A stretch of 64,000 bases of DNA from an uncultured Algimonas sp. (GCA_937923575.1 CALDUL010000024.1:1-64000); one strand, 5' to 3'; positions 1 to 64,000 are shown, counted from the first letter of the stretch. Numbers and translations are program-made. Notes: generated from the sequence alone by a model not told the origin.

Positions 1-56
1 ATCAGCGCAGCGGAAACCAGACCGGCGAAGGTCTTGATGGAGGATGTCTTTTTCAT
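1..56 (-). CDS. Exported protein, N-terminal fragment (cut by window edge)
   Basis: A minus-strand reading frame starts with ATG at 56 and runs off the left edge, so only about 18 residues are visible. They read MKKTSSIKTFAGLVSAAL: a lysine-rich start followed by a hydrophobic stretch, as in a Sec signal peptide. The ATG is 9 bases beyond the stop of the upstream ILEI-domain gene, so it is probably the next cistron of the DUF4956-CotH-VTC operon. The function cannot be told from this fragment. Confidence 0.6.
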   Translation of the reverse strand, partial: MKKTSSIKTFAGLVSAAL

Positions 57-65
57 GGCGTGCCC

Positions 66-1358
66 CTATGGCGTAATTCGAAAGTAGCCGTAATCACGGA
101 AGGCGGAGACATTCGTATCGAAATAGGCGCGGGCGATGACGTTGGCCTCGTCGTCCAGCGTGACAATGTTCAGTCCGCGCATATTGGGCGACACGTTTTC
201 CCCGTTCACGATGATCGTGGAAATGTCGCCATTGGAAAATCCTGCGCTGGCGACCGTGCCCAGGCCCGGTATGCCATGCTCTGCCGGTTCAATCGAAATG
301 GCGGCCGTGTTGTCGGTCCGGGTCAGTACCGCCTTGCCACCCGCTTTGATGACACTGACATGGGAACCGCGCACGGCAAGATCGGACAGGTCGAGCCCTG
401 CCTCGCGCATCGCGTCCAGATCCGATGGAGCGAAGCGTCCGGCCGCATTGTCCTTGGCTGAGATGACATTTGTATACTCATCATACTGAGCCAGATAGGC
501 GGGAATCATGGGCACGGGCGTACTCACGACTTCGACCGGCAGACGGCCAAAGCGTTGTGCGAACTCGGCTTTCGTCCGTCGTGTCTGGACATAAAAATCG
601 TCCTTGAGCAGCCCTTGGTCTGTAATCATCTTGACACCATTGGCTGTCAGCTCTCCCACCAGCTCTGCCCGTCGAGAATTCCGAAAGCAAAGGCGCGAGC
701 TGTCGCGGCAAATAACAGCGCCGGACGGCACGGGCATCTCTTCGAAATTCGGGCGGTTGGCGGCGTGATAGTCCGCCTCGTCCGCAAACTGCTTTTTCCC
801 GGACCAGGCCAAACCTTGAGCAACAGTCCCCGACAGGCTCACCCGGTAAAGCTCGCCGGAGGGGAGCGACGCGCGCGACATGCAAGACGTCGTTCCGTCA
901 GCATTCGTGCTGGCTTGGGCGTTGGCCATCAGGACCCAGCGCAGATTGACAAAGGGATCGCGTGTGTCGGCTTCCGCGCTCTCGTTGACCTTCAGCGGAA
1001 AGGCGGCTGCCTGCCAGCTCTTGAACGCATCCGTGCCAGAGCAATCTTCGACAAAGACGTTGAGTGCCCCGTTTTCGACAGAAGCGATCGGTACGTCTCG
1101 GCCCGATGCGCCGGCAATCTCGATAGGCTCACCCGACGCGACGACGGCTTTCAGCCGCAGTGGCTTTTCAGAGGCGATGCGTGACAGAAGTGCGTTGATG
1201 CGGGACTGGTAAGGCTTTGCGGCGGGAGCGGCAGTAGCAGCGATAGACGCTCCGTCGGCTTGCACGGCGTCCTGCGCGTGCGCCGTGCCGGCACAGACGA
1301 AAACGACAGCAAGCGCGGCACCAGCGAGCGCACGGTGTTGGAAAGAGACTGTCATCAT
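66..1358 (-). CDS. Secreted protein with C-terminal ILEI-like domain
   Basis: The 430-residue protein has a signal peptide (hydrophobic core, cleavage probably after AHA before QDA). The tracked ORF is longer. I place the start at 1358 because this ATG overlaps the stop of the VTC gene as ATGA, the usual sign of translational coupling. Most of the protein is unfamiliar. The last ~60 residues (IIVNGENVSPNMRGLNIVTLD, then FDTN) resemble the interleukin-like EMT inducer (ILEI/FAM3) domain, a small beta fold found in bacterial secreted and carbohydrate-related proteins. Two CxxxxxC-like clusters could form disulfides in the periplasm. It is the fourth gene of the operon after DUF4956, CotH and VTC, so it may act on the same extracellular process. 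The ILEI call is by eye. Confidence 0.6.
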   Translation of the reverse strand: MMTVSFQHRALAGAALAVVFVCAGTAHAQDAVQADGASIAATAAPAAKPYQSRINALLSRIASEKPLRLKAVVASGEPIEIAGASGRDVPIASVENGALNVFVEDCSGTDAFKSWQAAAFPLKVNESAEADTRDPFVNLRWVLMANAQASTNADGTTSCMSRASLPSGELYRVSLSGTVAQGLAWSGKKQFADEADYHAANRPNFEEMPVPSGAVICRDSSRLCFRNSRRAELVGELTANGVKMITDQGLLKDDFYVQTRRTKAEFAQRFGRLPVEVVSTPVPMIPAYLAQYDEYTNVISAKDNAAGRFAPSDLDAMREAGLDLSDLAVRGSHVSVIKAGGKAVLTRTDNTAAISIEPAEHGIPGLGTVASAGFSNGDISTIIVNGENVSPNMRGLNIVTLDDEANVIARAYFDTNVSAFRDYGYFRITP

Positions 1359-2029
1359 TGGGCGGTCACATCCATGCCAATGACATATTTGGAGTGGCGG
1401 AAAACACGGAACGGCATGTCGCGCATGAAGGCCTGCATCTTGGCGCGCATGGGTGCGGGATATTTGAATTCTGCCACGCAATAGACAGGCGATGCCTGAG
1501 AGGTCTTCGCAGGTGACGGGTAGAGCCGTGTGAAAATCTGATTGGTGTCAATCGTCATGCGAAGCTCGTCTCGCAGCATAAAATACTCGCGGTCATATTC
1601 GACCTGCAATGTCGGCTGCTGTCCAGCGATGGCCGTCAGCGCACCGGCCTTTTGCAGCAATGGCCGGATGGCTTTGAGGTCGCTTGGGTGGATCAGCTCC
1701 GGATTGTCGAGCTTCAGGGACTCCTTGTAGGAGGCCTTGTTGCGCTTGACCTTGTGCTCCAGTGTCAGCTTGCTCAGATCATCGTTATACCAACGAATGC
1801 GGGTTTTGATGCGGTCGGCGATGCCAGACGTGTTGTCGAGATAGTCGTCAAATTCATAGGTGTCGAAATAAACCGATTGCACCCGGCGTGGTGGAAAAGG
1901 CGAGGTCGGATAAAGGCCGTGCTCGTAGAGACGATGCTTGAGCATCATCGCTTGCGGCTGGTCCATGGGGACCTTCATCTCGTAGCGGAACTTGTCCAGC
2001 CGGTCCTTGTTGTCGATCAGGAGAGCCAT
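1355..2029 (-). CDS. VTC-domain (polyphosphate polymerase fold) protein
   Basis: The protein has about 224 residues and is essentially one VTC domain, related to the catalytic tunnel domain of yeast Vtc4. Family-typical basic patches are visible: FRYEMK near the start, SVYFDT, then RIKTRIRWY and LEHKVKR, which in this fold line the tunnel that binds triphosphate or polyphosphate. There are no membrane segments or SPX domain, so it should be cytoplasmic. The tracked ORF starts at 2044. I prefer the ATG at 2029 because a GGAAG ribosome site lies 8 bases upstream of it, while the 2044 ATG has none. It sits between CotH and the ILEI-domain gene. The CotH-VTC-DUF4956 combination recurs in bacteria, but its substrate is not established. 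Confidence 0.8.
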   Translation of the reverse strand: MALLIDNKDRLDKFRYEMKVPMDQPQAMMLKHRLYEHGLYPTSPFPPRRVQSVYFDTYEFDDYLDNTSGIADRIKTRIRWYNDDLSKLTLEHKVKRNKASYKESLKLDNPELIHPSDLKAIRPLLQKAGALTAIAGQQPTLQVEYDREYFMLRDELRMTIDTNQIFTRLYPSPAKTSQASPVYCVAEFKYPAPMRAKMQAFMRDMPFRVFRHSKYVIGMDVTAQ

Positions 2030-2033
2030 AGGA

Positions 2034-4754
2034 TCAGCTTCCATCCTCGATCAGCCCGGCTTCGCGCATCTGGCGCTCGGACAGGCGCTGGCCGTTATAG
2101 ACCCGGCCGTTCACCGTGACCGTCGTGCCTTCCTGGGCACCCGCTTGCGCGAATTCGCCGTCGAAGGTGCAGTCGTTGCACTCCGCGCTCGACACACCGT
2201 ATTCCTGCTTCTTGACATAGGCCATGACTGCCGTGCCGGAGACATCTCGGAAACTGACGTTATCGGCCACGGCTTCGGAACGGTCCTTGCTGACAAGCCC
2301 CAGAACAGCCCCGTCGATGTCGATGCGGCTGGCCGTCAGATAGGATTGCTCGCCGACGGACACCGCCTTGTCGCCGATGTTGTTCATCACGCTGTCCTCG
2401 ACCACCAAGCGCGTACCGGACACATCGATGCCGTCATTGCCGCTATTGATAAAGGTCGAGTTGACGACCCGACCGGTTGAAAAGTCGCTATCGAAGGCAT
2501 CGGCGCGCGCGCCGTCAATGGTGATATTGTCGAGAATGAAGTCCGACTTCACGATGTTCAGCGCGTCCTCGCACTGAGCGTCGATAAAGGCAGAATTGCG
2601 GATCGTGACATCGCTGGCATAGAAGGACAGGCAGCCCGTCATGCCGAAAAAGCCCTGGCGTGTCTGCAGGTTCTGCGTGCCCGTGCCTTGCAGACGCAGA
2701 TGATTGACGATGGACCGTTCGTTCGATTTCGACACGAAAATGCCGCCCCAGATGCCCATTGACCGATAGTCGAGATCACTCTCGATATTCATGATGACCG
2801 GGTCCTCTTTCGTGCCTTCAACCTTGAGGGGTCCGCGCAGCTTTACGAGCGTGCCGGCGCGAAAATTCATGACCGCACCCGGCTGGACGATCATCGTCCA
2901 ATCCTGCGGGAACTCGATACTCTCGGTGAATTCGTGGGGCCCTTTCGCATAGACCACCTTCTTGCCCGCGATATCGACCCACTTGCGGCCTTCGACGCGG
3001 CGAATTGCAGCGATCGTGTCGTCCACGAAACCACGCGGAGAATTGCGCAACTGGGTGAAGACCATGCGTGTGTGCGTTTGCCCATCATAGTCGTAATCGA
3101 CATAGAGCGCACCGCGCGACGCCAGTTCCGCCTTGGTCATGTCCACGGCTATGGTCGCGACCGCATTGGGTGCAATCGGGTCCAGCGACCCCTCCAGTGG
3201 CAGGCGGCGATCTTCGTCGCGGTTACGCGCGCCGTCATAGACGCCAAGCACGGTGATCGGCTTCAGCGTCAGATTACGAAACTCCACGACGGGACCGTCC
3301 TGCTCCAGAAAAGCGAAGGACGACATGTGCAGCGAAATGTCGTTCTGCTCTTGCAGGAAGGCGACGCCCGCTTGCCCGGCGAGCGGCACATTGCGCGCAA
3401 CATTGGTCGGCGCAGCATATCCGGGCGCGCTTTGAACGGCGCCCAGGAACTTCTCCAGGTTCTCAATGAGGTCTTCGGCGACCACCACCTTCTGGTCGGC
3501 GGCCAGGCCTTCCAGCGCGAAGATCGTGCGGATGCGGTCCTGCCGCTCGGACAGATTTGTCTGGAACTCCTCCGACGTCAGCTGCGCATAGATGTCTTCG
3601 GCCGCCATCCCGATATGGTCGAGGAACCTCTCGTCGTCGAGTGCGACCGCCGTGTCGAAGCCGTTGCAGAGTTTGAAGCTCTGTGGCGTGGGAATGTTGT
3701 CGAAGCTGATCGGCTCCAGCAGTCCGCTGATCGGATTGAAGTAAACGCGGCGATTGTGCCAGGTCATGGCGTGGCAGCCGCCCCAGACATTGGTCAGCAC
3801 ATAGAAGCGCGCCAGCCTGTCGTAATCGAACGCGTCGCCGGCCGGAACCTTGCCGTCGAGGAAGTCCCGAAACAGGGCCTGTCCCCGGACCGCGTTGTTG
3901 GTCGGGATCGTGCCTTCGACGAATTTCGCGCGGTTGAAATCCTTGATGCGGCTGTCGCGTTCCCCGACAAAATTGAATCCGCCTGCGCCAGCGGGCGTGT
4001 CGGAATTGTAGTTGATGTTCCACTGATCCCAGAGCGGATCCTCGTCTATGGCAAGCAGCGGTCCGTCGCGGCGATTTTGCGCCTCGATCATCTCTTTGCG
4101 GAAATGCTCCTCCAGCGCCATGATCCCGATCGGGTAGCCGTTGATATAGACATCGACGAATGAGTAGCGCGGCGCGAGAATGTCGTTGGCGCGCATATGG
4201 TCGAGCATCAGCGGCTCATAGGCATAGTTGCGGGTCGTCGGATGCTGCACCGAAAACGACTTCATGCCGAACAGATATCCTCCGGCCCGCGTCTTGATGC
4301 GGAAGGACAGCTTCTTGGGGTGCTCGAGGTGATCGCCCCAGTCACCCTTGAGGCGCAAGGAGACCTTGGACTGTTCCGTCGTGGTCTGGTTTTCCACCGT
4401 GATCGTCGCCTTCACCCAATCGTCATCCTCGGCAACATGGATGGGCCGCGGCATGGCGAGCACGGATTTGCGCTTGTTGTCGAGTTTGGCGATGGAGCCA
4501 TTGTCCATCGAGATGCGCAGCACCGGCAGCTCATCGCGGGAAATATCCTGACGACGCAGATTTGCCCCGGTCAGATGGGCTTCTTTGCGTATGGACGCCG
4601 TCAACGCGCATGCGAGCTCGCCAAGATCACAGGTCCCGTCCACGGCCGGTTCATTGGCGGGACGCTCTGCCGCGCGTTGCTCCAGGCCGCTGGCCAGTGC
4701 AAGCAAGCCCAAACCCAGTGCCATGACAACGAGAAGGGATAACAGTCTTTTCAT
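2034..4754 (-). CDS. CotH-like kinase with C-terminal parallel beta-helix domain
   Basis: The 906-residue protein opens with a signal peptide or anchor (MKRLLSLLVVMALGLGLLALASG) and is presumably exported. Residues ~90-470 match the CotH family: SLRLKGDWGDH, KKLSFRIKTR, DVYINGYPIGIMALEEHF, and FNPISGLLEPISFDN, whose aspartate is in the position expected for metal binding. CotH proteins are atypical secreted kinases; Bacillus CotH phosphorylates spore-coat proteins. Residues ~610-890 form a repeat-rich region with ladders such as NSTFINSGNDGIDVSG, typical of a right-handed beta-helix. The added beta-helix suggests recognition of a surface polymer. It is the second gene of the operon, 58 bases after DUF4956. 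Whether the kinase site is intact cannot be settled by eye. Confidence 0.8.
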   Translation of the reverse strand: MKRLLSLLVVMALGLGLLALASGLEQRAAERPANEPAVDGTCDLGELACALTASIRKEAHLTGANLRRQDISRDELPVLRISMDNGSIAKLDNKRKSVLAMPRPIHVAEDDDWVKATITVENQTTTEQSKVSLRLKGDWGDHLEHPKKLSFRIKTRAGGYLFGMKSFSVQHPTTRNYAYEPLMLDHMRANDILAPRYSFVDVYINGYPIGIMALEEHFRKEMIEAQNRRDGPLLAIDEDPLWDQWNINYNSDTPAGAGGFNFVGERDSRIKDFNRAKFVEGTIPTNNAVRGQALFRDFLDGKVPAGDAFDYDRLARFYVLTNVWGGCHAMTWHNRRVYFNPISGLLEPISFDNIPTPQSFKLCNGFDTAVALDDERFLDHIGMAAEDIYAQLTSEEFQTNLSERQDRIRTIFALEGLAADQKVVVAEDLIENLEKFLGAVQSAPGYAAPTNVARNVPLAGQAGVAFLQEQNDISLHMSSFAFLEQDGPVVEFRNLTLKPITVLGVYDGARNRDEDRRLPLEGSLDPIAPNAVATIAVDMTKAELASRGALYVDYDYDGQTHTRMVFTQLRNSPRGFVDDTIAAIRRVEGRKWVDIAGKKVVYAKGPHEFTESIEFPQDWTMIVQPGAVMNFRAGTLVKLRGPLKVEGTKEDPVIMNIESDLDYRSMGIWGGIFVSKSNERSIVNHLRLQGTGTQNLQTRQGFFGMTGCLSFYASDVTIRNSAFIDAQCEDALNIVKSDFILDNITIDGARADAFDSDFSTGRVVNSTFINSGNDGIDVSGTRLVVEDSVMNNIGDKAVSVGEQSYLTASRIDIDGAVLGLVSKDRSEAVADNVSFRDVSGTAVMAYVKKQEYGVSSAECNDCTFDGEFAQAGAQEGTTVTVNGRVYNGQRLSERQMREAGLIEDGS

Positions 4755-4811
4755 GTCGGTGATCCCTAGTTTGGCGACAGATGTCGCGGATTGGCGCCGA
4801 TGATACGGAGC

Positions 4812-5480
4812 CTAGGTGATGATCCTCGCGTTCTGCGTGGCGATGACACCGACATTCGGGTCGATGGCCTTGAGCGCGGAGGTCGCCGTCGACATCTGCG
4901 CCATGTTGAAGTTGGCCACCTCGACGAGAAGGTCAGTGCCGGCGCCGGATGTGTCGACGCGCTTGATATTTACATCCATACCCAAGCCCATCAAAGCCCC
5001 ATTTACAGCGGCGACATCGACGTCTTCGGCGGCGAACGAGATCTCCACGAAAGTGCTACGCACATTCTTGGCGCCCTTGTTGAAGAAGCCGGTCAGCAGA
5101 ATGCCGATCGAGATGGAAACGAAGCCGACCAATGTCGCGAGAACCTGGTTGGCACCCAGTCCCAGGCCGATCGCGATAGCGACGAAGAGATAGAGCAACT
5201 CTTCCGGCTCCTTGATCGGCGTCCGGAAACGAACGATCGACAGCGCGCCAACGAGCCCGAGGGACAGCGCGATCGACGACTTGATGATCGAGATAATCAG
5301 GATCATCGACGGAATGAGAAGAATGAAGATTGGCAGATACTGACGCGTATCGACCACCAGACGGGTCGAGCGGCTGACGACGAATGTCCAGGCAACAGCC
5401 AGCAGAAGGCCAAGGCCCATATTCCGAATGAGGTCGATAAGCGAAACATCAATCGACGTGTAGGGATTGAGGAAGTCCAT
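4812..5480 (-). CDS. DUF4956 membrane protein
   Basis: The protein has 222 residues. Three or four hydrophobic helices lie in the first ~120 residues (GLGLLLAVAWTFVV, FILLIPSMILIISII, LLYLFVAIAIGLGLG), followed by a soluble C-terminal domain. The signature stretch ALSIVRFRTPIKEPEELLYL identifies the DUF4956 family. Its function is unknown; members are regularly linked to VTC and CotH genes, as here. It is the first gene of the minus-strand operon and its promoter should lie in 5481-5640, where I see no clear motif. Start: the only well-placed ATG before the first helix. Confidence 0.85.
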   Translation of the reverse strand: MDFLNPYTSIDVSLIDLIRNMGLGLLLAVAWTFVVSRSTRLVVDTRQYLPIFILLIPSMILIISIIKSSIALSLGLVGALSIVRFRTPIKEPEELLYLFVAIAIGLGLGANQVLATLVGFVSISIGILLTGFFNKGAKNVRSTFVEISFAAEDVDVAAVNGALMGLGMDVNIKRVDTSGAGTDLLVEVANFNMAQMSTATSALKAIDPNVGVIATQNARIIT

Positions 5481-5640
5481 GGGGGCCAGGCCTGTCTACG
5501 TTATTTTATTGGCGGGCGGCTAAAGGCTTAACCGCGATTTAGCAAATGGTTTATCAGGTGCACAGACGCCCGCGCACCCTCAACCCATTCAATCGGGAAG
5601 CGGGAGAAGCCCCCACATTTTATCGAAGTGTTATGCGGTT

Positions 5641-6324
5641 TTAAGCGCTGCGCTTACGCCTCAGTATCGGAGCCCTAACCTTGACGCTCTGCGCTGCCGT
5701 TTTCGGCGTGACGCTCTCGAAAATGCCAAGCAGAACCCGCTCCAGACTGCTTTCCTCCGCAGCCGCCATAAAATGGTCCACCTCCGAGTCCGAGAGCATT
5801 GTTCCGAGGTGGTTTTCATGAACGAAACGGAACAGCTTACGGCGCTCGGATACCTCGTCCTTGGTCAAACCACCGCGTCGCTCCAGGCCCTCAATACGCG
5901 CTTGCGCGGGCGGACTCTTCATGACCTCGCGCAACAGACTGTCCAGACTGCGCCCCTGGGCGCGTTGCTGTGTGACATAGGTGAGGTGATCGCCCTCGAA
6001 CGACTCGCCCGTGAGGAGTTGCGCCAGCGTCGCAAAGTCTTCGACGCTGAGATCTTCCGAATCCGAGCGCGTATACCACATGCGTGACACAAACTCAGGA
6101 CGTTGGAGATACGCGTGAAAGATTTCGGTCAGCGACTTGCCGGATTGAAAGCTCTCCAGCGCGTCCTCTGCGTGGCGTGGCGGCACCCAGCTATTGTAGA
6201 GCAAGGTGAAGACCGTGTCGAAAAACTCGCGGTGTTCGGCTTTCTCAGCCTCGGATAGTTTTATGGCCTTGCGGGCCGACGCATCGCTCTTTCGCGTTGC
6301 ATCCAAAGTTTTCGATTGAGTCAT
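5641..6324 (-). CDS. Soluble protein with three DUF4214-like helical repeats
   Basis: The 227-residue protein has no signal peptide or membrane segment, a basic C-terminus (RRKRSA) and a predicted all-helical body. Three repeats of ~45-50 residues can be aligned by eye. The first runs FFDTVFTLLYNSW to SGKSLTEIFHAYLQRPEF, the second FATLAQLL to GRSLDSLLREVMKSPPAQAR, and the third LFRFVHENHL to SSLERVLLGIFESVTPK. Each follows the DUF4214 pattern of a helix, a GxSL-type turn and a helix ending near SPxF. DUF4214 units occur in surface-layer, hemolysin-like and glycosyltransferase proteins. Here they form the whole protein, next to a polysaccharide exporter. The role is unknown and the assignment is moderate. 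Confidence 0.5.
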   Translation of the reverse strand: MTQSKTLDATRKSDASARKAIKLSEAEKAEHREFFDTVFTLLYNSWVPPRHAEDALESFQSGKSLTEIFHAYLQRPEFVSRMWYTRSDSEDLSVEDFATLAQLLTGESFEGDHLTYVTQQRAQGRSLDSLLREVMKSPPAQARIEGLERRGGLTKDEVSERRKLFRFVHENHLGTMLSDSEVDHFMAAAEESSLERVLLGIFESVTPKTAAQSVKVRAPILRRKRSA

Positions 6325-6564
6325 AGTGTTACTGCCGTGTCGCCCCGGCCAGCACGCGGTCTGATAGTGTGTATATCATCGTCCCGTGCGCCAGCGGTAG
6401 ATTTTATGTACAATTAAACCGACTGAGCATTTCAGAAAAGCCGGTCCCCTTTCTACTATTGAAAAATGGCCGCATGTAAAGTCTGAATGGGTCCGGCGAT
6501 GACTTTTCGCGTTGATTTTACAGAGAAATACATCACCCACGCGAGCGATCAAAACACATACACG

Positions 6565-8094
6565 TCACGCGCGTATCAGGGGATCCACGCGCGGTTCCGC
6601 GCCCAACACATTCACCATGCCCGTAAAGTAGACATCCTGATGCAAGGGAACCTGAAAGATAAGTCCGTCGAGAATCCTGTGAAGGAACGACATCTCGCCG
6701 GCGACCTCATGCGTCACGCCGGCGTTTAGGAAATAGGTCCCCGGCACAAGGCGATTGACGAAAGGAAAGCTGATCCGGCGGCGCTCGCCCGGTGCGACGC
6801 TGTCCAGCTGGCGATGGCGCGCGCGCGATGTTGTGCCGCCCGCGATCTCGGCTCCGCCAACGGATTTGATCAACATGCCGAAGCCGACAGCCTCCGCGGC
6901 CCGGTCGAACTCGACGTCATAGGTGAATGTGTAATCCCGACCGATGGCGAGCCGGTTGACCCGCTCGCCCGCCGCATTGCGAATAGCGAGGTTCGAAATG
7001 CGTGCGCCTTCGCTGTCATATTCCACGGTTGATTGCGGCAGAAAATCCGGATCGTAGCTTTCCAGCAGCTCGCCCTGTTCGTCCAGCGAGTCGGGCCGGT
7101 CGTCCTGTTGTGGGTCATCCAATCCGTTCTCGTCACCGCCGGACGCCGCCAGCTTTGCACCCTGCTCGAGGATGTCGGCCCGGACGGCGGCGGCCTCTTC
7201 GCCGGTCTTGTTCATCAGCCGTTGGTAGTGGCCGATCACAAGCTTTGGCGAGCCCTGGATCAGCGTCTGCCCCGCATCCAGCAATATGGCGCGCGAGCAG
7301 AGCTGCAGCACGCTGCCCGGCGCATGCGACACAAACAGCACCGTCGCGCCGCGCGCCTGTATCTGCTCGATCCGCGCAAAGCATTTACGCTGGAAGGCCT
7401 CGTCACCCACCGCGAGCGCTTCGTCCACGACCAGCACGTCGGGATCGGAGTTGATCGCCACGGCAAAGGCGAGGCGCACGAACATGCCGGAGCTGTAGGT
7501 CTTGACCGGCTGGTCGATGAACGGACCCAGACCGGCGAACTCGGCAATGCCGTCGAAACGGTCCTCGATCTCGGCGCGGCTCATGCCGAGGATGGTCGCG
7601 TTGAGAAAGACGTTCTCTCGCCCCGTGAATTCGGCATTGAAACCTGCCCCGAGCTCGAGCAGTGCGGCAACGCGTCCGCGCACAGTCACGGACCCTTCGC
7701 TGGGTTGCAGGGTCCCGCAAATCATCTGCAGCAGGGTCGACTTGCCGGAGCCGTTCCGACCGACAATGCCAAGCGTCTGGCCCGGCATGACGTCGAAGCT
7801 GACGCCCTTGACGGCCTCGAAGGGCTTGTGCCGCGTCTGTCCGGGAATCAGCGTTTCCCAGAGCCGATCGGTCGGCTTGGAATACATGCGGTAGGTCTTG
7901 CCGAGATTGCGCACGGAGATCGCGGGAAGCTCTGCAGCGGGCTGGGCTTCCGGCACAGGGGCGCCCATTCCCGCTGGGGCGCCTACATCAGCGGCGACCG
8001 CTTCAGCAGGCGTCACAGCTGTCGGCGCGGGCGGCGCAGGCGGCGTGTCCGACCAGGGCGATGCCACCAATGGCGTAGGGAGATCAGAGGACAT
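6565..8094 (-). CDS. Polysaccharide ABC exporter ATPase (Wzt type, with carbohydrate-binding C-domain)
   Basis: I start at the ATG at 8094 (MSSDLPTPL), overlapping the permease stop by 11 bases; this gives 509 residues. The first ~70 are an unusual proline/alanine-rich low-complexity stretch. The ABC domain follows with Walker A GRNGSGKST, signature YSSGMFVRLAFA and Walker B VLVVDEALAVGDEAF, typical of the Wzt/TagH group that exports O-antigen or teichoic acid. Residues ~340-509 look like a Wzt C-terminal beta-sandwich, which in E. coli O8/O9a binds the terminal modification of the glycan before export. It would power the Wzm-like permease encoded just upstream, moving an undecaprenyl-linked polysaccharide across the inner membrane. 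Confidence 0.88.
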   Translation of the reverse strand: MSSDLPTPLVASPWSDTPPAPPAPTAVTPAEAVAADVGAPAGMGAPVPEAQPAAELPAISVRNLGKTYRMYSKPTDRLWETLIPGQTRHKPFEAVKGVSFDVMPGQTLGIVGRNGSGKSTLLQMICGTLQPSEGSVTVRGRVAALLELGAGFNAEFTGRENVFLNATILGMSRAEIEDRFDGIAEFAGLGPFIDQPVKTYSSGMFVRLAFAVAINSDPDVLVVDEALAVGDEAFQRKCFARIEQIQARGATVLFVSHAPGSVLQLCSRAILLDAGQTLIQGSPKLVIGHYQRLMNKTGEEAAAVRADILEQGAKLAASGGDENGLDDPQQDDRPDSLDEQGELLESYDPDFLPQSTVEYDSEGARISNLAIRNAAGERVNRLAIGRDYTFTYDVEFDRAAEAVGFGMLIKSVGGAEIAGGTTSRARHRQLDSVAPGERRRISFPFVNRLVPGTYFLNAGVTHEVAGEMSFLHRILDGLIFQVPLHQDVYFTGMVNVLGAEPRVDPLIRA

Positions 8095-8902
8095 CGGCAA
8101 AGCCTGCGCGCGTGCGAGAGAAGACGATCCAGCCCAGCACGGTGATGACGATGGCCACAAGCGTATAGACGCCCAGATGCGTCCAGTTCGGAAGCTCACC
8201 CCAGATCAGCACATCGCGAAACGCTTCGATCGGAACCGTCAAGGGTGACAGCACCAGCCACGGCCGCACTTCCGGAGCAAAGCTCTCGATCGGATACAGT
8301 ATGGGTCCCAGAAACAGCAGGGCGGTGACAAGCGGGGCCAGCACCTGGTTGATGTCGCGCAGATAGGTGCCCAGCGCCGCAAACCACCATGCCAGTCCGG
8401 CCAGCAGCAGCACGAGCGGTGCAATCGTGAGCGGTGCCAGCAGGGCCGTCCACGGCAGGCCTTTGGTCACGATAAGCTGAAACACGACGAGGATAAGCAG
8501 TGAAATCAGGAGTTGGAACAGCGCGCTGATCAGCGTCACAATGGGCAGGACGCGCAGCGGAAAAACGACCTTCTTCACATAGTTCACATTGTCCGTAATG
8601 GCAGTGCTGGCGCCGAGCGTGACTTCGGACAGGAAGCTATAGAGCGACAGGCCCGCAAACAGAACAACGGCGAATTCGAACACACCCAGCCCGCCAACGC
8701 TGCCGTCAGTCACTTCCTGCCCCCAACGCACGGCGAACACCTTGGTAAAGATGAAAGTATAGACCACCAGCATAAAGAGCGGCGTCAGAAAGGCCCACGC
8801 CACGCCGAGCAGCGATCCACGATAGCGCTGGGCGACAGCGCGGCGGCTCATTTGCCAGGCAATATTGGCGGACGGCACCCGGTTTGTGATGAAGGAGATC
8901 AT
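8084..8902 (-). CDS. Polysaccharide ABC exporter permease (Wzm type)
   Basis: The 272-residue ABC-2 family protein has six predicted membrane segments and the family's N-terminal pattern RRAVAQRYRGSLLGVAWAFLTPLFMLVVYTFIF. The start is the ATG at 8902, overlapping the upstream gene's TGA as ATGA; the longer tracked start would lie inside that gene. A LGPILYPIESF motif and TVPIEAFRDVLIWGE near the end are typical of O-antigen/teichoic-acid permeases. It forms a transporter with the adjacent Wzt-like ATPase. Coupling with the sulfotransferase-glycosyltransferase fusion upstream and the rhamnose genes points to export of a rhamnose-containing, possibly sulfated glycan. Confidence 0.9.
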   Translation of the reverse strand: MISFITNRVPSANIAWQMSRRAVAQRYRGSLLGVAWAFLTPLFMLVVYTFIFTKVFAVRWGQEVTDGSVGGLGVFEFAVVLFAGLSLYSFLSEVTLGASTAITDNVNYVKKVVFPLRVLPIVTLISALFQLLISLLILVVFQLIVTKGLPWTALLAPLTIAPLVLLLAGLAWWFAALGTYLRDINQVLAPLVTALLFLGPILYPIESFAPEVRPWLVLSPLTVPIEAFRDVLIWGELPNWTHLGVYTLVAIVITVLGWIVFSRTRAGFADVL

Positions 8903-11900
8903 GTGGAGCCTTCGCCCTGAATGTCCCACAACTCCAACTCATCATCGACCGAGGAGCGAACCTCATCCTTTGCGACGAGCCTGTCGATGGCGGCGATGTC
9001 TTCCAGATTGGTCTGCCGGACATCTTCGTAATAGTCGTTGAGCAGCAAGTGCCGCTTCTGACGCACCTCCGGGTCCTCGGGCGTACGGTAGATGGACGTG
9101 ACCTTGGGTGTGTAGACGAAGTCGCCCGCGCGCGAATACCGCGCCCAGAGGTTCCAGTCTTCCAGCTGCCAGAAATCCGGGTTGAAGCCACCAAAGCGCG
9201 TGAACAGATCGCGGCGGAAAATGATCGACTGGATAGGGATGAAGTTCTCGGTCAGCAGGCGCTCACGGTCATAGGGCCGGTTGTGCACGGCCGGCAATTC
9301 AAACCGCGTGATCTGCTGCTCCCCGTCTTCCTGTGCATGACTGTAGGCGTCCCAGGCGAGGGCGTAGGACGCGACGGCGTCGGGATTGATGTCGAGCGCG
9401 CGCACCAGCGTCTCGATATGATCGGCAAACAGCAGATCGTCATTGTCGAGCCAGCAGATGTACTCGCCGCGCGCCTTGGACGCGCCGTAATTGCCGCATT
9501 CGGAGCGGCCCCTGCCGGGAGACTTGAAGTAGCGGATGCGGTCGCGGCCATAGACCTCGGCCGTGCGCTCGACGATGTCGCGCCCGTCATCCGTTTTATC
9601 CTCGACGATGATGTGCTCGATATTGGGATAGGTCTGATTGAGAACGCAGGCCATCGCATTGCGCAAATGGATGTCCGACGGGCCATGGGTGCGCGTCACA
9701 ATGCTGATCAGTGGCAGGCGGCGATGCTCGGCCTTGCGGAAGGGCGGCCGCACCACATCCCCGCCAGGGCGGCCAATATCGTAGTCGAATTCGTTGAACG
9801 GAAAGGCGGCGCCGTACTTTTCGCGCTGCGCCTGGGGCACGCGGTTGCGCCAGAAATGCTTGCGGTTTTCGCGGACGATCTCGTTCACCTTGGCGAAGGC
9901 CGCGACGCGGACCGGATCGACCTCTCGGCGGTGGACCGATTTCAGCAGTGCCTCGCCCGCGCCGATGTCGCGCAACTCGCCGTAGCGGTAACGCATCAGC
10001 ACATTGGCAGCCGTCGAGCCGGAAAGCTGGTTGGGTCGCTTGGACAGATCTTCCAAATCGACATGATGGATAATCGCTGCGCGCGGGACATAGCGCAAGC
10101 GGTAGCCCTTGGACAGGAACCGATAGGACAGCTCCACATCTTCACCATACATGAAGATCGTCTTGTCATAACCGCCGACGTCCAAATAGGCGGAGCGCCG
10201 CAGCAACACGCAGGCATGCGCGTTCCAGTTCGTCAGCAAGGTGACAGGGTCATAATATTTCGGGTGCTCGTAGGGGGCCTGGCGAAATTCCCAGCACGCA
10301 ATATCCGGATCGTCCGCGACCGCGACCCGCACGGCCTCGCGCAGGGACGAGCGGTAGAACTCGATATCGACATTGGTCACTAGAACGAAATCGTCCTCGC
10401 TATCACGGATCGCCCAGTCATTGCCGGTGCCGTAACCCAGATTGGGCCGCTGCGAGAGCTTGAGGTTCCGGTAGCGATAGGCGTTCTTGGCGATAAAAGA
10501 CTCGATCCCCGTGATCGTGCCGTCGCTGGAGCCGTTGTCGACGAAGTGGACGCTGATCTTGTTCATCGGGTAGTCGAGGCTTTCCAGCGACACGAAGAAG
10601 TTCCACAGCCAGCCCTCGGAATTCCACGTCACGGCACTGATAGTGACATTGGGCAATTCTTTGTCGCGCAGGCGAGGCCCCAAGGTTGAGCGCATGAAGC
10701 CGCTTTCCAGCACCGTTGGCGCGGAAGCGGACAACTTACGCCTGGCCTCCAGAACGGAGGGAGAGCGCGAGCTTTCCAGATTGGCCTGGATATCCTCATT
10801 GCGCGCGATCTCGCGGAAATCCTTGCCGCCCACCAGGGCGAACATGACCCGTGATCGGTTGCGCCAGAGGTTGATGATGCGTCGCAGGGGCCGCGTCATG
10901 CGCCATGATGTGGAGTCCCGCAAGGCGTTGAGCTGAAGCTCGCGCGACTTGGAATGCTTGGCCTCGAAATCCAGCGTCCGTGTCAATTCCGCAAGCCGAT
11001 CGGCGTCCCGCTTGCTGCGCTCGGCATCGGCCAGCTGCCTGGCCCGGGCAGCCTTGCGTACGGCGCGAAGCCGGTCTTCCAGCGCATCCGCGCGAGACGC
11101 TTGCTCAGCGACTTCCCGGTGCAGCGAGACCATGCCCTCGGACAGGGACTGGACGGAGGCACGCTGCGTGGACAGTTCCGCCGCGGTCTCGCTGGCTTCA
11201 ACCTGAGTGGTCTTCAGCTTGCGGTCGAGGCGGCGCGCCTTGCGTGTTTTCGACTGCAGATCGGCGGACAATTTTTCATGCGCCGCCGTCGCTGCGGCGA
11301 GCGTCTCACCGAGCGACGCGATCTTCGCTTCGCGGGCGGCCAGCGTTTTTATCTGTGCCTCCAGCGTTTTGTCGCGCGCTGCGATGACTGCGTCGCGTTT
11401 AGACAGCGTGGCCTCGAAACGTTCCGTGTCTTGCGCCAGCCGGGCCTCGCTCTGGGCGCGGACCCCTTCTATTTCGCGGCTCAGCGCTTCGCCAGCTTGC
11501 ACCTGCTGCGCCAAGGCAGCCTTTGCCTGCCGGGCGGCCGCCTCCTTCTCATCGCGCGCCGCCTTTACCTGCTCGATGGCCGTCTTTGCCTGCTCGATGA
11601 CCGTCTCGCTCTGCCCCCGCGCCACACGCGCGAATGCGGCGTCCTGTTCTCGGGCCGCGCGAAGGGTTTCGATGTCGCGCGTCAGCCCGACGATGGTCTC
11701 GTCGTGCTGGCGAATGGTTTCGGCAAGCTCGGCCCCAAGCCGTTGCTGCAGGTTCTCATAGTCGTCGCTGAGTTCGGACCGAACGGCGTTCAGGACATCT
11801 GTTGCGTCGCGGAAACTCGTGTCGATCCGGCGCAAATCGGTCAGGGTGTCGCGTGTCGGAGGTTGCGGCGCATCGGAGCGGATCAGTTCGTAACTACGCC

Positions 11901-12615
11901 CAACCCAATCCCTGAGCTCGTCATGGTCGGTCCAATCCGGCTCTACATGGTGCCGCAAATCGGGGTTCAGAAAGCCTTCGGCATCGGTTTCGAAACGCTC
12001 GCCCGGATTGGCCAGTCCGAAATAGGCAAACATCTCGCGCACCACCTGCGTCCCCCGCGCCATCAATTGCGCATATTCGATGATGAAATGCGGGCGGGAA
12101 TATGTGCTGAGCTCGATGTCGATGACATGGCGGAGCCATTGCAGCGCACCGACATTGAGCGGAATTCCGTTTCTCGTCTTCAGGGATTGCGCCACTTCCA
12201 GCGGATTGCGCAAGGCGTGAACGACGTGCACGTTGAACCCAAGCTCCTCTAGGGACTCGATTGTAAGTCTGGCGAAACGCGCCGTGCGCGGCTCCTTGAT
12301 GACGATCAGGGGCTGGTCGTCGAAATCATCTGCAATGATCTCCGCGATCTGCTCGCCATACCATTGTGCATCCGCCTCGCCGTATTTGACGGGCGACATT
12401 GCATCCCAACTCTGTCCGAGCCGCGCCAGGAAGGCATCGTGCATGTTGGCCAGGCGCTGCGATTCCCAGTGGCCTGCCGTATTGCCCTCGCCTGCCTGGA
12501 TCAACTCCTTGGGTAGCGCCGCACCGGCATGCGATATCATCCGCGTCACCGCTGATGTGCCGCTCCGATGCATGCCAAGCACGATGATGCAGTTTCTCGG
12601 ATCAGTGGCGTCCAA
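8899..12615 (-). CDS. Fusion: sulfotransferase, long coiled coil, two GT2 glycosyltransferases
   Basis: The protein has 1238 residues. Residues ~8-260 form a sulfotransferase-like domain with a PAPS-type P-loop, LGMHRSGTSAVTR, and a later ALRNPLEVAQSL helix. Residues ~270-590 are a long charged, alanine-rich coiled coil, ending in a STSWRMTRPLRR segment that often precedes GT2 domains. The first GT2 spans ~650-890 (VTWNSEGW, FVDNGSSDG, TNVDIEF, MYGEDVELSYR). The second spans ~965-1200 (SIVTRTHGP, IIVEDKTDDG, WLDNDDLL, QLEDWNLWARY). It has no signal peptide and should be cytoplasmic, building and possibly sulfating a glycan for the Wzm/Wzt exporter it is coupled to. Start: MDATDPRNCI, just before the P-loop strand. 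The glycosyl donor and acceptor are unknown. Confidence 0.85.
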   Translation of the reverse strand: MDATDPRNCIIVLGMHRSGTSAVTRMISHAGAALPKELIQAGEGNTAGHWESQRLANMHDAFLARLGQSWDAMSPVKYGEADAQWYGEQIAEIIADDFDDQPLIVIKEPRTARFARLTIESLEELGFNVHVVHALRNPLEVAQSLKTRNGIPLNVGALQWLRHVIDIELSTYSRPHFIIEYAQLMARGTQVVREMFAYFGLANPGERFETDAEGFLNPDLRHHVEPDWTDHDELRDWVGRSYELIRSDAPQPPTRDTLTDLRRIDTSFRDATDVLNAVRSELSDDYENLQQRLGAELAETIRQHDETIVGLTRDIETLRAAREQDAAFARVARGQSETVIEQAKTAIEQVKAARDEKEAAARQAKAALAQQVQAGEALSREIEGVRAQSEARLAQDTERFEATLSKRDAVIAARDKTLEAQIKTLAAREAKIASLGETLAAATAAHEKLSADLQSKTRKARRLDRKLKTTQVEASETAAELSTQRASVQSLSEGMVSLHREVAEQASRADALEDRLRAVRKAARARQLADAERSKRDADRLAELTRTLDFEAKHSKSRELQLNALRDSTSWRMTRPLRRIINLWRNRSRVMFALVGGKDFREIARNEDIQANLESSRSPSVLEARRKLSASAPTVLESGFMRSTLGPRLRDKELPNVTISAVTWNSEGWLWNFFVSLESLDYPMNKISVHFVDNGSSDGTITGIESFIAKNAYRYRNLKLSQRPNLGYGTGNDWAIRDSEDDFVLVTNVDIEFYRSSLREAVRVAVADDPDIACWEFRQAPYEHPKYYDPVTLLTNWNAHACVLLRRSAYLDVGGYDKTIFMYGEDVELSYRFLSKGYRLRYVPRAAIIHHVDLEDLSKRPNQLSGSTAANVLMRYRYGELRDIGAGEALLKSVHRREVDPVRVAAFAKVNEIVRENRKHFWRNRVPQAQREKYGAAFPFNEFDYDIGRPGGDVVRPPFRKAEHRRLPLISIVTRTHGPSDIHLRNAMACVLNQTYPNIEHIIVEDKTDDGRDIVERTAEVYGRDRIRYFKSPGRGRSECGNYGASKARGEYICWLDNDDLLFADHIETLVRALDINPDAVASYALAWDAYSHAQEDGEQQITRFELPAVHNRPYDRERLLTENFIPIQSIIFRRDLFTRFGGFNPDFWQLEDWNLWARYSRAGDFVYTPKVTSIYRTPEDPEVRQKRHLLLNDYYEDVRQTNLEDIAAIDRLVAKDEVRSSVDDELELWDIQGEGST

Positions 12616-12766
12616 TGGATCAATCTCGTTGTGTTAATCGGCGCCAGGCGGGTTCGCAATGTCCAGACCTGCGTCCTGCGCCCCGCAGAACTCGCGTCTA
12701 ATACCGACTCGCTGCGCGCCCATCAACACTTAACCTCTTCCAAGGCGCAGACGACGGGGTGCGACG

Positions 12767-12789
12767 CTTCCAACGCGAATTCTTGGAAG
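12767..12789 (-). terminator. Inverted repeat downstream of rfbC (possible terminator)
   Basis: CTTCCAA and TTGGAAG, perfect 7-base arms around a 9-base spacer, lie just beyond the rfbC stop. No clear T-run follows on the minus strand, so rho-independent termination is uncertain. Confidence 0.3.
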
Positions 12790-12801
12790 GCGACGCGTAT
12801 C

Positions 12802-13356
12802 TTAAAAAGGCGTTGTCCATTCACTGAATTGCGGGGCTGTCGTATCTTTGGCGCTCAGCACCGCATCATCGTCCGCAATGCCCCAGTCCAAACCGAGCTC
12901 TGGGCTGTTCCATAAGACGTTTCCATCACATTCAGCGGAGTAGTAGTTCGTCACCTTATAGGCGACGAGAGTATCGGGTTGTTGAGTCGCGAAGCCGTGA
13001 AGGAAGCCGGCCGGCACAAAGAGCTGATGGTGGTTTTCGTCGTTCAGCTCGACGCGCAGATGCTGCCCGAAAGTCGGAGAGCCGGAACGGACATCGACGA
13101 TGATGTCCACGATCGAACCGACCAGGCAACGCACCAGCTTTCCCTGTGCGAAGGGTGGCGACTGGTAGTGAAGCCCGCGAACCGTGCCCGCCTGTGCGGA
13201 GAAAGATTGATTGTCCTGAACGAAGGACACCTCGCGGCCCGCCGCCTCATTGAAGGCGCTCTCGCGGAAGCTCTCATAGAAATACCCCCGGTCATCGCCG
13301 AATAGTCTCGGCTCTACCAGCAGGGGTCCAACCATGTCGAAGGTCGTGATTTTCAT
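12802..13356 (-). CDS. rfbC: dTDP-4-dehydrorhamnose 3,5-epimerase
   Basis: The 184-residue protein has the normal length and a complete RmlC cupin. It epimerises C3 and C5 of dTDP-4-keto-6-deoxyglucose, the third step of dTDP-L-rhamnose synthesis in the cytoplasm. Characteristic stretches are DDRGYFYESF near the start, FVQDNQSFS, and GTVRGLHYQ, which carries the catalytic histidine, then VPAGFLHGF and VAYKVTNYY. It lies on the same strand as rfbD, rfbA and rfbB but is separated from rfbD by the plus-strand pyrophosphatase gene, so it has its own promoter or the insert interrupted an operon. The order on the minus strand is B-A-D-C. Confidence 0.95.
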   Translation of the reverse strand: MKITTFDMVGPLLVEPRLFGDDRGYFYESFRESAFNEAAGREVSFVQDNQSFSAQAGTVRGLHYQSPPFAQGKLVRCLVGSIVDIIVDVRSGSPTFGQHLRVELNDENHHQLFVPAGFLHGFATQQPDTLVAYKVTNYYSAECDGNVLWNSPELGLDWGIADDDAVLSAKDTTAPQFSEWTTPF

Positions 13357-13419
13357 GGCAAGCTCCTATAGGACAAGACGCGGCCCCTTAGCGCCGAGAT
13401 GATTTGGAAGATATAGCCT

Positions 13420-14094
13420 GTGTCCCCTTTTGCCAAAACGCTCGCGCTTTGCGCGGCATTCGCGCTCACGGCGTGCCAACCGCCTGATACCCAAACTATG
13501 GTCGACACTCCGAGCGGCACGGATGCGATCGAAGGTCGTGCGCATTTCATCGATGGCTACTCCGCTCGCGGAGACACGCCCGGCACGGTGCGGGTCGTGA
13601 TCGAGATACCGACGGGTACCACGCAGAAATGGGAAGTGGACAAGGCGGACGGACTCTTGCGTTGGGAAATACGCGACGGCCGGCCGCGCTTGATCGACTA
13701 TCTCGGCTATCCCGGAAACTATGGCATGGTGCCGCGTACGCTGCTGGCATCAGACGATGGCGGCGACGGCGATCCGCTCGACGTGCTCGTGCTCGGCCCT
13801 CCTATGGAACGCGGCGCCGTGGTCGAAGCGCGCATCATCGGCGTGCTCAATCTGCTCGACGGCGGGGAACAGGACGACAAACTCGTGGCCGTGATGGACG
13901 ATACGGCCTTCGCGCAAGTCACGACGATTGCAGAGCTGCGCCGGAGTCATCCAGGCGTGACCGACATCGTGGAAACCTGGTTCACCAGCTACAAGGGACC
14001 TGGGGAGATGACATCGTCGGGTTACGGCGAAGCGGCGGCCGCCGACGTCATACTTACCCGCGCCGTAAACACCTATGCCAGCAAGGCCGATTAG
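13420..14094 (+). CDS. Inorganic pyrophosphatase with lipoprotein signal
   Basis: The 224-residue family I pyrophosphatase hydrolyses PPi to phosphate. The active-site signature DGDPLDVLVLG is present, with YPGNYGMVP and DDKLVAV as expected. It begins with a GTG preceded by GGAAG at 9 bases, and the N-terminus (LALCAAFALTAC) is a lipoprotein signal with the lipobox LTAC. The mature enzyme would therefore be anchored in the periplasm, unlike the cytoplasmic housekeeping Ppa (~176 residues). It lies on the plus strand between rfbC and rfbD. RfbA releases PPi, but in the cytoplasm, so a pathway link is doubtful. An internal ATG at codon 27 could give a cytosolic form, but the catalytic domain starts only just after it. 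Confidence 0.85.
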   Translation: MSPFAKTLALCAAFALTACQPPDTQTMVDTPSGTDAIEGRAHFIDGYSARGDTPGTVRVVIEIPTGTTQKWEVDKADGLLRWEIRDGRPRLIDYLGYPGNYGMVPRTLLASDDGGDGDPLDVLVLGPPMERGAVVEARIIGVLNLLDGGEQDDKLVAVMDDTAFAQVTTIAELRRSHPGVTDIVETWFTSYKGPGEMTSSGYGEAAAADVILTRAVNTYASKAD

Positions 14095-14124
14095 TTCGGC
14101 CTCCGGGCTGGTCCTTGGGCGGCG

Positions 14125-15006
14125 CTAGTCAGCTCTCAAAGCTTTGTTCAGGGCGATGCGCCAATCACGCAGGGGATGGTCCATCACCGCCTCGAACCGC
14201 GATATATCCATGACGGAATAGGCCGGGCGCTTGGCCGGCGTGGGGTATTCGCTCGACGGTATGGCGGTGACGGCCACCGCCTTCCCTGCCGCGTCGAAGA
14301 TGGCCGTCGCGAACTGCGCCCAGCTGATCGGATCGCCCGAATTGCTGACATGATATATCCCCGCCAGCGACGGGTCCTGCGCCAGCCGGTCCAAGGCAGC
14401 TAGAGCTGCCGCAGCGAGATCGTCCGTATGGGTCGGGCGACCGATCTGGTCCCCGACGACGGAAAGCGCATCGCGCGTTTCAGCCAGCCGCAGCATGGTC
14501 GTGACAAAATTCTTGTTCGACGTGTCGTAGACCCACGAGGTCCGAAGGATCGCGGCGACCGCACCCGCCGCGAGAATTGCCGTCTCGCCGTCGCGCTTTG
14601 ACACGCCATAGGCATTGAGCGGGTCGGTCGCCTGATCCGGCGTGTAGGGCGCGGTCGCATCCCCCTTGAAGACATAGTCCGTCGAAATATGCACAAGCGG
14701 CAAGCCTCGCGCAGCGCAGGCCCGCGCGATCACGCCGGGCGCATGCGCATTGACGCGCATGGCCGTTTCAAGATCGTCTTCGGCCGCATCGACGGCCGTG
14801 TAGGCAGCCGCGTTGATGACACCGTCAACACCGCCGTCTTCGTTCAAGATCCCGGCGAGCTGCATCTCCAGCGCATCCGAGGCCAGATCCAGCTGTTCGC
14901 GCCAGACTCCGACAGCGTTCGGGCGGGCGCGCATCAGGGCTTGGCCAAGTTGCCCGCGAGAGCCGATGATGAGGGGGCGAAGGGCGGAAGGAGGCATAGC
15001 GGTCAT
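14125..15006 (-). CDS. rfbD: dTDP-4-dehydrorhamnose reductase
   Basis: This NAD(P)H-dependent SDR-type reductase makes dTDP-L-rhamnose from the 4-keto sugar. The N-terminal cofactor loop reads LIIGSRGQLGQAL. Further RmlD hallmarks are NAAAYTAVDAAEDD, STDYVFKGD with the catalytic region, YGVSKRDGE carrying Y-x-x-x-K, and RTSWVYD. The tracked ORF reaches 15096. I choose the ATG at 15006 (MTAMPPSAL) because AGGA lies 8 bases upstream and the extra N-terminus is not family-like; the true start could also be the ATG three codons later. It is divergent from the DUF2793 gene on the plus strand. Confidence 0.92.
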   Translation of the reverse strand: MTAMPPSALRPLIIGSRGQLGQALMRARPNAVGVWREQLDLASDALEMQLAGILNEDGGVDGVINAAAYTAVDAAEDDLETAMRVNAHAPGVIARACAARGLPLVHISTDYVFKGDATAPYTPDQATDPLNAYGVSKRDGETAILAAGAVAAILRTSWVYDTSNKNFVTTMLRLAETRDALSVVGDQIGRPTHTDDLAAAALAALDRLAQDPSLAGIYHVSNSGDPISWAQFATAIFDAAGKAVAVTAIPSSEYPTPAKRPAYSVMDISRFEAVMDHPLRDWRIALNKALRAD

Positions 15007-15153
15007 AGCGGCGTCCTGCCCCATCGGAGCCGAACAATCCACGGCTACGCGTTTCAAATCGTCCACATCCACGCGGTTTTCGTCAGACCGATCCACCCTT
15101 TGGAGACCCGTCCATAGGGTTCAATCCTTCGCAATCAACGACAAGAACTCTCC

Positions 15154-16671
15154 ATGACACAACCGACGCCCCCGCCCGCTGCTCCCTCTCGCCCCGTCGC
15201 ATTGGTGACGGAAGGCGGAAGCCTTCAACCAATCATCCACGGAGGCCCGCACACGACGCGGCTGGGCCTGCCCCAGCTCCAGCCTGCCCAGGCGCGCAAA
15301 TCGCAAACCGTCAATGAGGCGCTGGCGGGTCTGGACAGCGTCGTGCAGCTCACCTTCGCGCAAAGCGGCGTGAGCACGCTTTCCAGCGACCCGGAACCCG
15401 CCCCCGGCGAAGCCCGAACGCTGGGCTTACAGCCCGACGCGCCGCTGCAGGATTTTGCACACGCCATCGCCTGCTGGAATGCGGACGCGCGGAGCTGGTC
15501 CCTCACCCGGCCCGCCTCCGGCTGGCGGGCCTATGACATGCAGGGCGGCGGGCTCGTGGTTTTCGACGGCGCGGGCTGGACACCGGTCGGAGGCCAACCC
15601 ATCGGCCTTGAGCGCTTGTCCATTGGGCAGGGATCAGACCCTGTCGACGACGGCAATGCGCTAAGCGTTTCCGGCACGTCGACCCTGCTGAGTGCACCGA
15701 CCGATAAGGCAGAGGGCGCGTCGCACCGGCTATCGATTAATTCCAGCGGCACGGACCAAACCGCGTCCATCGTTTTTCAATCGGACTTTACGGGTCGGGC
15801 AGAAATCGGCCTCACGGGGTCGGACGCTCTGACCTTCAAGGTCAGTGACGGGACGCAATGGCGGACGGCACTGACCCTCGATGCCGCGAGCGGCGCAGTG
15901 GACATGCCGCTGACACCCAAACGCGAAGTCCTGACATCCGCGCGCCAATATTTCGTGGCAGAGGGCGGTCATGACGCCAATGACGGGCTGAGTGCAGACG
16001 CACCCAAGCGCACCATCCAGTCGGCCGTCGATCAGGCACTGCGTGTCGATGCCGCCGGATACACCGTCAGCATTCTCGTTTCCGTCGGCACCTATGCGCG
16101 TGTGCGCATCGGGCGACCCATGTTCGATGGCGGCAAGCTGGTCCTCGTCGGCGACACGTCCAACCCATCCGCGGTCAGGATCGAGGGCGGCAGTTCGCCC
16201 GCCATGCTGGTGGATGCCGTCGGCGCGCGCGTACAGATTTCCGGCATGAGCTTGGGCGGCATCGTCGGGCTATGGGCACGGAACGGCTCCGTGGTCAGCC
16301 TTGCCGACCACGTGGCCTTTGAAGCCTGCGCCTCGCGCCAGATCAGCGCGGACAACCGCGCCGTCATCGACGGTACCGGGACGTTCACCTTCGAAGGGGA
16401 CGGCGCCATGTGCCTGCTGGCCAGCACCTTCGCCCATATACAGATTGCCCACTCCAATGTGACGCTGACGGATACGCCCGCCTATTCCAACGCCTTCATC
16501 CACTGCGCGTCCATGGGGCAGGTCTCGTTCCAGGGAAACACGGTGAACGGCAGCGCGACGGGTCCGCGTTTTCGCTGCAGCGGCAACAGCCTCGTCAAGA
16601 CGGGCAACAATCCGGATGGCCTGCCCGGCCACGTCGCGGGTGCCGCGACATCGGGCGGCGTGATCACCTAG
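15154..16671 (+). CDS. DUF2793-type protein with beta-helix, tail-fibre-like
   Basis: The 505-residue protein has no signal peptide. Residues ~34-140 match DUF2793 by eye: TTRLGLPQLQPAQARKSQTVNEAL, then a tryptophan-rich section (SWSLTRPASGWRAYDM, VFDGAGWTPVG). DUF2793 is known from phage and gene-transfer-agent tail or adhesion proteins of alphaproteobacteria. Residues ~140-270 are a serine/threonine-rich linker. From ~270, YFVAEGGHDANDGLSADAPKRTIQSAV begins a right-handed beta-helix running to the end, as in tailspikes and carbohydrate-active proteins. No phage genes flank it. It sits alone on the plus strand between rfbD and rfbA, its stop codon overlapping that of rfbA. It may be a captured receptor-binding protein or a surface protein recognising the rhamnose polymer. 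Confidence 0.6.
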   Translation: MTQPTPPPAAPSRPVALVTEGGSLQPIIHGGPHTTRLGLPQLQPAQARKSQTVNEALAGLDSVVQLTFAQSGVSTLSSDPEPAPGEARTLGLQPDAPLQDFAHAIACWNADARSWSLTRPASGWRAYDMQGGGLVVFDGAGWTPVGGQPIGLERLSIGQGSDPVDDGNALSVSGTSTLLSAPTDKAEGASHRLSINSSGTDQTASIVFQSDFTGRAEIGLTGSDALTFKVSDGTQWRTALTLDAASGAVDMPLTPKREVLTSARQYFVAEGGHDANDGLSADAPKRTIQSAVDQALRVDAAGYTVSILVSVGTYARVRIGRPMFDGGKLVLVGDTSNPSAVRIEGGSSPAMLVDAVGARVQISGMSLGGIVGLWARNGSVVSLADHVAFEACASRQISADNRAVIDGTGTFTFEGDGAMCLLASTFAHIQIAHSNVTLTDTPAYSNAFIHCASMGQVSFQGNTVNGSATGPRFRCSGNSLVKTGNNPDGLPGHVAGAATSGGVIT

Positions 16672-17552
16672 GCCTTGCGTCGGCGCTCCAGCAGCCGCAG
16701 CAGATATTTGCCGTATCCCGACTTGACCAAGGGCTCCGCGACGGCGCGCAATTGCGCGTCGTCGATCCAGCCCTTTTGCCAGGCGATCGCTTCAGGACAG
16801 CAGATGCGGCGACCTTGGCGCTGCTCCATGATGCCGACGAATTGCGACGCATTGAGCATGTCGGCGTGGGTACCCGTATCGAGCCACGCGGTGCCCTCGT
16901 CCAGCAGCTCGACCTTGAGCGCGTCGTGATCGAGATAGATCTGGTTCAGTGCGGTGATCTCCAATTCGCCGCGGGCGGACGGCGTGACCTGCTTGGCATA
17001 AGCCGACGCGTTCTGGTCGTAGAAATAGAGACCCGTCACAGCGTAGTTGGACGCGGGGTTTTCCGGTTTCTCCTCGATAGAAATGACCTTTTGGTTGTCG
17101 TCGAAACCGACCACGCCATAGGCCGATGGTTCCTTGACGTGATAGCCGAACACCACCGCGCCCTCTTCGACGGCGGCCGCCGAACGGATCGCGTCATCGA
17201 AGTCGTCGCCGAAAAACAGGTTGTCGCCCAGCACCAAGGCCGAGTGGTCGCCGTCGAGAAAGTCCTCCGCAATGATCAGCGCCTGCGCCAGCCCGTCCGG
17301 GCTCGGCTGGACCGCATATTGGATGTTCATGCCGATGCGCGACCCATCGCCGAGCAGATGCTTGAACTGCGGCTGGTCCTGCGGCGTCGTGATGATCAGC
17401 ACCTCGCGCATGCCCGCCTCCATGAGAACGGAAAGCGGATAGTAGATCATCGGCTTGTCGAAGATCGGCATGAGCTGCTTGGAGACCGAAATGGTCGCCG
17501 GGTGCAGCCGCGATCCCGTGCCGCCCGCGAGTATGATGCCTTTGCGGTTCAT
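16668..17552 (-). CDS. rfbA: Glucose-1-phosphate thymidylyltransferase
   Basis: The 294-residue protein has the normal RmlA length. It joins dTTP and glucose-1-phosphate to give dTDP-glucose and PPi, the first step of dTDP-rhamnose synthesis. The nucleotide-binding start KGIILAGGTGSRLHPAT is complete, followed by SKQLMPIFDKPMIYYPLS, LVLGDNLFFGDDF and RGELEITALNQIYL. It is downstream of rfbB with a 72-base gap on the same strand. Its TAG overlaps the stop of the plus-strand DUF2793 gene within a single CTAG. Confidence 0.96.
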   Translation of the reverse strand: MNRKGIILAGGTGSRLHPATISVSKQLMPIFDKPMIYYPLSVLMEAGMREVLIITTPQDQPQFKHLLGDGSRIGMNIQYAVQPSPDGLAQALIIAEDFLDGDHSALVLGDNLFFGDDFDDAIRSAAAVEEGAVVFGYHVKEPSAYGVVGFDDNQKVISIEEKPENPASNYAVTGLYFYDQNASAYAKQVTPSARGELEITALNQIYLDHDALKVELLDEGTAWLDTGTHADMLNASQFVGIMEQRQGRRICCPEAIAWQKGWIDDAQLRAVAEPLVKSGYGKYLLRLLERRRKA

Positions 17553-17624
17553 GGTCGTCGTCCTTTTGCGCTAGGGCCGTTCACCGAATGGCGTGACAGC
17601 CTGGCGGTCAATCAAGCTGGAGGT

Positions 17625-18668
17625 CTATTGACCCAGTCGCTGGCCAAATTGTCCGGTTTTGATCAGTGGCTGCCACCAATCGCGATTGTCGAGATACCAG
17701 TCGATCGTCTTCTCGAAGCCCTCGTTCCAGGAGATCTTCGGCGACCAGTCGAGCTCGTCGCGGATGCGTTCGGGGTTGATGGCATAGCGCACATCGTGGC
17801 CGGGCCGATCAGACACGAAGGTGATCAACGAGGCGTGGTCCGTTCGCTCGATATCGTCGCGCTTGTCCATGAGTTCGCAGATCGTGCGGACCAGCTCGAT
17901 GTTGGTGCGCTCATTATTGCCGCCGACATTGTAGGTGCGGCCGAGTGCGCCCTTGTCGAGCACCGTCAGCAGGGCATCGGCGTGATCATCGACATAGAGC
18001 CAGTCGCGCACATTCTCGCCCGTGCCGTAAACGGGAATGTCGTCGCCATGCAGCGCCTTGAGGATGACGACCGGAATAAGCTTTTCCGGAAACTGATAGG
18101 GCCCGTAATTGTTCGAGCAATTGGTCACCACGACAGGCAGGCCAAAGGTGCGGTGCCAGGCGCGGACCAGATGATCAGATGCCGCCTTGGACGCGCTGTA
18201 GGGAGAGGACGGATCGTAGGGCGTGTCCTCGGTGAAGGCGGGGTCGTCCATTTCCAGGTCGCCATAGACCTCGTCCGTGGACACGTGGTGGAACCGGAAG
18301 GCTTCGCGCGCAGCGCCGCTCAGGCCATCCCAATGGGCGCGCGCCGCCTGCAGCATGTTGAACGTGCCCATCACATTGGTTTCGACAAAGGCGCCCGGCC
18401 CGTCGATGGACCGGTCGACATGACTCTCGGCCGCCAGATGCATGACGGCGTCAGGCTTGTGGGTCTCGAACACGCGCGTCACCGCATCCGCATCGCGGAT
18501 ATCGACATGTTCGAACGCGTAGTTCGGTCCCTCGATCATAGCGACGCTGGACGGGTTCGCGGCATAGGTCAGGCTGTCGATATTGACGACGGAGTGACCC
18601 CGATCCACGGCCATGCGGCAGACAGCCGAGCCGATGAATCCGCATCCGCCTGTGATGAGGAGTTTCAT
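17625..18668 (-). CDS. rfbB: dTDP-glucose 4,6-dehydratase
   Basis: The 347-residue extended SDR enzyme converts dTDP-glucose to dTDP-4-keto-6-deoxyglucose. The NAD-binding motif [12 protein letters not shown] is at the start. [26 protein letters not shown] and [15 protein letters not shown] (catalytic Y-x-x-x-K) follow, then [17 protein letters not shown]. It is the first gene of the rfbBA pair. The upstream region 18669-19295 holds its promoter and an SDR pseudogene remnant. Length and motifs leave no real alternative. Confidence 0.96.
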
Positions 18669-18838
18669 AATATACCGATTGTTGTTCTAATTTTGCGCCC
18701 CGCCCCAAGCGACCTCACTCGGTGCACTCTCTTGTTCAAATAGATCACTAGGAAACACCGTTCAACCCGAAAAGGGAGAATGACCGCCGCGTCACAACTG
18801 AGCCTGCTCCCATCCGCCTTGACACCACATAGCAATGG

Positions 18839-19000
18839 CCGGGTATCTCCTACATGAACAACGTTGGTTCTATGCTGGGGCGGGTCACTCTCCCGTTATA
18901 AGGCCTCTAATACGCCTCCACGGCGGCCATCGACGCCTATTCCGATAGTCAAAGACTGGAGCTGCGCGGGTTCAATATCGATGTGGCTCAGGTCGAACCA
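18839..19000 (+). pseudogene. Short-chain dehydrogenase remnant with in-frame stops
   Basis: The 627-base gap between rfbB and the symporter gene has no intact ORF. One plus-strand frame reads NNVGSMLGRVTLPL, stop, GL, stop, YASTAAIDAYSDSQRLELRGFNIDVAQVEPAI. This fits the middle of a classical SDR: the serine strand, the YxxxK helix (here degraded to YASTA, so the lysine is lost) and the ELRPFGIDVxxxEPG strand. TAA codons at 18899 and 18908 break the frame and the N-terminal half is absent. I see nothing else convincing in the rest of the gap apart from the rfbB promoter region. The outer limits are approximate. Confidence 0.5.
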
Positions 19001-19295
19001 GCGATCACACATCGGACTTTGACCAAGGGCGGATCAACACGGGTGGCGCGCTCGCCCAGCTCATCACACCCCCTCAAAAATGCCGATTGGCTAGGCGAGA
19101 CCTGCTCCAGGACTGTAAAATTATTACCCGTTTTGAGGGGCATCTGATCCGCCAGTCACTGTTGTGACGGGACGGAACGAGAGCTCCAATTTTCGGCCTT
19201 TAACGGAGCAGCCAACGATCGATATTAGAGCGAAATCACGTCCGGGCGGTTCAGGTCATTACCAAAGAACGCGCAATTTTTTCGATATCAGAGCT

Positions 19296-20837
19296 TTAAG
19301 CGGCGGCTGTATTCTTCGAAAATACGTTGTGCGCGTCCCAGACCGGTCGTTGGCCCATAATCGTGCTCAGCAACAAGGCGAGACCGACGCTGCCGATCAG
19401 CGTCATCGCCATGACGTGTATGTAGTGCAGGTCGATCAAACGCGCGCCGCCAAACGGATTGGTCGCGACACCGTAGAAAAACACCCCGACCACGACCCCG
19501 ATGATCATGGCGATCGGACTGGTGTTGCGGAACAATATGCCGACGATAAAAGCCGACAGGATCGGCATGGAGAGCAGACCATAGAGTTGCTGCACCGTGT
19601 TGATCAGGCTTTCCTGTGTCGCGAAGAACGGCACGAGCAGCAGGCTGAGCAGGACCATCACGATCGACACCCAGAAGGACAGGCGCTTCACATTGGGCCG
19701 GTCGTCGATATAGCTTTCGTGGATATCGCAGACCCAAAGTGCGGCCGATGCATTGAGTATGGAATTGAATGTCGTCAACACGGCGGCGAAAATGGCGGCG
19801 GCGAAGGCGCCCGACAGGAAGGTCGGCAGGAGATCGCCGACCAGCTGGCCATAGGCCTGATCGCCCGGCACGCGGCCATAGAGCTTGAAGGCGACGATGC
19901 CCGGCAGCACGATGATCGGCGGGATAATCAGCAAGCGAATGGCAGCGGCGGTCAGGATGCCTTTCTGGGCTTCTTTGACCGTGGGCGAGGCCATGGCGCG
20001 CTGGGTGATGGTCTGGTTGGTGGACCAGTAGAACATCTGGATAAAGATCATGCCGGTGAACAGCGTCCCGAACGGGATCGGCGAGTCTTCGCCGCCGATC
20101 AGCGTCAGGCGCTCGGGCGGGATGCCGGAGAAGTCCCAGCCAATCGCGTTCAGCGCGATGATCGTGATCGCCACGCCCAGGCTCAGCAGCAAGACACCCG
20201 AGAATGTATCAGACACCGCCACGGCGCGCAGCCCGCCAAAGATGGCATAGGCCGAACCGATCACAGCAAAGATCAGCGACAGGAACAGGATCAGCGGATT
20301 GATTGCGCCAAAGCCCGGCACATCGACGGTCCCTCCGCCTAGATCGAACATCGAAATCATGAACTGCGAACCACCATAGAGGATGGCTGGTAGAAAGATG
20401 ATGATGTTGCCCAGCAGGAACAGAACCGAGATCAGCGCCCGGATATGCTTGTTGCGATAACGGCGCTCCAGCAGCTCGGTCGTCGTGGTGCAATTATATT
20501 TGTAGTAGATCGGGATGAAGACGAAGGTCAGCATCAGCAGGCCGACCACGGCAGCGAGCTCCCACCACGCCAGCAATGCCATCTGATTTCCGTTCATACC
20601 GACGAGCTGGTCCGTGGAGAGGTTGGTCAGGGTGATGGAGCCGGCCACGAAATACCAGGCCAGCCCACCGCCGGCGAGAAAGTAGTCCTTCTCTCCGCCG
20701 TCATCGTGGACCGTGCCGTCCTCGCGGGCCGTGAGGCTCGGCGTATCGCGTGCACCCCGGCAGTACCAATAGGTCAGAAAGCCGATCAGGGCCGTCAGTC
20801 CCAGAAAAACCCCGATCTGGACGATGTCGAGTTCCAT
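19296..20837 (-). CDS. Sodium:solute symporter (SSS/SGLT family)
   Basis: The protein has about 513 residues and at least twelve hydrophobic segments. Family signatures include the first helix GVFLGLTALIGFLTYW, FVAGSITLTNLSTDQLVGMNG, TTTTELLERRY, and LPTFLSGAFAAAIFAAVLTTFNSILNASAALWVCDI, the SSS signature near helices 8-9. I start at the ATG at 20837 (MELDIVQIG) with GAGGGG 7 bases upstream, rather than at the tracked 20852. SSS carriers of this branch move sugars with sodium. It follows the GH36 gene by 78 bases, so the likely cargo is an intact alpha-galactoside for cytoplasmic hydrolysis, or galactose itself. Confidence 0.9.
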   Translation of the reverse strand: MELDIVQIGVFLGLTALIGFLTYWYCRGARDTPSLTAREDGTVHDDGGEKDYFLAGGGLAWYFVAGSITLTNLSTDQLVGMNGNQMALLAWWELAAVVGLLMLTFVFIPIYYKYNCTTTTELLERRYRNKHIRALISVLFLLGNIIIFLPAILYGGSQFMISMFDLGGGTVDVPGFGAINPLILFLSLIFAVIGSAYAIFGGLRAVAVSDTFSGVLLLSLGVAITIIALNAIGWDFSGIPPERLTLIGGEDSPIPFGTLFTGMIFIQMFYWSTNQTITQRAMASPTVKEAQKGILTAAAIRLLIIPPIIVLPGIVAFKLYGRVPGDQAYGQLVGDLLPTFLSGAFAAAIFAAVLTTFNSILNASAALWVCDIHESYIDDRPNVKRLSFWVSIVMVLLSLLLVPFFATQESLINTVQQLYGLLSMPILSAFIVGILFRNTSPIAMIIGVVVGVFFYGVATNPFGGARLIDLHYIHVMAMTLIGSVGLALLLSTIMGQRPVWDAHNVFSKNTAAA

Positions 20838-20914
20838 GTCATTTCCCCTCACGGCGCACCCCTGTTCGGGCTCCGCCTTTATGCCCCGATGACCAGGGTC
20901 GTTATCGTCTCATG

Positions 20915-23206
20915 CTAGCTTGGCTGCCGACGCAAGACAAACAGATGGGCCGCAAAATCGCCGTCCGGCATGTAGCGTACGCCCGGTGATTTTTCCCCGA
21001 CCGCGACCTGCGGCATGGCGAGACCGGAGTGCATGAGCGCATCACCGCGGTAGGTCTCTGGCTCGCCGCCGGTCCCCCTGTCGACTGTTGTGTCGACTGT
21101 TGCGCCGATTATGTCGTCCCAGCGGTCGTCCAGCGTGTAGCGCGCGTCCGGGTCGAGCCCGACAAGACGCGCGCGGCGGAAGGGCTGGTTCGGCGCTGAC
21201 AGGATATGAAAATATGCGAGATAGACGCATTGCTCGTCTTCCGTGGTGTATTGCCACGCGATTTCGTTGCCGCCCGTGCTGATCCGTTCGAACCGCCCAC
21301 CGATCATGTCCGAGGCCGTGGTCTTGGCGAAATCCATCAGCGCGGCAATCTCGTCCCGGTGGGCGTCAATATCGGCCTCGGAGAGCGATACGCCGCGCGC
21401 AGCACAGAAAACCCCGGCGAGGAAGCGCGTGCGCACACTGCTTATGCGGCCGTTCTGATGGTTGGGCGACGGCCCGATATAGGCGGCCGTGACATCGAGC
21501 GGGTAGAGATGCGACGCACCGGAGATGATAGCCAGCCGCCCAATCGGGTCGCACATGTCCGAGATCCAGCCCTGCGGCATGTAGGACAGCATCCCCAGAT
21601 CGAAGCGGTTGCCGCCCGACGCACAATTCTCGAACAATACATCTGGGTAGGCCGTGGTAAGCCGGTCGAGGAGACTGTAGAGGCCCAGCATGTAGCGATG
21701 CGAGGTCTCGCGCTGGCGACTTGCGGGCAGCGCGGCACTGCCCACTTCCGTCATGTTCCGGTTCATGTCCCATTTGACGTAGTCCACATCGCCGCAGGAC
21801 AGCACGGCGGCGATCTGCTCGAACAAGTAGTCCTGCACGTCGGGCCGAGACAGATCGAGCGTCAGCTGGTTGCGGCCAAGCGACGAAACGCGACCCGGTA
21901 CATGCAGAATCCAGTCTGGGTGATCCGTGAAAAGCTGGCTGCGCGGATTGACCATCTCCGGCTCGAACCAGATGCCGAACTTCAGCCCCTTGGCGCGGAC
22001 TTTGGCGGCGAGGTCGGGGATGCCGGAGGGGAAACGCTCGCGGTCGGCGCGCCAGTCACCCAGGCTCGACGTGTCGTCGCCCCGGCCCTCGAACCAGCCA
22101 TCGTCAAGTACGAGCATATCTACGCCGATATCCTTCGCAGTGTCCGCCAAGTCGAGAACCTTGGCTTCGTCCACGTCGAAATAGGCCGCTTCCCAGGTAT
22201 TGAGGTAGGTCGGGCGCGGCGCGTCCTTAAAACGCACGGGCGTGATATGCTCGCGGATGAAGTCGTGCCAATGTGCCGACAGCCCACGCAGCCCTGCGCC
22301 CGAATAGGCGTGCAGCGCTTCGGGCGTCGTGAAGCTCTTGCCGGGCTTTAGCCGCCAGTGAAAATTGAACGGGTTGATGCCCGCCAGCACACGCACATCC
22401 TCAAACTCGCCGCGCTCCACGCTGATGGCGAAATTGCCGGAATAGACCAGCGTCGTGCCATAGCACCGCCCAAACTCTTCCGTCGCGCCCTTCTGTAGAA
22501 CAGCGAGGTAATTGTGATGCGCCGTGCTGGATGTTCCGCGCGCGCTGTCGGCGACAAATCGGCCCTGTGGCACGGGGATGCGCTCCGCATTGAACTCGCG
22601 CGCCCAAGTGCCGTGGAAGTGCTGGATCTCGTAGTCGCCGGACGGCAGGTCGAGCGCAGTGGAGAAAGCGTGCTGTAGCTGAATTTCCTTGTCGCTGAGG
22701 TTCTTGAACCGGACCGAACGTGCGATGACGCCGTGGTCCTCCCAGATGGTGTAGTGCAGCCGAACGCGAAGCTGATGCAGCTTGTCCTGCAGCGTGATGA
22801 TCAGCGTCTGCGACCTGCCCTTCCCCTGGCCTCCTCGCGATGACGGCAGACCCTTCAGCGTCGGTTTGTCGTCCAGGATTTTGTGCGAATGGTAGTGCAG
22901 CGAAAAGACGGTGTTGCCATCCGCATTACGCCCATGAACCGCGGGAAAGCGGTAGTCGGACGTGCCGAAGCCCGGATATTCCTGCGGCGTGTCGGACAGC
23001 GAATAGTGCTTGCCGCCTTGGAAGGTCGAGGCGACGTGGCGGATTGTACGGCGGTGATGCGCCTGCACCTCAAGCGGCTCACCCAACGGGCCACCATAAT
23101 GCAGATGCTCCAAAATGCCTTCGGGCGAGACCCGGAAGACATAGGCAAAATGACGGTTCGCCAAGGCAAAGGTCAGGTCGTCGGAGACGGTGATCAACTC
23201 GCTCAT
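20915..23206 (-). CDS. GH36 alpha-galactosidase, cytoplasmic
   Basis: The protein has about 763 residues, starting at the ATG at 23206 (MSELITVSDD) with AAGAGG just upstream; the tracked start at 23257 falls in the terminator hairpin. It has an N-terminal beta-supersandwich, then a (beta/alpha)8 barrel from ~residue 320. MLVLDDGWFEGR and GIWFEPEMVNP are family hallmarks. KWDMNR contains the nucleophile aspartate, CASGGNRFDLGML follows, and ISDMCDPIGR carries the likely acid/base aspartate. There is no signal peptide, so it cleaves terminal alpha-galactosyl groups inside the cell. It sits between the TonB receptor and the symporter genes. The aglycone cannot be read from sequence; melibiose/raffinose-type sugars and alpha-galactosyl-glycerols are both possible. 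Confidence 0.93.
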   Translation of the reverse strand: MSELITVSDDLTFALANRHFAYVFRVSPEGILEHLHYGGPLGEPLEVQAHHRRTIRHVASTFQGGKHYSLSDTPQEYPGFGTSDYRFPAVHGRNADGNTVFSLHYHSHKILDDKPTLKGLPSSRGGQGKGRSQTLIITLQDKLHQLRVRLHYTIWEDHGVIARSVRFKNLSDKEIQLQHAFSTALDLPSGDYEIQHFHGTWAREFNAERIPVPQGRFVADSARGTSSTAHHNYLAVLQKGATEEFGRCYGTTLVYSGNFAISVERGEFEDVRVLAGINPFNFHWRLKPGKSFTTPEALHAYSGAGLRGLSAHWHDFIREHITPVRFKDAPRPTYLNTWEAAYFDVDEAKVLDLADTAKDIGVDMLVLDDGWFEGRGDDTSSLGDWRADRERFPSGIPDLAAKVRAKGLKFGIWFEPEMVNPRSQLFTDHPDWILHVPGRVSSLGRNQLTLDLSRPDVQDYLFEQIAAVLSCGDVDYVKWDMNRNMTEVGSAALPASRQRETSHRYMLGLYSLLDRLTTAYPDVLFENCASGGNRFDLGMLSYMPQGWISDMCDPIGRLAIISGASHLYPLDVTAAYIGPSPNHQNGRISSVRTRFLAGVFCAARGVSLSEADIDAHRDEIAALMDFAKTTASDMIGGRFERISTGGNEIAWQYTTEDEQCVYLAYFHILSAPNQPFRRARLVGLDPDARYTLDDRWDDIIGATVDTTVDRGTGGEPETYRGDALMHSGLAMPQVAVGEKSPGVRYMPDGDFAAHLFVLRRQPS

Positions 23207-23254
23207 TGCACCTCTTACCACAAACAATTCGGACGGAAGCCCCGGTCCTTGAAA

Positions 23255-23286
23255 CAAAAAAGCACGGCGGACTGAACCCGCCGCGC
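23255..23286 (-). terminator. Rho-independent terminator after the TonB receptor gene
   Basis: On the minus strand GCGCGGCGG, a short loop and CCGCCGTGC form a strong GC-rich stem with one wobble or mismatch, followed directly by TTTTTT. It lies between the receptor stop (23318) and the GH36 start (23206), so GH36 expression would depend on read-through or its own promoter. Confidence 0.75.
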
Positions 23287-23317
23287 TTCATTCTGGATGG
23301 CTGTTGCGTGTTGCGTT

Positions 23318-26179
23318 CTAGAAGACGCCCCGCACACCGAGGGTGAAGCGCGAACCCGTGTCCTCATAGGTCAGGAAGCGATTGCGGAAGCGCGAGAAGT
23401 CCCGTGTATCGGAGTCGAGAATGTTGATGCCCTCCGCGAAGATCTGGAAGGTATCGTTGACATCGAATGCCGCCGACGCATCCAGCTGGCCAAAGCTCTC
23501 GCGCTGGCGCGGCTCACCTTGGTCCGAGAATGCCTGCACCAGGAACTCGTCGCGATAGTTGTAGGTCAGGCGCCCCTGGAACGGACCTTGCTCGTAGAAA
23601 CCGGTGACGTTGAAGCTGTGGGGCGACAAACCATTATAGTCGAGGTCTTCATTGCCGGAGCCGGGCGCTCGGTCGATGGAGCTGTCGACATAGGTGTAGT
23701 TCGCGGTAAAACCGAGACCGTTTTCGAACGCTTTCTGAACAGCCACTTCGGCACCCAGGATGCTGCCCGTTTCACCGTTGCGAGTCCGCGTGTCGAGGAA
23801 AGTGACTGTGCGTGCTTCGTCGGGCCCGTCGGGATTCGACGCGTTGCCCGCTGGGAAGATGACAGTGCCTTGAACGGGCAGGGTCTGCGATTCCAAGAAA
23901 TTGCCGAATTTCTTGTAGAAGCCCGTCACGCCGAAGAAGCTCAGGTCATCGACATACCATTCAAAAGCCGCGTCGAAGTTGTCCGATTCAAACGCTTCGA
24001 GGTTCGGGTTGCCGCCCGAGCTGGTCGGGGCGTCGGCACGGCCGCCAAAGGCGTTCGCCACACCCAGTGCCGTCAGCGTTGGACGGGTCACGGTGCGCGA
24101 TGCCGCCAGCCGGACAATCTTGTCGTCAGCCACATCAAACTTGATATTGGCGGACGGCAGGACGTTGAGATACTCGTTCTCGACGGACACTTCGGTGGGT
24201 GCGTCGAAAATAGCGATCAGCTGCGTGTCCCCGTCCGACTCACGGAATTGCTGGACCGGCTGATCCACACCCGTGCTGCGGGTTTCCGTATAGGCAATGC
24301 GCAGGCCGACATTCGCTTCGAACGGAATGTCGCCCAGCTGTTTGTCGTTGAAGGCATAGTTCACGAAGGCGGACGTCACGGTCTCATCGACGGCGAAGCT
24401 ACCGGCTGGGTTGAATTCGGGATCGTAGAAGCCGAGGAAACTGTCGGACGCATCGCGGCGACGGCGCAATTCCTCATCGGAAAGCGCACCACGACCCGAA
24501 CGGTTCGGATCCGAAATGGCCGCATCCGAGTTGAGTTGCCCAAAGGCATCCTCGAAGCTGGCTGTCAGGAAGTTGAGCGGAATCTGGTCACGTCCATCGA
24601 CACCGCCGAGGAAGCCGTCGAGATTGACGCTTCGCAGAATGCTGTCGTCAAAATCCGTCGCATAGCCGCAATAGGCACAGAAGATGCCGCCGCCTTGGGT
24701 GGGCGAGAAGTTGTCGAACAGATCGCGCGATTTCGTACGGTCCGAATAGCTCGCACCCAACGAGATGGTCTCGCCGCCAGTCTTGCTGTCGATGTCGAAG
24801 CCGCCTTTGAGCTCGAAGACTTCGTCATCGATAACCGTGCGGTTGACGTTGACGAAGTGCAGCCGCTGGATGGACGTGTCCTGTGCGCCGACGATATTCG
24901 TCAAAGCCGTGATTTCGGAATCACCCGGCAGAGAGATCAGCGGAGAAACCGGCGCGAGCGCGCCCAGAACGACAAACGGGTTAATCCCGTCGCGTTCCGC
25001 TTTCGACGTCGAAACGTCGATATTGCCGCGAACGCGGTCCGAGAAATCATATTCGAGATTCGCACCGATCAGGTAGGTTTGGGCTTCGCGGTTGGCCGAC
25101 GTAAGCACATTGTCGTTCTGCGACGGGCCAGTTGTCAGACCGGGGTTGCGGTCCAGAAAATCGAGGCCCGGGCGGGAGAAGGACGTCACCGTCCCGTTGG
25201 CGTCCACAACCGGATCAATGAAGGGCGGGCTGAAGAAGCCGGAGAATTGACGATCGAAAGATTCGATGTTGAACTCGGTATAAAGGCCATCGACGGTAAG
25301 GGTTAGATCGTCGTTCGGAGCAAACTGGAAGGTACCGTTTGCGGTGATGCGCTCGCGGTCCTGCGTATCGCGGGACACGATGGCCTGCTGCTGCACGCGC
25401 GCGCCCGCTGGCAGCATTTCCACATTGTCCTCATCCGTCAGGCCGGTCGCATTGGCTGTACCCGCGCCGCCCGTGTTGATGAAGGGCGCGTTGGAGCGCT
25501 CGGAAAAACCGTTTGTCAAAACGCGGTCGCGCTGCGCCTTGCGGTCGGAATAGGAGATGCCACCAGCGAAGCCGAAAGTCCGGTCTTCATTGCTCCAGGA
25601 CCCGACCAGCGAGCCTTCGGGAGAGATTTCCTCGCGCAGCGTGTCATAGGTTCCGGACAGCGTCGCTGCGAGGTTGCGGCCGGAGCGGTCCAGAGGACGC
25701 GTCGTGACGATGTTGACCAGCGCGCCAATGCCGCCGGACTGCTGGCTCGGCAGCGACGTCTTGAACACTTCAGCGCGGCTGATGATGTCGGACGACAGAA
25801 CGTCGAAAGAGAATTCACGACCGTCATTGTCGGTCGCGACAGTGCGGTTGTTGATCGTCACCGTGTTGAATTCGGGGCCAAGACCGCGGACGGTGATGAA
25901 CTGGCCCTCACCGCCAGAGCGGTCAATGGCGACACCCGTGATACGCTGCAGGCTTTCCGCGATGTTTGTATCGGGGAATTTACCGACATCCTCGGCTGAG
26001 ATGGCATCGACAACGGAGCTGCTGTCGCGCTTGATGTCGAGTGACTGCTCGAGCGAGCTGCGGATGCCGGTCGCAATGACCTCATCCTCGAAGGGTGCGT
26101 CCTGCGCGGCGGCAGGCATGGCGGCGAGAAGTGTCAATGTGCCGGCCGAGCCAGCGAGGAGTGTACGGATAGTGGTCAT
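23318..26179 (-). CDS. TonB-dependent receptor (Caulobacter/Xanthomonas carbohydrate type)
   Basis: The 953-residue protein has a signal peptide (LLAAMPAAAQDAPFED). The plug domain begins with DEVIATGIRSSLEQSLDIKRDSSSVVDAISAEDVGKFPD, a segment typical of TonB-Xanth-Caul receptors. ITGVAIDRSGGEGQFITVRGLGPEF follows, and a 22-strand barrel ends in the aromatic FTLGVRGVF. These receptors pull oligosaccharides and other ligands across the outer membrane using TonB. It is the first gene of receptor-GH36-symporter on the minus strand. A GlpR-like half site (26335-26350) and a 12-base palindrome lie upstream. The presumed cargo is an alpha-galactoside. Confidence 0.92.
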   Translation of the reverse strand: MTTIRTLLAGSAGTLTLLAAMPAAAQDAPFEDEVIATGIRSSLEQSLDIKRDSSSVVDAISAEDVGKFPDTNIAESLQRITGVAIDRSGGEGQFITVRGLGPEFNTVTINNRTVATDNDGREFSFDVLSSDIISRAEVFKTSLPSQQSGGIGALVNIVTTRPLDRSGRNLAATLSGTYDTLREEISPEGSLVGSWSNEDRTFGFAGGISYSDRKAQRDRVLTNGFSERSNAPFINTGGAGTANATGLTDEDNVEMLPAGARVQQQAIVSRDTQDRERITANGTFQFAPNDDLTLTVDGLYTEFNIESFDRQFSGFFSPPFIDPVVDANGTVTSFSRPGLDFLDRNPGLTTGPSQNDNVLTSANREAQTYLIGANLEYDFSDRVRGNIDVSTSKAERDGINPFVVLGALAPVSPLISLPGDSEITALTNIVGAQDTSIQRLHFVNVNRTVIDDEVFELKGGFDIDSKTGGETISLGASYSDRTKSRDLFDNFSPTQGGGIFCAYCGYATDFDDSILRSVNLDGFLGGVDGRDQIPLNFLTASFEDAFGQLNSDAAISDPNRSGRGALSDEELRRRRDASDSFLGFYDPEFNPAGSFAVDETVTSAFVNYAFNDKQLGDIPFEANVGLRIAYTETRSTGVDQPVQQFRESDGDTQLIAIFDAPTEVSVENEYLNVLPSANIKFDVADDKIVRLAASRTVTRPTLTALGVANAFGGRADAPTSSGGNPNLEAFESDNFDAAFEWYVDDLSFFGVTGFYKKFGNFLESQTLPVQGTVIFPAGNASNPDGPDEARTVTFLDTRTRNGETGSILGAEVAVQKAFENGLGFTANYTYVDSSIDRAPGSGNEDLDYNGLSPHSFNVTGFYEQGPFQGRLTYNYRDEFLVQAFSDQGEPRQRESFGQLDASAAFDVNDTFQIFAEGINILDSDTRDFSRFRNRFLTYEDTGSRFTLGVRGVF

Positions 26180-26334
26180 GCTGTTTCCCCCAGGAAGTTA
26201 CCGAAGCCCGCTTCTACGGGTCTTTGCTAGTCCGACCACCCGTCCGCTTGCGCGGGTCGAGGGGGCGTTCCAAGTCTATTGGCGACGGGTTGCCGTCACG
26301 ATGGTAGAGGGTCAAGCGCCCGCTCCGCTAAATT

Positions 26335-26350
26335 GTTGTTTTCCGAACAT
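26335..26350 (-). promoter_or_regulatory. Candidate GlpR operator upstream of the TonB receptor
   Basis: Read on the minus strand the site is ATGTTCGGAAAACAAC. Against the central 16 positions of the E. coli GlpR consensus as I recall it (ATKYTCGWWAWCGAMC), I count 13 matches, with the left half-site ATGTTCG perfect. It lies 156 bases before the receptor start and just after the glpD stop. Confidence 0.45.
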
Positions 26351-26353
26351 TGT

Positions 26354-26365
26354 TGCAAATTTGCA
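26354..26365. promoter_or_regulatory. Perfect 12-base palindrome TGCAAATTTGCA
   Basis: This perfect palindrome ends at the base before the glpD stop codon and lies 4 bases from the candidate GlpR site, upstream of the TonB receptor. It could be an operator for a second regulator. No binding protein can be named. Confidence 0.35.
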
Positions 26366-27919
26366 TCATGACACCGCTGTCACTTCGCCGGATTGGCTCG
26401 CATTCAGCCCCGAAATGCGCGATTTTACAAAGGACTCGATGCGAGTTTTGTTGGATTTCGAACAATGCAACCCGGCTTTAGTGCGTCGCCACAGAATATC
26501 GTGCGCGCTCAGGGCCCATTCCTGAGACATGAGATAGTCAACCTCGGCTTCGCTCAATTCCTCACCGAATAGCTCGCCAACGCCCTTTTCAAGCACATCA
26601 TCGATGCGTGTGCCGTAGCGGCGGCAAAGTCGGTCCAGATAGGACGGAGGCACGGAAGGATAGCGCTCTCTTGCCTCGGCGCGGAAGCGGCCGAAATCGG
26701 CCTCTGGAATATCTCCGCCCGGTAGGGTCGAAGTCTCCGTCCATGCCGGCCCGGCCTCGGGCCAGGCAGGCAGCAGACGCGATAGCGCATGCTCCGCCAG
26801 GCGGCGCGACGTGGTGATCTTGCCACCATAGACCGTCAGCACCGGGGCCTGCACTCCACCCTGCAGATCCAATACATAGTCGCGCGTCACCTCCGACGCG
26901 GCAGAGCTGTGGTCTTCATAGAGCGGGCGCACTCCGGAATAGGTGTGGACCACGTCGCTCGGCGAAAGTGGCTTGGCGAAATATTCGCTCGCAGCCGCGC
27001 AGAGATAGGACACCTCTTCAGGCGTCGCGACGACCGGCCCCTCGCCGCGCCGATACGGCACATCGGTGGTCCCGATCAGCGTATAGTCACGCTCATAGGG
27101 AATGGCGAAAATGATCCGCCCGTCATCGTTCTGGAAAATGTAATTGTGATCGCCGGAATAATGGCGCGGCACGACGATGTGGCTCCCTTTGACCAGCCGC
27201 ACCTGAGCACTGTTGAGCCCCGGCTGCACCAGTCGCGATACAGCATCCACCCAAGGCCCGGCCGCGTTGACGATACCGCGGCAACGCACAGTTGCCTGCG
27301 TTCCGTCTCGGTCGGTCAGCTGCGCGATATAGCCGGCCTCGTCGGGCAGCGGGGTCAGCGCGGTCACCTCCGTGCGCGTGCGAATGTCGGCCCCGCGTTC
27401 GGCCGCGTCGCGCGCATTGAGCACGACAAGCCGCGCATCCTCGACCCAACAATCGGAATATTCGAACCCCGCCGTCAGGTGATCCTTGAGTTGTCCGGCC
27501 AGTGGCCCGCTGTCGAGGCGCACGGAACGGGTTGCGGGCAACATCTTCCGCCCACCCAGATGATCATACAAAAACAGCCCCATGCGCAGCAGCCATTTGG
27601 GTCGGCGTTGCGGCTCATAGGGCAGAACAAATCGCAGCGGCCATATGATATGCGGCGCGGCGCGCAACAGAACTTCGCGCTCGATCAGCGCATGGCGTAC
27701 CAATTTGAAGTCGTATTGTTCGAGATAGCGTAGACCGCCATGGATTAGCTTGGTGGAAGCCGAGCTGGTATGCCCGCCCAGGTCGTCGCGTTCCGCCAAC
27801 ACGACGGACAATCCGCGGCCTGCCGCATCGCGAGCAATCGCCGTGCCGTTGATCCCGCCGCCAATGACGAGCAGGTCGACACTGTTCGAATTGCTGGTGT
27901 GTGAGACCTCGACCGACAT
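26366..27919 (-). CDS. glpD: Aerobic glycerol-3-phosphate dehydrogenase
   Basis: The 517-residue protein has the usual GlpD length. It oxidises sn-glycerol-3-phosphate to dihydroxyacetone phosphate with FAD, passing electrons to quinone at the inner membrane. The FAD-binding motif DLLVIGGGINGTAIARDAAGRG is complete. SSASTKLIHGGLRYLE, the family signature, follows, with later VNAAGPWVD, IFAIPYERDYTLIGTTD and TVYGGKITTSRRLAEHAL. A GlpR-like operator precedes it and glpR lies just upstream on the same strand. No glycerol kinase or glycerol facilitator is in the window. Its presence inside an alpha-galactoside locus is the key oddity. Confidence 0.95.
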   Translation of the reverse strand: MSVEVSHTSNSNSVDLLVIGGGINGTAIARDAAGRGLSVVLAERDDLGGHTSSASTKLIHGGLRYLEQYDFKLVRHALIEREVLLRAAPHIIWPLRFVLPYEPQRRPKWLLRMGLFLYDHLGGRKMLPATRSVRLDSGPLAGQLKDHLTAGFEYSDCWVEDARLVVLNARDAAERGADIRTRTEVTALTPLPDEAGYIAQLTDRDGTQATVRCRGIVNAAGPWVDAVSRLVQPGLNSAQVRLVKGSHIVVPRHYSGDHNYIFQNDDGRIIFAIPYERDYTLIGTTDVPYRRGEGPVVATPEEVSYLCAAASEYFAKPLSPSDVVHTYSGVRPLYEDHSSAASEVTRDYVLDLQGGVQAPVLTVYGGKITTSRRLAEHALSRLLPAWPEAGPAWTETSTLPGGDIPEADFGRFRAEARERYPSVPPSYLDRLCRRYGTRIDDVLEKGVGELFGEELSEAEVDYLMSQEWALSAHDILWRRTKAGLHCSKSNKTRIESFVKSRISGLNASQSGEVTAVS

Positions 27920-27986
27920 GCAGATGGCTCCCCCGAGCGGACTTCTTGGGCGGCCTCCGCACCGCTCTCGGGTTGAGCATCTAAAA

Positions 27987-28015
27987 CGAACAATCTATGT
28001 TCGCAAACGAAAACG
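27987..28015 (-). promoter_or_regulatory. Candidate GlpR operator upstream of glpD
   Basis: Two overlapping elements lie in the 122-base gap between glpR and glpD. CGAACA and TGTTCG form a perfect inverted repeat with a 5-base spacer (27987-28003). TATGTTCGCAAACGAAAACG (27996-28015) matches 14 of the 16 central positions of the E. coli GlpR consensus as I recall it. The position fits repression of glpD by the adjacent regulator. Confidence 0.65.
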
Positions 28016-28041
28016 TCTGCGCCGACCATCAGCCTTCCGGT

Positions 28042-28815
28042 TCAGTCCGTCGCAAGCTTCACATCGAGCCCTGCAGCGTCGCACAACTGGCTGTAAGTCG
28101 CGGACAATGGGGCGTCCGTGACCAGAACATCCAGATTGGACAGATGCCCCAGCCGATTCATGGCGCGACGGCCGAACTTATGCTGATCGGCCACGAGTAT
28201 GGTCCGGCGAGAATTGCGTAGAATGGCCTGCGCCGTGCGAATCTCTTCCATATCGAAGTCGAGCAGAGAGCCATCCTCATCGATTCCGCTGATACCGACG
28301 ATCCCAATATCCGTGCGGAAACTGTCGACAAACTCCACTGCCGCCGCCCCCGTGATTCCGCCGTCCTGATTGCGGACCTGCCCGCCCGCAAGCATGATGG
28401 AGAAGCTTGCATTGCGGCTGAGTATCTGCGCAACATTGATGTTGTTGGTGATGACGTGGAGATCGCGGTGGCCCATCAACGCCTGCGCCACCGCCTCCGT
28501 TGTCGTGCCAATATTGAGAAACAGGGACGCTCCGTTTGGGACGAGTGACGCAGTCAACTCTGCAATCTTGCGTTTCGCCTGCACACCGCTGCGCTGGCGA
28601 TCGGCATAGGGTTGATTTTCGATACTCTTCGCCTGGCCCGCGCCGCCGTGAAATCGTGTCAACAAGCCCCGCTCGGAAAGTTCGTTCAGGTCGCGCCGGA
28701 TAGTCTGCGGCGTGACGCTGAATTTCGTGACCATCGACTCGGTCGCAACAAAGCCGTCACGCGCGACCATGTCGACAATGGCGGTTTGCCGTTCGGAAAG
28801 TTCGGATGCGCTCAT
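28042..28815 (-). CDS. glpR: GlpR, DeoR-family repressor of glycerol-3-phosphate genes
   Basis: The 257-residue protein has the usual DeoR-family length. The N-terminal winged helix reads VATESMVTKFSVTPQTIRRDLNELSERGLLTRFHGGA. The effector domain has IGTTTEAVAQALMGHRDLHVITNNINVA and GIVGISGIDEDGSLLDFDMEE, then DQHKFGRRAM. These closely follow E. coli GlpR, whose inducer is glycerol-3-phosphate, rather than the sugar-phosphate DeoR members. It is transcribed towards glpD and divergently from galT. Operator-like sites occur on both sides, so it may control glpD, galT-galK and perhaps the receptor. Start: MSASELSERQ. Confidence 0.88.
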   Translation of the reverse strand: MSASELSERQTAIVDMVARDGFVATESMVTKFSVTPQTIRRDLNELSERGLLTRFHGGAGQAKSIENQPYADRQRSGVQAKRKIAELTASLVPNGASLFLNIGTTTEAVAQALMGHRDLHVITNNINVAQILSRNASFSIMLAGGQVRNQDGGITGAAAVEFVDSFRTDIGIVGISGIDEDGSLLDFDMEEIRTAQAILRNSRRTILVADQHKFGRRAMNRLGHLSNLDVLVTDAPLSATYSQLCDAAGLDVKLATD

Positions 28816-28908
28816 ACCTCCGACCTAAATAAAAAAACGAAAAACACAAACCTCACCCGATAATATACTAAATCTCCGCTGGATTTCCTCGGTCCATTTG
28901 AATAGCGG

Positions 28909-28923
28909 ATGTTCGAAATCGAA
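28909..28923 (+). promoter_or_regulatory. Candidate GlpR operator upstream of galT
   Basis: ATGTTCGAAATCGAA, extended by one A, matches 15 of the 16 central positions of the E. coli GlpR consensus as I recall it. It lies about 20 bases before the galT start codon and 94 bases from the glpR start, so it could repress galTK and glpR itself. A GlpR site before a Leloir operon is unexpected. Confidence 0.6.
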
Positions 28924-28943
28924 ACCCACTCCCGGCCGCTTTC

Positions 28944-30038
28944 ATGACCGACGATCACCAGACCCTGCCACACTCGCCCACCGGATCACCCGTCGGCCGG
29001 ACTGTGCACAAGCGGACCTTTATAAAGGCGGATGGTCGGCCGCTTCGCCTCTATGGCTACACGCCACATACCGAAACGCCCCTACCGCAAGAGGGCGGTG
29101 AGGTCGCAAAAGGTGGCGAGCTACGCTGGCACCCATTGCGGCGCGAGTGGAATGTCTACGCCCCGCACCGTCAGAACCGGACCTTCAAGCCATCGTCGGC
29201 CAATGATCCCCTCGCCCCGTCGCAACCCGGCGGCCCCAAGACGGAAATACCGTTCACCGACTTCGAAGTGGCCGTCTTCGAAAACAAGTTTACCAGCCTG
29301 CATCGCGACGCGCCGGAGCCCGGCCCTGTCCCCGGGGTGGAGAGCGCGGTCGCACGCGGCCATTGCGACGTCATCGTCTATACACCGGAGCAGTCCGGCA
29401 GTCTGCACACGGTCGGACAGGACCGCCGCCGCCTGCTACTCGCCACGTGGTGTGACCGCTATGACGATTTGTTCTCGCAAGGTTGTCGTTTCGTCCTGCC
29501 GTTCGAATCGCGCGGCGATGCGGTCGGCGTGACCCTCCACCACCCCCACGGCCAGATCTACGCCTTTCCCTTCGTGCCCAAGGTGCAGCGCGAAGCCGCC
29601 GTCGGCTTTCAAGGCGGCTATGATCTGGCCGGTCATATGGCGGAGGTGCGAAGCCGATATCAGGTAAGCGAGCGCGGCGGTATCGACGCGATCTGCCCAC
29701 CCTTTGCGCGCTTTCCCTATGAAACCTGGCTGGTTCCGCGCCGCCCGGTCCGGGGGCCGTGGGACTTTACGGAGGACGAGGCGGACGGTTTCGCCCATCT
29801 GCTCGGCGACATGACCCGGCGCTATGACGCGCTGTTCGGTCAGGTCACGCCCTATATGCTGTCGCTTCACGCCGCGCCTGTCGGACAGGACAAGGACTGG
29901 CAGTTCCACGCGAGCTTCTACCCGCTCATGCGCTCGCCCGGTCGGATCAAATATCTGGCCAGTGTCGAGCAATCGACCGGAGCCTTCACGGTGGACGTCA
30001 TGCCGGGTCGTGCCGCCCAAGAGCTGCGCGCGCTGTGA
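28944..30038 (+). CDS. galT: Galactose-1-phosphate uridylyltransferase
   Basis: The 364-residue enzyme exchanges galactose-1-phosphate with UDP-glucose to give UDP-galactose and glucose-1-phosphate. The catalytic motif HPHGQ is present in GVTLHHPHGQIYAFPF. Other family marks are LRWHPLRREWNVYAPHRQ, FENKFTSLHRD, GHCDVIVYTPEQ and WQFHASFYPLMRSP. The start at ATG 28944 follows the GlpR-like site. Its stop overlaps the galK GTG start, so the pair is coupled. UDP-glucose 4-epimerase, needed to close the Leloir cycle, is not in the window. Confidence 0.95.
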   Translation: MTDDHQTLPHSPTGSPVGRTVHKRTFIKADGRPLRLYGYTPHTETPLPQEGGEVAKGGELRWHPLRREWNVYAPHRQNRTFKPSSANDPLAPSQPGGPKTEIPFTDFEVAVFENKFTSLHRDAPEPGPVPGVESAVARGHCDVIVYTPEQSGSLHTVGQDRRRLLLATWCDRYDDLFSQGCRFVLPFESRGDAVGVTLHHPHGQIYAFPFVPKVQREAAVGFQGGYDLAGHMAEVRSRYQVSERGGIDAICPPFARFPYETWLVPRRPVRGPWDFTEDEADGFAHLLGDMTRRYDALFGQVTPYMLSLHAAPVGQDKDWQFHASFYPLMRSPGRIKYLASVEQSTGAFTVDVMPGRAAQELRAL

Positions 30039-31099
30039 TCGGCGAAACCTTCAAAAGCCTGTTCGACCGCCCCGCGGAAGCGCGCAGCTTCACGCCAGGT
30101 CGGGTCAATCTGATCGGCGAACATGTCGACTATAATGGCGGGCGGGTGCTGCCGACGGCGTTGTCGCTTGGCGTCGATCTCGCGATTGCCCCGCGCGAGG
30201 ACGGGCGCATTCGGGTTCATTCCGACAAGTTCGACGGCCAGGTGGAGCGGGATCTCTCGGAAACCGCCTCCGACCACTGGTCCGACTATATCGTTGGCAC
30301 GGTCCAACTCGCGCGCGCCGAAGGCTTCGCGCCGGATGGGCTCGACATTGCGGCGGCCACCACCCTGCCCTTCGGCGCCGGCCTTTCGTCGTCCGCGGCG
30401 GTCACAGTCGGCGTGCTGAAGGCCTTGCGAGACCTTTCGGGGTCGGACCACAGCGACACCGATCTGGCCGTGCTCGCCCGACGGGTAGAGAACGACTTCA
30501 TCGGCATGCCCTGCGGGATCATGGACCAGATGGCCGTTGCGATCGCGCGGCCCGGCCAGGCCCTGTCGCTCGACACGGACAGCCTCGCCTTCGATCTGAT
30601 CGACCTGCCGGACACGCACCACATGGCAGTGATCCATTCCGGTGTGCGCCGCCAGCTCAATGAGGGGCGCTACCGCATTCGCAAGGAAGAGTGCGACGCG
30701 GTGAAGACGCATGCAGGCCGCGACGACATCTGCCGGATGAGCGATGCGGAACTCGCGACATGCGAGAGTTTGCCCGCTCCGCTCTTTCGGCGCGCGCGCC
30801 ACTGCGTGACAGAGCATCGCCGTACTCTGAGAGCCGCCGAGGCGCTGAGCCAGTTGGACATGCTCGCTTTCGGCGCGCTGATGAATGCCAGCCACATCTC
30901 TATGCGCGATGATTTCGAGATGTCCGTTCCGGCCGTGGACGCGCTGGTGGCCGACGCGCAAGAGCTCGGCGCGACAGGAGCGCGGCTCACGGGCGGCGGC
31001 TTTGGCGGCTGCATCGTCGCGTGTATCGAGGCAGGAAAGCGGGACAGCTGGCGCGACGCGCTTCTCGCCCGTCACCCCGACGCCTATTGGGTCGCCTGA
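30035..31099 (+). CDS. galK: Galactokinase
   Basis: The 354-residue GHMP kinase makes galactose-1-phosphate from galactose and ATP. It starts with GTG inside the galT stop (GTGA). The galactokinase signature GRVNLIGEHVDYNGGRVLP is complete. The ATP loop reads LPFGAGLSSSAAVTVG and the third GHMP motif GARLTGGGFGGCIVA. MPCGIMDQMA contains the catalytic aspartate region. Together with GH36 and galT this provides cytoplasmic galactose use. The 223-base gap to the next gene shows no obvious terminator. Confidence 0.95.
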   Translation: MIGETFKSLFDRPAEARSFTPGRVNLIGEHVDYNGGRVLPTALSLGVDLAIAPREDGRIRVHSDKFDGQVERDLSETASDHWSDYIVGTVQLARAEGFAPDGLDIAAATTLPFGAGLSSSAAVTVGVLKALRDLSGSDHSDTDLAVLARRVENDFIGMPCGIMDQMAVAIARPGQALSLDTDSLAFDLIDLPDTHHMAVIHSGVRRQLNEGRYRIRKEECDAVKTHAGRDDICRMSDAELATCESLPAPLFRRARHCVTEHRRTLRAAEALSQLDMLAFGALMNASHISMRDDFEMSVPAVDALVADAQELGATGARLTGGGFGGCIVACIEAGKRDSWRDALLARHPDAYWVA

Positions 31100-31322
31100 G
31101 AGATCGCCATTCGCGACCTGCCTGGACGGGACACACTTTGCGTGGGACCCGCTCGATACCTTGATCAGATGCTTTGCAACATGCGCTGGATGCACCTCTG
31201 TCCTGACAATGTTGATCTGAAGGTCGCCGGTTAGCCCGATCTCAGCCCCCACTTGAGAGCCAAGACACCTCTTGCGCAGTCGCCGCCTTGCGTTTGGCGC
31301 TCACTGGCCTAACGGCGCGCCC

Positions 31323-32906
31323 ATGCTGTCCATCACTGAACTCGATTACGCCGTGCAGGGCCGACCCCTGTTCACCAAGGCCTCCGCCTTTATCGCGGCG
31401 GGCTGGAAGGTCGGGCTGATCGGCCGCAACGGCACGGGAAAATCCACCCTGCTGCGGCTGGTGCGAGAGGAGATCGAAGAGGCGGCGAATGACGCGTCGA
31501 TCAAGATCAGCCGCGGCGCGCGCCTGGGCTGGGTCGCGCAAGAAGTACCCGCGACAGACGACACCATCATGGAGGTCGTGCTGGCCGCCGATACCGAGCG
31601 TGCCCGGCTGATGGCGGCGTCCGAGACGGAGACCGATCCCGACACGCTGGGCGAGATCTATGAGCGGCTAACGGATATGGATGCGTGGAACGCCGACACG
31701 CGCGCGGCCATCGTGCTGTCGGGACTGGGCTTCAAGCCCGAAGACTTCCACCGCGCCACAAAGGAGTTCTCTGGCGGCTGGCGGATGCGCGCGGCTATTG
31801 CAGGCGTGCTGGTCAGTGAGCCCGATGTGCTGCTGCTGGATGAGCCGACCAACTATCTCGACCTCGAAGGCGCGGCCTGGCTGGAAGAGTATATCCGGGG
31901 CTATCCCTACACGGTCATCATGGTCAGCCACGACCGCGAGATGCTCAACCGATCCGTCACCCATACGCTGGCACTCGAACACCAGACGCTGACCATCACG
32001 CCCGGCGGCTATGACGACTGGATGGAGCTGCGCGCGGCCAAGTCCGCACAGCTCGTTGCGCAGAAGGCCAAGCAGGACAAGGAGCGCGAGCATCTGCAAG
32101 CCTTTGTCGACCGCTTCAAGGCCAAGGCGTCCAAGGCCCGTCAGGCCCAGTCGCGCGTCAAGATGCTGGAGAAAATGCAGGACATCGCCATTCCGATTGC
32201 CGAGCGCACCACGCCCTTTTCCTTCCCCGAGCCCAAGGGCAAGCTCGCTCCGCCCATGCTGGAGCTGGAAAATGCCGATCTCGGTTATGGTGAGGACGCC
32301 AAGATCTTGAGCGGCGTGACTCTTCGCCTCGACCCCGAGGACCGCGTCGCCATCGTCGGTGCCAATGGTCAGGGCAAGACGACGCTGGTCAAATCCATTG
32401 CGCAGCGGCTGCCGCTGATGACCGGCAACCGCAAGGCACCGCGCGCGCTCAAGATCGGCTATTTCTCCCAAGACCAGCTGGACGAGCTGACCGAAGGCGA
32501 AACCGTGTTGGAGCATGTCGCCCAAGCCCTGCCGAAAGGCACGGCGCAGAGCCAGGCGCGCGCCAAGGCGGCGCAGATGGGCTTTTCCCATGCCAAGGTC
32601 GAGACACAGGTGGAGAAACTGTCGGGCGGCGAGAAGGTCCGGCTGCTGCTGGGCCTGATGTCGATCGAACGACCGCATGTGCTCATCCTCGACGAGCCCA
32701 CCTCCCACCTCGATATCGATAGCCGCGAGGCGCTGATCTATGCGCTGAACGACTTTCCAGGCGCGGTGCTGCTGATCACTCACGATGTCTATCTGGCCGA
32801 GGCGACGGCCGACCAGCTCTGGCTTGTCAACAAGGGCCGCGCGACGCGCTATGACGGCGATTTGCGCGATTACAAGAAGCTGGTGATGCAGGCGGACCGC
32901 GCCTAG
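31323..32906 (+). CDS. ABC-F family ATPase
   Basis: The protein has about 527 residues, starting at the ATG at 31323 (MLSITELDYAVQGRPLF), where the family's first strand begins; the tracked start adds 17 unlikely residues. It has two ABC domains and no membrane part. The first shows GRNGTGKSTLLRL, FSGGWRMRAAIAG and LLLDEPTNYLD. The second shows GANGQGKTTLVK, LSGGEKVRLLLGLMS and LILDEPTSHLD. The lysine/glutamine-rich linker between them (~240-300) is the ribosome-contacting motif of ABC-F proteins. It probably acts on translating ribosomes rather than in transport. It looks like a housekeeping gene between two catabolic loci. Confidence 0.88.
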   Translation: MLSITELDYAVQGRPLFTKASAFIAAGWKVGLIGRNGTGKSTLLRLVREEIEEAANDASIKISRGARLGWVAQEVPATDDTIMEVVLAADTERARLMAASETETDPDTLGEIYERLTDMDAWNADTRAAIVLSGLGFKPEDFHRATKEFSGGWRMRAAIAGVLVSEPDVLLLDEPTNYLDLEGAAWLEEYIRGYPYTVIMVSHDREMLNRSVTHTLALEHQTLTITPGGYDDWMELRAAKSAQLVAQKAKQDKEREHLQAFVDRFKAKASKARQAQSRVKMLEKMQDIAIPIAERTTPFSFPEPKGKLAPPMLELENADLGYGEDAKILSGVTLRLDPEDRVAIVGANGQGKTTLVKSIAQRLPLMTGNRKAPRALKIGYFSQDQLDELTEGETVLEHVAQALPKGTAQSQARAKAAQMGFSHAKVETQVEKLSGGEKVRLLLGLMSIERPHVLILDEPTSHLDIDSREALIYALNDFPGAVLLITHDVYLAEATADQLWLVNKGRATRYDGDLRDYKKLVMQADRA

Positions 32907-32994
32907 CGGGTTCGCGCGCTTTGGACGGATGCCTTGCCGTCCTTCCACCCAGTCGCCATACCTTGTGCACGGCAGAGGTCATGGGGGCAGGATT

Positions 32995-34251
32995 GTGGGC
33001 ATCAACCGAGAGAGAGCGGCCAAGGGCCTCGCCCTGTTCCTGCCCGGCATCTTCCTGCTGGGCTTCAACATCGGCACGGGCAGTATCACGACCATGGCCA
33101 AGGCCGGAGCAGATTACGGCATGAGCCTGCTTTGGACGATCGTGATCTCGTGCGTCTGCACCTATGTCATGATCAATATCTACAGCCGCTACACGCTGGT
33201 GACGGGCGAGACGGCGCTACAGGCGTTCAAGCGCCACATCCATCCGCTGGTCGGTATCTATTTCATCATCGCGCTGACCCTGGGTGTGGCGGGCAGCGTC
33301 ATGGGCGTGATGGGAATTGTCGCGGAGATCAGTTCCGAATGGTCGAAGATGATATTCGACGGCGGCATTGCGCCGATCTGGTTCGCGGCGTTTTTCTCCG
33401 CCCTGGTCTTTCTCATCTTCTGGAACGGCAAGACGCGCGTGTTCGAGCGCAGCCTCGCCGTTATCGTCGCGGTCATGGCGGCGTGTTTCCTGCTCAACTT
33501 CTTTCTGCTCATGCCCCCGCCGGGTGAGCTCGTCCGCGGCCTGATTCCGAGCGTACCGGAGGTAGTGCCCGGCGCCGATAAGAGCCCATGGCTGGTCATT
33601 GCCGGCATGGTCGGAACGACCGTCTTTTCCGGACTGTTCATCATCCGCACGACCTTGGTCAAGGAAGCGGGCTGGACGATGGCGGATGCGGCCGTGCAGC
33701 GCCGGGACGCGCTGTTTGCCGTCGTGATGATGTTCGTCATCAGCGCCGCCGTCATGGCAGCCGCCGCGGGCACGCTGCACACCGAAGGGCTGGGCCTGTC
33801 GCGCGCCTCGCAGATGATCTCCCTATTGGAGCCACTGGCCGGGTCCTTCGCCGTGTCGATCTTTGCCGTTGGAATCATCGCAGCGGGCGTGTCGTCGCAA
33901 TTTCCCAATGTGCTGATGCTGCCTTGGTTGATCTGCGACTACCGTGAGACAGAACGCGAGATGACGCTGCCGCGCTATCGCATCATGGTCTTCCTGATCT
34001 CATTGCTCGGCCTTGTCGTTCCGCTGCTGGGCGCGCGGCCCGTCGCGATTATGGTGATGTCGCAGGCATTTGGCGCGATCATCCTGCCGCTGACCGTTGG
34101 CTGCATTTTCTATCTCACCAATCGCCGAGAGTTGATGGGCGAGCACAGGAACACTCTGCTGGCCAACATCGTCTTGACGCTCATCATGGCCTTCGCGCTC
34201 TTCATGTCCTGGCTCGCCATCAAAGGGCTTCTGCTGGCGCTGGCGGGCTAA
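32995..34251 (+). CDS. Nramp-related transporter lacking canonical metal motifs
   Basis: The protein has about 418 residues and eleven or so membrane segments. The fold resembles Nramp: LPGIFLLGFNIGTGSITTMAKAGADYGMSLLW aligns with the helix 1 region, but the metal-binding DPGN is replaced by NIGTG. In the helix 6 region GTTVFSGLFIIRTTLVKEAG stands where MPHN is expected. Divalent metal transport is therefore doubtful. I start at the GTG at 32995 (MGINRERAAKG), just before the first helix, with GGGGCAGGA upstream; the tracked ATG at 32929 is possible. The AGE epimerase gene begins 6 bases after its stop, so the two are cotranscribed and a sugar or sugar acid is a plausible cargo. Confidence 0.65.
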   Translation: MGINRERAAKGLALFLPGIFLLGFNIGTGSITTMAKAGADYGMSLLWTIVISCVCTYVMINIYSRYTLVTGETALQAFKRHIHPLVGIYFIIALTLGVAGSVMGVMGIVAEISSEWSKMIFDGGIAPIWFAAFFSALVFLIFWNGKTRVFERSLAVIVAVMAACFLLNFFLLMPPPGELVRGLIPSVPEVVPGADKSPWLVIAGMVGTTVFSGLFIIRTTLVKEAGWTMADAAVQRRDALFAVVMMFVISAAVMAAAAGTLHTEGLGLSRASQMISLLEPLAGSFAVSIFAVGIIAAGVSSQFPNVLMLPWLICDYRETEREMTLPRYRIMVFLISLLGLVVPLLGARPVAIMVMSQAFGAIILPLTVGCIFYLTNRRELMGEHRNTLLANIVLTLIMAFALFMSWLAIKGLLLALAG

Positions 34252-34257
34252 TTCTAC

Positions 34258-35457
34258 GTGTCGAAGACCTACCCCGATTTCGAGAGTCCAGCGTTTCTAG
34301 AGGACCACATCCAGGACACGCTCGCCTTCTACGCGCCTCGGATCATCGCGCCGGACGGCGGATTTTACGGCTGCTTCTTGGACGACGGCACATGCTATGA
34401 TCCAGGTAGCCGTCAGCTTGTCGCATCCGCGCGCTATGTGCTCAACTACGCGACCGCCTATCGGCGCGACGGCGATCCACAACACGGAGCATGGGCGGAA
34501 CGCGGGCTCGCCTTTCTGCAAGACACGCATCGGCAGGAGAACGGCCACTATGCTTGGCTGATCGAGGACGGTGTCATCACGGATCGCCGCGTTATGGCCT
34601 ATGGCCATGCCTTCGTCCTGCTGGCGGCGGCGAGTTGTGTGAAGGCCGGCATTGCGGGGGCGGCGGATGTTCTCGCGCAAGTCCATGCCTTCATCAACCG
34701 CCACTTTTGGGACGAGACCTCCGGCGCCTATTTCGACGAGCGCGACGACACTCTGCAGACGCTCTCTCCCTACCGCGGGCAGAATGCGAATATGCATATA
34801 TGCGAAGCGCTCCTCGCCGCCCATGATGCCACGGACGACGTGGCCTATCTGGACCGCGCGGAAGCACTCGCTCGCAAATTCGCGCTCGAGCTCGCCGCAC
34901 AATCAGGTGGGCTGATCTGGGAGCATTACGACTCAGACTGGAACGTCGACATGGCGTTCAACATCGACAAGCCGAACGACCGCTACAAACCCTGGGGATT
35001 CCAGCCGGGTCACCAGACGGAATGGGCGAAGCTCTTGCTGATCCTGCATCGTGCACGCCCGAACGGTCCATGGCTTGAATGCGCCGCATCGCTCTATGAC
35101 AAGGCGATTCAAATCGGCTGGGACGACGCACATGGCGGGATCGTCTACGGGGTCGCTCCGGACGGCATAGTCTGCGCAGCGGAGAAGTATTTCTGGGTCC
35201 AGTCGGAGAGCTTCGCGGCCGCTTGGCGGCTCTATCTCGCTACAGACGAGCGACGCTACCGCGACGACTATCACCGCATCTGGCGCTGGAGCTGGGATCA
35301 CATGATCGACCACCAATATGGTGCGTGGTTCCGCGTTCGCGCCCGCGACGGCTCCCCCATCGACAACCGAAAATCACCGCTCGGCAAAACCGACTACCAC
35401 ACCATGGGCGCATGCTGGGACGTGTTGTCGGCGTCCGAGATTGCCGCATCAAGGTGA
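34258..35457 (+). CDS. AGE-family epimerase/isomerase (mannose isomerase-like)
   Basis: The 399-residue protein folds as an (alpha/alpha)6 barrel of the N-acylglucosamine 2-epimerase superfamily. It starts with GTG, 6 bases after the transporter stop. Family marks are GGFYGCFLDDG, VMAYGHAFVLLAAA with one catalytic histidine, GQNANMHICEALLAA, and WGFQPGHQTEWAKLLLIL with the second histidine. Relatives interconvert mannose/fructose, GlcNAc/ManNAc or glucose/mannose. There is no signal peptide, so it is cytoplasmic. The last 9 bases overlap the 3' end of the convergent lyase gene. The context of an Nramp-like carrier and uronate genes suggests a sugar released from algal polymers, but the substrate is open. 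Confidence 0.8.
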   Translation: MSKTYPDFESPAFLEDHIQDTLAFYAPRIIAPDGGFYGCFLDDGTCYDPGSRQLVASARYVLNYATAYRRDGDPQHGAWAERGLAFLQDTHRQENGHYAWLIEDGVITDRRVMAYGHAFVLLAAASCVKAGIAGAADVLAQVHAFINRHFWDETSGAYFDERDDTLQTLSPYRGQNANMHICEALLAAHDATDDVAYLDRAEALARKFALELAAQSGGLIWEHYDSDWNVDMAFNIDKPNDRYKPWGFQPGHQTEWAKLLLILHRARPNGPWLECAASLYDKAIQIGWDDAHGGIVYGVAPDGIVCAAEKYFWVQSESFAAAWRLYLATDERRYRDDYHRIWRWSWDHMIDHQYGAWFRVRARDGSPIDNRKSPLGKTDYHTMGACWDVLSASEIAASR

Positions 35458-36720
35458 AGGCTCGCAGCCGTTCGTCAGCAGCATCACGCGATCGTCTAGA
35501 TGTTCGGCCCGCAGCTGCGATAGCGCGTCGTCGAGCGTGGGTGTGCGGCCCGCGCTGCGGCAAAGGTTATCGAAGAGCAGATCGGTGTCGATCGGGCGCC
35601 GGTGTTCATAGGGCCAGTTGTCGAGCCGGCCGATATAGCTGGCTTGGAATTCCAGCGCGTCCGTCAGGCCGCCGTGACGTCCCTTGGCCGGCGCATAGAG
35701 ATCGGGACCTTCGCATCGCGACAGCTCGGCGAGATCGATCAGCCCCCGCAGCGTAAAAGCCGTGTAATGAAAGGATCGCGTGCGCTTGAGCTCGCGCGGC
35801 ATGCGGCCCTTGCGGTCGATCTGGTTGCGGATACGCGTGTCCACGACACCCTTCATCACGATCGGCAGCACGGACTCGTCGCCCGCGAAAGACGCAAACT
35901 GGGCGAGCTGCGCATCGAAATAAATGCCGTGATTGTTCTCGGCCATGCGCTCTTCGCGTCCATTCTCGCTCGTCGCCATCCAGAGCGCATATTGCCCGAA
36001 CCATTGGCGAAGAGCCGTCATGTCGGTTGGGCTCAGCGCACCGGAGCGCTCCAGCAGCCGGGCGGATTCGACGACGGGCACGAGGCGGTAGGTGTCGATA
36101 ATCCCGATGCCGCGGCCGTCCGTGCGGCCCGGGATGGACTGCGCGAAGGTCAGGTTCGGGTTCATGCGCGTGCCCGGCGTGATGAACCAATGGCGGATTA
36201 GCTCGGCCGCCCGCGAGCTGTCGTCCATGCGTCGGTCGAAGAAACCGGACAGCGTCAGCGCCTCCACCGCCTTGGAAAAATCGCCCATGGCCCTTGTGTC
36301 GAACGCATCGGTATTGCGATCCGGATTGGTCTCCCCGTCGCGGCGGATATAGGGCAGGCCGTCCTTGGTTTTGGGATTGGGCCACCAATAGGGGCCGACG
36401 GAATAGTAGTCCCGCTTGTCCCCGCTGGGCGGGGTCTTGGTCTTGTCCGTCACACTCCACGGTCCGAGATCGCGGTAGTGCTCGGCATCGGCGCGCAGGC
36501 GATCCATCGCTGGCTGCAATGGGGCAGGCTGCGATACGTCTGAGCCGGCGATGAGCGCATCGCGTGCGCGCGCCATCTTGCCCTGTTGCCAGATCGACGG
36601 CGCGACGGTCGCGCAATTTTCAGACCGCGCATGGACAGGCGTTGGCGACAGCGCCCCGACAGCGGTCAGCCCGACAGCGGTCAGGACGACCGCCCGCGCG
36701 AGACTGTGTCCGAGCGGCAA
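35449..36720 (-). CDS. Exported polysaccharide lyase, alginate_lyase fold (PL5/PL38-like)
   Basis: The 423-residue protein has a signal peptide (LTAVGALSPTPVHARSENC) and is periplasmic. The alginate_lyase (alpha/alpha) barrel is recognised from YYSVGPYWWPNPKTKDGLPYI, MAENNHGIYFDAQLAQFA (asparagine-asparagine-histidine catalytic motif) and TRSFHYTAFTLRGL. The NNHG form recalls PL38 enzymes, some of which cut glucuronan, more than classical PL5 (NNH followed by aromatic residues). It is the last gene of DUF4861-kduI-lyase on the minus strand, next to unsaturated-glucuronate enzymes and GH105. I therefore favour a glucuronate-containing substrate such as glucuronan or an ulvan-like chain over alginate. 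Confidence 0.7.
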   Translation of the reverse strand: MPLGHSLARAVVLTAVGLTAVGALSPTPVHARSENCATVAPSIWQQGKMARARDALIAGSDVSQPAPLQPAMDRLRADAEHYRDLGPWSVTDKTKTPPSGDKRDYYSVGPYWWPNPKTKDGLPYIRRDGETNPDRNTDAFDTRAMGDFSKAVEALTLSGFFDRRMDDSSRAAELIRHWFITPGTRMNPNLTFAQSIPGRTDGRGIGIIDTYRLVPVVESARLLERSGALSPTDMTALRQWFGQYALWMATSENGREERMAENNHGIYFDAQLAQFASFAGDESVLPIVMKGVVDTRIRNQIDRKGRMPRELKRTRSFHYTAFTLRGLIDLAELSRCEGPDLYAPAKGRHGGLTDALEFQASYIGRLDNWPYEHRRPIDTDLLFDNLCRSAGRTPTLDDALSQLRAEHLDDRVMLLTNGCEPSP

Positions 36721-36753
36721 GAGATCAGCGGCGCGACCGAGCGGCGATTACGC

Positions 36754-37662
36754 CTAGGACACGTCACCCGGGTTGATGTGGTCCATATCGTCGAAGACTT
36801 GGTTCTCGCCGCCCATCGACCAGATGAACGTGTAGGCCGAAGTTCCGGCGCCGCAGTGCATTGACCAGATTGGCGACAGCGCGACCTCGCCGTTTTTCAG
36901 CACGACTGGACGCATATTGTCCTGCTCGCCCATGAAGTGGAAGACGCGGGCTTCGGGCTCCAGATCAAAATACATGTAGAATTCCGAGCGGCGCTTATGC
37001 GTGTGCGGCGGGAAGGTGTTCCAGACATTGCCCTCTTCCAGGATCGTGAAACCCATCACGATCTGGCAGGTCGTCAGAATGTCGGGATGGATCGGCTGGA
37101 AGATAGTCCGCTTGTTCGACGTCTTGCTGTCGCCCAGCTTCAGCATGTTTGCCTTGGACTTCGGGACGTGGGTGGTCTCGTAGCGCTTGTGCGCCGGATA
37201 GGAGACGAAATAGAATTTGGCTGGATTGTCCGCATTGTCCGAGCGGAACATGATGCCCTTGCTCTCCCGCCCGACATAAAGGCTGTCGAGACGGTCCATC
37301 GCATAGGTGGTCCCGTCGACGTCGATGCTGCCCTTGCCGCCGATGTTGATGATGCCGACTTCGCGGCGCTGCGCGAAATAGTCCGATGCGAGATCCTTGA
37401 AGACCGGCACATCGAGCTCGCGCGTGACAGGCACGGCGGAACCGATGACGCCGCGGTCGATGTCGGAATAGGTCAGGTGAACAACGTCGGGCTGAAACAA
37501 ATTGTCCACGACGAAGGTGTCGCGCAGCTCGCTATTGGTCATCGTCTTGTAGCGGACGATATCGGCGGAGTAGCGGATCTCCATCGTGCTTTCGGGGACG
37601 TCGGCGGATGAGGTCTCCACATCGAGATGGGCGGGACTGTCGAAGCTCTTGTCGGTCATCAT
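36754..37662 (-). CDS. kduI: 5-dehydro-4-deoxy-D-glucuronate isomerase
   Basis: The 302-residue protein is slightly longer than the usual ~278, with an N-terminal extension of about 26 residues before MEIRYSADIVRYKTM, the canonical start region. It isomerises 4-deoxy-L-threo-5-hexosulose uronate (from unsaturated glucuronate or galacturonate) to the KduD substrate. Cupin metal ligands are visible in WNTFPPHTHKRRSEFYMYF (two histidines and a glutamate) and SPIWSMHCGAGTSAYTFIW. YVGRESKGIMF and INIGGKGSIDVDG are further family marks. It is cytoplasmic, 7 bases after DUF4861 and 33 bases before the lyase gene. Confidence 0.94.
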   Translation of the reverse strand: MMTDKSFDSPAHLDVETSSADVPESTMEIRYSADIVRYKTMTNSELRDTFVVDNLFQPDVVHLTYSDIDRGVIGSAVPVTRELDVPVFKDLASDYFAQRREVGIINIGGKGSIDVDGTTYAMDRLDSLYVGRESKGIMFRSDNADNPAKFYFVSYPAHKRYETTHVPKSKANMLKLGDSKTSNKRTIFQPIHPDILTTCQIVMGFTILEEGNVWNTFPPHTHKRRSEFYMYFDLEPEARVFHFMGEQDNMRPVVLKNGEVALSPIWSMHCGAGTSAYTFIWSMGGENQVFDDMDHINPGDVS

Positions 37663-37669
37663 TTTCTTC

Positions 37670-38629
37670 CTAGCGGCTTGCGCTGTTAAGGCGTGCGAGT
37701 TCGGTTTCCATCCAGACGGTGGACTCCGTAACGCCGGTGTCGTTTTGCGGTTCCTGCGCCCAGGCTGCGCCGAATTTATAGTGCGGGCTCACACCCGGCC
37801 TGAAGGCTATATAGTGATCGTCCTCGTCCTTGGCGACGGTCATGACATCCGCGGGTCGGAAGAAGATCGCCATGACCAGCTCGTCATCGGACAGCGTCTG
37901 CTTACCGCTTTGCATGATGGCGGACCAGCGCTCGCCCTTGTTCGCCACCGCGTTGCGCGTCGTGGACAATGTGTCGGGATGCACGACCAGTCCGGCGACA
38001 AAGGGCAGCGCGCAATCGCCCGTGATCTTCACATCGGTCAGGCGTGAGCCGCCTTCGATCGTATAGTCGGCCACCACATCGCCGCCGCAAGCGTCCGAAG
38101 CCGTGTGCGTCACCCGCAGCTGTGCGCGGCTGTCCGTATCGCTGATCACTTCGGCAGAGTAGCCCGCGGCGTCACCGATCTGGGTCGCCTTCCCGTCCCG
38201 CAGCACGCCGAAGCCTCCCGCGCCGAGCGAGTTGCCGACCTTCAATATGTCCATGCCCCATTCGGCCATGGTGTGATAATCGTCGCCGCGGCCGACCTTG
38301 GACAGAACCAATTCAGGCGTGCGCTTGCCAAAGATGTCCACGGCATTGCGGCCATCGAGATAGAGGCGGTATGCCACGCGGTCGCTCTCCCAGCCCGGGC
38401 CTTCATAGGCGATGACCTTGTCGCCTTTCACATAACCGTCCGGCATGGTGATGGACTGCACCGCGCGGCCGCCGTCGCGCAGATCGCCAATGTCGATCGC
38501 TGCGCGGTCCACGCCGTCGGATGAACCAAGGTCTGATCCAGAGCTGCAGGCTATGAGACCACCGCCAAAAAACGCGCAGACCATCGCGGCGCGAAAAGGT
38601 GAAAATCGGGTTGGCCGTTCTAAAGTCAC
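37670..38629 (-). CDS. DUF4861 lipoprotein
   Basis: The 319-residue protein has a lipoprotein signal (FFGGGLIACSS; lipobox LIAC). The stretch AYEGPGWESDRVAYRLYLDGRNAVDIFGK and DDYHTMAEWGMDILKVGNSLGAGGFG identify DUF4861. The fold is probably beta-rich, galactose-mutarotase-like. DUF4861 genes recur beside KduI and GH88/GH105 in pectin and uronate loci, so a periplasmic role on unsaturated uronate oligosaccharides is likely, but no activity is assigned here. It is the first gene of the minus-strand operon, divergent from GH105 across a 147-base region with ACCAAT repeats. Confidence 0.8.
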   Translation of the reverse strand: MTLERPTRFSPFRAAMVCAFFGGGLIACSSGSDLGSSDGVDRAAIDIGDLRDGGRAVQSITMPDGYVKGDKVIAYEGPGWESDRVAYRLYLDGRNAVDIFGKRTPELVLSKVGRGDDYHTMAEWGMDILKVGNSLGAGGFGVLRDGKATQIGDAAGYSAEVISDTDSRAQLRVTHTASDACGGDVVADYTIEGGSRLTDVKITGDCALPFVAGLVVHPDTLSTTRNAVANKGERWSAIMQSGKQTLSDDELVMAIFFRPADVMTVAKDEDDHYIAFRPGVSPHYKFGAAWAQEPQNDTGVTESTVWMETELARLNSASR

Positions 38630-38675
38630 AGCGGCCTGCTAGCCCAAGAATGGGCGCGCGGCAACATAATCTGTT

Positions 38676-38715
38676 TGACCAATTCGTCCAATCCTGCGAC
38701 GTATTCGACCAATCG
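38676..38715. promoter_or_regulatory. ACCAAT repeats in the DUF4861/GH105 divergent promoter
   Basis: TGACCAATTC (38676), CGTCCAATCC (38685) and CGACCAATCG (38706) are spaced 9 and 21 bases apart. The same TGACCAATTC word occurs upstream of the local GntR gene and ACCAATTC occurs in the site before the alginate receptor. I take them as operators of the GntR/FCD regulators. They could serve both divergent operons. Confidence 0.5.
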
Positions 38716-38776
38716 AGCGCGACCACACACGCCGCCAGACTGCCCGGGGATAGACACCATCACACTGCAACGCACC

Positions 38777-39985
38777 ATGATCGCCGGATCGTTCTTAGTT
38801 CTCGCCACGCTGCTCGGCTCGGGCTGCTCGATCGAAACCCAGGACGGCATGCCGGGCACCACTGCATCCGAACGCGCCCTCATGCAGGCGCCGAGCGCAT
38901 CGGAAATCCGCACGATCACTGATGGTGTGGCCGATTGGCAGATCGCGAACTTCGACACTTTTGACGCCTATATCCCGACCTTCCAGCAGCGCACCCGCGA
39001 TGAGAAGACCGGCTGGATCAAGGGCGCCTTCTACAAGGGTCTCGCCGATTGGGCGGAGACGACCGACAGTAAGGAGTATTTCGCCTTCCTCAAGGCCAAG
39101 GCCGAGGAGGTCGACTACGCCTTCGGCCCGCGCGACTACCACGCAGACGATCATGTGGTCGGGCAATATTACATGGTCCTGTATGACCGCTATCAGGACC
39201 CGGCCATGCTGGCCCCTGCCCGCGCTGTCTATGACCGCATCATTGCCAATCCCTCCGAGGTGTCGCTGGTATTCGAGCCCGAAGGCACGGAAGAGGGATA
39301 TTACAAACAATGCCTGAAGCGCTGGTGCTGGGCCGATGCTCTATTCATGTCGCCGCCCGTGCTGACCAAGTTGACCGCCTATACGGGCGATCCAAAATAT
39401 CTCGAATTCTCCGACCGCGAATATTGGGCGACCACTGACTATCTGTTTGACGAGGGCGACGGGCTGTTCCTGCGCGATTCGCGTTTCTTCGACACGCGCG
39501 AGGACAATGGCGAGAAGACCTATTGGTCGCGCGGCAATGGCTGGGTGTTCTCAGGGCTCGCCGATATTCTCGACGATCTGCCCGCGGATCATCCATCTCG
39601 GCCACGTTACGAGGCGCTCTTCACCGACATGGCGCAGGCACTGATCGAGACCCAGTCGGACAACGGCTTCTGGCCCGTCTCTCTCAAAGCCGGTGAACTC
39701 TACCCGGTTGAGGAAAGCTCCGGCACCGCGTTTTTCGTTGCAGGTCTCGCCTGGGGCATTCGCACCGGGCGATTGGACCCGGACACCTATCTGAAGGTCA
39801 CGCTTAAGGGCTGGAACGCCGTGGAGGCCGCCGTGCGCCCGTCTGGCATGATTGGCTATGTGCAGCAGGTCGGCTTCGCGCCGGACAAGGTCTCCGCGGA
39901 CGAGACCCAGTTCTACGGCGCGGGCGCGGTTTTGCTGGCGGGATCCGAGATGTTGAAGCTGGCCGATGCAGGCGGATTGAAATGA
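38777..39985 (+). CDS. GH105 unsaturated glucuronyl/rhamnogalacturonyl hydrolase, lipoprotein
   Basis: I place the start at the ATG at 38777, giving a 402-residue protein with a lipoprotein signal (LATLLGSGCS); the tracked start lies in the operator region. The (alpha/alpha)6 barrel has GH105 marks: WIKGAFYKGLADWAE, DDHVVGQYYMVLYD, RWCWADALFMSPPVLTKL with the catalytic aspartate, YWSRGNGWVFSGLADIL, and ESSGTAFFVAGLAWGI. The enzyme removes the unsaturated uronate from oligosaccharide ends made by polysaccharide lyases. The product feeds KduI. It is the first gene of a plus-strand operon with the TRAP genes, its stop overlapping dctP as ATGA. GH88 is a less likely alternative. Confidence 0.88.
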   Translation: MIAGSFLVLATLLGSGCSIETQDGMPGTTASERALMQAPSASEIRTITDGVADWQIANFDTFDAYIPTFQQRTRDEKTGWIKGAFYKGLADWAETTDSKEYFAFLKAKAEEVDYAFGPRDYHADDHVVGQYYMVLYDRYQDPAMLAPARAVYDRIIANPSEVSLVFEPEGTEEGYYKQCLKRWCWADALFMSPPVLTKLTAYTGDPKYLEFSDREYWATTDYLFDEGDGLFLRDSRFFDTREDNGEKTYWSRGNGWVFSGLADILDDLPADHPSRPRYEALFTDMAQALIETQSDNGFWPVSLKAGELYPVEESSGTAFFVAGLAWGIRTGRLDPDTYLKVTLKGWNAVEAAVRPSGMIGYVQQVGFAPDKVSADETQFYGAGAVLLAGSEMLKLADAGGLK

Positions 39986-40974
39986 TCAGCCGCCGCTCGA
40001 CCCTGGCTGGGCTTGCGGCCCTACCCGCACTTTCCGCCTGCCAGCGCATCGGCGGCGAAGGTCCGGCGACATTAAAGCTGGGCCATACGCTCAACGCAGA
40101 CCATCCGGTGCACAAGGCCATGGTCTATATGGGCGAGCAGTTAATGGAGCTGTCGTCCGGCCTGCTCGGCTTGCAGATCTACCCCAATGGGCAGCTCGGG
40201 TCTGAGCGCCAACTCGTCGAATTGCTACAGATCGGCGCGGTCGCCATGACCAAGGTCAGCACGATCTCCATGGAAGGGTTCAGCCCCTCCATGAAGCTGT
40301 TCTCCATTCCCTATCTGTTTTCCGACTCGGACCATCTCTGGCGCGTTCTTAATAGTGACCTCGGCCGCGAGCTGCTCGACAGCCTCCAGGGCCAGCGCTT
40401 GCAGGGGCTGGGCTATTACGATGCGGGGTCCCGCTCTTTCTATATGACCGACGCGCCGGTGCGCTCGCCCGCCGATCTGGCTGGCCTCAAAGTTCGCGTG
40501 CTGCCGTCGCGCACCTCAATCGAGATGGTCGAGGCGCTGGGCGGCTCGGCCACGCCGATCAGTTGGGGCGAGCTCTACACAGCGCTGCAGCAAGGCGTGG
40601 TCGACGGCGCGGAAAACAACCCGCCATCCTATTACCTGTCGCGTCATTACGAGACGGCGAAATACTACACGCTCGACGAACACACCGCTGTTCCGGACCT
40701 GCTGATCATGAGCCGCCCGGTTTTTGACGCTCTGTCCGACCAGCAGCGCGACTGGGTCAACTCTGCCATGGCCGCATCGGTCACCTATCAGCGCAAGCTC
40801 TGGACCGAAGCGTCGGACGAGGCGCTGGAGGCGGTCGCGGCCGCCGGCGTGGAAATCATCCGCCCGGACAAGCAACCGTTCCGCGACGCCGTCGCCCCGA
40901 TGAAGGCGGCCTTCGCCCAGACGGAGCTCGGCCCGCTGATCCGCCGCGTCGAAGCGCTGGAGGTGGCGCGATGA
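39982..40974 (+). CDS. dctP: TRAP transporter substrate-binding lipoprotein
   Basis: The 330-residue DctP-family protein starts MISRRSTLAGLAALPALSACQ: a twin-arginine-like SRRSTL and a lipobox (LSAC), so it is probably membrane-anchored rather than free in the periplasm. ATLKLGHTLNADHPVHKAM, IYPNGQLGSERQLVE, LAGLKVRVLPSRTSIEM (with the carboxylate-binding arginine) and GELYTALQQGVVDGAENN are family marks. In this setting the ligand is most likely a uronate or unsaturated uronate released by GH105 or the lyase. The start overlaps the GH105 stop, and its own stop overlaps dctQ. Confidence 0.93.
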   Translation: MISRRSTLAGLAALPALSACQRIGGEGPATLKLGHTLNADHPVHKAMVYMGEQLMELSSGLLGLQIYPNGQLGSERQLVELLQIGAVAMTKVSTISMEGFSPSMKLFSIPYLFSDSDHLWRVLNSDLGRELLDSLQGQRLQGLGYYDAGSRSFYMTDAPVRSPADLAGLKVRVLPSRTSIEMVEALGGSATPISWGELYTALQQGVVDGAENNPPSYYLSRHYETAKYYTLDEHTAVPDLLIMSRPVFDALSDQQRDWVNSAMAASVTYQRKLWTEASDEALEAVAAAGVEIIRPDKQPFRDAVAPMKAAFAQTELGPLIRRVEALEVAR

Positions 40975-41552
40975 CTCTCGTCATCCGGACTGTGGATGTC
41001 ACCCTGCGCGTGCTGCTGGTGGTGCTCGCCACCCTCATGGTGCTGACCGTGACCTGGCAGGTGACGTCCCGCTACGTCTTCCGCGCGCCGTCCTCGCTGA
41101 CCGAGGAGATCGCGCGTTTTCAGCTGATTTGGCTCGGCGTACTCGGCGCGGTCTACACATTCCGAAATCGCATGCATGTCGGGATCGACATTCTCATTGG
41201 CGAGATGACGGGCCGTCGGCGCGTGGCGGCCGAGTTGGCGTCGCTGATCAGCTGTCTGCTGTTTGCGGTGCTGATCCTGATCATTGGCGGCGGCAAGCTG
41301 GTCGCGCTGGTCCACGACCTCGACCAGACGTCTGCCGCGCTAGGCGTGCGCATGTCGTGGGTCTATTCCATTATTCCGATCAGCGGCGTGCTCTGGGTGC
41401 TCTACGGGCTCTACTATATCGCCGATCTACTCCGACACGGGCGGCTGCGACTGCCCAGCGAGATAAACGGCGATGCCGTCGCTGGCGACACGCCAAACCG
41501 GGTAGACCCGAAACACAAGGACGTTTCCGATGTCCTTGGAGAGGAAGAGTAA
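40971..41552 (+). CDS. dctQ: TRAP transporter small permease
   Basis: The 193-residue protein has four hydrophobic segments and the DctQ pattern RYVFRAPSSLTEEIARFQLIWLGVLGAVYTFRNRMHVGID. It assists the large permease DctM in importing the DctP ligand with sodium. The C-terminal ~35 residues are a hydrophilic tail. ATGA overlap with dctP and TAATG overlap with dctM show tight coupling. Confidence 0.93.
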   Translation: MTLVIRTVDVTLRVLLVVLATLMVLTVTWQVTSRYVFRAPSSLTEEIARFQLIWLGVLGAVYTFRNRMHVGIDILIGEMTGRRRVAAELASLISCLLFAVLILIIGGGKLVALVHDLDQTSAALGVRMSWVYSIIPISGVLWVLYGLYYIADLLRHGRLRLPSEINGDAVAGDTPNRVDPKHKDVSDVLGEEE

Positions 41553-42847
41553 TGTTGGTCACGGTCCTCGTCCTTCTCGGCGTCTTCTTCGTCCTCGTCA
41601 TGCTCGGCGTGCCAATTGCGGTGTCGATCGCGCTGGCCACACTGTCCACGCTGCTGCTGACCCTGCCTGCGGATGTCGCCATGACGACACTCGCGCAAAG
41701 GCTCGCGGCGGGGCTCGACAGTTTCACTCTGCTCGCCATCCCGTTTTTCGTCATATCGGGCTATCTCATGGGGCGCGGCGGGATTGCGCGGCGACTGATC
41801 GAGGCGGCCAAGTCCCTCGTTGGGACACTGCCCGGCGGGCTGGCGCTGGTGAACACCATTTCATGCATGCTCTTTGGTTCGATTTCGGGCTCCGCCGTCG
41901 CTGCCACGTCCGCCATCGGCACCTTCATGATCCCGACCATGGAAGACGAAGGCTATGAGCGCGAGTTTTCCACTTCGGTCACAATCGCCGGCTCCATCCT
42001 GGGCCTGCTGATCCCGCCGTCCAATGTGTTGATCGTCTATGCCGTTGCGGCCGGATCGGTTTCCATCGCCGCGCTGTTCATGGCGGGCTATGTACCGGGT
42101 CTGCTGGCGGGCACGCTGCTGATGCTGGTCGCGAGCGTCTATTCCCACCGCAAGGGCTACCCGCGTTCGGCGCGCATTCCGCTGCGGGCTGCACTGCGCA
42201 AGCTGGCGGATGCCGCGCCGTCCATCGCAATGGTGCTGATCGTCGTCGGCGGGATTATCGCGGGCATCTTCACCGCGACCGAAGCGTCCGCCATTGCCGT
42301 CATCTACGCGCTGGTGCTGAGCCTCATTTACCGCGAGATCAAGATCGCCGACCTGCCGTCCATCCTGCTGAAGTCGATCGAGACGACGGCCATGGTGCTG
42401 CTGCTGATCGGCGTGTCCACCGGCATGGCGTGGGTGCTGGCGTATGGGAACATCCCGCAGGCGATCAGCGACGGTATGTTGAGTATCTCAGACAATCCCT
42501 TTGTCGTCCTGCTACTGATCAATCTGATCCTGCTGATCGTCGGCGCGTTTCTCGACATCACGCCGGCCATTTTAATCTTCACGCCGATCTTTCTGCCCGT
42601 CGCGATGGAGCTGGGCATGACGCCGTTGCACTTCGGGATCATGCTGGTGCTAAATCTGTCCATCGGGCTGTGCACGCCGCCCGTGGGCTCCGTGCTCTTC
42701 GTAGGCTGTGCGGTGGGCGAGACGACGATCCGCCAGCTGGTGAGGCCTATGCTACTGCTCTACTCCGCGCTGATCGTGGCACTGCTGCTGGTCACCTATA
42801 TTCCCATCCTGAGCGAAGGCCTGCCGCGCGCAGCCGGACTGATCTAG
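41552..42847 (+). CDS. dctM: TRAP transporter large permease
   Basis: The start is the ATG at 41552 inside the dctQ TAA; the longer tracked ORF from 41129 is an artefact of an open frame through dctQ. This gives 431 residues and about twelve membrane segments. DctM hallmarks include VPIAVSIALATLST, SISGSAVAATSAIGTFMIPTMEDEGYERE, LIPPSNVLIVYAVAAGSVSIAALFMAGYVPGLL and LNLSIGLCTPPVGSVLFVG. It forms the ion-coupled transport channel with DctQ. The kduD gene follows 8 bases after its stop. Confidence 0.95.
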   Translation: MLVTVLVLLGVFFVLVMLGVPIAVSIALATLSTLLLTLPADVAMTTLAQRLAAGLDSFTLLAIPFFVISGYLMGRGGIARRLIEAAKSLVGTLPGGLALVNTISCMLFGSISGSAVAATSAIGTFMIPTMEDEGYEREFSTSVTIAGSILGLLIPPSNVLIVYAVAAGSVSIAALFMAGYVPGLLAGTLLMLVASVYSHRKGYPRSARIPLRAALRKLADAAPSIAMVLIVVGGIIAGIFTATEASAIAVIYALVLSLIYREIKIADLPSILLKSIETTAMVLLLIGVSTGMAWVLAYGNIPQAISDGMLSISDNPFVVLLLINLILLIVGAFLDITPAILIFTPIFLPVAMELGMTPLHFGIMLVLNLSIGLCTPPVGSVLFVGCAVGETTIRQLVRPMLLLYSALIVALLLVTYIPILSEGLPRAAGLI

Positions 42848-42855
42848 GACCCCAT

Positions 42856-43602
42856 ATGAACATCGACTTCACCGGTAGAACAGCCCTCGTCACGGGGGCC
42901 AGCCGCGGCATCGGCCAGGCCATCGCGAAAGCCCTCGCTGACAGCGGCGCCAATGTCGCCTGCGTTGCCAGCCGTGCGGAGAATGCTGCGAAGACCGTCG
43001 AGGCGATTGGCGCCAAAGCCTATGCGTTGGGCTGCGATCAATCGGATGCGGTCTCGATTGCGGCCTGCGTCGACGCCGCCGTGGAGCGCTCCGGCAGAAT
43101 CGATTTTCTGATCAATAATGCCGGCACGATCCGCCGCGCGCCGGCGCGCGACTTTTCAGATGCTGATTGGGACCATGTCATCGACACCAATCTGTCCGGC
43201 GTCTTTCGCTTCTGCCGCGCGGTCGGCGGGCATATGCTAGATCAGGGTGCAGGCAAGATCGTCAATATTGCCAGCCTGCTGTCCTTCCAGGGCGGCATCA
43301 CCGTGCCCGCCTATGCCGCGTCCAAGGGCGGCGTCGCGCAGCTGACCAAGGCACTGTCCAATGAGTGGGCGGGCTCCGGCGTGCAGGTCAATGCCATCGC
43401 GCCGGGCTATATCGCGACAGACAATACGGCCGCGCTGCGGGCGGACGCCGACCGCAATGCTGCTATTCTCGCGCGCATTCCGGCAGGGCGCTGGGGCAAG
43501 CCTGAGGACATTGCGGGCACAGCCGTGTTCCTGTGCTCTTCGGCGTCGGACTATGTGAACGGCCATGTGCTGACCGTCGATGGCGGTTGGATGGGCCGCT
43601 AG
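42856..43602 (+). CDS. kduD: 2-dehydro-3-deoxy-D-gluconate 5-dehydrogenase (SDR)
   Basis: The 248-residue classical SDR starts at ATG 42856; the tracked frame from 42430 runs through dctM in another frame. The NAD motif reads VTGASRGIGQAIA. NNAGTIRRAPARDFSDADWDHV is typical of KduD, YAASKGG holds the catalytic Y-x-x-x-K and NAIAPGYIATDNTAALRAD follows. KduD reduces the KduI product to 2-keto-3-deoxygluconate. A close alternative is a DEH reductase of alginate metabolism, also SDR type, but pairing with kduI in divergent operons favours KduD. Confidence 0.85.
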   Translation: MNIDFTGRTALVTGASRGIGQAIAKALADSGANVACVASRAENAAKTVEAIGAKAYALGCDQSDAVSIAACVDAAVERSGRIDFLINNAGTIRRAPARDFSDADWDHVIDTNLSGVFRFCRAVGGHMLDQGAGKIVNIASLLSFQGGITVPAYAASKGGVAQLTKALSNEWAGSGVQVNAIAPGYIATDNTAALRADADRNAAILARIPAGRWGKPEDIAGTAVFLCSSASDYVNGHVLTVDGGWMGR

Positions 43603-43631
43603 TCGAAGACCAAGCGGAAGCGCCGCCTCAT

Positions 43632-44402
43632 CTATTTCTTCTCATTGGCCATCAGCCGGGCAAAGCGCGCGCGGTCGGCCGACACTTTGCGCTTGGCCTG
43701 CTCCACCGCTTCGATCTCGGTCGCGCGAAACATCGTGTCGACCACGCGCGATAGATGGGTTCGCATGGCGGTGCGCGCATCGGACGGATTGCCCGCGTCC
43801 AAGGCGTTATAGATCGCCCAATGCTCGTCGATAGACGGGCGTACGCCCTCCTGCCGCACGGTTTCATACATAGTGTGCGTCAGCGTCGAGCGGTCCCGCT
43901 GCATCCAGAGATCCTCGACGATGGAAATCAGCGCGGAGTTCCGCGTCGCCCGCGCGATGAGCATGTGGAAATCCTTGTCCGCATGCTCGCCCGAGACATA
44001 GTCGTCGGAGACGGTCGTCGCATTCTCGGCAATCATCTGATTGATGATCCCGGATAGCTCGTCCAGTTCACCTTCGGTGATCTGCGTGGCGGCGACGGCG
44101 GCGACTTCGCCCTCGATGAGCAAGCGCGCCTGTGTCAGCTCGAACGGACCGACATCGAGGTCGAGCGACTTCGCCACAGCTTCCTCGGCGGGTTCGGCGA
44201 CGTAGACGCCTGAGCCCTTTCGCACGGTGACCCTACCCGCGATTTCCAGCGCGATCACGGCCTCGCGGATTGTGGGGCGACTGACGTCATAGCGAATGGC
44301 CAATTCGCGTTCTGCCGGCAATCGGTCGCCGGGCTGAAAGCCTTCACTGTCGATATAGCGCAGCAGATTGTCCGCGACGGTCTTGTATCGTCTTTGATTC
44401 AT
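43632..44402 (-). CDS. GntR-family regulator with FCD domain
   Basis: The 256-residue protein has an N-terminal winged helix (RLPAERELAIRYDVSRPTIREAVIALEIAGRVTVRKGSGVYV). The FCD domain has its metal-ligand positions visible in DKDFHMLIARATRN, DEHWAIYNAL and MRTHLSRV. The family includes UxuR, ExuR and other uronate regulators. It is transcribed divergently from uxaC, with ACCAATTC-type repeats between them, so it probably controls the glucuronate operon and itself. It resembles the partial regulator at the right window edge (shared DVGPFELT/VGPFELT start of FCD). Confidence 0.9.
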   Translation of the reverse strand: MNQRRYKTVADNLLRYIDSEGFQPGDRLPAERELAIRYDVSRPTIREAVIALEIAGRVTVRKGSGVYVAEPAEEAVAKSLDLDVGPFELTQARLLIEGEVAAVAATQITEGELDELSGIINQMIAENATTVSDDYVSGEHADKDFHMLIARATRNSALISIVEDLWMQRDRSTLTHTMYETVRQEGVRPSIDEHWAIYNALDAGNPSDARTAMRTHLSRVVDTMFRATEIEAVEQAKRKVSADRARFARLMANEKK

Positions 44403-44444
44403 TGTCGCCTCCGTAGCGCAAATTTTTGCCGACCGAAACAGATA

Positions 44445-44485
44445 TGACCAATTCCAAAGGCAGCATATATTGGCTTGTCCAATTC
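44445..44485. promoter_or_regulatory. Direct repeats TGACCAATTC / TGTCCAATTC between gntR and uxaC
   Basis: Two near-identical 10-base words start at 44445 and 44476, 31 bases apart, about three helical turns. An ATATTGG in inverted orientation lies between them. The first word is identical to one in the DUF4861/GH105 region. I infer an operator of the adjacent GntR/FCD regulator. Confidence 0.5.
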
Positions 44486-44563
44486 AATGCTCTAAGCCAT
44501 AGGTGTTAAGGGGGCAATGTGCAGCACCATGGCCGAACGAACGGGAAGGTCATGCGGGGGACG

Positions 44564-46036
44564 ATGAGCAACATGGCGGCTACAGACGCGGGGGCTTTGC
44601 ACCCCGACCGGTTATTCCCAAGCGACCCGGCTGTGCGGGAAACGGCACGTTCGATCTATGCCGAGATTGCTGGGCTGCCGATCATCAGCCCGCACGGCCA
44701 CACCGACCCTTCGTGGTTCGCCGAGAACGCGCCTTTCCCGAACCCGAGCGAGCTGCTGATCATCCCGGATCACTATGTGCTGCGCATGCTCTACAGCCAG
44801 GGCGTGAGCCTGGAGAGCCTGGGTGTGCCGCCCCGTGACGGGCGCGACTATGAGCGTGATCCGCGCGCGGTCTGGCGGAGCTTTGCGGAGCATTTCCATC
44901 TCTTCGCGGGCACACCGTCGCGCATCTGGTGGGACCATGTGTTGGGGGAAGTGTTCGGGGCGCCCGTCCCGCTCTCGCCTGAGACTGCGGACGAGAGCTA
45001 CGACATCATCGACGCCGCGCTGAAAACCGAAGCCTTCCGCCCGCGCGCTCTGCTCGACCGCTTCGACATCGCGCTGATCGCGACGACCGAAGGCGCGCTG
45101 GACGATCTGAAACATCACCGCGCGCTGGAAGGGACAGACTACGCGCACCGCGTCATCACCACTTTCCGGCCCGATGACGTCATCGACGCCGACAAGCCGG
45201 AGTTCGCCCATAATCTCGCAAAGCTGGCCGAGCTGACGGAACAGGATACGAACGATTGGGAAGGCTATCTCGAAGCCTTGCGCATCCGGCGCGCCTATTT
45301 CCGCGATGTCGGGCGCGCGACTGCGACGGATCACGGCCACCCGTCCCCGCGCACAGCCGACCTGCCCGCGGATGAATGCCAGCGCCTGCTGAGCCTCTGC
45401 CTGTCGGGCGAGGCCATGCCGGAGCAGACGGATCTCTTCCGCGCGCAGATGCTGACCGAAATGGCGGGCATGAGCGTGGAGGACGGCATGACCCTGCAGA
45501 TCCACCCGGGCTCTTGCCGCAATCACAATCCATCGCTGCATGCCGCCTTCGGGGCAGACAAGGGCGCGGATATTCCATTGCAGTCGGAGTACACGCTGAA
45601 CCTGCAACCGCTGCTCGCCAAATATGGCAATAATCCCGATCTGACAGTCATCCTGTTTACGCTAGACGAGAGTGTCTACTCGCGTGAGCTCGCCACGCTG
45701 GCCGGGCACTACCCTGCCCTGACGCTGGGTCCGCCATGGTGGTTCCACGACAGCCCCAACGGCATGATGCGCTTTCGCGATCAGGTCACCGAGACGGCCG
45801 GCTTCTACAATACTGCCGGGTTTAACGACGACACCCGCGCGTTCCTCTCCATCCCCGCGCGTCATGACGTGGCCCGCCGCATGGACGCGGTCTTCCTTGC
45901 CGAACTCGTGACGCAACATCGCATCACGCGCAGCGAAGCCAGCGACATCGCCCGCGCGCTGACCGTCGATCTCGCCCGCAAGGCCTACAGGCTAGACGAG
46001 CTGCTGGCCCAAGACAGCAAGGAGCGCGCGGCGTGA
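44564..46036 (+). CDS. uxaC: Glucuronate isomerase
   Basis: The protein has about 490 residues. It converts D-glucuronate to D-fructuronate (or galacturonate to tagaturonate) in the cytoplasm. It belongs to the amidohydrolase-fold UxaC family: LPIISPHGHTDPSWFA carries the metal-binding H-x-H, followed by LIIPDHYVLRMLYSQGV, RALLDRFDIALIATTEGALDDL and MTLQIHPGSCRNHN. I start at MSNMAATDAGALHPDRLF (44564). A GTG at 44519, the tracked start, and an ATG at 44552 are both possible, and the former has a good AAGGGGG site. It is coupled to uxuB by GTGA overlap. Confidence 0.93.
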   Translation: MSNMAATDAGALHPDRLFPSDPAVRETARSIYAEIAGLPIISPHGHTDPSWFAENAPFPNPSELLIIPDHYVLRMLYSQGVSLESLGVPPRDGRDYERDPRAVWRSFAEHFHLFAGTPSRIWWDHVLGEVFGAPVPLSPETADESYDIIDAALKTEAFRPRALLDRFDIALIATTEGALDDLKHHRALEGTDYAHRVITTFRPDDVIDADKPEFAHNLAKLAELTEQDTNDWEGYLEALRIRRAYFRDVGRATATDHGHPSPRTADLPADECQRLLSLCLSGEAMPEQTDLFRAQMLTEMAGMSVEDGMTLQIHPGSCRNHNPSLHAAFGADKGADIPLQSEYTLNLQPLLAKYGNNPDLTVILFTLDESVYSRELATLAGHYPALTLGPPWWFHDSPNGMMRFRDQVTETAGFYNTAGFNDDTRAFLSIPARHDVARRMDAVFLAELVTQHRITRSEASDIARALTVDLARKAYRLDELLAQDSKERAA

Positions 46037-47469
46037 CACGACTGAGCGCGGCGACACTCGACAAGGCCAAGATACCAGCCCCCAGTTATGACCGGGACGC
46101 CGCCGGAATTGGCATTGTGCATTTTGGCCCGGGCGCATTCACCCGAGCCCATCAGGCCGTCTATACCGAGGACGCCATAGCGCGTTCCGGGGGCGATTGG
46201 GCCATCTGTGCCGTGTCGCTCAATAGCCCGCGCGCGAAGAAACAGCTCCGCCCGCAGGACGGGCTCTACACCCTCGCCATACGTGATCAGAAAGCGTCCT
46301 ATCGCGTCATCGGCGCGGTGCGTGAGGTCTTATTCGCAGGCGACGACCGCATCGATGTCATGTCCCGCCTGCGCGCGCCCAGCACGAAGTTCATCACGCT
46401 GACCATCACCGAAAAAGGCTACGCGCTGGACGGGGCGGGCCAGCTTGATCTCGGCAATGAGATGATCCGCGCGGACATCGCAGATCCGTCGAAGCCGCGC
46501 TCCGCCATGGGCTTCATTCTGCTGGCCGCAGAGCAGCGCCTGATCAGCGACATTCCGCCTTTCACCGTCATGTCCTGCGACAATCTGCCAGACAATGGTC
46601 ACCGACTGCGGGACGCTTGCGTGGCGCTGGCCAAGGCTCAGGGCAAGGCTACCCTCGCCCGGCACATCCGGCGAGCCGTCCGCTTCCCGCGCACCATGGT
46701 CGACGCCATCACGCCCGCGACCGACGAGGTTGTGTTGGACGCTGTCTCATACGCGCTGGGCCTGCGCGACGAAGCCGCCGTCCAGCGGGAGAGCTTCGCG
46801 CAATGGGTTATCGAGGACGACCTGCCTGAGGAACGTCCGGACTGGGTCGGCGCAGGCGCGACAATCACCGATGACATCCAGGGTTTCGAGAACAGTAAAT
46901 TGCGCATCCTCAACGGAGCCCATTCGACCTTGACCTATCTGGGGCTGCTGGCAGGTCGCACATCCGTCGTCGAAGCCGCAGGCGACCCTCTGCTGCGCGG
47001 TTTTGTCGACGGCCTGATCCGGGAAGAGACCATTCCTTCCTTCGACGCGCCGGAGGGGCTGTCGCCGACGCTCTATTGGGACGTGACCCTCGCGCGGTTC
47101 GACAATCCGCATATCATTCACAAGCTAGAGCAAATCAGCCATGACGGCTCGCAGAAAATCCCGGCGCGCATTCTGCCTGTCATCGCGGCGCATGGTTCCG
47201 ACGCCAAGCGCGCCGCCTTTGTCGCGGCCGGGTGGATCGAATGGACGCGGCAACGGCGCTGCAGCGATCAGCCGCCGACCGATGGCTGGCTGTCGTCCAA
47301 CACCGACGCCTTGCCCGATCCCTCGCTTTCGCCAAAAGACTATGCGCGCGCCATGCTCGGCGTGCGCGCGGTCTTCCCGGCTGGCTTGCCCGTTAAGCTC
47401 ATAGTCGGGAATGCCGAGGCCATTGCGGAACAGGGCGTCATCAAGGCAATCAAATCGCTGAAACTTTAG
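46033..47469 (+). CDS. uxuB: Fructuronate reductase-type mannitol dehydrogenase family protein
   Basis: The 478-residue long-chain polyol dehydrogenase starts with GTG within the uxaC stop. The N-terminal [25 protein letters not shown] and later [23 protein letters not shown] are family marks. Fructuronate reductase makes D-mannonate from D-fructuronate with NADH. Position between uxaC and a mannonate dehydratase gene strongly favours this over mannitol or arabinitol dehydrogenase. Cytoplasmic. Confidence 0.88.
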
Positions 47470-47537
47470 GGCGGCAGGGCAAACAGAATAACGACAAACA
47501 GATCGGCAAGAGACCGACAGGGACTACGAAAACGATT

Positions 47538-48746
47538 ATGAAGATCACAAACATTAAGACCATCGTCACCTGCCCCGACAGGAACTTTGTGACGGTCAAG
47601 GTGATGACCGACGAAGGCATATACGGCATTGGCGACGCGACACTGAACGGCCGAGAGTTGTCGGTCGCTTCCTATATCGACGATCATATTGCGCCGTCGA
47701 TCATGGGCCATGATGCGGGCCGGATCGAGGACATCTGGCAATATCTCTATCGCGGTTGCTACTGGCGGCGTGGCGCGGTGACGATGACCGCCATCGCCGC
47801 CATCGACACGGCGCTATGGGACATCAAGGCCAAGGCGGCGAACATGCCGCTCTACCAATTGTTGGGTGGCAAGTCGCGCGACGGCGTCATGGTATATGGT
47901 CACGCCAATGGCGGCGACATCGAAGAGACGCTGGACGAGGTCGGCAAGTATCTGGATCTCGGCTACAAGGCCGTGCGCGCCCAGACCGGTATTCCGGGGC
48001 TGAGCTCGACCTACGGCGTCTCCAAGGACAAGATGTATTACGAGCCCGCCGACGGCAATCTGCCGACGGAAAATGTCTGGAGCACGTCCAAATACATCAA
48101 CCACATCCCTAAGCTGTTTGATCGCGTGCGCGACAAATACGGCATGGACTTCCACCTGCTCCACGACGCCCACCACCGTTTGACGCCGCAGGAAGCCGCC
48201 AAGGTCGGCAAGAGCCTGGAGGAGTTCAACCTGTTCTGGCTGGAGGACGCCGTCCCGGCCGAGAACCAGGAAGCCTTCCGCATGATCCGTCAGCACACGA
48301 CCACGCCGCTGGCCGTGGGCGAGGTGTTCAACTCGATCTGGGACTGCAAGACGCTGATAGAGGAAGGGCTGATCGACTACATCCGTTCCACCGTCGTCCA
48401 CGCGGGCGGCATTTCGCACCTGAAGAAGATCTTCGAATTCGCCGCCATGCACCATGTGCGGTCCGGCAGTCACGGCGCGACGGACCTGTCGCCCGTCTGC
48501 ATGGGCGCAGCACTGCATCTGGACACGGCGATCTACAATTTCGGCATCCAGGAATATATGCGCCATACGGAGAAGACCGACGAGGTCTTCCCGCATGCCT
48601 ACACCTTCAAGGACGGCCTGCTCTATCCGGGCGAAGCACCAGGCCACGGCGTCGACATCGACGAAGAACTCGCTGCCAAATATCCTTATAAGCGGGCCTA
48701 CCTGCCCGTGAACCGTCTCGAAGACGGCTCCATGTTCAACTGGTAG
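47538..48746 (+). CDS. manD: D-mannonate dehydratase, enolase superfamily
   Basis: The 402-residue protein has the length of characterised ManD proteins. It dehydrates D-mannonate to 2-keto-3-deoxy-D-gluconate and is unrelated to UxuA. The barrel carries RAQTGIPGL with its disordered-loop region, then [13 protein letters not shown] (first metal-ligand strand), [21 protein letters not shown] and [29 protein letters not shown] follows near the end. The operon order uxaC-uxuB-manD completes the saturated glucuronate route. The start ATG lies 68 bases after uxuB and the GH2 gene follows 8 bases after its stop. Confidence 0.93.
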
Positions 48747-48754
48747 GTCTGCCC

Positions 48755-51205
48755 ATGACACTCCGCTCCGCTGCTCTTCTGCTCGCCAGCACTGCCGCCA
48801 TCGCCTTGGGGGGCTGCGGCGTGGAGCAAGCCGCGCAAATAGACAAGGCCGGAGTGGACGGAACAGGCGCGGGCCTAACGTCGGTTCTTTCGCGTATCAC
48901 AGAGCCGCGACAGAAGATCAGCTCCGACTGGCATTATCTGGAAAACGCGGCCGAAGACCCAGCCGTCGCGTCGGCGACCGGAGCCTGGACGACAGTCGAC
49001 CTACCGCACACGTGGAACGCGCTCGACACGACCGATATCGTCACAGGCTATCGCCGCGACGGCTCGTGGTACCGCAAGACGTTGGAGGTGACGCCCGCCG
49101 CCGATCGACGCTATTTCCTGCACTTCGAAGCCGCGCAGATGAAGGCCGATGTCTATGTCAACGGCACCCGCGCAGGCGGCCATGTCGGCGGCTATGTCGG
49201 GTTCGACATCGAAGTCACGGACCAGCTGAGAGACGGCGCCAACGAGATCCTGGTGCGGGTCGACAACGGCGTCGACAAGAATCTGGTGCCGAGCCAAAAG
49301 GCCGACTTCTTCCAATATGGCGGGCTGACGCGGGACGTGTTTTTCGTCTCCAAGCCACAGACTTTCTTGCAACAGGTCCGCATCAACACGGACGTGAACG
49401 CGGACCGTGCGGTGCTGAGCCTGACACCCTTCGTCAATGGCCGCGGCGATTGGGGTCCGGAAAGCTACGAACACGTGGTACGCGGGCCTGACGGAAGTGT
49501 CGTTGCGGAGACTCGCGAGCAGACAATCACCATAGACGATCCGCAGCTCTGGCACCCCGATACGCCGCTGCTCTATACGCTGACCAGCGCGCTGAAAAAT
49601 GCAGACGGCGAGATCGTGGACACGCGCATCGAGACATTCGGCCTGCGCTGGTTCGAGTTCAAGGAGAACGGTCCGTTCTTCCTCAATGGCGAGCGGCTGC
49701 TACTGCGCGGCACGCATTTGCATGAAGGCTTTGCGGGCGTGGGGTCAGCTATGAGTGACGAACAGCGCGTGGCCGATATGGAAGCGATCAAGGAACTCGG
49801 CGCGAACTTTCTGCGGCTGGGCCACTACTCCCACGACCCGGTCGTTTACGACGCCGCCGACCGTCTGGGCATCATTCTCTATGACGAAGTGCCGTGGAAT
49901 CGCGGCGGGATCGGGGGCGCGGAGTGGCGCAAGAACACGCAAAACCTCGCGCGCGAAATGATCGCCCAGAACTATAACCGCGCGTCGGTCTTCCTCTGGA
50001 GCCTCGGCAATGAGATGTACTGGCTGCCCGACCAGGAAGGCGGCGGGGACAAGGCGCGCGTGGCCGAAGAGCTACAGCTGCTCCACAATATCGCCAAGGA
50101 GATGGATCCCGGCCGTCTGACCACGATCAGAAAATTTCCCGAAGGCGCGGACATTATCGACGTTTACTCTCCGTCCATCTGGGCGGGCTGGTATGGCGGC
50201 GGCTATGTCCAATATCAGGAAGCGATGGAGAAGGCCCGCGCCGAGCATCCTTACCTGCTGCACATGGAATATGGTGGCTCCTCCCATGTCGGGCGCTATT
50301 TCGAAGAGCCCTTCGGTCCCTATGGTACGGCGGACCCCGAAAGCCTCGGCACGGTTGAGGAAGCGGTCAACCAGACGGGCGTGATCAGCGTCGCCAAGTC
50401 CAAAGTCTGGGACATGACCTATATGATCGATCTGTTCGACTGGCATTTGCGCGTGTCGGAAACCGACCCGAATTTTGCAGGAAACGCACAATGGGCTTTC
50501 AAGGATTTCGGCACACCGATCCGGCCCGAAAACCCGCTCCCATTCGTCAACATGAAGGGCCTCGTGCAGCGCGACGGCGTGCCCAAGGATGTCTACCACG
50601 TCTTCGCATCCTATTGGAAAAAGGACCCGACCTGCTGGATCGAGAGCCCGAACTGGAACTACCGCACGGGCGATCGCGACAAGACGATCAGCGTGTTTTG
50701 CAACACCGACAGCGCTGAGCTGTCGCTCAACGGTAGGCCGCTGGGATCGAAGACGCGTGATATCACCAAATACCCCGCCTCGGGCCTGACGTGGGATGTG
50801 AGCCTCGCGGACGGCGACAATACTCTGTCCGTCGAAGGTTATGACGAGGACGGCGGCGTGGTCGCGGGCCATAGCTATGACCTCACCTTTGAACCGCGCC
50901 AGCACGGCAAGATGGTCGATATCATCCTGACGACGAAGAACAATGACGACGGCTCGATCACCGTTATGGCGGAGGCGCAGGACGAAAACGGGTTGCGTGT
51001 CGTGGACATGAACGACCGCGCCTATTTCACCATCGATGGCGGCGGCGAGTTCCTCAAGCATCAGGGCACGCCGACGGGCAGCCAGGTGCGCGAATTCGCC
51101 AATGGCACCGCGTCGATCATCCTGTTTCCAGGCGAGACCGAGTCGGACCTCAATGTCCAGACGCAGGACTACCGCGGCTACTACATCAAAGTGCCCGCGA
51201 AGTGA
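48755..51205 (+). CDS. GH2 beta-glycosidase lipoprotein (beta-glucuronidase or beta-galactosidase)
   Basis: The 816-residue protein has a lipoprotein signal (AIALGGCGV; lipobox LGGC). The domains run jelly roll (~60-230: VDLPHTWNALD, GSWYRKTLEV, VNGTRAGGHVGGYVGFD), immunoglobulin-like (~230-320), then TIM barrel from ~320. RGTHLHEGFAGVGSAM and LRLGHYSHDPVVYDAADRLGIILYDEVP are GH2 marks. VFLWSLGNEMYW holds the acid/base glutamate and LHMEYGG the likely nucleophile. Two further beta domains follow. Being last in the glucuronate operon, it may supply saturated glucuronate to the pathway, making a beta-glucuronidase the favoured reading; beta-galactosidase remains possible. Confidence 0.85.
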   Translation: MTLRSAALLLASTAAIALGGCGVEQAAQIDKAGVDGTGAGLTSVLSRITEPRQKISSDWHYLENAAEDPAVASATGAWTTVDLPHTWNALDTTDIVTGYRRDGSWYRKTLEVTPAADRRYFLHFEAAQMKADVYVNGTRAGGHVGGYVGFDIEVTDQLRDGANEILVRVDNGVDKNLVPSQKADFFQYGGLTRDVFFVSKPQTFLQQVRINTDVNADRAVLSLTPFVNGRGDWGPESYEHVVRGPDGSVVAETREQTITIDDPQLWHPDTPLLYTLTSALKNADGEIVDTRIETFGLRWFEFKENGPFFLNGERLLLRGTHLHEGFAGVGSAMSDEQRVADMEAIKELGANFLRLGHYSHDPVVYDAADRLGIILYDEVPWNRGGIGGAEWRKNTQNLAREMIAQNYNRASVFLWSLGNEMYWLPDQEGGGDKARVAEELQLLHNIAKEMDPGRLTTIRKFPEGADIIDVYSPSIWAGWYGGGYVQYQEAMEKARAEHPYLLHMEYGGSSHVGRYFEEPFGPYGTADPESLGTVEEAVNQTGVISVAKSKVWDMTYMIDLFDWHLRVSETDPNFAGNAQWAFKDFGTPIRPENPLPFVNMKGLVQRDGVPKDVYHVFASYWKKDPTCWIESPNWNYRTGDRDKTISVFCNTDSAELSLNGRPLGSKTRDITKYPASGLTWDVSLADGDNTLSVEGYDEDGGVVAGHSYDLTFEPRQHGKMVDIILTTKNNDDGSITVMAEAQDENGLRVVDMNDRAYFTIDGGGEFLKHQGTPTGSQVREFANGTASIILFPGETESDLNVQTQDYRGYYIKVPAK

Positions 51206-51242
51206 GGTGACTGGGATTTAAGCGGGCAAGCCTGATACGACG

Positions 51243-51271
51243 TCGGCCCCGCCATAAAATGACGGGGCCGA
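51243..51271. terminator. Bidirectional terminator between convergent GH2 and kdgK
   Basis: TCGGCCCCG and CGGGGCCGA form a perfect 9-base stem around an 11-base loop whose CAT and ATG can pair further. It sits midway between two convergent stop codons. The flanking T-runs are weak in both directions. Confidence 0.7.
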
Positions 51272-51305
51272 ATATTGTGCTAGAATCCGGAACGTTCGGT
51301 GGGCA

Positions 51306-52343
51306 CTACCGCTGCACGCGTCCCGAGCCGTCTCCGCCCATGAGGTTTTCGACTTCTGCGCGGGAGACGCGGTTGAAGTCACCGAGCACGGAGTGTTTCA
51401 GCGCGGAACCCGCCACGGCAAATTCGAGGCTATCCTGCGGATCGTCATAGAGCGAGAGGCCCGCGATGAAGGCCGAGGCGAAGCTGTCGCCGCCACCGAC
51501 GCGGTCGACAATATCGGTCAGCTCATATTTCTTGGACAACAGGAAGTCGCCCCCACGGTTACGCATACAGGCCTGCCAGCCATTGATATTCGCGTTGACG
51601 GCCGCGCGCAGCGTGATCGCGATGGTCTTCATGTCGGGATAGATGTCGAGCATCTTGGTGGTGAGCTCTTCATATTTGGACGTGTCGAGGTGGCCGGAGC
51701 CGCTCTCGACATCGACGTCGACGCTGATACCGAGCGACTTCTGGCAGTCCTCCTCATTGGCGATACCGACGTCGACATATTTGACGAGGTCGCGCATCAC
51801 CTCGGGCGCGGCCTTTCCGTATTTCCACAACTTTCCTCGGAAGTTGAAGTCGCAGGACACGGTCAACCCGGCCTTCTGGGCTTCCTTGACGCACTCCATG
51901 GAGAGGTCGGCACTATCCTGCGTGAGAGCGGGTGTGATGCCAGTGATATGAAGCCACTTCGCGCCCTTGAAGATGGTCGGCCAGTCGAAGTCACCCGGCT
52001 TGGCCTGGCTGATCGAGCTGTGCGCGCGGTCGTAGATGACCTTGGAAGGCCGCTGGTTCGCACCGGTCTCCAGAAAGTAGATGCCGACGCGCTCGCCCTG
52101 GCGCAGCACGCGGGAGGTATCGACGCCGAGCCCGCGCAGCTGGTTGATCGCGGCCTGACCGATGTCGTTGTCGGGCAGAGCGGAGATGAAGCCGGCATCC
52201 AGCCCGTAATTACACAGTGACACGGCGACATTCGCCTCGCCGCCGCCAAACGTGGCTTCGAGCTGCGGGCTCTGGAAAAAGCGCTCATAGCCCGGCGAGC
52301 GCAGGCGCAGCATGATCTCGCCGAAAGAGAGGAAGTCGGTCAT
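51306..52343 (-). CDS. kdgK: 2-dehydro-3-deoxygluconokinase
   Basis: The 345-residue PfkB-family kinase phosphorylates KDG to KDPG for the Entner-Doudoroff pathway. [28 protein letters not shown] and [20 protein letters not shown] are characteristic. The catalytic motif reads [16 protein letters not shown], with GGGD in place of the usual GAGD. It is the last gene of the alginate operon, its start overlapping the upstream stop by 4 bases. It is the only KDG kinase in the window, so both the alginate and glucuronate routes converge here. KDPG aldolase is not present. Confidence 0.93.
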
Positions 52344-53164
52344 GTTGTGGGGGTCTCGTGATTGGTGGCTGCAGTAGCCGTCATGTTGATGGTAAACTGG
52401 CCAAGCTGGCCGAAAGTGATGGTCGACGTGGTGCCCGGCCCGGAGGCGTGAACACCCGTGATAGCACCGCTGGAGAGTAGCGGCGAGTCGGGCAAGGCGA
52501 TATCGTCCGGCAGGGTCTGGATGTGGTTAAGCAGGAATTGCAATGCATCGAGCGGGCCGCCCTTGGCAGGCGCGGCTGTAGCGCGTCCGATCTCTGCGCC
52601 GTCGATGACGGTCACAACTTCGATCTCCGGCAGACGCATGAGCATGGACAGATCAACCTCCGGCCCGATGACGACCCCGGCCTGATTGCCGAAGTCGGAG
52701 ATGATCGAACCGGGGCCGAGCGCGTTGAGCGTGAATAGGGGCGAGCTCGCGATTTCCGCGCCGATATGTAGCGCGGTGACATAGCCAGCCGCCTCTTCGA
52801 GGGTCGTGACAGGACCGTCGAGCCTGTCGAGTCCACCGAGGCGCATGACATACTCCGCCTCATAGGCCGCAAATCCGCCCTTGAAGACCGGGACGTCCAC
52901 CGTGCCGCCGTCAGTCACCGTCTGAACGAGATGTTCAAAGACGGGCCCGGCCAGCCGATGCGCGGGAAACCTATCCGCAAAATCCGGCGCGACACCGCCG
53001 ACCTTGAAGCCCGCGATCGGCTCGCCCCAGGCGCGGATGCTGGCGTGCTGGACGGCATAGGCGTCCTCAAGCGTGGTCGGGACCGTGCCGGGAAATTCCG
53101 GCAGAGCCCGGCCCGCCCGTCGCGCGGAGACGAAGGCGGCTGAGATGTTTTCAAGCTGACTCAC
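52340..53164 (-). CDS. 2-keto-4-pentenoate hydratase / FAH-fold family protein
   Basis: The 274-residue protein matches the MhpD/hydratase branch of the fumarylacetoacetate hydrolase fold: [14 protein letters not shown] near the start, [18 protein letters not shown] (acidic metal ligand), [12 protein letters not shown], and [14 protein letters not shown]. This branch acts on 2-keto acids in aromatic meta-cleavage, but no aromatic genes are nearby. Sitting between kdgK and the DEH reductase it probably handles a keto-deoxy acid derived from uronates, perhaps a lactone, tautomer or side product. The precise reaction is unknown. Cytoplasmic, coupled to kdgK by a 4-base overlap. Confidence 0.72.
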
Positions 53165-53179
53165 GGGAGTGGCCGGTCC

Positions 53180-54064
53180 TCAGGCCTTCTTCGCCTTCAC
53201 GAACATGTCGTAGATCTCCGGCACATTGCCATTGCCCATGCCGGCTTCAACCGCTTCCTTCAGATTGGCGGAGGTCGCCTCGCCGATGCGCGTAGTGGAG
53301 CCCAGATCACTCACCATCTGCACAAAGTAGCGCAGGTCCTTATTGGCGTTGTTGATCGAGAAGCCGAGGTCGGAATTGTCGTCCACCGCATAGTTCTTGC
53401 AGAAGCGCATGAATGGCGAGTTGGACGGGCCGGCGCTCATGATGTCGTAGAGCTGCTGCTTGTCCACGCCCGCGAGCTCCGCGACGGCGAAGGCCTGGCT
53501 CATGGCATTGACCGAGGTCATGCCCATGAAATTGTTGATCAGCTTGGTCACGTGACCCGCGCCTAGGGCTCCGAGATAGAAGACATTCTCGCCCTGCTCC
53601 TTCAGGATGGGCTCATATTTGTCGAATGTCTCGCGGTCGCCTGCGGCCATGATGTTTAGCAGGCCGTCCTTGGCGTGGGCGGGCGTACGGCCGAGCGGGG
53701 CGTCGAGCATGCCCGCGCCTTTCTCTGCCAGCGCTTTGCCGAGCTTCTGGGTCGACGCCGGGATGGACGTGCCGAAGTCGATGACGACCGAGCCTGGCTT
53801 TATGCCTGCAATGATACCATTCTCGCCGTTCATCAACGCTTCCACGACCTCGGAGGTCGTCACGCAGAGCTCGACGATGTCGGACTTCTCAGCGAGTTCC
53901 TTGGGCGAGCTGGCTTGTTCGGCATTGCCGCGCGCCAGCACGCGGTCGACGGCGTCCTGATTGAGGTCCATGACGACGACCGGGAAACCGCGCTTTTGCA
54001 GGTTCTCGACCATATTGCCGCCCATCAAACCGAGGCCGATGAAACCGATGGTGGGTTTGGACAT
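53180..54064 (-). CDS. Beta-hydroxyacid dehydrogenase (probable DEH reductase)
   Basis: The 294-residue member of the 3-hydroxyisobutyrate dehydrogenase/tartronate semialdehyde reductase family has the N-terminal signature TIGFIGLGLMGGNMVENLQKRG. VIDFGTSIPASTQKLGKAL follows, then DAPLGRTPAHAKDGLLNIMAAGD and GHVTKLINNFM with the catalytic lysine. In an operon with PL6, PL17 and kdgK the expected missing step is reduction of 4-deoxy-L-erythro-5-hexoseulose uronate (DEH) to KDG. A protein of this family is, as I recall, the DEH reductase of Vibrio splendidus. Tartronate semialdehyde reductase is the alternative. Confidence 0.82.
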   Translation of the reverse strand: MSKPTIGFIGLGLMGGNMVENLQKRGFPVVVMDLNQDAVDRVLARGNAEQASSPKELAEKSDIVELCVTTSEVVEALMNGENGIIAGIKPGSVVIDFGTSIPASTQKLGKALAEKGAGMLDAPLGRTPAHAKDGLLNIMAAGDRETFDKYEPILKEQGENVFYLGALGAGHVTKLINNFMGMTSVNAMSQAFAVAELAGVDKQQLYDIMSAGPSNSPFMRFCKNYAVDDNSDLGFSINNANKDLRYFVQMVSDLGSTTRIGEATSANLKEAVEAGMGNGNVPEIYDMFVKAKKA

Positions 54065-54075
54065 AGAAGTGCTCC

Positions 54076-55485
54076 TTAGGTCTTAGAACCAGCGACGACG
54101 CGCGGCTTAAGAGGTTCGATTTTGGGAATGAGAATCCAGACACTCGCGACTGCGAGAATGGCGAGTGCGGCTCCGATAATGAAGGCCGGCATATAGCTGT
54201 TCTCTGTCATTGGCGACAGGAAACCGAGGCCCAGCTGGTCACGCAGAGCGTTGAACTTTTCGGCTTCGGTGATGCGTGGCACGATCCAGACCAATCCGGC
54301 GGCCGCCAGTTTGGCGGCTGTTCCGGCATAGCCAGCGAGCGAGCCGACAGCCTTCTGGCTATAGAGGTCGCTCGGCAGCGTCTGGACATTGCCGATGGCG
54401 GTTTGAAAACCGAAGAGGATGACAGCCATGATCAGCACAGCCAGCAGCGGCGTGGAGGCCACGGACATCGCCAGCAGTGAGGGCAGCATGATCAGCCCGC
54501 CCAGTGTGATGACCATCTTTCGGGTCTTGTCGACAGACCAGCCGGAGTTCAGACGGTTCTGCGCCAACAGCCCACCGAACCAGGCGCCGAACATTGCGCC
54601 GACATAGGGCACCCATGCGTAGAGGCCGAGTTCCTTCACATTGAAGCCGAAGCTGTCGATCAGGTAGATCGGGATCCACGCAACAAACAGCCACCAGATC
54701 GGATCGATCAGCATGGCAGGCAGGATCGCACCCCAGGTCTCGCGACGGCCAAGCATTTCGCGCGTCGTCGGAACGTAGTCTGCCGTGGCGACACCGGAGT
54801 CGGTGCGGGTGATCTGTCCGGACAGGATATAATTCCGCTCCGACTCGCTCAGCCAAGGATGGTCCTCGGGCTTGGATTTGTAGATGATCAGCCACGGAAC
54901 GAGCCAGAGCAATCCGACCAGGCCGATGGTGATGAAGACAGCTTTCCAACCCATGAAGGCCGCGAGGAAAGCCAGCAGGAGTGGCGAGATGATCCCGCCA
55001 ATGGCCGCGCCCGAGTTGAAGATCCCTTGCGCGAAGGCGCGCTCATTGATCGGAAACCACTCGGCATTGGCCTTTGCGGCTCCGGGCCAGTTACCGGCTT
55101 CGGCCACACCCAGAGCGCCGCGGAACAGGCCGAAGGTCAGCACGGACGACGCAACGGCGTGCAGCGCCGTGGCGACGGACCACGCGCCGATCGACAGCAC
55201 AAAGCCCAGCCGCGTCCCAAGCCAGTCGAAAATCTTGCCGAAAATACTCTGCCCGAAAGCATAGGCCAGCACGAAGATGGTGAAGATATTCGCGTAGTCC
55301 TGATTGGAGAAGTTGAACTCCGCCTTGATCTCCGGCCAGAGAATACCGAGCGCGCCGCGGTCGATATAATTGATCACAGTCGCCAGCGCGACCAGTCCGA
55401 CAACGGCCCAGCGCAGATAGCCGCCCGCGCGTTTGGGGGTCGGGTCAAGCGTGTTTGATGGCGTTTGCTCATGTAACTCTGGCAT
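54076..55485 (-). CDS. MFS transporter, hexuronate (ExuT-like) group
   Basis: The 469-residue protein has twelve membrane segments of the anion:cation symporter branch. VINYIDRGALGILWPEIKAEFNFSNQDYANIFTIFVLAYAFGQ and FRGALGVAEAGNWPGAAKANAEWFP are typical of ExuT/GudP-like carriers. It lies between PL17 and the DEH reductase, so it most likely imports DEH or uronate monomers produced in the periplasm. The gap to PL17 is 9 bases and to the dehydrogenase 11 bases. Start MPELHEQT is followed by a hydrophilic stretch before helix 1, normal for the family. Confidence 0.9.
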   Translation of the reverse strand: MPELHEQTPSNTLDPTPKRAGGYLRWAVVGLVALATVINYIDRGALGILWPEIKAEFNFSNQDYANIFTIFVLAYAFGQSIFGKIFDWLGTRLGFVLSIGAWSVATALHAVASSVLTFGLFRGALGVAEAGNWPGAAKANAEWFPINERAFAQGIFNSGAAIGGIISPLLLAFLAAFMGWKAVFITIGLVGLLWLVPWLIIYKSKPEDHPWLSESERNYILSGQITRTDSGVATADYVPTTREMLGRRETWGAILPAMLIDPIWWLFVAWIPIYLIDSFGFNVKELGLYAWVPYVGAMFGAWFGGLLAQNRLNSGWSVDKTRKMVITLGGLIMLPSLLAMSVASTPLLAVLIMAVILFGFQTAIGNVQTLPSDLYSQKAVGSLAGYAGTAAKLAAAGLVWIVPRITEAEKFNALRDQLGLGFLSPMTENSYMPAFIIGAALAILAVASVWILIPKIEPLKPRVVAGSKT

Positions 55486-55494
55486 GGTGTTCCC

Positions 55495-57675
55495 CTATTC
55501 GTCCGCAGACAGGATCGTGTGCGATCCAGTCCAGCTCACAAATCCGTCTGCTGTCTCGACCGTGTGGTCGCCATTCTGTTCCGCGAGGCCGACCGAGATC
55601 GTGTCGCCGGACTTCAGGACCAATGTCACAACATCTGCGGTGCGCCCCTTGAAGTGCTCCACTCGCGCGATCTGGCTTCGACTGGCCAGAGTGTATTCCT
55701 GGATCGGGTTGTATTCACCATGTGGTTCGAAGACCGTCGCGGCAGCGAAGCGCGTCGCGCGCGGACTCCGCAGAATCAGCGCTGGCTCGCGGCGAAGGTT
55801 CGTATCCGGATCGTTTGCGCCAAGTTCCGCGAGCAGTATTTGTGTTCCCTCCGGCACGGCACTGGTCAGGGTGTAGAAGCGACGATCCAGCAAGATCGTC
55901 GTCTGCGCCTGTCCGTCAATGGCATCGGCCTGACCGACCTTCCAGAGATATTGATAGCCATTGTCGTCGCCTAGCGGCGCGCGCGTGGTCGTATCGGCTT
56001 TGATCTCGTAATTCGTTTCGATCAGCTGCCCATTGTAGTGGAAGGGCAAGTCGAAGTCGCGAAGATCGTCGGCCGATGCGCTCTCTCCGATCATAACATC
56101 GATGACGACCGGCGCTTCGAGCGCCTCGTGGCGCAGCAGTGCTACCCGGCGCGTCAGCGATACGCCGGGATAGGCATTCGCGATTCCAGCAGTCGTCGCG
56201 CTCAGATTGTCTTCGGTCACGAACGGTCCGATATAGGGAGCGTGGTTCTCGCCCTCGCGCCAGTCGCCACCGAAATGCGAGCTGCGGTCCACGACCAGCG
56301 CGTTATGCGCGATGGTCTGCTTGGCATAGGCGTTATTCTCGCGCAGATAGTGGCCGCCATATTTGGCCTCGATATTGAGGAAGCGCGCGGCGCCATAGTC
56401 GCGCAGCACCTCATAGCCGCGGTCGAACACCAGCAGTCCCAGCTTGTCGAAATGGCCGTGCCCCAGACCCATGGCAGTATTCTTCGCCACCACGGCCATT
56501 CCTTTGGGATCATCCGACGCGCGGAGGATATCGAGTGCGCCGCGGTCGCCGTTCGAGCCGTCGACCAGTCGCATGGAGCGATAGCCGAAGGGCTTGGCCT
56601 TGCCCGCCTCGATGGCGGCAGACACGGCGCGGCCTGCTGCGGTCGGTGCGACCTTGCCCTGCTCCTGCGCGACCGAGAGCAGCGTGTCGTCGCCTGTCAG
56701 ATCATAGGCGATGGCGACACCGTGCAGCAGCTCGGTCGTGGCGATGCCCTTGTCCTTGATGGCGTCGTTGATCGGAAAGAATAGCCCGGCGTAGTTCTGG
56801 TGGATAGTCGAGTATATCGCCTTCTTCAGAATGCCGTCGCGCGCCTCGAAGATTTTCCGCTCCGGCTCGTTCTCCTGAATGGCTTGGGCGAAGAGCACGA
56901 AAGGCATCAGGGCGTAGCGCTGATAATAGGGGCCTTCATTGTAATAGCCGTCGGGCGAAAACAGCACATCCATCTGGCGGAGAAAGCCGCCCGTCCCGGA
57001 TCGGTCGAGGCCCAGCAAGGCTTTCTCGACATAGTCCGGCTCATCCAGCGCATAGCCGGTCAGACCGACAGCCGCCGTCGCCCAAGTGCCGTGATTGTGA
57101 ATCTTGTCGAAGGTCTGCGGCTGGCCTTCGGAGAGGAACTCCACGATGGGATGGAAGAAATTGTCTTCCAGCCGGGCGCGGGTGTCACCGTCGAGATCGT
57201 CGCGGAAGAGCTCATAGCCCTGCGCGGCGTGGACGAGGAACCACGCTTCGTTGAGGCTCTGCCAGAACAGGCGGCCGGGCGTCTGCTCCTTCTTCTTCGG
57301 ATGCTCCCCGAGGGTGGGGTACATCGTAGCGTAGGCGTCGAGCAGGCGAACGGCGTGGTCGCGGTAGCCCGCGTCATTCGTCGCCTCATAGAGCAGGCCG
57401 GACTCAAAAATCGCGATGGCGTTTCGCTTATGCTGCTCATGGGTGTAGCCGCCGCCCGCATCCGCCGGGACTGGCACGGCCAGTGGCTCGCCAATCTGGG
57501 CATCGATGCGCGTACGCATGGCATTGAACGCGGCGTCGTAGAGCGCGCCATCAGCGGATGAGGCAACCGAGCCCGCGGATGTCGCCGACGGCGCAGCCAC
57601 ATCCGACGGACTGCAGGCCGCCAGAGCGGAAGCCGCAATCAGTGCTGTGAGTGCCGATGTTGTCCAGTTTTTCAC
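55495..57675 (-). CDS. PL17 exolytic oligoalginate lyase, lipoprotein
   Basis: The 726-residue protein has a lipoprotein signal (IAASALAACSPS). The N-terminal (alpha/alpha) toroid carries FDKIHNHGTWATAAVG and the catalytic region DGYYNEGPYYQRYALMPFV. The C-terminal heparinase II/III-like beta domain begins near AMGLGHGHFDKLGLLVFDRG. This architecture and these motifs match PL17 enzymes such as Saccharophagus Alg17C, which release unsaturated monomer from alginate oligomers at chain ends. Acting in the periplasm it feeds the adjacent MFS carrier. It begins one base from the PL6 stop. Confidence 0.92.
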   Translation of the reverse strand: MKNWTTSALTALIAASALAACSPSDVAAPSATSAGSVASSADGALYDAAFNAMRTRIDAQIGEPLAVPVPADAGGGYTHEQHKRNAIAIFESGLLYEATNDAGYRDHAVRLLDAYATMYPTLGEHPKKKEQTPGRLFWQSLNEAWFLVHAAQGYELFRDDLDGDTRARLEDNFFHPIVEFLSEGQPQTFDKIHNHGTWATAAVGLTGYALDEPDYVEKALLGLDRSGTGGFLRQMDVLFSPDGYYNEGPYYQRYALMPFVLFAQAIQENEPERKIFEARDGILKKAIYSTIHQNYAGLFFPINDAIKDKGIATTELLHGVAIAYDLTGDDTLLSVAQEQGKVAPTAAGRAVSAAIEAGKAKPFGYRSMRLVDGSNGDRGALDILRASDDPKGMAVVAKNTAMGLGHGHFDKLGLLVFDRGYEVLRDYGAARFLNIEAKYGGHYLRENNAYAKQTIAHNALVVDRSSHFGGDWREGENHAPYIGPFVTEDNLSATTAGIANAYPGVSLTRRVALLRHEALEAPVVIDVMIGESASADDLRDFDLPFHYNGQLIETNYEIKADTTTRAPLGDDNGYQYLWKVGQADAIDGQAQTTILLDRRFYTLTSAVPEGTQILLAELGANDPDTNLRREPALILRSPRATRFAAATVFEPHGEYNPIQEYTLASRSQIARVEHFKGRTADVVTLVLKSGDTISVGLAEQNGDHTVETADGFVSWTGSHTILSADE

Positions 57676-60006
57676 TTATAGCCCCGTGTTGTCCGAAAGC
57701 CGCATGGTCGGCTCCAGACCGCTCGTGATCTCGCGCAGGATCGGCGCGGACGTATTTGAAAAGCTGTTGCGCGTGATATCGGTCTGCGGATCGCCGACCG
57801 TGTGTTCGATCAAAAGCGGCGCGCTGTCCTTGATCGTATTGCCGACCATATCCGTGTCCTGCACGCCGTGCAGCCGGATGGAGGCGTCGAAGGCATTCCG
57901 CGAACCCATGCCGACATTAGCGAGCGTGCTGTCTGTCATGTTGAAATGCGGGCCAAAGGTGCTCTCGTCCCGGCCACCGCGGTAGAGGCTCACCAGCGGT
58001 CCCTGCACGTCGCGAAATTCGGAGTTCGTGATGGTCAGATATTCCGCATTGTAGCGGCCGTAATCGTCGATCTCGTCATCCAGGTTGAAGACCATGCCGG
58101 AGACCGTCTCGACCCGCACATTCTCCACAGTGATGCGGTCGGCCATGGTGTTCTTGGCTCCGCGCACGACGTCGAAGAAGCGGTTGACGTCGAGCTCGAC
58201 GAAATTGGTATTGGCGATTTCCAGCACATAGTTGGTCGTCATGGAATAGGGGCTGGTACGGATGACGGCGTTGCCGGTCATGTCCGGCGCATTCTCGCCC
58301 GTGATCGTCAAGCCGTCGAGGCGCAGCTTGCCGCCGTCCTCGATCTGGAACAGGGCCGAGCGCTCGAAGGCAACCGTCGCATTGTTGCCGCTGACCGTAA
58401 TCGGCTTGTCGATGATCAGGGTCTTCGCGGCGGTGTGACGACCGGGTACGAGTGCGAGCACGTCGCCCGGCTCGGCATCGCGGAGCGCGGCAAAGAGTTC
58501 ACCCTCGCCGATGCCGACTTTTATCGTCTTGCCGGAGCCAAAGGCGCGATCAGCCGGGGGCTTTGGATACCAGGACACGCCGACATCGTCGAGCTGCGTG
58601 ACCGCAAGGTCGCGCGGCGCACCGGCGTCCACGCCCGCGGGCGGATAGAGCAGGCCGTTTCTCGCGCGTTTGAGATCGAAGCCGATACGCTCGAAACCGT
58701 CGAACACCGGATCGCCCGGACCCGCCACGACATTGTCCGAAAAGTCGATTCCCGACATGTCGTCATAGACCTGGAACACCGGGCCTTCGAGATCGCGCGC
58801 AACGAGGTTGTTGCGGAAGATGGAATCCTCCGGGACGGCGGAGCGCTCCGTGTCGGAGCCCGCACCCAGCTGGATACGGTCCGAACCGATGATGGAATTG
58901 TTCTCGATCACCGCGTCTTTGACCTGATGGTAGCGGTTGATAGGGCTGTCGGGCACCCCATTCATGACAGTGAAGGCCCCGCCAAAGCGGATGCCGGTCA
59001 GGCCTTCCATATAGTTGTTTCGAACCTGCTGACCCGCGTTGATGACCCGGATACCGCCCGTATGCTCGGCGCCGTTGCCCAAAAACACGTTGCGCTCGAT
59101 GACATTGTCATTGCCGTGGCGCATGGTGAGCGTACCGCGTGCGGACAGGAAGGTGTTGCCGCGTAGCTCATTCTTGCCCGACTTGACCGAGATGATTTCC
59201 AACTCGCCATTAGTCCGGTCGAACACGTTGTTCTCGACGACCGTATTGGAATCCGACAGTGAATAATGGCTCGTCCCGATGCGCAAGGTCTCACCGCCAT
59301 TGGAACCCAGATTGGGCCTCGGCCCAAAATAGTTATTGGCGATAACGTGCCCGTTTTCGCGGCTCTCTTCCTGGTTCAGCCGCACCGCCATGGTGACGCC
59401 CTGATTGCCCTTGCCGACCAGATGGTTGTTTTCGAACCGGTTGTTCTTGCCATACATCCGCACCCAGAAATCGGTCTCGAACCGTTCGGGATTGGAGAAG
59501 CTGTCGATCACGACTTCGCGAACGACGGCATTGTTGGCGAGATTGTCCGCGTTCTGGCGGAATTCGATCACGCTGCTGGTCGGCGTGTAACCGTCGCGGA
59601 AAACCAGACCCTCGACCACCAGATGCGAACCCGCGATGCGCAGATTGCTCTGGCCCGTCAGGGTGACCTCGCCCTTGGTCTCGGCGGTCAGGGTGATCGG
59701 CTTGCCGGGCTCGCCCTCTCCGCGGAACAGGATTTCGAAATCCTCCCATGTGCCGTTCGCCAGCACGATGGTGTCGCCGGGACGCGCATCTTTTTCGGCG
59801 GCCTTAAACTCCGACGGATCGGATACGAGCAGGCGATTGCCTGACGCGCTCGGCATAGTGTTTGTGCTCGGCGCGGCCTGTTCTGTCATGACCTCATCAG
59901 AGGTCGCATCAGGCGCGGGCGCACCCTCGCTACAAGACGCCATGAGCGTCGCCCCGAAGGCGGCGCTGACAAGCCAGCTATGCTTATGGATGCGCGCGCC
60001 GCCCAC
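57676..60006 (-). CDS. PL6 alginate lyase, two beta-helix domains, lipoprotein
   Basis: The 776-residue protein has a lipoprotein signal (GATLMASCSEG). Residues ~55-440 form the chondroitinase-B/PL6 beta-helix. The catalytic lysine lies in EIISVKSGKNELRGNTF and the arginine in GTLTMRHGNDNVIERNVFLG. A second beta-helix (~500-776) resembles that of AlyGC-type two-domain PL6 enzymes, which cut polyguluronate. It should act on alginate before PL17. It is between the receptor and PL17 genes with one-base spacings, so the operon is very compact. Confidence 0.92.
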   Translation of the reverse strand: MGGARIHKHSWLVSAAFGATLMASCSEGAPAPDATSDEVMTEQAAPSTNTMPSASGNRLLVSDPSEFKAAEKDARPGDTIVLANGTWEDFEILFRGEGEPGKPITLTAETKGEVTLTGQSNLRIAGSHLVVEGLVFRDGYTPTSSVIEFRQNADNLANNAVVREVVIDSFSNPERFETDFWVRMYGKNNRFENNHLVGKGNQGVTMAVRLNQEESRENGHVIANNYFGPRPNLGSNGGETLRIGTSHYSLSDSNTVVENNVFDRTNGELEIISVKSGKNELRGNTFLSARGTLTMRHGNDNVIERNVFLGNGAEHTGGIRVINAGQQVRNNYMEGLTGIRFGGAFTVMNGVPDSPINRYHQVKDAVIENNSIIGSDRIQLGAGSDTERSAVPEDSIFRNNLVARDLEGPVFQVYDDMSGIDFSDNVVAGPGDPVFDGFERIGFDLKRARNGLLYPPAGVDAGAPRDLAVTQLDDVGVSWYPKPPADRAFGSGKTIKVGIGEGELFAALRDAEPGDVLALVPGRHTAAKTLIIDKPITVSGNNATVAFERSALFQIEDGGKLRLDGLTITGENAPDMTGNAVIRTSPYSMTTNYVLEIANTNFVELDVNRFFDVVRGAKNTMADRITVENVRVETVSGMVFNLDDEIDDYGRYNAEYLTITNSEFRDVQGPLVSLYRGGRDESTFGPHFNMTDSTLANVGMGSRNAFDASIRLHGVQDTDMVGNTIKDSAPLLIEHTVGDPQTDITRNSFSNTSAPILREITSGLEPTMRLSDNTGL

Positions 60007-60007
60007 C

Positions 60008-63000
60008 CTAGAAACGACCTCGCAGGCCGAGGAAGACGCGCGGACCGTAGTCGTTCACCTCGTAGAGGTCGTCCGTCACATAGGCGAACTGGTTCTTCGG
60101 CTCACTGCCCAGATTGATCGCTTCCAGCGAGACGCGGAAGTTGTCGTTGATGTAATAGGACGCCCGCGCTTCCCAAACACCGACATCACCAACGAAACGC
60201 AGCCGCGTGCCGTTAGACACGAAAGGCTGGAAATAGTCGCTGCGGTATTTGTAGTTCAGCTGGAAGTCGAAATCCCCGATCTGGTAGTAGCCGGTGGCCG
60301 ACAGAGTATGCTCCGAGAGGCCGGGCAGACCGCCGGGCGCAATCACACCATCTGCCAACTGGATGACGGTGCCATCCGTCTGGACTTCAAAGGCGTCGCC
60401 GTAACGGCTGTCCTCGAACTCGAAATCGCTGTCGACATAATTGTAGCTGACCTTAGCTCCCAGACCGGACAGAAGGCCCGGCAGGTAGGAGAAGGAGTGG
60501 CTACCCGTGAACTCGAGGCCGAACAGGTCCGATTTCTCGTCGCTGGTTTGCGGCACGGCGACAGTCCGGCTGATGGTCTCGCCGCCGATGTTGAAATCCT
60601 CGACCTGACGCGTGTTCACAAAACCGCCCTGAAACGACTTGTAGTAACCTGCTAGCGCGAGAATGGAGTCGTCATTTGGATACCACTCAAAGCCCAGATC
60701 GTAGTTCCACGACATCAGCGGATCGAAGGACGGGTTGCCGTCTGCCGACACGTTCTGACCGATCAGATCGTCAAGCGTTTCGATCGGGTTGTCATCGTCG
60801 CCTTCCTGGATCTGGAAGCTGCGACCAAAGCCCATATCGGACGGATCCGGACGCGACATGGCGCGGAAGATACCGGCACGGACCAGCTTGTCCGGGGCGA
60901 TTTCCAGGATACCGATGGCGGACGGCAGGAAGCGCGTATAGTCGTGCTCTTCCGTGATCGTCACCAGATCACCGAAGGAGGCCGACAGCTCTCCGCCGTC
61001 ATTATTGACATTGATGTCGCGGCGATAGCCGGTGGACTCGACATCGGTCTTCACGATGCGCGCGCCGATATTGCCGGAAAACGGCATGTTGCCCAACTCC
61101 GTCTCGAACTCGGTCATGGCATAGAACGCAGTCGTCTGCTCCTGCACGTCGATCGTGCGCAGATTTTGCTCTTCGAGAGCGGGGGCCAGAGCGCTGAAGG
61201 CACCCAGAGCACCCTCGAATGAGCCTTCGGTTTCGTCCGGGTCGAGCAGATAGGCATTGATGCGCGGCAGCAGGCTGTTCAACGAATCGACGGCCGTGTT
61301 GGCGATGCAGGATGCATCGAACGTCGCCCAACTATTCGTCGAGCTCAGCACTTGGCCATCATCGCCGATGACAGTGACGAGATCGCCATTGCGCGCAGAT
61401 GACAGAAAGTCGTCTTCCGGGAAGAGCGTGCGGCAGGCGGAGTTGGTGTTGCCGATGATGGCGACCAGATCGTCCTGCAGCGCGTCGAAAATCGCCTCGA
61501 TACGTTCATTGGCGTCTTCATTGCTGTCGTCAATGACCTCGCGGTTGTTGACCGTCAGCTCGCCATCATTCTCGATCTCGAAAGAGAAACGACCGGAGAG
61601 GGCGGAAAGCGGGTTACCGGAGTCGATGCCGCCGGGAAGTTCCAAATAGTCCTGATTGGCGAAACGCACGCCGGCTTTCAACGTGTTGAAAATGCCCGCG
61701 TTGAGCGCGTATTCGGCGTCGAGACGACCGGCGAAAATCTCATTGTCGCGGAAGCTGTCATTGTCGACGCGGACCCGGAGACGATCGACATAGTTGTCGT
61801 GATCATTGACGTCGAAATCGTCGTCATAGATGTTGAAGGAGTTCACCCCGGCACCGCGGCGATCGAACTCGATGATCGGCGTGATGTCGGACTGAATGCG
61901 GAATTCAATCGCGTTTTCGGTGCGCTCCGTGCTGGAGTAGCCCAGATCGGCGGTGACCTTCAGGCGCTCCGTGACGTCGTGGGAAATATTCAGACCACCG
62001 CCCAGATATTTCTCCTCGCGTTCGAAATCACCGCCTTGCACTTCGATCGTGTTCTCGGACACCGAGCGGAGGATGCCGCCCTGCGGGGTGAGCACGAGGC
62101 TGTCAAATGTGGTAGTGAAGCCACCGGGACGACCTTCGAGATCGGAGTCGTTGCGGCGACCGCCATTGAAGGTCAGATCATTACGCAGCTCCGACAGGGT
62201 ACGCTCGGAATATTGCGCATCCAGATTGATGTCCCAGCGGTCGTTTGGCGCCCATTGCAGCGCCGTGAATATGGCGTCGCGACGGTCGCGCGTATCGTTC
62301 TGACGGAAATGACGCTGCGACGGCGCGAAAGCGATCGGCGTACCAGCATCGATAGCCAAGCCCGTATTCGGATCGATGGTGACGTCATAACCTTCCGTGT
62401 CCGATCCGCGCGTGTCGAGATTGTCAGAGTTGCGGCGATCGTTGAAATCATCGCAATCGTCGTCGCCGCGGTCGCGCGTTTCCGGATTGCCGGAGAAACC
62501 GGTGAAGGTGCCGCCGTTCGTGGCGTCTGTATATTGGGTCAGGCCTTGGGTCAGCAGACAGGCCGGGCGCGAGCTTGATGTCGAGCTTGTCTGGCGGCTT
62601 TCCGCTTCGGGCTGGGAAATATCAGACGTCTGCACACCGATCGAGAAACCGAAATCGCCCGTGCCGAGCTGGAACTGATCGACATAGCTGCCAGTCAGGC
62701 GGTAGCCGAGATCACCGACCTGCGTGTCGTCCTGATTGAATTGGTCAGGGTTGGCATTGGCCTTGATATCGAACTGAGCGCGCGTCTTGCCATAGTCGAG
62801 CGGACGCAGCGTCTCGAGCTGGATCTGGCCAGCCACGCCGCCCTCGATCTGGCTGGCATCCTGCGTCTTGAAGACGGCGAGCTTGTTCATCAGCTCGGAG
62901 GGAAATTGCGAGAAGTTGACCGAGCGGTCGCCCGAGCCATTGGTCGCCGCGCGGCCATTGACCACTGTGGACGACAGATAGGGGCCGAGACCCCGCACGG

Positions 63001-63328
63001 AGACTTCCGTTGCGCCGCCGTTTTCGCGGTGGCTAGCCACGCCGGTGATGCTTTCCAGCGCTTCGCCAATGGATAGTGCGGGAATGTCGCCGATCTCATC
63101 CGCCGAGAGGCCGTCCACGATCTGCGTGCTCTGGCGCTTCAGCACGATAGAGTCCTGAATGACCTGACGGGTGCCGACGACGACGACTTCGTCGTCCTCT
63201 GCTCCGTTATCGGCCTGAGTGACCTGCGCGAGCGCGGGCTGCGACCACATCATGGCCATGAGCGAAACCCCGGTCACTGCGGCCAGATAGGCCGGAGAGC
63301 GAGCGGATGTGGTGTGTGTATTTTTCAT
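60008..63328 (-). CDS. TonB-dependent receptor, probable alginate oligomer receptor
   Basis: The 1106-residue protein has a signal peptide (LMAMMWSQPALAQ). The plug begins EDDEVVVVGTRQVIQDSIVLKRQSTQIVDGLSADEIGDIPALSIGEALESITGVASHRENGG, typical of TonB-Xanth-Caul receptors. VRGLGPYLSSTVVNGR and the terminal strand FLGLRGRF complete the picture. It is large for the family, with long extracellular loops such as a cysteine-containing insert near residues 640-690. First gene of the alginate operon, it should take alginate oligosaccharides across the outer membrane to PL6/PL17. Several inverted repeats and an operator-like dyad lie upstream. Confidence 0.93.
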   Translation of the reverse strand: MKNTHTTSARSPAYLAAVTGVSLMAMMWSQPALAQVTQADNGAEDDEVVVVGTRQVIQDSIVLKRQSTQIVDGLSADEIGDIPALSIGEALESITGVASHRENGGATEVSVRGLGPYLSSTVVNGRAATNGSGDRSVNFSQFPSELMNKLAVFKTQDASQIEGGVAGQIQLETLRPLDYGKTRAQFDIKANANPDQFNQDDTQVGDLGYRLTGSYVDQFQLGTGDFGFSIGVQTSDISQPEAESRQTSSTSSSRPACLLTQGLTQYTDATNGGTFTGFSGNPETRDRGDDDCDDFNDRRNSDNLDTRGSDTEGYDVTIDPNTGLAIDAGTPIAFAPSQRHFRQNDTRDRRDAIFTALQWAPNDRWDINLDAQYSERTLSELRNDLTFNGGRRNDSDLEGRPGGFTTTFDSLVLTPQGGILRSVSENTIEVQGGDFEREEKYLGGGLNISHDVTERLKVTADLGYSSTERTENAIEFRIQSDITPIIEFDRRGAGVNSFNIYDDDFDVNDHDNYVDRLRVRVDNDSFRDNEIFAGRLDAEYALNAGIFNTLKAGVRFANQDYLELPGGIDSGNPLSALSGRFSFEIENDGELTVNNREVIDDSNEDANERIEAIFDALQDDLVAIIGNTNSACRTLFPEDDFLSSARNGDLVTVIGDDGQVLSSTNSWATFDASCIANTAVDSLNSLLPRINAYLLDPDETEGSFEGALGAFSALAPALEEQNLRTIDVQEQTTAFYAMTEFETELGNMPFSGNIGARIVKTDVESTGYRRDINVNNDGGELSASFGDLVTITEEHDYTRFLPSAIGILEIAPDKLVRAGIFRAMSRPDPSDMGFGRSFQIQEGDDDNPIETLDDLIGQNVSADGNPSFDPLMSWNYDLGFEWYPNDDSILALAGYYKSFQGGFVNTRQVEDFNIGGETISRTVAVPQTSDEKSDLFGLEFTGSHSFSYLPGLLSGLGAKVSYNYVDSDFEFEDSRYGDAFEVQTDGTVIQLADGVIAPGGLPGLSEHTLSATGYYQIGDFDFQLNYKYRSDYFQPFVSNGTRLRFVGDVGVWEARASYYINDNFRVSLEAINLGSEPKNQFAYVTDDLYEVNDYGPRVFLGLRGRF

Positions 63329-63353
63329 GATTTTCCCCTTGCCTGAATCGGCG

Positions 63354-63411
63354 ACGCTTAGAAGCGTTCTTCCTTTTGCAATGGCAAAAGGGGCGGCGGT
63401 TCGTCAACCGC
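63354..63411. repeat. Three consecutive inverted repeats in the receptor leader
   Basis: Three perfect dyads follow one another upstream of the alginate receptor gene. They are ACGCTT-AG-AAGCGT (63354-63367), CCTTTTGC-AATG-GCAAAAGG (63372-63391) and GCGGTT-CGTC-AACCGC (63396-63411). None is followed by a clear T-run on the minus strand. They could be RNA hairpins in the leader, a terminator for the upstream regulator gene, or protein sites. Confidence 0.55.
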
Positions 63412-63418
63412 TCTTTGC

Positions 63419-63440
63419 TACCAATTCAATATGATTGGTA
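63419..63440. promoter_or_regulatory. Dyad operator TACCAAT-N8-ATTGGTA upstream of the alginate receptor
   Basis: Perfect 7-base arms flank an 8-base spacer between the receptor gene and the partial GntR/FCD gene, 91 bases before the receptor start. The left arm continues as ACCAATTC, the word found in the other two uronate promoters. The shape fits a dimeric GntR/FCD operator. Confidence 0.6.
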
Positions 63441-63453
63441 GGACCAGTGCGAG

Positions 63454-64000
63454 CTAGGTGAGCTCGTGCATGATGGTGAAGCGCGCCCGGCTCTCGCTCG
63501 CCTTGCGCTGAACCTCGCGGTAGGCGGCTTCCTCGGACTCTTGGAGCAGCGCATCGATCATGCGCGTGAAATGGGCGCGCATGGCGGTGCGGGCGGCCGC
63601 GGAGTCGCGATTGCGCAGGGCGGTAACGATAGCCTGATGCTCGTCCTCGCGGTGGCTGGCGTCCCGGTCGCAAACCGTCCGATAGACGTTCTGCAACTGC
63701 GCGGCCTCCGTTCGCATTTTCCACATGCTGTCGATGACAAAGGTGATGGCGTGATTGTTCGTCGCGCGGGCGATAACGTTGTGAAAAGCCTCATCCGCTT
63801 CGTCCGGGCCCATGGGCGAACCGTCGAGATCGCATGTCTCCTTGCCCGACATGATGGCGATGAGATGCTCCAGATGAGCGATGGATTCGTTCGTGATGAT
63901 CGGCGCGGCCAGGGCACATGCCTCGGCTTCGAACAGAGCGCGTGCTTCGGTCAGTTCGAACGGCCCCACTTTGGGCAGACCGTTGAGCGCGAGATTGCCG
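63454..64000 (-). CDS. GntR-family FCD-domain regulator, N-terminus beyond window
   Basis: The stop is at 63454 and the frame is open to the window edge, so about 182 C-terminal residues are visible; the tracked GTG at 63969 is internal. The FCD domain begins at VGPFELTEARALFEAEACALAA and shows ligand regions DEAFHNVIARATNN, DEHQAIVTALRNRDSAAARTAMRAHFTRMI. The winged-helix part lies outside. It is encoded just upstream of the alginate operon in the same direction, with a dyad operator between, so it probably regulates alginate use. It is a paralogue of the regulator at 43632. Confidence 0.85.
   Translation of the reverse strand, partial: GNLALNGLPKVGPFELTEARALFEAEACALAAPIITNESIAHLEHLIAIMSGKETCDLDGSPMGPDEADEAFHNVIARATNNHAITFVIDSMWKMRTEAAQLQNVYRTVCDRDASHREDEHQAIVTALRNRDSAAARTAMRAHFTRMIDALLQESEEAAYREVQRKASESRARFTIMHELT

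Follow-up and report, generated by a model that had tools for sequence, protein, structure and literature searches.

The sequence analysed here, hereafter the window, is a 64 000-nucleotide stretch from an uncultured Algimonas sp. It contains a gene for an Nramp-fold carrier (start GTG at 32995, stop TAA at 34249–34251), followed after only six bases (34252–34257) by an AGE-family isomerase gene (start GTG at 34258, stop codon ending at 35457). An earlier note on this DNA had described both this spacing and uronate genes beside the carrier, and both descriptions are accurate: genes for KduI, KduD, UxaC, a UxuB-like protein, ManD, GH88 and alginate lyases span 35.4–48.7 kb and beyond (Table 1). 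The PL17-like lyase clusters with carrier-locus proteins of the Hepar_II_III_C plus Alginate_lyase type. The TRAP transporter probably serves a separate uptake, with unsaturated uronates as its presumed substrate. A DUF4861 protein (37670–38629) is encoded within the uronate gene region, and galactose genes, judged from sequence alone to be GalT-like and galactokinase-like, occupy 28944–31099, just ahead of the carrier region.

Table 1. Features of the carrier gene and of the surrounding genes in the window
Feature	Position	Strand	Basis
Nramp-fold carrier gene, predicted D-mannuronate importer (~418 aa)	32995..34251	+	PF01566 202 bits; orthologs; AlphaFold
TM1 unwound segment N23-I-G-T-G-S28, in place of metal motif DPGN	33067..33084	+	Alignment to BfraNramp/EleNRMT/DraNramp; helix break 24–25
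TM6 unwound segment F209-S-G-L212, in place of MPHN	33625..33636	+	Alignment; helix break 208–209
R216 in TM6b, candidate carboxylate anchor	33646..33648	+	Invariant in 81/81 orthologs
AGE-family isomerase; predicted to act on D-mannuronate/D-fructuronate, or alternatively on D-mannose	34258..35457	+	PF07221 333 bits
Alginate-lyase family protein (PF05426)	35449..36720	-	242 bits
KduI, 5-dehydro-4-deoxy-D-glucuronate isomerase	36754..37662	-	NCBIfam 384 bits (cut-off 250)
TRAP transporter genes: DctP solute-binding protein (39982–40974), then membrane subunits	39982..42847	+	DctP PF03480 266 bits; membrane subunits from ORFs only
KduD-type SDR	42853..43602	+	NCBIfam kduD 345.5 bits (cut-off 338.85)
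UxaC, glucuronate isomerase	44519..46036	+	NCBIfam 524 bits (cut-off 387)
UxuB-like D-mannonate/D-fructuronate oxidoreductase (Mannitol_dh family)	46033..47469	+	TEKGY and SQK signatures
ManD D-mannonate dehydratase	47538..48746	+	NCBIfam ManD NF043051 734 bits (cut-off 550)
PL17-like lyase, probable exolytic oligoalginate lyase	55495..57675	-	PF05426 match 56815–57417

The carrier scores far above the curated cut-off of the PF01566 profile (29.8 bits), which places it in the Nramp fold superfamily, and its closest solved sequences are BfraNramp (69.5 bits), EleNRMT (56 bits) and DraNramp (50 bits). Structure prediction, one of the checks proposed in the earlier note, returned the Nramp fold (AlphaFold2 with 61 sequences; pLDDT 87.5, pTM 0.87), a LeuT-type architecture with unwound TM1 and TM6 whose helix breaks coincide with the replaced metal motifs. 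Foldseek searches with this model retrieved Nramp structures, mostly with TM-scores of 0.72–0.82, among them entry 10ky, which is BfraNramp, and also the YcsG model 9a52. A scan of the collection yielded 80 carrier orthologs with 66–84% identity, and in the carrier tree all 81 group together as a single clade (SH-aLRT 98), separate from canonical Nramps and from NRMT. The closest relative of this clade, from a record labelled 'E. coli' (L058, 12001–13211; CP054241.1; 52% identity), carries a frameshift; it retains IGTGS and the TM6 Arg and has APA in place of FSG. Genes for CoA-transferase/enoyl-CoA hydratase lie on one side of it and a gene for an FAD-binding protein on the other, and it represents a sister clade with different partners and perhaps another acid substrate. 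A broken homolog (39% identity across its first half, with internal stops) occurs in a genome of the window's family (L021/L028; G078:C100:7509-8348).

The earlier note had claimed that the DPGN motif of TM1 and the MPHN motif of TM6 are replaced, and the alignment bears this out. In register with BfraNramp and DraNramp, DPGN corresponds to G25-T26-G27-S28 and MPHN to F209-S210-G211-L212; the NIGTG quoted previously merely begins two residues before the metal quartet. GTGS is found in all 81 orthologs, the TM3 Glu of canonical Nramps (E134 of DraNramp) is G102 in the carrier and Gly in 81/81, and R216 stands where canonical Nramps have their second TM6 His and EleNRMT has Asn. Except at position 24, the segment N23–S28 is invariant in the 81 orthologs (N23, G25, T26, G27, S28), as are T30, G98, G102, G105, G205, T206, T207, L212, F213, R216, S298, S299, Q300, P302 and N303; F209, S210 and G211 are kept in 79–80 and G95 in 80. 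At none of the metal-ligand positions do the 81 orthologs have Asp, Glu, His or Met, and the alignment with solved Nramps reveals no intact ligands shifted out of register, the misreading against which the earlier note had cautioned. Because the substituted positions are invariant or nearly so across 81 orthologs, the ligand replacement is real and due neither to chance nor to misregister. R216 is the sole charged residue invariant in all orthologs among the TM1, TM3, TM6 and TM8 positions examined, and it is a plausible carboxylate anchor. The helix 3 glycines (G95, G98, G102 and G105) agree with the 'G-motif' of Nramp-related proteins, that is, PF01566 members without metal motifs, as defined for this orphan outgroup in PMC10606218 and PMC12873925; the carrier has neither the TM1 Asp of an NRMT nor a shared branch with EleNRMT. 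On these features it is classed as an Nramp-related (non-canonical SLC11/PF01566) protein without metal ligands.

Could such a protein nevertheless move divalent metals, for example Mn2+/Fe2+ for UxuA or Zn2+ for a cupin isomerase? The fold and family of the carrier would suit this reading, EleNRMT moves Mg2+/Mn2+ despite its missing canonical motif (PMC12873925), and the Nramp-related YcsG is reported to raise cell Mn (PMC10448178). However, EleNRMT retains the TM1 Asp, whereas the carrier combines the loss of all ligand residues with an invariant Arg in TM6b; its neighbours are catabolic genes, and a search for regulatory Rfam elements, manganese riboswitches among them, gave none in the window stretch or in six loci. 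We consider metal transport very improbable.

The orthologs are distributed over Pseudomonadota (Alpha- and Gammaproteobacteria), Bacteroidota, Verrucomicrobiota, Planctomycetota, Lentisphaerota and Kiritimatiellota. The earlier note had leaned on the pairing with AGE and had proposed a phylogeny with a survey of neighbours. In the loci surveyed here AGE adjoins the carrier in only nine of the 80 ortholog loci, all of them in Alphaproteobacteria; it is rejected as a constant partner and is a lineage-specific one, one of several interchangeable isomerase solutions. The constant partner is instead a D-mannonate dehydratase (UxuA or ManD), which no fewer than 76 of the 81 genomes with a carrier possess. 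UxuA lies within ~10 kb of the carrier in 51 of 80 loci and, when adjacent, is mostly less than 50 bases away; where UxuA is not close by (29 loci), a strong UxuA is encoded elsewhere in 18 of the genomes and ManD in six more, two others give weak matches and three give nothing that counts. The first neighbour of the carrier is UxuA, a cupin isomerase, AGE or UxuB in 62 of 81 loci. Clustering of neighbouring ORFs gave a phosphomannose-isomerase-like cupin in 26 loci, SDRs in 30 and, with the window included, UxuB-like Mannitol_dh proteins in 15 and ManD in 10, and alginate lyases of the PL17/PL6/PL7 type occur in 32 of 81 carrier loci.

Some loci have other neighbours. Sulfatases, and not recognised alginate genes, adjoin carriers of Lentisphaerota and Bacteroidales (L115, 1902–5984; L129, 9989–13735), and L115 has in addition a family III CoA-transferase beside the carrier; the clade may have a role for sulfated polymers of uronates as well. 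In several Saprospiria loci a protein without a Pfam match directly precedes the carrier (L088, 9139–10002, 288 aa; L122, 9170–9961, 264 aa). No pxp-type family appears among the annotated neighbour clusters of carrier loci.

The pathway steps encoded around the carrier appear to be carried out by interchangeable, unrelated enzymes: AGE or cupin as isomerase, a UxuB-type protein or SDR as reductase, and UxuA or ManD as dehydratase. AGE and the cupin isomerase occur together in none of the loci and in none of the 50 carrier genomes searched, of which 10 have AGE, seven a strong cupin and 33 neither. An isomerase lies near the UxuB-type reductase in 15 of 15 loci (AGE in six, cupin in eight and UxaC in one, L067). 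Operons of Bacteroidota (e.g. L119 and L135) have the order carrier, cupin, SDR, UxuA, and the SDR of such operons passes the NCBIfam model for D-mannonate oxidoreductase (348–415 bits; cut-off, 281). The ManA-like cupins fall into two subtypes with a mutual identity of about 33% (L110, 8058–9149; L119, 11247–12335; L123, 7297–8397), and may be D-mannuronate isomerases instead of mannose-6-phosphate isomerases. In L116, L117 and L126 (Saprospiria) an SDR lies immediately upstream of the carrier on the same strand, a position that would fit direct reduction of the imported acid but is not evidence for it.

The carrier-linked UxuB-like proteins share TEKGY, and in 14 of 15 cases SQK, with E. coli UxuB and YdfI, and differ in this from mannitol/sorbitol dehydrogenases, which disfavours a mannitol/fructose reading of these neighbours. 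Their UxuB-type assignment rests on these signature residues and not on the Mannitol_dh tree, in which the carrier-linked group is separate from both reference sets and the copy of the window sits on a long branch; the window protein also scores 299 against a cut-off of 603 for fructuronate reductase UxuB (PRK15037).

The earlier note had suggested that the carrier moves sugars or sugar acids and not Mn/Fe. The sugar-acid half of that suggestion fits the constant mannonate dehydratase and the UxuB/YdfI residues; mannose or fructose fits worse, because the constant partner would be superfluous in their route. For import of free D-mannose or D-fructose, with AGE as an ordinary D-mannose isomerase, speaks the closest PDB entry of the AGE protein, 5x32 (429 bits), which we take to be the Marinomonas mediterranea D-mannose isomerase Marme_2490, together with the ManA-like character of the cupin. 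Yet the mannonate oxidoreductase would be as superfluous as UxuA/ManD, and the Mannitol_dh proteins have UxuB rather than mannitol-dehydrogenase residues, so that import of these free sugars is scarcely credible. Against the NCBIfam D-mannose isomerase model NF051846 the AGE protein scores 206 bits, below the cut-off of 600. In sequence comparison the carrier-linked AGE proteins differ from 5x32/3gt5 at many residues, none of which can be assigned to binding of a C6 carboxylate.

Within the family to which the window belongs, 17 of 99 genomes have a carrier ortholog. UxuA or ManD is present in 17/17 of these and in 6/82 of the others (p=1.8e-14, Fisher test, which ignores relatedness). The same holds among genomes with a PF05426 alginate lyase, 16/16 with the carrier against 1/11 without (p=1.3e-6, Fisher, again ignoring relatedness); thus the dehydratase tracks the carrier and not the lyase, and simple hitchhiking with alginate lyases is rejected. 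AGE occurs in nine of the 17 carrier genomes and in none of the 82 carrier-less genomes, and within carrier genomes the UxuB-type reductase accompanies it (9/9 with AGE, 2/8 without; p=0.002 by a Fisher test that takes no account of relatedness). Six genera (g1, g2, g11, g12, g18 and g19) contain both carrier and non-carrier genomes, and in every one of them the carrier genomes more often have the dehydratase. In one genome (G001) the carrier and ManD copies are hundreds of kilobases apart, so the co-occurrence is not solely due to shared transfer of one cassette.

These counts bear on the possibility that the carrier imports DEH, the main lyase product, or unsaturated alginate oligosaccharides. 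Neighbours of the alginate-lyase, KdgF-like, SDR and KdgK types would accord with it. However, DEH catabolism bypasses mannonate, whereas it is mannonate dehydratase that tracks the carrier in alginate-lyase genomes, and a number of the same loci have MFS, SSF or TRAP transporters, so that we hold this substrate to be improbable.

Exolytic lyases free one saturated unit per original non-reducing end of alginate, and the canonical DEH route leaves this end unit unused. Reduction of D-mannuronate at C1 gives D-mannonate, D-mannitol being symmetric, so that a mannonate dehydratase fits a mannuronate route whether or not an isomerase takes part; the second alginate monomer, L-guluronate, is reduced to gluconate, and for it a mannonate dehydratase is superfluous. 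Since the DEH route leaves saturated mannuronate unused and the carrier is linked to mannonate dehydratase, we read the carrier as an importer of D-mannuronate for a side route, a reading to which we give somewhat better than even chances. The imported acid would be the saturated monomer left after exolytic lyases have trimmed the non-reducing ends. It would be converted to D-fructuronate by AGE in the lineage of the window and by the phosphomannose-isomerase-like cupin in others, then to D-mannonate by a UxuB-type or SDR D-mannonate oxidoreductase, and then to 2-keto-3-deoxygluconate (KDG) by UxuA or, in the window, by ManD. Loci without an isomerase gene would reduce D-mannuronate at C1 directly to D-mannonate. 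That isomerases akin to mannose-type enzymes take the place of glucuronate isomerase before fructuronate points to the C2 epimer, D-mannuronate. Transport by this protein, its energy coupling and coupling ion, and the activity of AGE and cupin on mannuronate are predictions of this scheme, as is the role of R216.

The imported compound might instead be another acid from this branch of metabolism: D-mannonate, D-fructuronate or D-glucuronate. UxuA, the most constant partner, would alone suffice for D-mannonate, and many loci have UxuA without an isomerase or UxuB; against this, AGE or cupin isomerases adjoin the carrier with the reductase in the same cluster, both superfluous for D-mannonate, and many carrier loci contain alginate lyases. 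D-glucuronate would require UxaC, which is present in 2/80 loci, and is disfavoured accordingly. Import of one of these acids is, in our judgement, unlikely. Several points nevertheless weigh against D-mannuronate itself. For the 33 of 50 genomes with neither AGE nor a strong cupin isomerase, either a direct reductase must be assumed or D-mannonate is what the carrier really imports; digestion by lyases yields only a little D-mannuronate; a few carriers adjoin sulfatases and not recognised alginate genes; and the nearest solved relative of AGE is a D-mannose isomerase.

For the clade as a whole, which occurs in at least six phyla and mainly in marine bacteria, we put the chances at about even that its members are D-mannuronate importers, the first Nramp-fold sugar-acid transporters as far as we know, that AGE and the phosphomannose-isomerase-like enzymes are independently recruited D-mannuronate isomerases, and that together they form a dedicated salvage of saturated mannuronate ends. 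Proteins of this family are annotated in public records as 'Nramp family divalent metal transporter', a name that would mislabel the protein in a considerable number of seaweed-degrading bacteria if the clade carries a sugar acid. The Nramp family would then gain a second organic-substrate branch next to PxpT, the fate of the saturated mannuronate of alginate would be explained, and the named AGE and ManA-like proteins would be predicted to have D-mannuronate isomerase activity. A metal site turned carboxylate site would also be useful for studying substrate change in LeuT-fold carriers.

Nramp-related proteins without DPGN and MPH are already known, and an organic substrate has already been proposed for one of them, PxpT. 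They are paraphyletic and mostly uncharacterised (PMC12873925), and have been described as an orphan outgroup of SLC11 (PMC10606218). Like the carrier, this 'G-motif' group has the PF01566 fold, lacks DPGN and MPH, and has several invariant helix 3 glycines, but none of the papers found connects it with a mannuronate route; nor was any link between Nramp and mannuronate found in the literature searched, mostly open-access papers. Corynebacterium glutamicum needs PxpT, which belongs to this family too, in order to grow on 5-oxoproline (PMC13274462), and the PxpT homolog YcsG of Bacillus subtilis is reported as a Mn importer (PMC10448178). Both resemble the carrier in being Nramp-family proteins in an operon with catabolic genes for an organic acid, in their case 5-oxoproline, but differ in substrate and partners (pxpABC). 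MumT is reported to be linked to urea genes (PMC5050338).

EleNRMT (7qia), a Mg2+/Mn2+ transporter, has the same fold (TM ~0.8), shares G-T-T in TM6 and also has no canonical metal motif, but it has Asp in TM1 (DAGG) and APW in TM6 and belongs to a separate branch. The canonical BfraNramp and DraNramp, with the same fold and among the nearest solved sequences, retain the DPGN, MPH and TM3 Glu that the carrier has lost. A parallel in setting comes from Alteromonas sp. 76-1: its alginolytic systems, marine alginate loci, include an Nramp gene that the legend of a supplementary figure names 'metal-ion transporter' (PMC6431674), no other function being proposed. In chemistry, a parallel is E. coli uxuAB with the fructuronate transporter GntP, in which the same conversion of fructuronate through mannonate to KDG is linked to an uptake gene; there, however, the transporter is a different one, and fructuronate is supplied by UxaC instead of AGE or a cupin.
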